In this document: positions 1-20,645 of the stretch, one piece after another
Layout of the letters: each line of letters starts with the position of its first letter
Numbering within the stretch: the first letter of the stretch is position 1
From: a virus
Length of the DNA stretch: 20,645 bases
Direction: 5' to 3' (one strand)
IMG/VR virus record: IMGVR_UViG_3300042691_021563
Coordinates: 1-20,645 of that record
Position numbers and translations under genes: made by a program
The notes under the pieces: model-generated
Database searches by the model: none
Told to the model about the DNA's origin: nothing
Seen by the model: only the letters and a program-made list of their open reading frames with translations

Positions 1-425
1 TTTTCTACATCTTTTGCCTTATCAGCATAAGATCTCACACCAGAACCAGTGGTTCCTGCTCCGGGCATAGACTTGAATGCAGAAGTTCCTTGTGCGTCAG
101 CTTTTGCTGCTGGAAATCCAGTTTGAGGCGCAACAGGTCTTGCTCCGCCAACTGACAATCCTGTACTTGTTTGTGTTGAACCAATTGTTGGAGTTGAACC
201 AGAAGAAGTGACGATATTTTGCGACAACGAAGAACTAGCTGGAGTAGAAGATTGACCGCTTACTCTTGACTGACCATATTGACCATAAACTTGTTTGTCA
301 AGTGCTTGTCTTCTTACACCAAGAGTATCAGGTTGTCCACCAATAATTTCTGTTTTACCAGGGACAACTCTTTCACTCAATTTCAAAAACGATTCAATTA
401 GTGTTGACTTTTTTTCTTCGCTCAT
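1..425 (-). CDS. Low-complexity phage protein, N-terminal part (runs off the left edge)
   Basis: An open frame begins at an ATG (423-425) one base after the stop of the preceding gene and stays open to the window edge, giving about 141 residues without a stop. I do not recognise a domain. The N-terminus (MSEEKKSTLIESFLKLSERV) is a short charged helix-like segment. The rest is rich in Ser, Thr, Gly and Gln, as in a linker or a disordered virion protein. The segment holds two hydrophobic-x-E sites (LIE before Ser, LSE before Arg) of the kind cut by T4-type prohead proteases, but this is weak evidence. It is the last gene of the co-directional block that starts at 3802. Codon structure and tight coupling make it likely real; its function is unknown. 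Confidence 0.7.
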   Translation of the reverse strand, partial: MSEEKKSTLIESFLKLSERVVPGKTEIIGGQPDTLGVRRQALDKQVYGQYGQSRVSGQSSTPASSSLSQNIVTSSGSTPTIGSTQTSTGLSVGGARPVAPQTGFPAAKADAQGTSAFKSMPGAGTTGSGVRSYADKAKDVE

Positions 426-426
426 T

Positions 427-2520
427 TTACTTTGATCCCTCGTCTGGGTTTTTAATAGTTGGATTGATTTCTACTGTTGAACTTTTCTTTTTCTTAGCAA
501 CAAGTTTTTGCTCATCAATAATCTTACGAATTATCTCGGCTTGCTTAGTGGCTTTCTTTCTGTTACTATTTGGTCTAGCAACATTCTCAATGCTTTCGCG
601 CTCAGAGTCAGCATCCTCAATCAAACCTCTTGTTTCTTGATAAGAAGAAGTTTGTAGCAACGAACCATAAATTGGGAAGTGCGTAAATGTGCTAACTGGT
701 GCGCTACCGAATGCGCCACCACCGCCGCCAGCTGCTCCACCAAGACCACCAAGAGCACCAAGCAATCTCTTCAACTTGTCTTTTAGTGGTTCTTTTTGTT
801 TTTGTTCTTTAGATTTTTCGTTTTTATTTTGTTTTGTTGTTTTTCCAGATGCATTTGCTGCTGCTAAAGCTGCAGCAGCAGCTGCATTAGGCGCTATAGC
901 AGGAGCAGCAGCTGGTGCTGTAACAGGAGCAGCAGCTGGTGCTGTAACAGGAGCGGCAGCAGGTTGTGATGATGGCTGTTGTGTTGGTCCAATATCTGGG
1001 CGATTTCCAGGTTTTGGAGTAACACTTGGTTTCGGTTTGTCAACAGTTTTTTTATCTGGTGGCGCAACAACTGGCGCAACTGGTGCTGGAGTTGTTACGG
1101 GAGGAGCAACGAATGGTGCTGGTGGACCAGATGGTTGCTTTGCTGGTGGCTTGTTGATCGGATCGTTTGCTGGGGTTTTAGGTTTAAAAGGTTTGTTTGG
1201 ATCAAACGGTTTGAATTCAGGCATTCCTGGAACTTTTGGTGTTTCAGGAGGAGCTTCTGGTTTTGGCGCAGCAGGTTTTGCTGGTGGAGCTTTTCTCCAA
1301 GGAACATCACGCTGAGGAGCGCCTCTTCTTGAAGGGCCAGGACTAACTGGTGCAGGCTTTACAGGCTCAGGAGCTTTCGGTGCAGGTTTTGCTCCTCCAG
1401 CAGTTTTTAATTGTGCTACTGTTGCATTTGAAGGAGTTGTATCTGTTGGTGGCTTGATGCTGACCACGTTTTCTGGAGCAGATGGATGTTGAATTTGTGT
1501 CCCACCACCGCCGCCACCCCCGCCTCCGCGAGGATTTGGAGGTTTTGCTACACCAGCACCACCTTCTGGTGATAGTGGTGTTCTTGCTCCACTTCTAGCT
1601 GAAGAAGTTGAAGCTGTTGAACTTGGTTCTCTTGCTTGTGTGCCGAGAGGTTTACTTCTTACGTTTACGCTTGAACGAGGTTTGCCTGCAAATGGTTGAT
1701 ATTTTAGTTTAGTAGTAGTAACTGGTGGTTCGGTTCCACCAGTCTTTGTTGGCGCAACATCAGTTTTAGGAGCTTCGACCTCAGCAGGTTTAGCTGCTTT
1801 AGGAACTTCAACCTCAGCAGGTTTAGCGGTTGTTGTTTGCTTTGGAACAGGACTCATTACAGCCTGATCTGCTTGTTTTATAACTTTGCTGCCGAATCTT
1901 CCTAAAGCATAACCACCAGCTAAAGGTAAAGCAACGCCTGTTGTAAATTCTTTTGCAGCTTTTTTATATTCGCCTTGTTTAGCTAATGCAGTGCTATCAA
2001 GAGCACTGCCAGCAATATCAGTTGCTCCAAAAGTTAGTGCGCTTGCTGCTTTTGCTATTTTTTCAATTCTTTCTCTTGCTTCTCTACCACCACCATAAAG
2101 TTTTTCTAATTCTGCAGACATGGCTTCTGTTGGCAAAGGTTCTCTACTGGTAAGCTCGCCGCTTGGTTTCATACCAGGAGGCAAATTACCACCAACAACT
2201 TTATCTTTGTCGCTTTTCTTTTTAGAAGTTGTTTCTGAAGCAGGATCCCAAGATTCTCCTTCTTCCTCTTCCTTCTTTTTTGTTTGTTCTTCTAGATTTT
2301 CTTCTTTCTTCATAGTCTCGCTTGAAGAAATTTTGGCACGAGCTCTCTTTGCTAATTCTGTATCAGAGTTAGGATGTTTTTCGCCATTTGGTGGTGTTAT
2401 ACGACCAACAGGTTTTAGAAACGCTGATGGCGTGCCCTTGAACTCATCGGTGTTAGGACCACCAATGCTCTCTGCCAATACTTTTCTGATAGCGTGTTCT
2501 AAACCAATTTTCTTTTCCAT
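427..2520 (-). CDS. Pro/Ala/Lys-rich low-complexity protein, possible internal virion protein
   Basis: This 697-residue protein has no domain I recognise. Residues 1-20 form a short amphipathic segment ending in VLAE before Ser, which would fit a T4-type prohead-protease site. Residues 65-90 are strongly acidic and basic. Residues 145-215 are the only ordered-looking part, with Ala/Gly-rich helices (around ALPLAGGYALGRFG) that could touch a membrane. From about 220 to 600 it is a disordered Pro/Ala/Lys linker with a duplicated AKPAEVE-type unit, a run of nine glycines and a tandem APVTAPAA repeat. The C-terminus is Lys-rich. The ATG overlaps the stop of the Dps-like gene (TAATG) and has GAGG four bases upstream. 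The antisense and shifted frames that are also open here are by-products of the Ala/Gly/Pro codon bias. A head-interior or DNA-associated role is inference only. Confidence 0.8.
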   Translation of the reverse strand: MEKKIGLEHAIRKVLAESIGGPNTDEFKGTPSAFLKPVGRITPPNGEKHPNSDTELAKRARAKISSSETMKKEENLEEQTKKKEEEEGESWDPASETTSKKKSDKDKVVGGNLPPGMKPSGELTSREPLPTEAMSAELEKLYGGGREARERIEKIAKAASALTFGATDIAGSALDSTALAKQGEYKKAAKEFTTGVALPLAGGYALGRFGSKVIKQADQAVMSPVPKQTTTAKPAEVEVPKAAKPAEVEAPKTDVAPTKTGGTEPPVTTTKLKYQPFAGKPRSSVNVRSKPLGTQAREPSSTASTSSARSGARTPLSPEGGAGVAKPPNPRGGGGGGGGGTQIQHPSAPENVVSIKPPTDTTPSNATVAQLKTAGGAKPAPKAPEPVKPAPVSPGPSRRGAPQRDVPWRKAPPAKPAAPKPEAPPETPKVPGMPEFKPFDPNKPFKPKTPANDPINKPPAKQPSGPPAPFVAPPVTTPAPVAPVVAPPDKKTVDKPKPSVTPKPGNRPDIGPTQQPSSQPAAAPVTAPAAAPVTAPAAAPAIAPNAAAAAALAAANASGKTTKQNKNEKSKEQKQKEPLKDKLKRLLGALGGLGGAAGGGGGAFGSAPVSTFTHFPIYGSLLQTSSYQETRGLIEDADSERESIENVARPNSNRKKATKQAEIIRKIIDEQKLVAKKKKSSTVEINPTIKNPDEGSK
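901..960 (-). repeat. 24-bp tandem repeat coding for APVTAPAA
   Basis: Two exact 24-bp copies (901-924 and 925-948) are followed by a 12-base third copy (949-960) with one mismatch. It lies in frame inside the Pro/Ala-rich gene. It encodes an eight-residue unit, so copy-number change by slippage would keep the reading frame. Confidence 0.9.
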
Positions 2521-2978
2521 TAGCCTCTACCTTTTGATATAGCTCTTAGCATCCAACCATGCTTTTCGTGGATGTCAATGCGCTCTTCTAGGAAATTTGT
2601 TATACCTATTTTGTTTGCCTTTTCAGACATGTCATGAGCAGTTACCAACGACTCAAGAACTTTCTTATTATCTTCTTCAAGCTTACGAGCCATGTTAATT
2701 GCTGAAGGGATGTTAGTTTCGTCAGAAATTGTGGCTAACTGATAGAATCTACCAAACGAACCTGGAACATACTCATCGAGTGTACGTATATGCTCAGCGA
2801 TTACATCAGTTGCTGCCCAAGTTTCGTTGTACAAAGTAGCAAAGAATGCGTGATAGTCGTTGAAGTTTTCGCCCTCAACGTTCCAATGATAGTTGTGCGC
2901 CTTTAGATAGAAAGCAAAAGTATTTGCCAAAACCACCTTCAACGAATCTGCTAATGTATTATTCTTTTCTTCAGCCAT
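2520..2978 (-). CDS. dps: Dps-like ferritin-fold protein
   Basis: This 152-residue four-helix protein belongs to the Dps/ferritin-like family, whose members form shells that oxidise and store iron and protect DNA from peroxide. Helix 1 has KAHNYHWNVEG and helix 2 has H-x14-D-x3-E, which align with the E. coli Dps inter-subunit ferroxidase residues H51, H63, D78 and E82. The position of D67 is Ala here. That may weaken iron binding, or may be normal for the phage subfamily. I place the start at the ATG at 2976-2978 (MAEEKN), two bases after the upstream stop. An in-frame ATG at 2993 would add five residues and overlap the upstream gene. It sits in a structural-type block rather than with hsp20 and pstS. 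Its stop overlaps the next ATG. Confidence 0.88.
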   Translation of the reverse strand: MAEEKNNTLADSLKVVLANTFAFYLKAHNYHWNVEGENFNDYHAFFATLYNETWAATDVIAEHIRTLDEYVPGSFGRFYQLATISDETNIPSAINMARKLEEDNKKVLESLVTAHDMSEKANKIGITNFLEERIDIHEKHGWMLRAISKGRG

Positions 2979-2980
2979 AA

Positions 2981-3802
2981 TTAACAATCCCATGCTTTAC
3001 GCGACCAATAGTTGGCGCTTGTTTTATCAGTTAAATTACCTTGACCACCAGAGCGAGCGCAATATGAACGCTTTCTTCCTGGCTGGTCTTTCTTGATTGA
3101 CATATTTTTGTCACCAAAATTCACCTTCTGCGCCTTACCGTCACCATCTGGATCAACGAATACCTTTGACTTCTTAACGTCGCCCTTCATTGGCTTGTTA
3201 AGAGGAACCTTTTTGCCTTTATAAGTAGCCTCAAAAACAACCTTCTTTACTGCTTTCAGCAACGAAGATTGACCTGGAGTATCCTGAGCTAATATGTTTG
3301 TGTATGAAGTAGTGCCTTCAAATCTTGAGCTTGGGTCGTTTTTGTCTTTAGAAACCTTTTCGGCTCCAGTGTATTCCTCTGGTACGCAATTAGGAACCTT
3401 CTTGCCCTTCTTCATCTTCATGCCAATCTGCTTATAACCAGTCCAGCATGGATCAGCTTCTTCGTTCTGAGAGGCTTTTAGGGCTGCATCAGTGGGAGCG
3501 CCTTCCGATCCAGGCTTACGCATGCGTTCGCCAGAGCCAGCAGCAATACGCTTGCGCTTTGCGTGAATGTTGTCCCAAAGACCTCTTTTTTCTAGTAAAT
3601 CTGCGTCGAGTTCGGATGCGAAACCGCCAGCGATGAAAGAATTAACTCGGTCAAACCCAAACTGCTCAGGATTACCATTGAAGGACTCGTCCCACATGTT
3701 GTAACCACGGCGGTAAACTTCTTCTAAAATGCCTGTTGAATGACCTGAAATCTGAGATTTCTTATAGATTGCAAGCTTCTGCTTGTCGTTTAATTCTACC
3801 AT
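2981..3802 (-). CDS. Modular conserved phage protein (DUF5872-like and Cys-ended C-terminal modules)
   Basis: This 273-residue protein is built from short modules that recur in proteins of marine T4-like phages. An N-terminal helical segment (1-70) is followed by the KRGLWDNIHAKRKRI-AGSGERMRKPGS stretch at about 71-100, which resembles DUF5872. Then comes DPCWTGYKQIGMK...VPNCVP (about 117-141). A C-terminal module from about 195 runs VPLNKPM...NFGDKNMSIKKD...YWSRKAWDC, a pattern I know from many marine phage proteins of unknown function. It is very basic, and its Cys, Arg and Lys content suggests nucleic-acid contact or metal binding. The start has AAGGA eight bases upstream. The gene opens the block 3802-1 and lies behind a candidate late promoter. 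The biochemical role is unknown. Confidence 0.82.
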   Translation of the reverse strand: MVELNDKQKLAIYKKSQISGHSTGILEEVYRRGYNMWDESFNGNPEQFGFDRVNSFIAGGFASELDADLLEKRGLWDNIHAKRKRIAAGSGERMRKPGSEGAPTDAALKASQNEEADPCWTGYKQIGMKMKKGKKVPNCVPEEYTGAEKVSKDKNDPSSRFEGTTSYTNILAQDTPGQSSLLKAVKKVVFEATYKGKKVPLNKPMKGDVKKSKVFVDPDGDGKAQKVNFGDKNMSIKKDQPGRKRSYCARSGGQGNLTDKTSANYWSRKAWDC

Positions 3803-3868
3803 CGGAGTTTTCCTTTAGACTTATCCGTTATGTTTATGCGAGTTTGCCTATAGCCTTATCGCGATTCT

Positions 3869-3878
3869 TTTATTTAGT
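3869..3878 (-). promoter_or_regulatory. Candidate late promoter (ACTAAATAAA on the minus strand)
   Basis: The minus-strand decamer ACTAAATAAA lies in the 83-nt gap between two gene blocks, about 70 nt upstream of the ATG at 3802. It shares the TAAATA core of the T4 late promoter (TATAAATA). The identical decamer recurs at 9955-9964 and close relatives occur at 9792-9801 and 18710-18717, all at gene borders. I see no convincing terminator in this gap. Confidence 0.4.
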
Positions 3879-3885
3879 TGAAATA

Positions 3886-5976
3886 TTACTTTGATCTTCT
3901 TTTGCCTCTGTTGGCTAGAGGATCTCCGTTTTCATCAGAGTCCCAATAATTTAAAGAGTCTCTGCTGACAGATGAAGGGTTATATGCTTTGAACCCAATT
4001 ATCTTAGACAAACTGTTTTGATTGTCTGATAGCTGTTTGCCTAGAGATTTGTTAATTTCATTTGATGTTTTTTGGTTTGTGGCTAGATATTTTCCTGCTT
4101 CATCTTGAGTTGCAGCAGGATTACCAGTGTTGTAACCCAAACCACCAACACCAGATGTGGTGTTCTCGTTGATCTTTTTCTTTGATCTGGCTTTGATTGT
4201 CTGCATCAAACTCTGAGCATCCTCAGGAGTTGTTCTACTGTGAAGCATTTGGCGGAATCTTTCAACATGATCTGGATTATCGTGATCCAATGATCTAGCA
4301 GCTGCTCTGACGGCGCTACCAGAAGTTTCGCCTCTTGGATTCTCAACAACATTGTAGCTGGCATAGTTCATACGATAATCACCGCCCCTTCTTGAACCAT
4401 CGTCATTGATGGTCAATGGGAAACGAGAACCATTGTACTTGTCTAGTATGCCCTTGTAATTCTCAGAAGAACCACCAGCCGATGATTTGTTCTTAACTCC
4501 TGTTGAGCCAGAACCAGCGACCATAGTAAGGTGTAAGTTTTGGCCATCATCTTTGTGACGGTGCCACATCCATGCCAATGCTTTCGCTGGGTTTTTTGTG
4601 TGGCGGTGATCGCCAGCGATAAACGAGTCAGCTTTTTCTGGATAAACTTTTTTTAGTCTATCAATTTTCTCGCTGATAGTCAAAGGATCTTTATCAGTTG
4701 TTTCTTCTGGAGTAGATGGACCCATAACAAACACATAGTGCTGATGCGCTGGTTGTGAAAACAGATTGTTAAGTAATTTCTCATGCTCAACAGAGGGACC
4801 ATTAAATCTGCCTGCAGCTCCAGCAATGTGAAAATCCGGAGCAGCTTCCTTCAAGTTTGTTCTTGGAACTTTAGCTTCTTCAGGAACTTTCTTTGCTTGC
4901 TTGGCTCGTTCTTTAGCATAAAACTCATTTTGAATACCAGCGATTTCTCTTTCTTTTTGTGGAGTAAAGTGATCTGGGAACGCTCTTCTCATATGATCTA
5001 AAGTAGCGTTCTTAACAGCCATATCTTCTTCTTCACCAGTACCAATCATCTGACGATGCTGGTTGTCTACAAACTTATCAATAACTCTGCTTCTCTGCTC
5101 AGGGCTGAGATAGTTGTTCATATGCTTTAACAAACCATGGAAGGAACCAATATCATGAACATCCTGTCTAGTTGGTTTGCGATTGAACATGTTCTGGTAA
5201 ATAGTAGGAACGTCAGTTGTATATGTGCTTTCCTTTGGAGTTTTCTCTCTCATAATAGGCTTACCATCTTCAGTTCCGATCTGCTCATGACCTTCTCTCA
5301 TACCACGGTCAACAGAAAATCTGTGTGTTGGAATGAAACCCTCAGCATCGCCTTTCTTCGAACGGACAACGCCGAATCTACCATGAGCAGAAGTCATTGC
5401 GCTCAATAGTAACTTATGGAAAGCGCCTTTGACGCCGCTCTTGACATCACCCCAATCTGAACTGTGAGAAAACTGGTTCCATTCGCTTGGCTCGTTATTT
5501 TTATAAGTTGATGGTTCCATATCAAACTGCTGCACCTGACCATCATCATGTCTAGCCAAAGTCAATGTCTGAGAGCCAGCTCTTTTCTGACCAACAATAG
5601 TATACTTACCAAAACGTGAACCTGGAGAAAGCACCTTTGATAATGTATCAGCGTGCTGTTCCGGAACCATAATGTCAGCATCGCCAACTTTTGGTTTGTG
5701 TTGTACAAACTCTTCGTCTTTGATTTTTGGATCCATAAAAGCTCTTGTTGAACCAGCATATACGCTACCGCTGTTGATAGCTTCGCCCTTCGGTCCAAAC
5801 AAGTGCTCACCTGTTTCAGCCATGTGCGCATTGTTTATGTGGTGTAGGAAATCGTGTATGTCTTGCTGACGCTCTGCTCTGTTATGCTTCTTATCAAGCA
5901 ACATTGGTTCAGCAGCAACATCGCCAAGCTTTAGATTACCGCCTTCTGTGATGAATGATCTGAAGTTTACAACCAT
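3886..5976 (-). CDS. Two-domain nucleotidyltransferase: Pol-beta-like plus NMNAT/cytidylyltransferase-like, with capsid-targeting N-terminus
   Basis: This is a 696-residue protein. Residues 1-11 (MVVNFRSFITE, then Gly) match the capsid-targeting and protease-cleavage pattern shared with three neighbours. Residues 60-160 carry a Pol-beta nucleotidyltransferase signature: AGST (74-77), GDADI with D99 and D101, and a third acidic strand QFDME (D152). Residues 383-560 look like the HxGH nucleotidyltransferase fold: GRFNGPSVEH (389-398, with the usual T-x-G-H altered to S-V-E-H) and SGSAVR (552-557), equivalent to the ISGTxxR motif of NMNAT-type enzymes. The C-terminal 100 residues are Asn/Ser/Gly-rich and probably flexible. 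The substrate is unknown; NAD synthesis, tRNA or RNA end modification are all possible. It is last in the block starting at 9765 and its ATG overlaps the previous stop (TAATG). Domain calls are from motifs only. Confidence 0.75.
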   Translation of the reverse strand: MVVNFRSFITEGGNLKLGDVAAEPMLLDKKHNRAERQQDIHDFLHHINNAHMAETGEHLFGPKGEAINSGSVYAGSTRAFMDPKIKDEEFVQHKPKVGDADIMVPEQHADTLSKVLSPGSRFGKYTIVGQKRAGSQTLTLARHDDGQVQQFDMEPSTYKNNEPSEWNQFSHSSDWGDVKSGVKGAFHKLLLSAMTSAHGRFGVVRSKKGDAEGFIPTHRFSVDRGMREGHEQIGTEDGKPIMREKTPKESTYTTDVPTIYQNMFNRKPTRQDVHDIGSFHGLLKHMNNYLSPEQRSRVIDKFVDNQHRQMIGTGEEEDMAVKNATLDHMRRAFPDHFTPQKEREIAGIQNEFYAKERAKQAKKVPEEAKVPRTNLKEAAPDFHIAGAAGRFNGPSVEHEKLLNNLFSQPAHQHYVFVMGPSTPEETTDKDPLTISEKIDRLKKVYPEKADSFIAGDHRHTKNPAKALAWMWHRHKDDGQNLHLTMVAGSGSTGVKNKSSAGGSSENYKGILDKYNGSRFPLTINDDGSRRGGDYRMNYASYNVVENPRGETSGSAVRAAARSLDHDNPDHVERFRQMLHSRTTPEDAQSLMQTIKARSKKKINENTTSGVGGLGYNTGNPAATQDEAGKYLATNQKTSNEINKSLGKQLSDNQNSLSKIIGFKAYNPSSVSRDSLNYWDSDENGDPLANRGKRRSK

Positions 5977-6851
5977 TATTTCTTTCCGATGCTTCTTAGT
6001 ATTGCTTGTGCTGCCTTGAACTTTTGGAAGGTTGGAGAAGTAACCTTAACTCTCTGAGCCTCTGGGTCATCAGGATGGAACACATGCCCTTCAGTTTCAT
6101 TACCCCACTTAGGTTCAAGGTTGTCAGTATGCGCTCTTATTCTCTTTTCGACCTCAGAATTGATGTCAGCAACTTTCTGCTGCTCAATAGCTTTCTGTTC
6201 TGAATGCTCTTTCTTTCTTGATCCGAGTATCTCAGGGTTGATAGTGTCAAGCTTTTCTTTCAAGTCTTTTGCTGGTACAGACACTTTACCATTTTCAACA
6301 ACGTCGTGATCGAAGTTCAAATGTTCGTTACCGAGTGTTTTGAAATGCTCGGGATCATGTATTTCGTTGCCATCCATCTGCGAGTGCATAATGAAAGAAC
6401 CTGACTTACCCATCTTGTTTGGATCGTATGATGTACCGACAAACTTAACGCCACCATCTTCAGCAGGTGTAGCAAATGGCTTGTAGAATATTTCACCCTT
6501 AACACTTGCTTCCTTACCGCTTTCTTCGCGCTTTTGTTTCAAGTAGTTCTTTAGGTTTTTGTTGCCATCAAACAAACGAAACATATTGTCATAGTGTCTT
6601 GACATTGTTGGGTCAAGATCATCGCCGTACTTTTCTCTGGCTCCTTTTTCAAACCCACCAGCTTCTCTTACCTTTGGTGAACGAGAAGATCTAACATAGA
6701 AACCTTCATCATCATGACCAACTTCCATACCAGCACCATCAGTTTTTTCTGTAACATGTCCAGAAATCAAACCATGTTGTAGCATTTTCTGAAGATGATC
6801 GTATCTCAGATCTTTAGGATGAGCTATGCCTTTTCTTAAAATATCAGCCAT
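5976..6851 (-). CDS. RNA/DNA ligase-like covalent nucleotidyltransferase
   Basis: The 291 residues show ligase-superfamily motifs in the expected order. Motif I is EKTDGAGMEV with candidate adenylated lysine K36. An aromatic stretch FRLFD follows at 91-95, then VKGEIFY (E120), EGHVF at 254-258 (motif IV), and RVKVTSP at about 267-273 with K269 (motif V). Enzymes of this superfamily (ATP-dependent DNA ligases, T4 Rnl1/Rnl2) transfer AMP to lysine and then to a 5' end. The protein is short and has no obvious OB or other C-terminal domain. Unlike its four neighbours it lacks the F-x-x-F-[IL]-x-E N-terminus. The ATG has GAGGA upstream and overlaps the preceding stop (TAATG). Its position beside a HAD phosphatase and a nucleotidyltransferase suggests end healing and sealing, but the substrate is unproven. 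Confidence 0.7.
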   Translation of the reverse strand: MADILRKGIAHPKDLRYDHLQKMLQHGLISGHVTEKTDGAGMEVGHDDEGFYVRSSRSPKVREAGGFEKGAREKYGDDLDPTMSRHYDNMFRLFDGNKNLKNYLKQKREESGKEASVKGEIFYKPFATPAEDGGVKFVGTSYDPNKMGKSGSFIMHSQMDGNEIHDPEHFKTLGNEHLNFDHDVVENGKVSVPAKDLKEKLDTINPEILGSRKKEHSEQKAIEQQKVADINSEVEKRIRAHTDNLEPKWGNETEGHVFHPDDPEAQRVKVTSPTFQKFKAAQAILRSIGKK

Positions 6852-7894
6852 TAGTTCCTCTGAAGCTTTGCGAAATTACCTTGCTTGTCGTGTATCAATG
6901 CGCCTCTTGGTTCAATAGGCTCGCCGTTCTCATCATGGTGAGTAAACGGTTCGTTTTTATGCATAACACCAGCTAATATATTTTTACCGTTCTTCATTAG
7001 CCCATGTAACATAAACGCATGATCAAAATGCTTTCTGTTACTTATTACTTGTGAAGCAAGGTTGCCATGGTTCTTTTCGCCTTTGATATGCTCAAGATAC
7101 GAATCAGTGTGAGCTGTAAGACCTTGGCTTGACATATCATTTATGTGCTTCAATATCTTTTGATTGTGACCTTCCATACCATCAAACATTTCTGGCTTTG
7201 ACTTGGCATAAGTTATTTCCATTTGCTTTCTGTTGTTTAGGTATGCTTGCTGTTCGTCGGGCGTGTAGTTACCTGGAACGTGCTTCAAGGTTGGATCAAT
7301 CTGATGCACATCAGGATGCTGTTTGAACTTGGCTCTATCGTTACCAAGAGGCATAAAATCTCTGCCATTGTGCTTTGCTTCAACGACAACAGCCATCTTG
7401 GCATTTTTCAATGACTGGCCATGTGCGCTGTCAGCAGGTACAGAATAAGATCTACCAATACCATTTAAAACAACTCTGCCCTTCTTTGATGAAATCTGTT
7501 CGCCTGTGAACATCTTACCATCATAAGTTCCGTTACTGTCTGGCGCAATCTTAGCTAGATGCTCGTGGGCAGCCTTCAACTTAGTTGCCAGTTGCGGATT
7601 GCTGGCATAGTTCTTGTCTATCTCTTCTTTCGAGTAGTTTTTAATTGAAGGGTCTGAAGAAACATGAAACCCTTTCTTATCTCTACCGAAAGTAACTGGG
7701 TGGCTGTCATACTTTGTCATAGCAGTCACATCAGATTTTTTACCACGGAATAGATCGTGTAATCCATCAAGGAAGTTGGCTGCTTTGCCTACGTTTTCGT
7801 GACCATCACCATCATGGAAAACGTGGTCTTCGATGTGTGGGATTTTGTTTTTTGTTTGAGTTTCCTCTACAAGAAACGATTTAAAATTAATCAA
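6851..7894 (-). CDS. DUF6267-like protein with degenerate ligase-type motifs and capsid-targeting N-terminus; TTG start
   Basis: This 347-residue protein resembles a family of marine T4-like phage proteins that I know from memory as DUF6267. Features include MTKYDSHPVTFGRDKKGFHVSS (K61, a motif-I-like position with Ser for the usual Gly), a long helical stretch with KNYSKEEIDKNY, TYDGKMFTG at about 123-131, and a C-terminal RGALIHDKQGN...KL that resembles motifs IV and V. It may therefore be a diverged relative of the ligase-like protein encoded next to it, and the loss of Gly could mean an inactive or altered site. The first codon is TTG at 7892-7894, with GGGAGG five bases upstream. It yields MINFKSFLVE, the same N-terminal pattern as its neighbours, which supports this start. 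It overlaps the previous gene by 8 nt. Confidence 0.75.
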   Translation of the reverse strand: MINFKSFLVEETQTKNKIPHIEDHVFHDGDGHENVGKAANFLDGLHDLFRGKKSDVTAMTKYDSHPVTFGRDKKGFHVSSDPSIKNYSKEEIDKNYASNPQLATKLKAAHEHLAKIAPDSNGTYDGKMFTGEQISSKKGRVVLNGIGRSYSVPADSAHGQSLKNAKMAVVVEAKHNGRDFMPLGNDRAKFKQHPDVHQIDPTLKHVPGNYTPDEQQAYLNNRKQMEITYAKSKPEMFDGMEGHNQKILKHINDMSSQGLTAHTDSYLEHIKGEKNHGNLASQVISNRKHFDHAFMLHGLMKNGKNILAGVMHKNEPFTHHDENGEPIEPRGALIHDKQGNFAKLQRN

Positions 7895-9107
7895 ATTGAC
7901 CTCCCATCATAACATTATGGCTTCTTGCTGTTGGTACAGCAGCTTGTTGTTTTTGTGGTGCTGCCTCAACTGGTGGAGGCGTTTCTATATTTTTAGTAGA
8001 AACTTGTAAAGATCTAGCTTTTCTTGGTTTTGTTGGCTTTGACTCACCAGTATCTTGACGAATCTTTCTTTCTTGTCTTGCTTGTATAGCTTGATCAATA
8101 CCACCATTGATACTGGTTGAGCTAGGAGCGTTTAATGCGTGTTGAATAGTTATTCTTCCACCAGTTCCAGCCTGAGAATGACCTGTGCTTTTATGTAACA
8201 TAATTTTAGCATCAGTCACATCAGATGTATCATCGTTTCTGTTTACATGCAAGGCATTTGTATGTAGAGTGTGAATACCATCGTCGCCTTTTCTTAACTC
8301 TACTGTATTTCCACCGTAAATCGCATTTACATTATTTTCACCATGTTCACCACCATGATCCTTACCATACATGGCTCGCATTATAATTTTTCTGTCTTCA
8401 GGATCGTTTTTGTCCAACGAATAGTGATAAATCGAACCAGCAGGTAAAGTTCCTTCGTCAGGAGACAGTTTTGATTTTAGTTCCTGAAACTGAGAGATAA
8501 CATTTTTCATCTTTTGGTGATCGAAAACGTCAGTATATCCACCCCACTGTTGATAAGTATCGCCTTTTAATGACATATAGTGAACAGGATTTCCTTGTGC
8601 GTCATGTAGAAATGCGTCAGCTTTTTTCTTGCCGCCAACAGCTTTAATACCAGCTACCTCATGCACTTTACCATCTGCTGTTTTGATTCTTACAGGATTT
8701 CCACCATTTTCCTGCATCGCCTTATCAATCTGCGACTTGATAGAATTTATTTGTGCTGTTTCAGTTTTTAGTGTATCGCTTGTTCTCTTCATCAAGAGTT
8801 TTGGTTTATGGAAATGACTCATCGGTATTGCTTGGTTCCCAACAATACCATGATATCTCATTTTACCAGCAGCGTCTTTAAGTAAAGCAATTCTATCAAG
8901 CTTTAACTCTGAGTCTTTTTTAAAGTCAGGATGTAAATCGCTTCTATCTCTAGCTAAAACATATCTACCGCTAATCTTATTGAAAGTTCCTTCAGGGTGA
9001 CTGTCATCAAAATATTGTAATCTGTGTCTTTCAGTTTCTGATTCTTTGGCTCCACCCATTAAGTCTTTGATAGTGGCTTCAATTAAAAAAGTATTAAAGT
9101 TAATCAT
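7887..9107 (-). CDS. Conserved phage protein, possible PD-(D/E)XK-like nuclease, with capsid-targeting N-terminus
   Basis: I place the start at the ATG at 9105-9107, giving 406 residues beginning MINFNTFLIE before Ala. An in-frame upstream ATG (9134) would add nine residues, but the shared N-terminal pattern argues against it. AGGAA lies about 10 bases upstream. In the middle, KKADAFLHDAQGNPVHYMSLKG (D164, then S179-L-K181), followed by QQWGGYTD, resembles the D...[EQS]-x-K core of PD-(D/E)XK nucleases in which SLK replaces ExK. Similar ADF...ISHK...QQWGG stretches occur in other marine phage proteins I recall. No nuclease activity is proven. The last 60 residues are a Pro/Gln/Lys-rich tail. 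The gene overlaps both neighbours by 8 nt. Confidence 0.72.
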   Translation of the reverse strand: MINFNTFLIEATIKDLMGGAKESETERHRLQYFDDSHPEGTFNKISGRYVLARDRSDLHPDFKKDSELKLDRIALLKDAAGKMRYHGIVGNQAIPMSHFHKPKLLMKRTSDTLKTETAQINSIKSQIDKAMQENGGNPVRIKTADGKVHEVAGIKAVGGKKKADAFLHDAQGNPVHYMSLKGDTYQQWGGYTDVFDHQKMKNVISQFQELKSKLSPDEGTLPAGSIYHYSLDKNDPEDRKIIMRAMYGKDHGGEHGENNVNAIYGGNTVELRKGDDGIHTLHTNALHVNRNDDTSDVTDAKIMLHKSTGHSQAGTGGRITIQHALNAPSSTSINGGIDQAIQARQERKIRQDTGESKPTKPRKARSLQVSTKNIETPPPVEAAPQKQQAAVPTARSHNVMMGGQFD

Positions 9108-9765
9108 TATTAGGTTTTTCCTTTTCAGGCACATAGGAATGCTTTGTCAGTTTGACGTTGCCAGTCTCAGGATCATGCTGAACATGATGACCATGGAACT
9201 CAACGTCAGGGTGAGCTTTGCTTAGTTTCAACATACCTTTGATATTATCCAAAGAGTCGTCGTATAAGTGAACTTTCTTGTATCCGTTTTGTCTAATCAG
9301 AGCGCTGAGAACCATAGCCTTAGATTCAGATGGCTTTGTATCTGTAATATTACCAGCTCTGCGAACGTGTATATCCTTGTCGATGTCAATGCCATACTTT
9401 CTCATGTAACGAGCAAACTTAGGTTGGTCGTCAAGATCAGCTCTGGCTGTTAACATTTCGACGTTTTTGTTATTTCTATGAATCGCTTTCAACTTAGCGA
9501 TCATCTTATGAATAGGCTTGGCTGACTGTCTGAATATGTCTGAGCTTCTGAACTCGCTGAAATCATAGCGATGTCCAGGTTCAAGCTTATGGTTGTTAAA
9601 TTCTTGGTTGGTTAGGGATCTAACTCTGTTACCAGCTGCATCATTGACATGAACTCTCAGCTTATTGTGATCATGAGCGAACAGAGTTTCGTCGATGTCA
9701 AACGCATGCAGCGTATTTGAGTCTGGGTCTTTCTTTTCAGTGATAAATTGGCTGAAACGGAGCAT
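9100..9765 (-). CDS. HAD-superfamily phosphatase with capsid-targeting N-terminus
   Basis: This 221-residue protein shows all four HAD motifs. Motif I is HAFDIDETLF with nucleophile D23 and acid/base D25. Motif II is EMLTAR (T106). The lysine is probably K149 in SESKAM. Motif IV is HLYDDSLDN (D169, D170). The layout resembles polynucleotide 3'-phosphatase domains such as that of T4 PseT, but there is no kinase domain, and a small-molecule phosphatase is equally possible. Residues 1-10, MLRFSQFITE, match the N-terminal pattern of three downstream genes. AGGA lies eight bases before the ATG. It is the first gene of a five-gene overlapping block preceded by a late-type promoter and a terminator. 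Confidence 0.85.
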   Translation of the reverse strand: MLRFSQFITEKKDPDSNTLHAFDIDETLFAHDHNKLRVHVNDAAGNRVRSLTNQEFNNHKLEPGHRYDFSEFRSSDIFRQSAKPIHKMIAKLKAIHRNNKNVEMLTARADLDDQPKFARYMRKYGIDIDKDIHVRRAGNITDTKPSESKAMVLSALIRQNGYKKVHLYDDSLDNIKGMLKLSKAHPDVEFHGHHVQHDPETGNVKLTKHSYVPEKEKPNND

Positions 9766-9791
9766 TTTTCATCCTAAATTTGAGTTTTATC

Positions 9792-9801
9792 TATTTATTT
9801 A
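9792..9801 (-). promoter_or_regulatory. Candidate late promoter for the 9765-3886 block
   Basis: The minus strand reads TAAATAAATA here, containing AATAAATA, seven of eight bases of the T4 late octamer TATAAATA and equal to the NATAAATA form I recall for T4-like cyanophages. It lies about 27 nt upstream of the HAD gene ATG and immediately downstream of a terminator, as expected for a new transcription unit. Confidence 0.55.
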
Positions 9802-9806
9802 AATGC

Positions 9807-9836
9807 AAAAGGCGGAGAAAATCCCCGCCTTTTTTT
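9807..9836 (-). terminator. Intrinsic terminator ending the replication block
   Basis: A GGCGG/CCGCC stem (9811-9815 with 9825-9829) is extended by flanking A/T pairs and inner G-C and A-T pairs, with a short A-rich loop. On the minus strand it is followed by TTTT; on the plus strand by seven Ts, so it could work in both directions. It separates the genes upstream of 9969 from the HAD-led block. Confidence 0.75.
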
Positions 9837-9930
9837 AGAATAAGATATGTCTGTCGGGTGGAACCCCACCATGTTCCCGACTGTTCCTGGAGTTTACTAT
9901 TATTTCAATCCTCTGTGCCTCTGTATGCAT
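9835..9930 (-). CDS. Possible 31-residue peptide
   Basis: An ATG at 9928-9930 opens a 31-codon frame (starts MHTEAQRIEIIVNS, ends PPDRHILF) with its stop inside the terminator's T-rich flank. There is no clear ribosome binding site. The same DNA forms a strong hairpin (9853-9881), so this may be an untranslated structured leader instead. Treat as a candidate only. Confidence 0.25.
   Translation of the reverse strand: MHTEAQRIEIIVNSRNSREHGGVPPDRHILF
9853..9881 (-). other. Structured intergenic segment (nested hairpin)
   Basis: Arms GTCGGG (9853-9858) and CCCGAC (9876-9881) are perfectly complementary. Between them GTGG/CCAC arms can form an inner stem. It has no T-tract, so it is not a standard terminator. 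It lies in the about 200-nt gap 9766-9968, which otherwise holds a terminator and two promoter-like motifs. Confidence 0.4.
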
Positions 9931-9954
9931 AACATACCAAACATATCTCGTGCG

Positions 9955-9964
9955 TTTATTTAGT
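9955..9964 (-). promoter_or_regulatory. Candidate late promoter-like decamer (ACTAAATAAA)
   Basis: The decamer is identical to the one at 3869-3878 and again lies just after a gene end (stop at 9969). It would transcribe the structured segment and the possible 31-codon frame, stopping at the terminator at 9807-9836. Confidence 0.35.
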
Positions 9965-9968
9965 AAAA

Positions 9969-10160
9969 TTAAGCCTTTACTTCAACTGGTCTCATAAAGA
10001 AAGTTGGAGTCCAACCATCAAATCCACCGCCGAGGTTAAGGTGACGCATGAACTTCTTGGCTTCCTTCTGGTCAAGAAAGGTCTTGATGGTCTGGTCGGT
10101 AGTAACCTCGTAGACACAGTGTACGCCGTTGTTCTCTATAAGCTTGTAGTTAAACGCCAT
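9969..10160 (-). CDS. Small conserved phage protein of unknown function
   Basis: This 63-residue protein starts MAFNYKLIENN. The start at 10158-10160 has GGAG eight bases upstream and overlaps the end of the previous gene by 11 nt. A longer frame from 10232 would lie deep inside that gene and is unlikely. The sequence looks like a small alpha/beta fold, with a central DQKEAKKFMRHLNLGGG segment and a C-terminal FDGWTPTFF. I do not recognise a family and assign no function. It is the last gene before the terminator at 9807-9836. Confidence 0.72.
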   Translation of the reverse strand: MAFNYKLIENNGVHCVYEVTTDQTIKTFLDQKEAKKFMRHLNLGGGFDGWTPTFFMRPVEVKA

Positions 10161-10563
10161 TGTTAATCTCCAAATAAGGTTTCCAAGTTTCAGCAAAAGA
10201 ACAGTTCTTAGCACCCTTGAACATAGGGGCAATTTGAGAGTCTGAGTAACCAGCTAGTCCGCAACCAACTCTAGTAACGAAAAAGCTGTATTGAGGGAAA
10301 TACCAAGTAAAGTAAACAAACAACGTCACATGCTTTTGTATCTCCAACAATTCTAAAGTTTCTACATGCTTATCCTTGGTTGGAATAGCAAAAGCTCTAC
10401 CCATCAAACCAAATCCAGCACCGAATGGAGCGCCAAAATGGTCTCGAGCAATCTTAGCAGCACCAGCACCATGTATTCCTGCAAGGTTAGAACCAAACAC
10501 GAATATATCATTCATGTTATCAGGAACAGTTCCATCTTTATGATACCGATTTGAACTTGTCAA
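10150..10563 (-). CDS. Macro-domain-like protein (putative ADP-ribose binding); likely TTG start
   Basis: The core (IFVFGSNLAGIHGAGAAKIA, then GRAFAIPTKD, FFVTRVGCGLAGYSD and a C-terminal W) is a known phage and bacterial protein type resembling macro domains, which bind or hydrolyse ADP-ribose derivatives. I assign this by pattern, not by a full motif match. I prefer a TTG start at 10561-10563 (137 aa) because AAGGAG lies eight bases upstream and two other genes here use TTG with strong ribosome binding sites. Alternatives are an ATG at 10515 (121 aa, starting just before the core) and an ATG at 10602 (150 aa, no ribosome binding site). With the TTG start it overlaps the previous gene by 26 nt. 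ADP-ribose or NAD-related counter-defence is possible but unproven. Confidence 0.68.
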   Translation of the reverse strand: MTSSNRYHKDGTVPDNMNDIFVFGSNLAGIHGAGAAKIARDHFGAPFGAGFGLMGRAFAIPTKDKHVETLELLEIQKHVTLFVYFTWYFPQYSFFVTRVGCGLAGYSDSQIAPMFKGAKNCSFAETWKPYLEINNGV

Positions 10564-10954
10564 TGAAAACTCTCCTTGTTTCTGCATTACGAAGTACGCC
10601 ATCAATCATATTGCTGGCAATGTCTTTGGCCAACTCGTCTCGAACCTTGATCATCACCTCAACGTCCGTTGGTCTTTTCCAGTTAGGAATGTCAACGTAC
10701 AGTCGGTTCTTCTTACCGTTCATACGATATGTGACGCAATAAGTCGTCTTGTCGTTCAACCCGTCGATTTCAGACTGAATGTTGCACTCAAACTCAGTGT
10801 TGTTTACGGTGATCGAGTCAACAATTTTTTGCTTAGCTTCCGACTCCATTTCCTTCAAAAGGCGAACGGACTCGTCAGTAGGCGCTCTCTTTTCAGTCAC
10901 ATATGATTCTGAACGAACGTTGTGATTATGAAAGTGAAATTGCGATCTAGCCAT
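10538..10954 (-). CDS. Conserved hypothetical phage protein
   Basis: This 138-residue protein begins MARSQFHFHNHNVRSESY, a His/Ser/Arg-rich opening. It continues with a helical acidic segment (ESVRLLKEMESEAKQK), a beta-rich middle (TTYCVTYRMNGKKNRLYVDIP) and a basic helical C-terminus. I recall similar proteins encoded near the helicase in marine T4-like phages but know no function. The ATG overlaps the helicase stop by one base (TAATG), which indicates translational coupling with the helicase. Its 3' end overlaps the next gene. Confidence 0.75.
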   Translation of the reverse strand: MARSQFHFHNHNVRSESYVTEKRAPTDESVRLLKEMESEAKQKIVDSITVNNTEFECNIQSEIDGLNDKTTYCVTYRMNGKKNRLYVDIPNWKRPTDVEVMIKVRDELAKDIASNMIDGVLRNAETRRVFIDKFKSVS

Positions 10955-12357
10955 TACTTAAACCCCTCAAATTTAGACTTGTCAAACTTCGGCTTCTTTC
11001 GATTACGTTCATAATCCTGCTGTCCAAATTCAGTATTATCCATCACAGGTCCGTCAAGTAAATCTTCTTGGGCTGACTGTTCTACATCATAGAGACGCAT
11101 TTTGCTACGATCAATCCCAATGACAAACCTACGATTATACCCAGGATCAGAGTATCTATTCTTAAGCTGCTTAACCATAATTTGACCCAGCTCTTGAAGT
11201 TCCTCGGTGGAGATGAGCGCAAACATAAAATCAGCTGTGGCTGGGAGTCCGAAGGATTCTGATGTATCTTCCAGTCCCACGTCGCTGCTCGAATATCCGC
11301 TTCGAGTCGTTTGAGTCGCACTGACGATAGGAACATTGTGTTCCACTGCCAGCCCTCGGAGCTCTTCTGCGATTGCTTTGACAAGGGTATAAGAATTGAC
11401 GTTGGCTCCATTTTTGATCCTCGATGACATACAGATGTTCAGATAGTCGATGTAGATAATGTCAGGAACAAAGTTCTTCTTGATCTTTAGTTCGTTGATC
11501 AAATGGCGGAAGTTTGCTGAACCTGCACAGGCAGTCGGATATTCCTTGATGACCAACTTTCCCTTGACATTGTTCTTCAATCGCTCCATCTTCCTGTCAT
11601 ATGATTCCTTTGGAAGAACTCTTAGGTCATCCATTGTAACATCAAGAAGGTTGGCTACGATACGTTCGGCTATTCTCTCTTCTGCCATTTCAAGAGTGAT
11701 GTAGAGAACGTTTTGTCCAGCAACCATGTTGGTAGCAGCACAATGACACATAAACAAAGATTTACCAACACCAGTACCAGCCAGAGCGACATTTAACGTT
11801 TTCCTTGATAGACCACCTTGTGTAATTTTATTGAAATATTCCAGATCGAAAGGAATCTTGACCTCACGAGTATGAAGATACTCATACAGTTCGGCAGCAT
11901 CATCAATGAAGTCATGACCAATGTGTGTGTCAAACGAAACACCAAGCGCATCCTGAAGTATCTGAGGAATAGCACCTTTGCTCAGCTTACCAGTCTTATC
12001 GTCGATGATACCGATAGACTGCATAATCGCGTTATAAACTGCTTTCTCCTGACAGAAGTTTTCAGTTTTATCAAGCAACCAATCTATCTGAGTGTTATTG
12101 TCAATCTCAAGAGACTGCAAGATTTCCTTGCAGCCCTTGAATGTTTCGTCGTTGATTCCATCCTTGTTGGTCAGATCAATAGCCAACGCTTCTTTAGATG
12201 GGAAAAGATTGTACTTTTTTACATAATCGTCGATAAGCTGAAATACAATCTTATGGCTGTAATCCGAAAAATATTCTTCCTTTAGAAAAGGTATGACCTT
12301 TCTGCCGTACTCTTCATTGAATACGAGATTGCTAAAGATAATTTGTTCGAATGCCAT
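10954..12357 (-). CDS. 41: Replicative DNA helicase (T4 gp41/DnaB family)
   Basis: This 467-residue RecA-fold hexameric helicase unwinds DNA 5' to 3' ahead of the phage polymerase and recruits primase. An N-terminal helical domain (1-140) is followed by the ATPase core. Walker A is ALAGTGVGKSLF (191-202), the H1a glutamate lies in YITLEM (219-224), Walker B is DIIYIDYLN (299-307), and the H3 motif is SATQTTRSG (346-354). SRIKNGANVNSY at 312-323 and DRSKMR at 416-421 fit DnaB-family nucleic-acid and arginine-finger regions. The length matches T4 gp41 (about 475). The C-terminus is Lys-rich. Its ATG directly follows the uvsX stop (TAAATG), so the two genes are co-transcribed. Confidence 0.95.
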   Translation of the reverse strand: MAFEQIIFSNLVFNEEYGRKVIPFLKEEYFSDYSHKIVFQLIDDYVKKYNLFPSKEALAIDLTNKDGINDETFKGCKEILQSLEIDNNTQIDWLLDKTENFCQEKAVYNAIMQSIGIIDDKTGKLSKGAIPQILQDALGVSFDTHIGHDFIDDAAELYEYLHTREVKIPFDLEYFNKITQGGLSRKTLNVALAGTGVGKSLFMCHCAATNMVAGQNVLYITLEMAEERIAERIVANLLDVTMDDLRVLPKESYDRKMERLKNNVKGKLVIKEYPTACAGSANFRHLINELKIKKNFVPDIIYIDYLNICMSSRIKNGANVNSYTLVKAIAEELRGLAVEHNVPIVSATQTTRSGYSSSDVGLEDTSESFGLPATADFMFALISTEELQELGQIMVKQLKNRYSDPGYNRRFVIGIDRSKMRLYDVEQSAQEDLLDGPVMDNTEFGQQDYERNRKKPKFDKSKFEGFK

Positions 12358-13416
12358 TTACACCCCTTCATCGTTATCGGTCTCTTCATCTTCTAAGATT
12401 GTTCCCAAACCAATCTTATACCTCTTTTCAATATATTCAGCAAAGTCTGTTTCCTTAAACATCTTTGTCCAGAATTCCTTGTTATCAACAATATCACCAG
12501 CACGCATGTTTGGTTCTTTCAGCTCACCAGTTTCTCTGTCAACAACTGCGTACCAACCGTTCTTTGGCTTGGCCAGATAGTTACCTTCAAGAGCAACATC
12601 GAACAAACCTGACCAACGATTGATGCCACCTTCAAAGTTGACAGTAATCGGGATCTTGGACTTTTCCTTAACGTAACGGCTCTTCTCAATGTTGATGACA
12701 AAATGGTAGCCACTGATACCATCAGCATCCTTTTCCTGCTGACGACCGAGGATCCAGATATTGTCCGAACCATAGTAGGAACCTGTACCACCACCAACGA
12801 TGTCCTTGGGATACAGACCAATTTCCTTGTAGGTGTGATTGACAACAACCATCGGAACATCTTTCAACGAAAGATGCGGTGTGATCATTCGGAACAGAGA
12901 CTTAAGCTGCTTGGCTCTTGACATATCAGCAACAGCCTTTTGATCAAGTGCATCTTCAACTTCCTTCTTGGAAGCAAGATTACCAATCGAGTCAATCACA
13001 ATCATAACATGATCATCGCGAGTCAGTTCCTTCAACTGCTTCATGATGTCAAACTTCAATTCCTCAATGTCTGTGATAGGTGTATGGACCACAGAGTCAA
13101 AAGGAATCTTAAACGTCTTAAAATAATTTTGAGGAGTACCAAACTCTGAGTCATAGAAGAGAATAATGCCATCCTTGTACTTCTTGAGGAAGGCAGAGGC
13201 GAGTAACAAAGCAAATCCAGTTTTGAAGTGCTTTGACGGACCAGCCAACATTGTTAGTCCTGGAGTAATACCACCATCGACCGTGCCTGACAGGGCAACA
13301 TTAATCATCGGTACTGTGGTTGGAATCATATCCTTTTTAGTAAATACTTTGCTTTTATCCAAAGTATCAGTTAGTTCGATAGTGCTGTTCTTGAGTAATT
13401 TATCTCTTAATGACAT
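12358..13416 (-). CDS. uvsX: UvsX RecA-like recombinase
   Basis: This 352-residue protein catalyses strand exchange in recombination-dependent replication and repair, forming filaments on single-stranded DNA. Walker A is GPSKHFKT (59-66), the UvsX type with Phe before Lys. The acidic ATP-activating residues lie in FYDSEFGTP (87-95). Walker B is VMIVIDSIGN (137-146) with D142. VVVNHTYKEIG and GGGTGSYYGSDNIW correspond to the RecA glutamine-switch and L2-like region. The C-terminus is strongly acidic (ILEDEETDNDEG), as in UvsX and RecA. GGAG lies seven bases before the ATG. It has its own sigma70-like promoter at 13443-13471. The T4 homologue is about 390 residues, so this one is slightly short. 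Confidence 0.95.
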   Translation of the reverse strand: MSLRDKLLKNSTIELTDTLDKSKVFTKKDMIPTTVPMINVALSGTVDGGITPGLTMLAGPSKHFKTGFALLLASAFLKKYKDGIILFYDSEFGTPQNYFKTFKIPFDSVVHTPITDIEELKFDIMKQLKELTRDDHVMIVIDSIGNLASKKEVEDALDQKAVADMSRAKQLKSLFRMITPHLSLKDVPMVVVNHTYKEIGLYPKDIVGGGTGSYYGSDNIWILGRQQEKDADGISGYHFVINIEKSRYVKEKSKIPITVNFEGGINRWSGLFDVALEGNYLAKPKNGWYAVVDRETGELKEPNMRAGDIVDNKEFWTKMFKETDFAEYIEKRYKIGLGTILEDEETDNDEGV

Positions 13417-13442
13417 GTGTATCTCCGTATAATTGTATGTTT

Positions 13443-13471
13443 AGTATAAGTGTATAGCAGTATAAAGTCAA
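13443..13471 (-). promoter_or_regulatory. Sigma70-like promoter for uvsX
   Basis: On the minus strand TTGACT (13471-13466) is separated by exactly 17 bases from TATACT (13448-13443). This predicts a start near 13436 and a leader of about 20 nt. The -35 box overlaps the TGA stop of the upstream gene. Confidence 0.7.
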
Positions 13472-13830
13472 CTCTTTATATAGTCATCCATTTTTTGGAT
13501 AAATTCTTTAATTTTCTTATCTCTATTTGGCCAAAGAATAGTATCCTTTTCGGGGTTCTTCATGAGGTTCTTCAAAAGAGGCATAATCATTTCACGCAGC
13601 CCTTCCAACTTAGTTTCCGCTGCAATGGCTCTATCTTCATTTGATATTATTTTTGTTTGTGCTTCTTTAGAATCGGTAAAAGTAAACCCGAAATCGTCAT
13701 CTTCATTTAGTTTCATTTTCTTAACCTTTACAGTTTCTCTTAAAGGAGGATGTACATAGTGCTGACATCCAGGAGGGCACTCGCGTTCCAATCCACAAGG
13801 ACACCCTCCGCCATAATCATACTTAGCCAT
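13468..13830 (-). CDS. Conserved phage protein with Cys-rich N-terminus and helical C-terminus
   Basis: This is a 120-residue protein. Residues 1-25 hold four cysteines and a histidine (GGGCPCGLERECPPGCQHYVH), a likely small metal-binding knuckle. Residues 45-120 include an acidic segment and a helical domain (KLEGLREMIMPLLKNLMKNPEKDTILWPNRDKKI) that I recall from other marine T4-like phages, always unassigned. The ATG overlaps the end of the previous gene by 8 nt and has only a weak GAG ribosome site, so translation is probably coupled. The stop codon forms part of the uvsX -35 box. The function is unknown; adjacency to uvsX suggests a replication or recombination accessory. Confidence 0.8.
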   Translation of the reverse strand: MAKYDYGGGCPCGLERECPPGCQHYVHPPLRETVKVKKMKLNEDDDFGFTFTDSKEAQTKIISNEDRAIAAETKLEGLREMIMPLLKNLMKNPEKDTILWPNRDKKIKEFIQKMDDYIKS

Positions 13831-14101
13831 CGACTATCTCGACTTTTATGTCTGTGATGTAAAACATTGGTTGTCCAATCCAAGGTTTCCAATCTTCCAT
13901 TTCAACGACAATATCAGAACCATAGATAATTTGGTGATGATTTACATGTTTGATGCTGGAGTTTTTCTGTATCTGATCAAGAAACTGTTCAATCGGTACG
14001 CCTTCTCTAGGAGATTGTACGCGTAAACTTTCTTTACCCATGCCATACAATTCATCAGGACGAAAGTTATAACTAGTCGAGTATTCATATCTAATCTTCA
14101 T
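13823..14101 (-). CDS. Small hypothetical protein coupled to the polymerase gene
   Basis: I start this 92-residue protein at the ATG at 14099-14101 (MKIRYEYSTSYNF). It overlaps the polymerase stop as ATGA and has GGAGG nine bases upstream inside the polymerase gene. A longer frame to 14143 lies wholly inside the polymerase and is unlikely. The protein looks beta-rich, with aromatic and acidic residues (IIYGSDIVVEMEDWKPWIG) and no motif I recognise. Tight coupling suggests co-expression with the polymerase. Confidence 0.7.
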   Translation of the reverse strand: MKIRYEYSTSYNFRPDELYGMGKESLRVQSPREGVPIEQFLDQIQKNSSIKHVNHHQIIYGSDIVVEMEDWKPWIGQPMFYITDIKVEIVDG

Positions 14102-16575
14102 GAGAAGAAATCCTCCAATGTTGCTCTGTGTTCTACTTCCCAACCAATCACACTTGTAATTGATTTAACAGGCTCAAGGAACGACTTGTTGAACTGTAGC
14201 TCACGATCAATATACTTATCTAGTCCCAATTCATCGGGCATTTCATCAGGTGTTGCGATGACAGTGTCATTGATTGGATTGGGAACCTTGAGATAAGCAA
14301 ACCTAATCTTATCACCATTCTGAATAGGAGGAATATGGTTAATGTTCTTTTCCTTTAGTAAGTGATTGAACAGCAACGCACCTTTCACATGGATAGGAGT
14401 TCCTTTTACATAAATCGTAGCGGCATCAGCATATCCTTTCGGATCAGCGTCAAGACCCTTAACGCCTCTCGGAAAAGCAACATCCTCGAAAGGCAGAGTC
14501 ATGAACTTAGCTTTGAACTCCTCGATAAACTGAATTAATTCATTTTGATCGCTGTTCATAATTATACCGAACGCTTTCTTAATGTTTTCGCGACAAGCAT
14601 GCGGAGTTGAAGAACGAACCGCCTCGATACCAGACAACTTCAGCTTGGGCTTATCATACTGCACGCCTTCAACGTTCCAAGCATTGAGAATGTACATCTT
14701 CTTACCACGCCAGATACCCTTGTTGGCAATAGTTTCACGCTTCATCTTCATCTTTTGCTGATATGCATTCATCATATCAGCGAGTTCCTGATAACACTTA
14801 TCCATGTAAGGCTGGATTTTATGTTCACAGAACGCATCAATCGCACCAATGATAACATGATCATCATCAATGTTCATAACTTCCTGAACCTTTTCCATTG
14901 TGATGTAAATAGAATCTGTATCAGAAGCGATCACATAATCAACATCCTTAGTTGAGAATGTTTTGTTCATGAACTGATTCATCTTCTTCTCGATCCAACG
15001 AATAGAAAGCTGACCAGACATGGTGATAGCTTCAGCGTGATTGTGATTGAACCAACGGAAATACTGATTACCCAAAGCACCATAAGCAGAGTTTAGCTGA
15101 ATCTTTTTAGCCAACTGCATATTATGGTAACGCGCAACCAACTTAGCATCTTCGTTTGATTTAGTTTCTTCATAACGCTTCTTTGCTTCGAGCATGAGCT
15201 TCTTGTATTCTGCTCGACTGTTATACATCTTCTCCATTAGAGCAGGAAGGAATCCTTGATGTTCCTTGTCATACATACAACCGTTGGCAGCATAAGCAAA
15301 ATCATACAATGCTTTGAACTTTCCCTCAAGCAAAGTGTCGATATTTGGCATACCCGTTGCCTTACCTTTAAAGGTTTCAGGGCTGATATTGTACTGCATA
15401 ATCAGGTGTGGATACAGTGAGTTCAAGTCAAACGACACAACCCACTTACTCAAGCCAATCTTTGGCTCCTTGACGAAACCACCAACCAACGCATCATAAT
15501 CAGGCTGCTTCTTGAACTGAGGAATAACGATGTTCTGTTCGAGAAGATAGTTGTGGATGATAGTATCCCATGAACGCACAGTTGTCATGGTATCAGAATA
15601 GTTTACCTTCGCGTCATAAGCAAGAGCCATAACCTGCTCGAGGAACTTCAGCTTATCGTCAAGCTTCTCGACCAGTACAACGTCTTGAATGTTATACTCA
15701 ATAAACTTTTGATAATCTTTCTTATACAATTCAAGCAGATTACCATACTCTGAGTAGTCAACCTTCTTCTCGCCGAGTTCAATCTGAGCAATGTAATCCA
15801 GCTTATATGACTCTTGGTTGCCGAACATGAACTTACGATACAGCTGATAATAGTCCAGAACTGTTACGCCAACAGGTTCATAGCTCTGGTTCTCTTTACC
15901 TTTGAACTCGACCATTCGCTCATTCAAAATACCCCAAGGCGAAAGCTTCTTCGCTTCAGGCAAACCAAGCAGATTTTTGATACGATTGACCAAGTATGGC
16001 ATATCGAAGAACTCGACGTTCCAACCTGTTATAACATCCATGTCTAGATGCTGCCAAGCAAGCAAAAACTTAGCAAGCAAGTCATGTTCGTTCTTACATC
16101 TCAGGTAACTTGTGCTGGGATCATTGCTGATGAAATGCCCGCAGCCAAACACATAATTTGTGCCTTGGAACCGCAGGGTGATAGCAGTGATTTCTTTATC
16201 TGCTTTCTGAATGTCAGGGAAACCTTCGTCGGCTGCGACCTCGATGTCGATGTTACCGATACGAACTGTTTTTGGGTCGTAGTTAATTTCGCCCTTGAAC
16301 GCATCAAAGATATACAGGTAGGTAAATGCGTTTAAGCCATAAATCTCCATGTTGGAGACATCGCTGTACCTTTCAATAAAATCTTTAGCATCAGAGATGC
16401 TGTCGAACTGCATCTTCTCAACAGCCTTGCCGTCAAGAGTTCTGTACTTACCGCCTTGTTTTTGAATGAACATATAAGGATGGTAGTTTTCGATCAGTTT
16501 CTGGCGCTTACCATTCTTAAACCCACGAACGTAGATCTTATCGCCTCTCTGAAAAACACTTGTATAAAAATCCAA
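14098..16575 (-). CDS. 43: Family B DNA polymerase (T4 gp43 type) with 3'-5' exonuclease; TTG start
   Basis: This 825-residue replicative polymerase has a complete proofreading domain: Exo I IGNIDIEVA (D110, E112), Exo II GWNVEFFDMPY (184-194) and Exo III YNIQDVV (294-300, D298). The palm motifs are also complete: A SFDLNSLYPHL (381-391, D383), B KKIQLNSAYGALGNQ (490-504) and C ASDTDSIYI (550-558, D552 and D554). The C-terminal tail RATLEDFFS resembles the sliding-clamp-binding peptide of gp43-type enzymes. The start codon is TTG (16573-16575), with GGAGG six bases upstream. The encoded MDFYTSVFQRGDKIYVRG matches the usual N-terminus of marine T4-like polymerases, and no in-frame ATG or GTG precedes it with a ribosome site. 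A promoter-like element lies at 16599-16627. Confidence 0.96.
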   Translation of the reverse strand: MDFYTSVFQRGDKIYVRGFKNGKRQKLIENYHPYMFIQKQGGKYRTLDGKAVEKMQFDSISDAKDFIERYSDVSNMEIYGLNAFTYLYIFDAFKGEINYDPKTVRIGNIDIEVAADEGFPDIQKADKEITAITLRFQGTNYVFGCGHFISNDPSTSYLRCKNEHDLLAKFLLAWQHLDMDVITGWNVEFFDMPYLVNRIKNLLGLPEAKKLSPWGILNERMVEFKGKENQSYEPVGVTVLDYYQLYRKFMFGNQESYKLDYIAQIELGEKKVDYSEYGNLLELYKKDYQKFIEYNIQDVVLVEKLDDKLKFLEQVMALAYDAKVNYSDTMTTVRSWDTIIHNYLLEQNIVIPQFKKQPDYDALVGGFVKEPKIGLSKWVVSFDLNSLYPHLIMQYNISPETFKGKATGMPNIDTLLEGKFKALYDFAYAANGCMYDKEHQGFLPALMEKMYNSRAEYKKLMLEAKKRYEETKSNEDAKLVARYHNMQLAKKIQLNSAYGALGNQYFRWFNHNHAEAITMSGQLSIRWIEKKMNQFMNKTFSTKDVDYVIASDTDSIYITMEKVQEVMNIDDDHVIIGAIDAFCEHKIQPYMDKCYQELADMMNAYQQKMKMKRETIANKGIWRGKKMYILNAWNVEGVQYDKPKLKLSGIEAVRSSTPHACRENIKKAFGIIMNSDQNELIQFIEEFKAKFMTLPFEDVAFPRGVKGLDADPKGYADAATIYVKGTPIHVKGALLFNHLLKEKNINHIPPIQNGDKIRFAYLKVPNPINDTVIATPDEMPDELGLDKYIDRELQFNKSFLEPVKSITSVIGWEVEHRATLEDFFS

Positions 16576-16598
16576 TACGCACCTCCAAATAAAACATA

Positions 16599-16627
16599 AG
16601 CATACTACGAAACCGTATAAAAGTAAA
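16599..16627 (-). promoter_or_regulatory. Candidate sigma70-like promoter for the polymerase gene
   Basis: TTTACT (16627-16622) and TATGCT (16604-16599) on the minus strand are spaced by exactly 17 bases, each matching consensus at four of six positions. It begins directly at the base of the pstS terminator stem, so the terminator tail doubles as the -35 region. Confidence 0.45.
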
Positions 16628-16643
16628 GGGGGATTTCTCCCCC
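16628..16643 (-). terminator. Intrinsic terminator after pstS
   Basis: A perfect six-pair stem (GGGGGA/TCCCCC) with a four-base loop lies just after the pstS stop. On the minus strand it is followed by TTTACTTTTATA, an interrupted T-rich tail. Confidence 0.65.
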
Positions 16644-16650
16644 TGCCTGT

Positions 16651-17613
16651 TTATTGTAAACTAATCAAACCTTTTTCGGTCAAGTAACCTTCTTCACCGA
16701 TTGCTTCTTCGCTTTTGTATGCTTCCATAAACTCTTTCAAGTTTGGTATAACATCAAAGTGTTCATTTTTAAAGTAAACAAACAATGGACGAGAGATAGG
16801 ATATTCACCTGCCTTGATTGCATCATACTCAGGAGCAACACCATCAACAGTTGCACCCTTTACGATGTTAAGGCTTTCTTCCAAAAATGAGAAACCGAAA
16901 ATACCAAGAGCATTTGGGTTGTTTTGTAGCTTCTGAATGATCAACGTATCATTCTCACCAGCTTCAATGAATGCACCATCTTCACGCATAGACTTACAGA
17001 TAGACTTTTCTTCATCCTCTGTAACAGTCATGTTGTTGGTCTTGATAGCTTCCTTACATGCCTTTTCCATTACCAATTCAACGAACGAGTCTCTGGTTCC
17101 AGAGGTAGGAGGTGGGCCAAGCACTTCGATCTTACCATCAGGCAACGCAGGATTTACGTCCTTCCATGTTTTGTATGGATTCTCAACAACTTCACCATCA
17201 ATAATTACAAACTTAGCAAGCGCACGATAGATATCGTCCTTAGTCAAGTTCATATCTTCATGTTCCTTTGCCATAGCAAGAACAATAGCATCATAACCAA
17301 TCTTGACTTCTGTTGCAGTTACACCATTTGTCTTACACATCTCAACTTCGCTATCCTTCATTGGACGAGAAGCATTGACAGCATCAGGTGTATCTTCGCC
17401 AGCACCAGCACAGAACAACTTGATACCACCACCTGTACCAGTAGATTCGACAACAGGCGTTGGTGCTCCAGTTGTCTTACCAAAAACTTCTGCTACTGTA
17501 GTTGTAAATGGATATACAGTTGACGAACCTACGATGCGAATTTGATCTCGTAGGGCGAATGCTGGTGTGACAGCTAAACTGAGTGCAACAGCAGCAAGTA
17601 AAAGTTTCTTCAT
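16651..17613 (-). CDS. pstS: PstS phosphate-binding protein (periplasmic)
   Basis: This 320-residue substrate-binding protein delivers phosphate to the PstCAB ABC transporter in the host inner membrane. The start at 17611-17613 has GGAG seven bases upstream; an ATG four codons earlier has no ribosome site. Residues 1-20 are a typical Sec signal peptide ending AFA. Phosphate-binding loops are visible: IVGSSTVYPF (27-36), ASRPM (81-85) and TSGTRDSF (170-177). The TGTGGGIKLFC stretch is also typical of PstS. Three later cysteines could form a disulfide. The gene is full length. No transporter permease or ATPase is present here, so it must serve the host system, as known for pstS carried by marine cyanophages. 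Expression must pass a terminator-like hairpin at 17626-17659. Confidence 0.95.
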   Translation of the reverse strand: MKKLLLAAVALSLAVTPAFALRDQIRIVGSSTVYPFTTTVAEVFGKTTGAPTPVVESTGTGGGIKLFCAGAGEDTPDAVNASRPMKDSEVEMCKTNGVTATEVKIGYDAIVLAMAKEHEDMNLTKDDIYRALAKFVIIDGEVVENPYKTWKDVNPALPDGKIEVLGPPPTSGTRDSFVELVMEKACKEAIKTNNMTVTEDEEKSICKSMREDGAFIEAGENDTLIIQKLQNNPNALGIFGFSFLEESLNIVKGATVDGVAPEYDAIKAGEYPISRPLFVYFKNEHFDVIPNLKEFMEAYKSEEAIGEEGYLTEKGLISLQ

Positions 17614-17625
17614 ACATTTCTCCAT

Positions 17626-17659
17626 AAAAAATTAGCAGGGAGCGTTATTGCCCCCTGCT
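17626..17659 (-). terminator. Strong terminator hairpin abutting the pstS ribosome binding site (possible attenuator)
   Basis: The arms 17634-17643 and 17650-17659 pair over ten bases (one G-U) around a six-base loop. On the minus strand they are followed by AA and six Ts (17631-17626). The T-run ends three bases before the GGAG of pstS, which leaves no room for a separate pstS promoter downstream of the hairpin. Confidence 0.8.
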
Positions 17660-17664
17660 TTTAT

Positions 17665-17712
17665 CTAGCTTTTCAGCCAGTCTGCTTCTTCGTTATTATA
17701 TGGCCACATCAT
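17665..17712 (-). CDS. Possible 15-residue leader peptide
   Basis: The frame MMWPYNNEEADWLKS starts at an ATG that overlaps the DUF1127 stop as ATGA and ends six bases before the hairpin at 17659. Its position immediately before an attenuator-like structure and its translational coupling are suggestive. There is no independent ribosome binding site, and 15 codons can arise by chance. Confidence 0.3.
   Translation of the reverse strand: MMWPYNNEEADWLKS
17695..17700 (-). promoter_or_regulatory. TATAAT hexamer, weak candidate -10 box upstream of the pstS hairpin
   Basis: A perfect TATAAT on the minus strand lies upstream of the hairpin and would give a leader of about 75 nt for pstS. No recognisable -35 box and no extended -10 are present. 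I found no clear PhoB box. Confidence 0.2.
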
Positions 17713-17876
17713 CGTGACTTTCTAGCCATATCCTGACGAACGACATCGTGAATATCAGCGCGATTAATTCCGATGTCTGAAAGTTCGCGATCAGACATGC
17801 GAGTTAGTTGATCAACTGCGTGTCTGTATTCTGCTCTTTTGTGCATTTGTTTTAGAATTGATTTGAAGAATGACAT
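17709..17876 (-). CDS. DUF1127 (YjiS-like) small regulatory protein
   Basis: This 55-residue frame begins MSFFKSILKQMHKRAEYRHA, two bases after the hsp20 stop. Residues 19-45 carry the family pattern: a short helix followed by L-x-R-M-S-D-R-E-L-S-D-I-G-I-N-R-A-D-I (24-42). DUF1127 proteins are small, Arg-rich and abundant in Alphaproteobacteria. Members have been reported to bind RNA (CcaF1 of Rhodobacter) and to affect phosphate and carbon metabolism in Agrobacterium. The length is typical of the short class. The gene lies between hsp20 and pstS, and a short leader-like frame overlaps its stop. No separate promoter is visible, so it is probably co-transcribed with hsp20. The family call rests on a strong motif; its role in the phage is inference. 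Confidence 0.85.
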   Translation of the reverse strand: MSFFKSILKQMHKRAEYRHAVDQLTRMSDRELSDIGINRADIHDVVRQDMARKSR

Positions 17877-17878
17877 TT

Positions 17879-18361
17879 TTATACCTTTTTTGCTGGGACG
17901 CTACTGTCTACGATGTCAATCTTCTTTGGCTTCTTATCCTCAGGGATAATGTTCTCAAGCCAAATCTTCAACATACCGTTGATCAACTCGGCGTTCTTAA
18001 CTTCAACAGTGTCCGCAACAGAAAACTTACGAGTAAATGATCTGTCAGCAATTCCCTTGTAAATGTAAGTAACAGGGTTTGTGGGATCTAGCTGATCCAG
18101 ATTCAAACCACCCTTGATTGTCAGGGTGCTATTTGCGAGTTCGATGTCAATGTTCTGCTTGCCGAAACCAGCGACTGCCATTTCGAGCGCATACTTATTG
18201 TCGTCTACCTTAATGATGTTGTATGGAGGATATCCAGGAATGCCCTTAGTCATGTCTTCGTGAGCTTTAGCAAAAGTTTGGAGTAACTTGTCTGCTCCAA
18301 TAAAGTTCTTGCTGAAATTAGCACCTGGGAAACCGTTAAAAGAAAATACATCGTTAGTCAT
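17879..18361 (-). CDS. hsp20: Small heat-shock protein, Hsp20/IbpA type
   Basis: This 160-residue protein is a full-length alpha-crystallin-domain chaperone that holds unfolding proteins in soluble complexes. The N-terminal arm (1-43) is Phe-rich. PPYNIIKVDDNKYALEMAVAGF (45-66) opens the crystallin domain, and YKGIADRSFTRKFSVADTVEV (101-121) is the IbpA-type loop and core. NGMLKIWLENIIPE (128-141) closes it, and KKIDIVD (146-152) holds the C-terminal I-x-I anchoring motif. AGGAG lies seven bases before the ATG. Hsp20 genes are widespread in T4-like cyanophages. It starts a transcription unit with an operator-like palindrome in its promoter and is followed after two bases by the DUF1127 gene. 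Confidence 0.95.
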   Translation of the reverse strand: MTNDVFSFNGFPGANFSKNFIGADKLLQTFAKAHEDMTKGIPGYPPYNIIKVDDNKYALEMAVAGFGKQNIDIELANSTLTIKGGLNLDQLDPTNPVTYIYKGIADRSFTRKFSVADTVEVKNAELINGMLKIWLENIIPEDKKPKKIDIVDSSVPAKKV

Positions 18362-18415
18362 TAGCTTTCTCCTTGTTTAAGCGAGTTAGTTATTTTGGTC
18401 CCTTTCGGCAACCAC

Positions 18416-18448
18416 GGTATACTTAGTGCGCCGCACTAAGAATGTCAA
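18416..18448 (-). promoter_or_regulatory. hsp20 promoter with a 19-bp palindromic operator in the spacer
   Basis: On the minus strand a perfect TTGACA (18448-18443) is followed by the palindrome CTTAGTGCG-G-CGCACTAAG (18440-18422), and then TATACC (18421-18416). The -35 to -10 spacing is 21 bases, longer than the usual 17. An over-long spacer holding an inverted repeat resembles MerR-type activated promoters, but a plain repressor operator is also possible. Confidence 0.65.
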
Positions 18449-18477
18449 GTTTTATAGGTATTCCGTTTTGGAATGGC

Positions 18478-18690
18478 TCAGTGTAACTTCTTACCGAACG
18501 TTTCTTTAGCTATACACAAAACATCCATGTTCTTTACATCAAGTAAAAACATTGGTGTCATTCCGGCATCTTTAAATTCTCTGGCTGTAACCAACATTCT
18601 AGAAAACGTATTATCTGATCTACCCATTTCTGTTTCCATTTCAGCAGATGCTTCCATAATATGTTCTGGAATGACTTTATAGGTTGTCAT
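18478..18690 (-). CDS. Small conserved phage protein of unknown function
   Basis: This 70-residue protein starts MTTYKVIPEHIME at 18688-18690, with AAGG nine bases upstream. A longer frame to 18732 would enter the previous gene and is unlikely. A helical, Met- and Glu-rich N-terminus is followed by FKDAGMTPMFLLDVKNMDVLCIAKETFGKKLH. I recall this helix-strand-strand pattern ending in KKLH from other T4-like phages, without known function. Its ribosome site lies in a hairpin that overlaps a late promoter (18694-18717), so expression is probably confined to late infection. Confidence 0.75.
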   Translation of the reverse strand: MTTYKVIPEHIMEASAEMETEMGRSDNTFSRMLVTAREFKDAGMTPMFLLDVKNMDVLCIAKETFGKKLH

Positions 18691-18693
18691 ACT

Positions 18694-18717
18694 AATATCC
18701 CTTTTGGGATATTTATT
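18694..18717 (-). promoter_or_regulatory. Late promoter embedded in a ribosome-site-masking hairpin
   Basis: The octamer AATAAATA (18717-18710) overlaps the stop of the upstream gene. A perfect eight-pair hairpin (arms 18713-18706 and 18701-18694, loop AAAA) contains most of the ribosome binding site of the downstream gene. A late transcript starting about six bases after the octamer would begin in the loop and lack the left arm. Confidence 0.55.
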
Positions 18718-18952
18718 CAATTTCGTATTCATTCATTCTCTTTTCTTGCATAGTCAATTTATCTTTGTGGTGGTGTCTAGGATTACCGCACGCATGGCAA
18801 GAACATGGATGTCTATTTTCTGCCAATTTCTTGATGTGCTTATCGCGGTCATAATCAGGGTGAGACCAATATTTGGGTTTGAGCCAATCGAACTTCTTAA
18901 CTCGTTCAATCATACGATTGTGGTGGTGACGGCGTTCTGCTCTTGTTCTCAT
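18713..18952 (-). CDS. Conserved small basic protein with HPCSCxxCGNPR motif
   Basis: This 79-residue protein is started at 18950-18952 (MRTRAERRHHHNRM), where GAGG lies four bases upstream and one base separates it from the previous stop. A longer frame to 19003 lies inside the previous gene. It is rich in Arg, Lys and His. RHPCSCHACGNPRHHH at 47-62 (C50, C52, C55) is a likely metal-binding site. Similar short proteins with the H-P-C-S-C-x-x-C-G-N-P-R signature occur in many phages and some bacteria; none has a function I know. Its TAA stop overlaps a late promoter. Confidence 0.82.
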   Translation of the reverse strand: MRTRAERRHHHNRMIERVKKFDWLKPKYWSHPDYDRDKHIKKLAENRHPCSCHACGNPRHHHKDKLTMQEKRMNEYEIE

Positions 18953-18953
18953 G

Positions 18954-19346
18954 TTACCTCGATCTATCTGGATACCATTTTCCTTCTGAATCATAATCTC
19001 CATTTCTCGGTTGATATTTCTTCATATCAACCTGAGGGCCATTTACACTAGCTGTTTGAGCTACTGCAGGAGAAAAAGTTTCTACAACACTATAAGCTAC
19101 TGCGTTCATAAATGTCGGGCAGTATGTATCTGGGCAAACATAACCCATTACATTGCTTAGTTCCATACCACATTTACGACACTTAGGTTTTTCGAAAAAT
19201 GGTCCTGGAGGAGGAGTTGTTGGCCAAGTAGGATTGACTGGATAAGGATATTTTCCAGATTCTAGTTGGGCAACTCTGCCCTCAAGATACACCAGTCTTG
19301 TCTGAAGGTGGCGTATCATCTCCTCGAGTTCTTCGTTCGAGCTCAT
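18954..19346 (-). CDS. Zinc-ribbon protein with N-terminal coiled coil
   Basis: In this 130-residue protein, residues 4-30 form a coiled coil (EELEEMIRHLQTRLVYLEGRVAQLE). A Pro-rich linker at 33-52 leads to CRKCGMELSNVMGYVCPDTYCP (C56, C59, C71, C76), a Cys4 zinc ribbon that I recall from other marine T4-like phages. The C-terminus is polar. AAGGG lies seven bases before the ATG. The 5' end overlaps the upstream gene by 65 nt in another frame. The role is unknown; the coiled coil suggests an oligomer. Confidence 0.8.
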   Translation of the reverse strand: MSSNEELEEMIRHLQTRLVYLEGRVAQLESGKYPYPVNPTWPTTPPPGPFFEKPKCRKCGMELSNVMGYVCPDTYCPTFMNAVAYSVVETFSPAVAQTASVNGPQVDMKKYQPRNGDYDSEGKWYPDRSR

Positions 19347-19482
19347 CGTGAAACCCTTTCATAAATTCTTTATATACTAATGGTGCATCTAACATAAGTT
19401 CGCAGTACAAACGACCAAAGTCCTTCGCATGACTGTAGTAATAATCCTTGACCAACTTTTCGTTATACTGCCAACCATACAT
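19282..19482 (-). CDS. Small hypothetical protein
   Basis: This 66-residue protein, MYGWQYNEKLVKDYYYSH..., starts five bases after the previous stop. Its first half is Tyr-rich and helical. The last 21 residues are read from DNA that also encodes the coiled coil of the next protein in another frame. I do not recognise a family. Position in a tight same-strand series supports it being real. Confidence 0.65.
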   Translation of the reverse strand: MYGWQYNEKLVKDYYYSHAKDFGRLYCELMLDAPLVYKEFMKGFHDELERRTRGDDTPPSDKTGVS

Positions 19483-19487
19483 TTTGC

Positions 19488-20135
19488 TTAATCCCAGAGT
19501 GAATGATAGTATTTAGCAAAAAGGCGAAGTCCATTCTGACGGCGCTCCCACGCTTTCTTGTGTCCATCAGCGTCAAACACGTGGGTATCGTTCGGACCCT
19601 TTTCCCAACGATAATACGTTTTGCCGTTGATTACTTCAGGAACAGTGATGTTATCAATCACACCAGTGTGGAACTGATCTTCCCAATCGTCGTTGACCTC
19701 ACACTCGAAAGCATGAATCATTTCGTCGATGATATATTCCCAACGCTTGACAGAGTAAGCACGATCCCAATCATGTTCCGTAGGCTCATCGTCATAGATA
19801 GGGTCAACAGGAGCATCCTCACGATCAGTGTGCGGGGTGCCATGCTTCTGTACCTTCAGCAGCTTGAGAGCCGGAAGGATAATGTGCGCCAAAGTATTAT
19901 CCAGACCCCAAACATCATAGTCATCAACACGAACCTTGATCTTACGCTTCATTCGACCAAAAATGCGATTGAAAGTGTAATGGTAGAAGGTGTTGAGCGC
20001 ACCTTCCAGCTTTTCTAGAGCTTTCTCAAAAAACGTGGTAGACTCTTCCCAATCATAGCCATACTTCTTAGTCATATAGCGATCGTGGACACGAGAACGC
20101 CACCATGGAGTATAGGGTCCAATTTTAACGTACAT
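19488..20135 (-). CDS. Conserved T4-like phage protein of unknown function
   Basis: This 215-residue protein opens with MYVKIGPYTPWWRSRVHDRYM. The following segments match a family I have often seen in marine T4-like phages: KIKVRVDDYDVWGLDNTLAHIILPALKLLK, then KHGTPHTDREDAP, KRWEYIIDEMIHAFE and a C-terminal NGLRLFAKYYHSLWD. The composition is aromatic and charged, with no membrane segment and no catalytic motif I can name. It is directly adjacent to the previous gene (TAAATG). The family match is good, but the function is not known to me. Confidence 0.85.
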   Translation of the reverse strand: MYVKIGPYTPWWRSRVHDRYMTKKYGYDWEESTTFFEKALEKLEGALNTFYHYTFNRIFGRMKRKIKVRVDDYDVWGLDNTLAHIILPALKLLKVQKHGTPHTDREDAPVDPIYDDEPTEHDWDRAYSVKRWEYIIDEMIHAFECEVNDDWEDQFHTGVIDNITVPEVINGKTYYRWEKGPNDTHVFDADGHKKAWERRQNGLRLFAKYYHSLWD

Positions 20136-20357
20136 TTATACCTCATCTACTACAAAGGCTGAACCATCGTCCAACACAGTTGTTTTAATTCCTTTTATGT
20201 GATCATGCATTGCCATCATTGCATTGGCAAACCATCCAACCATAAAACTTTCGTCGCGAAAAGCATCACGATCCATATCTTTTGTATGTTCTACAAAAAA
20301 TTTTGCCCAAGCCATAGCATCAGGATTACTATGTATGCTCATATCATAATCACTCAT
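20136..20357 (-). CDS. Small conserved phage protein
   Basis: This 73-residue protein, MSDYDMSIHSNPDAMAWAKFF..., has a helical core GWFANAMMAMHDHIKG seen in comparable proteins next to the gene above in other T4-like phages. The ATG overlaps the previous stop as ATGA and its stop abuts the next ATG, so the three genes are translationally coupled. The function is unknown. Confidence 0.8.
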   Translation of the reverse strand: MSDYDMSIHSNPDAMAWAKFFVEHTKDMDRDAFRDESFMVGWFANAMMAMHDHIKGIKTTVLDDGSAFVVDEV

Positions 20358-20527
20358 TGTTCTAATACCTTATTAATATGATCTCTGACAGCTTTCAAAG
20401 AGGTTTTATAATGCTCTTTTACCCAACCATCATTTCGTTCGTCTTTCATTTCATATGCCATGTCATCAACAGTTTTCTTCAAACCGCTGATGACATGAGA
20501 GTGTCGTTCGAGATCATCTTTCGTCAT
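20354..20527 (-). CDS. Small helical protein (57 aa)
   Basis: An ATG at 20525-20527 overlaps the previous stop as ATGA and opens a 57-codon frame, MTKDDLERHSHVISGLKK..., ending in ATGA overlap with the next gene. The product is almost entirely helical, charged and coiled-coil-like (TVDDMAYEMKDERNDGWVKEHY). I recognise no family. ATGA junctions at both ends support it as a real gene. Confidence 0.72.
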   Translation of the reverse strand: MTKDDLERHSHVISGLKKTVDDMAYEMKDERNDGWVKEHYKTSLKAVRDHINKVLEQ

Positions 20528-20645
20528 TGCTTGTTCTTCATTATATCTTCAATTGCTCGAGGGCGATAATCATTAACCTCTACGCAACAGTTGATGTAAC
20601 GCTCATCTTCAAGCAGACCACGATGACCACCATTGTGTACGTGAC
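20524..20645 (-). CDS. C-terminus of a probable calcineurin-like metallophosphoesterase (runs off the right edge)
   Basis: Only the last 39 residues are in the window. They begin HVHNGGHRGLL and continue ERYINCCVEVNDYRPRAIEDI. The H-x-H-N metal-binding pair followed by IN-x3-E-x2-DYRP is the usual C-terminal pattern of phage and bacterial calcineurin-like phosphoesterases. The call is limited by the missing N-terminal motifs. Confidence 0.65.
   Translation of the reverse strand, partial: HVHNGGHRGLLEDERYINCCVEVNDYRPRAIEDIMKNKQ

Follow-up and report, generated by a model that had tools for sequence, protein, structure and literature searches.

The capsid-targeting sequence is already known from phage T4. 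The T4 protein Alt (N-terminus MELITELFDE) is an ADP-ribosyltransferase that is packaged in the virion and injected. For the T4 internal protein IPIII, analysis of mutants showed that positions 4 and 7 direct capsid targeting and that positions 8 and 10 direct cleavage by gp21 (PMC9026906). The injected cargo of ocean and lake T4-like phages is mostly unknown, and studies of cyanophage virions could not separate enzymes that are packaged from those that are contaminants. If a leader of ten residues predicts presence in the virion, candidate injected enzymes could be listed from sequence. Here, we analysed 20,645 nucleotides of viral DNA (the window) in which four neighbouring genes encode a candidate for a leader of this kind. 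It matches the tag by which T4 loads proteins into its head, and most of the proteins that bear it in related cyanophages have been found in virions; the T4-like aquatic phage concerned therefore probably packages the four enzymes and introduces them into the host together with its DNA. In the literature that we searched, neither the occurrence of the leader on such enzymes nor its correspondence with the virion proteomes of cyanophages appears to have been reported.

A shared opening on four neighbouring proteins

The four proteins, all encoded on the minus strand, share an N-terminal leader with an aromatic residue at position 4, another at position 7, Ile or Leu at position 8 and Glu at position 10, one copy being shifted by +1. 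These capsid-targeting-like leaders read MLRFSQFITE/K in a HAD phosphatase (9736..9765), MINFNTFLIE/A in a nuclease-like protein (9078..9107), MINFKSFLVE/E in a DUF6267-like protein (7865..7894) and MVVNFRSFITE in a nucleotidyltransferase (5944..5976), where the leader is one residue longer than that of T4 and is followed directly by an invariant GGN mature N-terminus. The aromatics are F4 and F7 in three of the four and F5 and F8 in the nucleotidyltransferase, and the [IL]xE ends are ITE, LIE, LVE and ITE, respectively. The initial annotation described these as the starts of otherwise unrelated proteins, and this holds: each lies at the natural start of its ORF (a TTG with GGAGG upstream in the case of the DUF6267-like gene), and the mature parts lack any sequence similarity able to account for the common opening. 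Common ancestry of the leader-bearing proteins was ruled out on the same grounds.

We scanned for the motif [FYW]xx[FYW][ILVMF]xE beginning at residue 3-5. By chance, 0.01 motif ORFs would be expected among the 29 ORFs of the window. The four proteins above match without any change of start codon; one further match (20136-20357) arises only with an internal start. Across 24 IMG/VR contigs retrieved with the HAD protein, the motif is present in 35 of 329 ORFs (0.17 expected), with the first aromatic nearly always at exactly residue 4, and in the 49 kb of T4 scanned ipII and ipIII were the sole scorers. These observed and expected counts rule out chance similarity of the openings. Among 108 N-termini with aromatics at positions 4 and 7, Glu occupies position 10 in 58% and Ile or Leu occupies position 8 in 69%, compared with 6% and 17%, respectively, at internal control sites. 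A single leader variant is common to 58 unrelated mature protein families (clusters). The leader is also portable, being present or absent among orthologues, as illustrated by nucleotidyltransferases that begin M-GGN and by leaderless DUF6267 orthologues.

The candidate cargo and its predicted cut junctions

The HAD-superfamily phosphatase (9100..9765, minus strand) contains the motifs FDIDETLF, TAR and YDDS and resembles the polynucleotide kinase/phosphatase family PHROG 415 (phrog_415, E=2.4e-8), with Acid_phosphat_B falling below the cut-off. Among 16 homologues, F4 is invariant and E10 nearly so, and a linker of variable length follows. For the next protein (7887..9107, minus strand; phrog_13937), a putative nuclease role is suggested by a D..SLK-like stretch only, and the label is unproven because no similarity was found to SSM1_188 or SSCSM1_90. 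The DUF6267-type, ligase-like protein (6851..7894, minus strand) belongs to a KxDG family, the window copy having KYDS. Its predicted structure (pLDDT 88, residues 1-15 disordered) gave weak Foldseek matches to ligases (TM 0.2-0.27); in AlphaFold models the leader is of low confidence and the body of high confidence. At its junction, leader-bearing copies read ...NE/SKNTHLEHLED whereas leaderless ones read M/AKNTHLEHLED. The interval holds a fifth gene, for an RNA-ligase-like protein (5976..6851, minus strand) with EKTDG, EGxVxxHP and RxKVTS motifs and a best Pfam match, RNA_ligase, below the cut-off (E=9.6e-4). This protein is leaderless in the window, and its orthologues in the related contigs L012 and G013 bear the leader MKSFKSFITE. 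We discarded the idea that the first residue of the window copy coincides with the cut site, as its start lies about three residues upstream, inside the former leader. Searches of named phages by tblastn with the HAD and ligase-like proteins gave no match.

The pol-beta-type nucleotidyltransferase (3886..5976, minus strand) combines a GS..DxD..D signature with a C-terminal cytidylyltransferase-like domain (phrog_395). G75, S76, D99, D101 and D152 are invariant across 23 homologues, such that the pol-beta GS, DxD and third D are all present. A first query search returned no related loci and a profile search returned 80. Searching the sequences of Pfam and PDB with the profile gave no match, and structural matches to TENT5/TUTases were weak. 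In this family, Glu immediately precedes the invariant Gly-Gly-Asn in 36/36 distinct leaders and P3 is Leu or Ile in 34 of these, while five leaderless relatives begin Met-Gly-Gly-Asn. A Met ahead of Gly is normally removed. Given that GGN is invariant alongside the catalytic residues and that the leaderless relatives begin M-GGN, it is conceivable, although we hold it only tentatively and consider the odds to be somewhat against it, that the nucleotidyltransferase is a head-activated proenzyme whose active N-terminus is made by the prohead protease, through a cut at E/GGN, only inside the capsid. If so, the enzyme would lack activity in the cell that produces the phage and would be armed once in the virion.

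Head proteins and virion proteomes of related phages

Being a fragment, the window contains no head genes. Using custom profiles, both gp21 and gp23 were found in 7 of 16 contigs, among them the 150-kb relative G013; the Pfam models Peptidase_S77 and Gp23 were silent on 12 contigs and on the control. The gp23 cut sites read L-x-E, and the junctions of the three closest relatives are LTE or LNE. In the window, genes for gp41 helicase, UvsX and gp43 DNA polymerase (10954..16575, minus strand) provide context, and their order matches that in cyanophages, where these genes lie upstream of the cytidylyltransferase cluster detected in virions.

The initial annotation had counted the same opening on many proteins known to be foreign to the head as evidence against its interpretation. 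A scan of four whole cyanophage genomes did not refute that interpretation: they hold only nine annotated carriers, of which seven were detected in published virion mass spectrometry (S-CREM2, 4/4; S-SM1, 1/1; S-SCSM1, 1/2; S-SZBM1, 1/2; combined P=1.9e-4, or about 0.01 when collapsed by family), and the motif is not on replication proteins of the scanned genomes. The two carriers not detected, SSCSM1_30 and SSZBM1_191, belong to one small family. In the S-SZBM1 table, the leader-bearing cytidylyltransferase is present and its leaderless DUF6267 neighbour is absent. Evidence for virion presence comes entirely from these published data on related phages, with which co-purification is also compatible, and the detected families overlap those of the window solely via the cytidylyltransferase-like domain.

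Proposed packaging and ejection, and comparison with known systems

We propose, with a probability of roughly 0.88, that the opening which these proteins share acts as a portable capsid-targeting sequence like that of the T4 internal proteins, and that the enzymes bearing it are packaged, cut by gp21 and enter the host with the DNA. This interpretation, first offered in the initial annotation, gains support from three independent lines: the presence of most cyanophage motif proteins in purified virions, family-wide junctions of the form [LI]xE, the gp21 signature, and the gp21 genes and L-x-E gp23 sites of large relatives. The comparison with T4 on which it drew also fits at the level of individual residues, the targeting (4/7) and processing (8/10) positions both being kept (PMC9026906). 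For the window proteins themselves, we infer that they are cleaved, lie inside the head and are ejected, as well as what they do as enzymes. Once synthesized, the HAD phosphatase, the nuclease-like and DUF6267/ligase-like proteins and the nucleotidyltransferase would bind the scaffold core of the prohead via the aromatics at positions 4 and 7, and head assembly would enclose them. A gp21-type prohead protease would then cut after [IL]xE, in the nucleotidyltransferase exactly ahead of Gly-Gly-Asn, freeing the mature enzymes in the head. These would remain with the packaged DNA, go into the host alongside it and probably work, during the first minutes after infection, on nucleotides or on the ends of nucleic acids.

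Other explanations must be weighed against this. The leader might target proteins into the prohead for work there (scaffolding, handling of DNA or metabolites while the head matures, or as unprocessed passengers) with no ejection in useful amounts. Such a role is favoured by the part that T4 IPIII plays in head assembly, by structural-type genes adjoining the leader-gene cluster and by the HAD copy in contig L022, which is fused to a virion-type protein; however, conserved catalytic motifs mark the mature parts as enzymes, and T4 IPI and Alt do enter the host, making this alternative unlikely. We regard as considerably less probable that the opening is some other signal (tail or baseplate docking, sorting to a replication compartment, an N-degron) or a favourable start, with the virion detections reflecting contamination by abundant proteins. 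The mass spectrometry authors themselves accept that carry-over may occur, but the motif is confined to proteins detected in virions, its end at the mature N-terminus is the gp21 cut signature, and it conserves the positions identified by T4 mutants. Least credible is a functionless opening derived from common ancestry or recent recombination-driven duplication of 5′ ends; recombination at gene starts could spread such modules, but positions 4, 7, 8 and 10 are kept while non-contact residues differ, and the bodies that share one variant are unrelated.

If the capsid-targeting interpretation is correct, the leader would render the injected proteomes of T4-like phages legible from sequence. Here, it points to a nucleic-acid end-processing kit of phosphatase, ligase-like proteins and nucleotidyltransferase. 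The candidates that it indicates elsewhere are SAM lyase, kinases, ADP-ribosyltransferases, zeta-toxin-like kinases and cell-wall enzymes.

For the enzymes among polyvalent proteins and MuF-fused head effectors, packaging and injection have likewise been deduced, but from fusion or proximity to head genes and not from a short cleavable leader (PMC5512222, PMC9503650). As a point of similarity, several related nucleotidyltransferases form part of proteins exceeding 1000 residues. Further parallels are the cytidylyltransferase/NMNAT, SAM hydrolase and APH kinase proteins of S-SM1, S-SCSM1, S-SZBM1 and S-CREM2, which combine a motif leader with virion detection; the cytidylyltransferases of the first three lie downstream of gp43-uvsX-gp41, as in the window. 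The available portions of the cyanophage papers weigh encapsidation or carry-over without mention of a targeting sequence, and do not report HAD, nuclease-like or ligase-like cargo. Alt is a head-carried enzyme, as is proposed for the window proteins, but is of another enzyme class, and the window leaders are of the internal-protein type; in other phages, enzymes related to the window nucleotidyltransferase begin with Alt-like ..ELF.. leaders that end in [LI]xE. The window leaders also match T4 IPII and IPIII (MKTYQEFIAE) and the IPI variant, which have the same length, start position, aromatics at 4 and 7, Ile or Leu at 8 and Glu at 10, and in which, as in the window, the leader is followed by unrelated mature proteins. 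The window leaders differ in preferring Phe at position 4 and in having no fixed MKT, and whereas the T4 internal proteins are small, the proposed cargo here comprises larger enzymes encoded in one operon-like cluster.

The window gene cluster and its leaders

The window covers part of the genome of a T4-like phage, in which gp43, UvsX and gp41, all on the minus strand, lie upstream of five enzyme-like genes (9765-3886). The initial annotation proposed a common leader on four of the encoded proteins, and all four openings are indeed present at natural starts: MLRFSQFITE (HAD phosphatase), MINFNTFLIE (7887-9107), MINFKSFLVE (DUF6267 type, 6851-7894, with a TTG start preceded by GGAGG) and MVVNFRSFITE (nucleotidyltransferase, 3886-5976). 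The fifth protein (5976-6851) begins MADILRKGIAH and has no leader-like opening. Its motifs are RNA-ligase-like, with a best family match (E=9.6e-4) below cut-off. The HAD phosphatase has a complete motif set and matches polynucleotide kinase PHROG 415 weakly, and the DUF6267-type protein has a confident predicted structure (pLDDT 88, leader disordered) and only weak ligase matches. The nucleotidyltransferase combines a GS..DxD..D motif and a confidently modelled N-terminal domain with a cytidylyltransferase-like C-terminal domain whose predicted model is poor; it matches TENT5/TUTase folds weakly. The nuclease label first given to 7887-9107 was backed by no search. From these enzyme classes, our guess is that the cargo acts in nucleic-acid end repair.

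Several neighbouring minus-strand genes are also of interest. A leaderless ferritin-like Dps gene (2520-2993) lies directly downstream of the cluster, a position kept in relatives L002, L006, L012, L016, L078 and the 150-kb G013. A composite protein (2981-3802) has a C-terminal domain, KKVPLNKPMKGDVKKSKVFVDPDGDG, that in L016 and L023 stands alone as a small protein headed by a leader of its own, MLSFLEFITE; the window copy has a degenerate KAVKKVVFE/A in that position (the slash marks the putative cut point). Two Pro/Ala- or Ser/Thr-rich proteins (427-2520 and 3-425) have starts that end in L-x-E (MEKKIGLEHAIRKVLAE/S and STLIESFLKLSE/R) and resemble those of T4 gp67/gp22; they are possibly further head-core proteins. 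By eye, 10150-10605 encodes a macro/ADP-ribose-binding-like protein with IFVFGSNLAGIHGAGAAKIARDHFG. Phosphate-binding PstS-like and Hsp20-like genes (16651-17625 and 17879-18361), likewise identified by eye, precede gp43, an arrangement shared with marine cyanophages.

Recurrence of the leader and its junction

The strict pattern [FYW]xx[FYW][ILVMF]xE has a background frequency of 1-4 per 10,000 at internal positions. For N-terminal cases, beginning at residue 3-5, the expectation in the window is 0.01, against the four found at natural starts. The opening recurs across relatives: the motif opens 35 of 329 ORFs (0.17 expected) in 24 IMG/VR contigs retrieved with the HAD protein, nearly always with the first aromatic exactly at residue 4. 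Among 108 N-termini chosen solely by aromatics at 4 and 7, Glu occupies position 10 in 58% (6% of internal controls) and Ile/Leu position 8 in 69% (17%). This recurrence is not chance. A census of one variant, MKTFKxF..E, gave at least 128 matches in IMG/VR, 119 of the 128 listed having an upstream stop within 30 codons. Among the matches listed, 103 proteins stripped of the leader fall into at least 58 clusters without detectable similarity, and Pfam identifies SAM lyase, DUF6267, ADP-ribosyltransferases, zeta-toxin-like kinase, adenylate kinase, HD hydrolase, glucosaminidase, double-psi beta-barrel and cytidylyltransferase domains.

Searching IMG/VR with a profile built on the window nucleotidyltransferase gave 80 loci. 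In this family GGN is invariant, as are the catalytic residues. Where GGN lies near the start, 40 non-redundant proteins have a leader and five begin Met-Gly-Gly-Asn. The distinct leaders number 36, are 6-39 residues long and vary in their other positions, but every one ends in Glu directly before GGN; P3 is Leu (23), Ile (11), Val (1) or Met (1) and P2 is free. Judged from sequence, this junction has the specificity of the T4 prohead protease, gp21. In upstream-domain fusions it reads SLLNE/GGN, QIIME/GGN, TINE/GGN or KLME/GGN, with Met in place of Glu in one (L199). DUF6267 follows the same pattern (..QYLNE/SKNTHLEHLED with a leader versus leaderless M/AKNTHLEHLED), and its copies at L064:10797 and L080:8395 (MFSFKGFVTK) keep F4 and F7 with the cleavage Glu-10 changed to Lys, and may be natural variants that are targeted and left uncut. 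The HAD phosphatase also lies behind other domains in fusions (L003:6387-8744 and L022:5333-7822); because the L003 fusion retains HAD's own leader internally (MFNFREFITE), its sequence is suggestive of release by proteolysis.

Motif proteins in cyanophage virion proteomes

As a blind test, we scanned the full genomes of four cyanophages whose virions had been analysed by mass spectrometry in published work. In S-CREM2, where 52 of 219 gene products were detected, exactly four proteins have the strict motif and all four were detected in virions (PMC10665884): gp6 (SAM hydrolase, MKDFDSFLEE), gp14 (APH kinase, VKRFDAFLTE), gp136 (MQTFSMFFSE) and gp154 (cytidylyltransferase, MKNFSSFLTE). Also detected were the near-match gp13 (MKDLHSFLTE) and the Cas9-like nuclease gp12 (L039:7704-10313), with an internal near-match, PLRFASFMAE/A, about 17 residues in. 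The sole motif protein of S-SM1 is the cytidylyltransferase SSM1_190 (MKKFSAFLNE), whose cluster, T4-GC190, was reported from virions (PMC3037559). S-SCSM1 and S-SZBM1 each have two. The NMNAT ORF91 (MKSFLQFLKE; PMC9602691) and cytidylyltransferase 140 (MRFRQFIIE; PMC9146016) were detected; ORF30 (MKTFKQFMSE) is not marked as detected in the former report, and the similar protein 191 is missing from the MS table of the latter. This family of about 105 aa (..SESVNISGDFNGNLY..; L034:44215-44535 and L163:42311-42628), undetected in both virions, provides the only exceptions. DUF6267 protein 141, the leaderless neighbour of 140, is also missing from the table. Like the window cluster, the gene for the detected cytidylyltransferase is located downstream of gp43-uvsX-gp41 in S-SM1, S-SCSM1 and S-SZBM1.

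The initial annotation would have been undermined by the same opening on many non-head proteins; across these whole genomes, 7/9 motif proteins were virion-detected (P=1.9e-4, convolved hypergeometrics), or 4/5 when each family is counted once (P ~0.01). An alternative explanation for such detection is co-purification, which authors of the virion studies themselves name as a possibility.

Comparison with T4 head proteins

The likeness to T4 capsid targeting drawn in the initial annotation extends to individual residues. According to a review of T4 head work (PMC9026906), residues 1-10 of IPIII suffice for packaging, with targeting by residues 4 and 7 and processing by 8 and 10, and gp21 cleaves after L/I-x-E; the same four positions are conserved in the window-type leaders. 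Across 49 kb of T4 sequence, ipII and ipIII are the only matches to the strict pattern, and a second 49-kb stretch has none. Leaders of more distant nucleotidyltransferases look similar to that of T4 Alt (MELITELFDE), and therefore both known T4 leader types occur within one family.

A gp21-type protease and gp23-type capsid protein are encoded in 7 of 16 contigs bearing relatives. The gp23 propeptide ends in LTE or LNE in the three closest relatives and in FLTE, FLAE, LLTE or ILTE elsewhere (T4, cyanophages). In G013, strict motif starts occur in 2/222 ORFs, a ligase-like protein (MKSFKSFITE) and HAD (MKSFSEYIIE); the nucleotidyltransferase gene (MITFKNFILKE/GGN) sits between them, in a single compact cluster after gp41.

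The capsid-targeting sequence itself is already known, and Black's review already proposes it as a general route by which T4-like phages load proteins (PMC9026906). Judged by title and abstract, none of 15 open-access papers using the phrase "capsid targeting sequence" deals with cyanophages. To the T4 system our analysis adds the cargo, the phage group, the agreement with virion proteomes and the junction evidence.

Follow-up and report, generated by a model that had tools for sequence, protein, structure and literature searches.

The window analyzed here, a 20,645-base stretch of a virus record, carries on its minus strand a gene for a 55-residue DUF1127 protein between hsp20 and a gene for a PstS-type protein, followed by the gp43 DNA polymerase gene and, beyond it, UvsX and gp41 (Table 1). 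A preliminary description of the locus had already placed the DUF1127 gene between hsp20 and pstS, and profile searches bore out all three assignments; absent from it were the 14-codon mini-ORF that overlaps the DUF1127 stop and the pre-pstS terminator. The conserved, translationally coupled mini-ORF and the terminator directly 5' of pstS are new here. The start codon of gp43 is TTG, as it is in the nearest gp43 relative, L124. Farther along the same strand lies a gene for a ferritin-like protein, probably Dps.

Table 1 Features of the window around the DUF1127 gene, with the ferritin-like gene in the last row
Feature	Position	Strand	Evidence or remark
hsp20	17879..18361	-	PF00011, 56 bits; phrog_432, 120 bits
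DUF1127 gene (55 aa; Arg-rich small protein, predicted three-helix)	17709..17876	-	PF06568, 48 bits
Mini-ORF, 14 codons (MWPYNNEEADWLKS, then stop)	17665..17709	-	Start codon shares its first base with the DUF1127 stop (TGATG)
Intrinsic terminator	17624..17659 (17659-17634 plus T-run)	-	10-bp stem and AATTTTTT; immediately before pstS
pstS (PstS-type PBP_like_2 protein)	16651..17625	-	PF12849, 161 bits
Terminator-like hairpin before gp43	16627..16644	-	Retained in L124, there after DUF1127 without pstS
gp43 (family B DNA polymerase; conserved downstream member of the unit)	14098..16575	-	phrog_262, 1042 bits
Ferritin-like protein	2520..2993	-	PF00210, 80 bits; PHROG label 'DNA binding protein'

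The DUF1127 ORF scored 48.0 bits against Pfam PF06568 (E = 1e-12), compared with a gathering cut-off of 23.3 bits, and a six-frame profile search of the window recovered DUF1127 at 47.6 bits with no internal stops. Arg accounts for 8 of the 55 residues (14.5%), and the protein contains the short Arg-rich core of the family, L..LSDREL.DIG..R (QLTRMSDRELSDIGINRADI); residues L24, D29, L32, D34, G36 and R39 are invariant among 15 phage homologs. An AlphaFold2 model predicts a helical fold (helices at residues 2-25, 29-34 and 39-54; mean pLDDT of 92), and none of the solved structures compared with this model was a convincing relative. The ribosome-binding site, AAAAAGG, is supplied by the end of hsp20. 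The window gene is a genuine DUF1127 family member in a phage. Many phage DUF1127 proteins share a C-terminal tail, N-x-N-L-[RK]-[GD]-x-V (L017, L019-L023, L031-L033, L147 and L201), which the window protein does not have.

To identify the neighbors of this gene across viruses, we scanned viral contigs with the DUF1127 protein (58 relatives), with pstS (64 loci) and with gp43 (80 loci), and then profile-searched all loci. DUF1127 was located immediately after hsp20 in ~48 IMG/VR loci (50 rows, in which the window and one contig each appear twice), and gp43 came next in nearly all of them. Across these loci and the 64 pstS loci, pstS was part of the hsp20-DUF1127 unit only in the window and in L082. 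Of the 53 loci selected by gp43 in which hsp20 was visible, 26 contained DUF1127 and none contained pstS. After grouping at 90% gp43 identity, the hsp20-gp43 interval held DUF1127 in 16 of 28 clusters, lacked it in the other 12 and held pstS in 0 of 28. Whole-record searches agreed, with DUF1127 found anywhere in only 1 of 34 pstS-selected records and with 2 of 49 searched records (~47 of them DUF1127 carriers) having a PBP_like_2 gene, in both cases several kilobases from DUF1127 by coordinates; most records are fragments, which makes absence weak for any one of them, while adjacency is directly visible. The functional pairing of DUF1127 with pstS that had been suggested earlier was to be given up if the gene was not conserved near pstS in related phages, and such conservation is largely missing: no conserved co-occurrence was detected in loci, whole records or gp43 clusters. 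The conserved neighbors of DUF1127 are hsp20 and gp43, not pstS, and what recurs is a unit of hsp20, DUF1127 and gp43 with a coupled microprotein. A selective link between DUF1127 and pstS is not supported; most likely, a later insertion happened to place the two side by side at this locus.

Comparison with close relatives suggests how the pair arose. Because the nearest gp43 relatives, L124 (94%) and L125 (91%), have the order hsp20-DUF1127-gp43 without pstS, we infer that pstS and its upstream terminator were probably inserted later, between DUF1127 and the pre-gp43 hairpin; alternatively, pstS could have been lost from L124 and L125. About 35 bp beyond the DUF1127 stop, L124 has a hairpin and then gp43, and this hairpin is of the same kind as the one separating the pstS stop from gp43 in the window. 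Nucleotide similarity between the two ends at 16644 and restarts only at 17905, so DUF1127 itself is too divergent for DNA-level alignment. DUF1127 may likewise have been swapped during the pstS event. The closest pstS, from L060 (95% amino acid and 88% nucleotide identity), sits after hsp20 and a 49-residue DUF3563-like gene, an order present in 50 rows of the profile-searched loci; no DUF1127 stands beside the pstS genes most similar to that of the window (amino acid identity up to 95%). We call these small hsp20-adjacent genes of pstS phages DUF3563-like only, because their best score against PF12086 was 21.6 bits (E = 2e-4), below the cut-off of 26.9. In several phages (L037, L047, L082, L169, L171, L174 and L177) DUF1127 and DUF3563-like genes stand side by side, which indicates separate genes sharing one neighborhood. 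An apparent homology between the two (hhalign, 98%) was rejected as an artifact, given that untrimmed upstream sequence had been aligned, that the match ended before the DIG motif and that the genes coexist.

The likely start of pstS is the ATG at 17613, behind GGAGAAA. The terminator upstream of it (-19.9 kcal/mol, z = -5.3) leaves little space for a promoter before this start, and expression of pstS therefore probably relies on read-through. Equivalent hairpins of 10-12 bp, differing in sequence, precede pstS in the other mini-ORF loci that were folded, and a pre-pstS terminator is also found in related loci without the mini-ORF (for example, L061 and L066).

The mini-ORF motif, M-x-P-Y-[TN]-x-E-E-[AS]-D-W-L, was found at a length of 14-18 codons in 49 loci, both with and without pstS. 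In most of these its start sits at the stop of a small gene, overlapping that of DUF1127 in the window, L082 and the L203 group and that of a DUF3563-like gene in 38 loci. Counts of codon differences from loci selected by the motif were set aside owing to the bias of a degenerate pattern, and the recount on pstS-selected loci gave 165 synonymous to 43 non-synonymous single-base differences versus 183:807 under neutrality, a 17-fold synonymous excess among loci related by descent, in which the counts are not independent events. Because synonymous differences exceed the neutral ratio, translation of the mini-ORF and selection on its protein product are very probable. A TATAAT-like string within it was discarded as a promoter candidate, as the flanking codons vary mostly at third positions, which fits coding sequence. 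A cellular origin was left as a lead: one scan of cellular genome contigs yielded two Rhodospirillales matches (L239 and L240), outside annotated-looking long ORFs, and the mini-ORF was present in 1 of 385 class members, namely the query genome itself. An alternative oxidase gene (AOX, PF01786) follows phage DUF1127 and the mini-ORF in L203, L205, L215, L219 and L236. One tentative idea is that the acidic 14- to 18-residue microprotein is co-translated with its basic partner, DUF1127 or DUF3563-like, which it binds or neutralizes, or, alternatively, that the mini-ORF and terminator act as a leader attenuating pstS. If the former is true, the two would constitute a new regulatory cassette of two genes that phages put in front of exchangeable metabolic genes such as pstS or alternative oxidase. 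Standard pipelines would overlook a conserved ORF of 14 codons, which is far shorter than annotation usually allows.

Using tblastn, 38 public phage records matched the window DUF1127, all of them from phages of Alphaproteobacteria (Roseobacter-group, including Siovirus, and Celeribacter, Lentibacter, Ruegeria, Sinorhizobium, Agrobacterium and Ochrobactrum), and none from a cyanophage or enterobacterial phage. Identity was <60% for 36 of the 38, and the remaining two match only about half of the query. Judging from these isolates, the host of the window phage is likely an alphaproteobacterium. The statement that no described phage case is known holds for the literature naming both DUF1127 and phage, in the available parts of which we found no description of a phage-encoded member, but not for public records, where CRP-603 has a gene annotated as DUF1127 upstream of its terminase genes. 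As also anticipated, the gene is easily missed: SIO1 contains an unannotated copy between MazG and ribonucleotide reductase (RNR; L246 2001-2138, corresponding to SIO1 19995-20132). In CRP-403, DUF1127 likewise lies between MazG and RNR.

Cellular members of the family offer several precedents for function. It was shown only recently that small DUF1127 proteins of A. tumefaciens and E. coli bind PhoR and keep pst expression low, and DUF1127 proteins from S. meliloti, R. sphaeroides and E. coli complement an A. tumefaciens DUF1127 mutant (PMC12501420); the connection of DUF1127 to phosphate control that had been noted earlier holds for cellular members through PhoR. CcaF1 is an RNA binder (PMC12501420). 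RNA binding was not seen for Salmonella YjiS and its DIGL motif was dispensable for the infection phenotype (PMC11707872), indicating that function is not readable from the motif. YjiS seems to interact with membrane proteins, SsrA among them (PMC12501420, PMC11707872).

Our preferred interpretation, which we regard as reasonably probable, is that a phage of a T4-like lineage, probably one infecting Alphaproteobacteria, adopted DUF1127, which is tightly linked to hsp20 among the phage replication genes and copies host DUF1127 proteins to retune host regulation. The basic helical phage protein would mimic the host's own DUF1127 proteins and may bind acidic or anionic host partners, either sensor kinases such as PhoR or RNA or both, and this binding would retune host regulation during infection with or without a phage pstS, which would have arrived afterwards together with its own terminator. 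Binding to anionic partners is our best guess because the Arg-rich core and predicted three-helix fold are kept, and a Pho effect is possible in view of the PhoR binding and pst repression by cellular family members.

A narrower and rather doubtful version is that the phage protein mainly binds RNA and alters mRNA stability or sRNA maturation in the manner of CcaF1. This would agree with the CcaF1 precedent, with the Arg content and with the corresponding block of cyanophage S-PM2, where hsp20 is immediately preceded by the translation repressor RegA, but not with the report on YjiS. We consider it improbable that DUF1127 and pstS form a functional phosphate module in which the former dampens PhoR together with the pst operon of the host and the phage brings its own PstS. 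The binding of PhoR and repression of pst by DUF1127 proteins of A. tumefaciens and E. coli make this attractive, the divergent phage L082 has the identical order of DUF1127, mini-ORF and pstS, and no Pho box (CTGTCAT-N4-CTGTCAT, ≤3 mismatches) was found upstream of phage pstS, so the phage gene could escape PhoB, although a divergent box is possible. A Pho-regulated phage pstS has been reported in cyanophages. However, the arrangement occurs only twice among the ~48 hsp20-DUF1127 and 64 pstS loci, the two genes rarely share even a whole record, and repression through PhoR would also silence PstCAB of the host, on which a phage PstS depends. It is similarly improbable that the hsp20-adjacent DUF1127 and DUF3563-like proteins assist the phage Hsp20 chaperone as accessory factors instead of regulating the host, as suggested by adjacency to hsp20 in ~100 locus rows (both families together, duplicates included), given that DUF1127 has no adjoining hsp20 in SIO1, CRP-403 or CRP-603.

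The family of phage DUF1127 genes found beside hsp20 and the polymerase provides natural tests of whether phages adjust two-component or RNA regulation in their hosts by means of host-derived small proteins. The locus also illustrates that a tempting gene pair can arise through a probable late insertion.

Compared with known systems, the window protein resembles the PhoR-interacting DUF1127 proteins of A. tumefaciens in Pfam domain, Arg content, predicted helical fold and small size (PMC12501420); it differs in being phage-borne and in following hsp20 in a replication block, and its binding to PhoR is putative. Among isolated phages, the best match to the window PstS is that of Pelagibacter phage Mosig EXVC030M (47.5% amino acid identity), where pstS is placed differently, away from hsp20 and gp43 and with no annotated DUF1127 neighbor. 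Roseophages (CRP-603, SIO1, CRP-403 and ICBM1) and rhizobiophages (phiM12) encode small DUF1127 proteins like that of the window, mostly unannotated, but in the records examined their neighborhoods are different (MazG-RNR, terminase or a tRNA region). A parallel in gene order is the RegA-Hsp20-GC176-GC177-gp43-UvsX-gp41 block of S-PM2, which matches the window around hsp20, gp43, UvsX and gp41 and has two other small genes in the slot that holds DUF1127 and pstS in the window.
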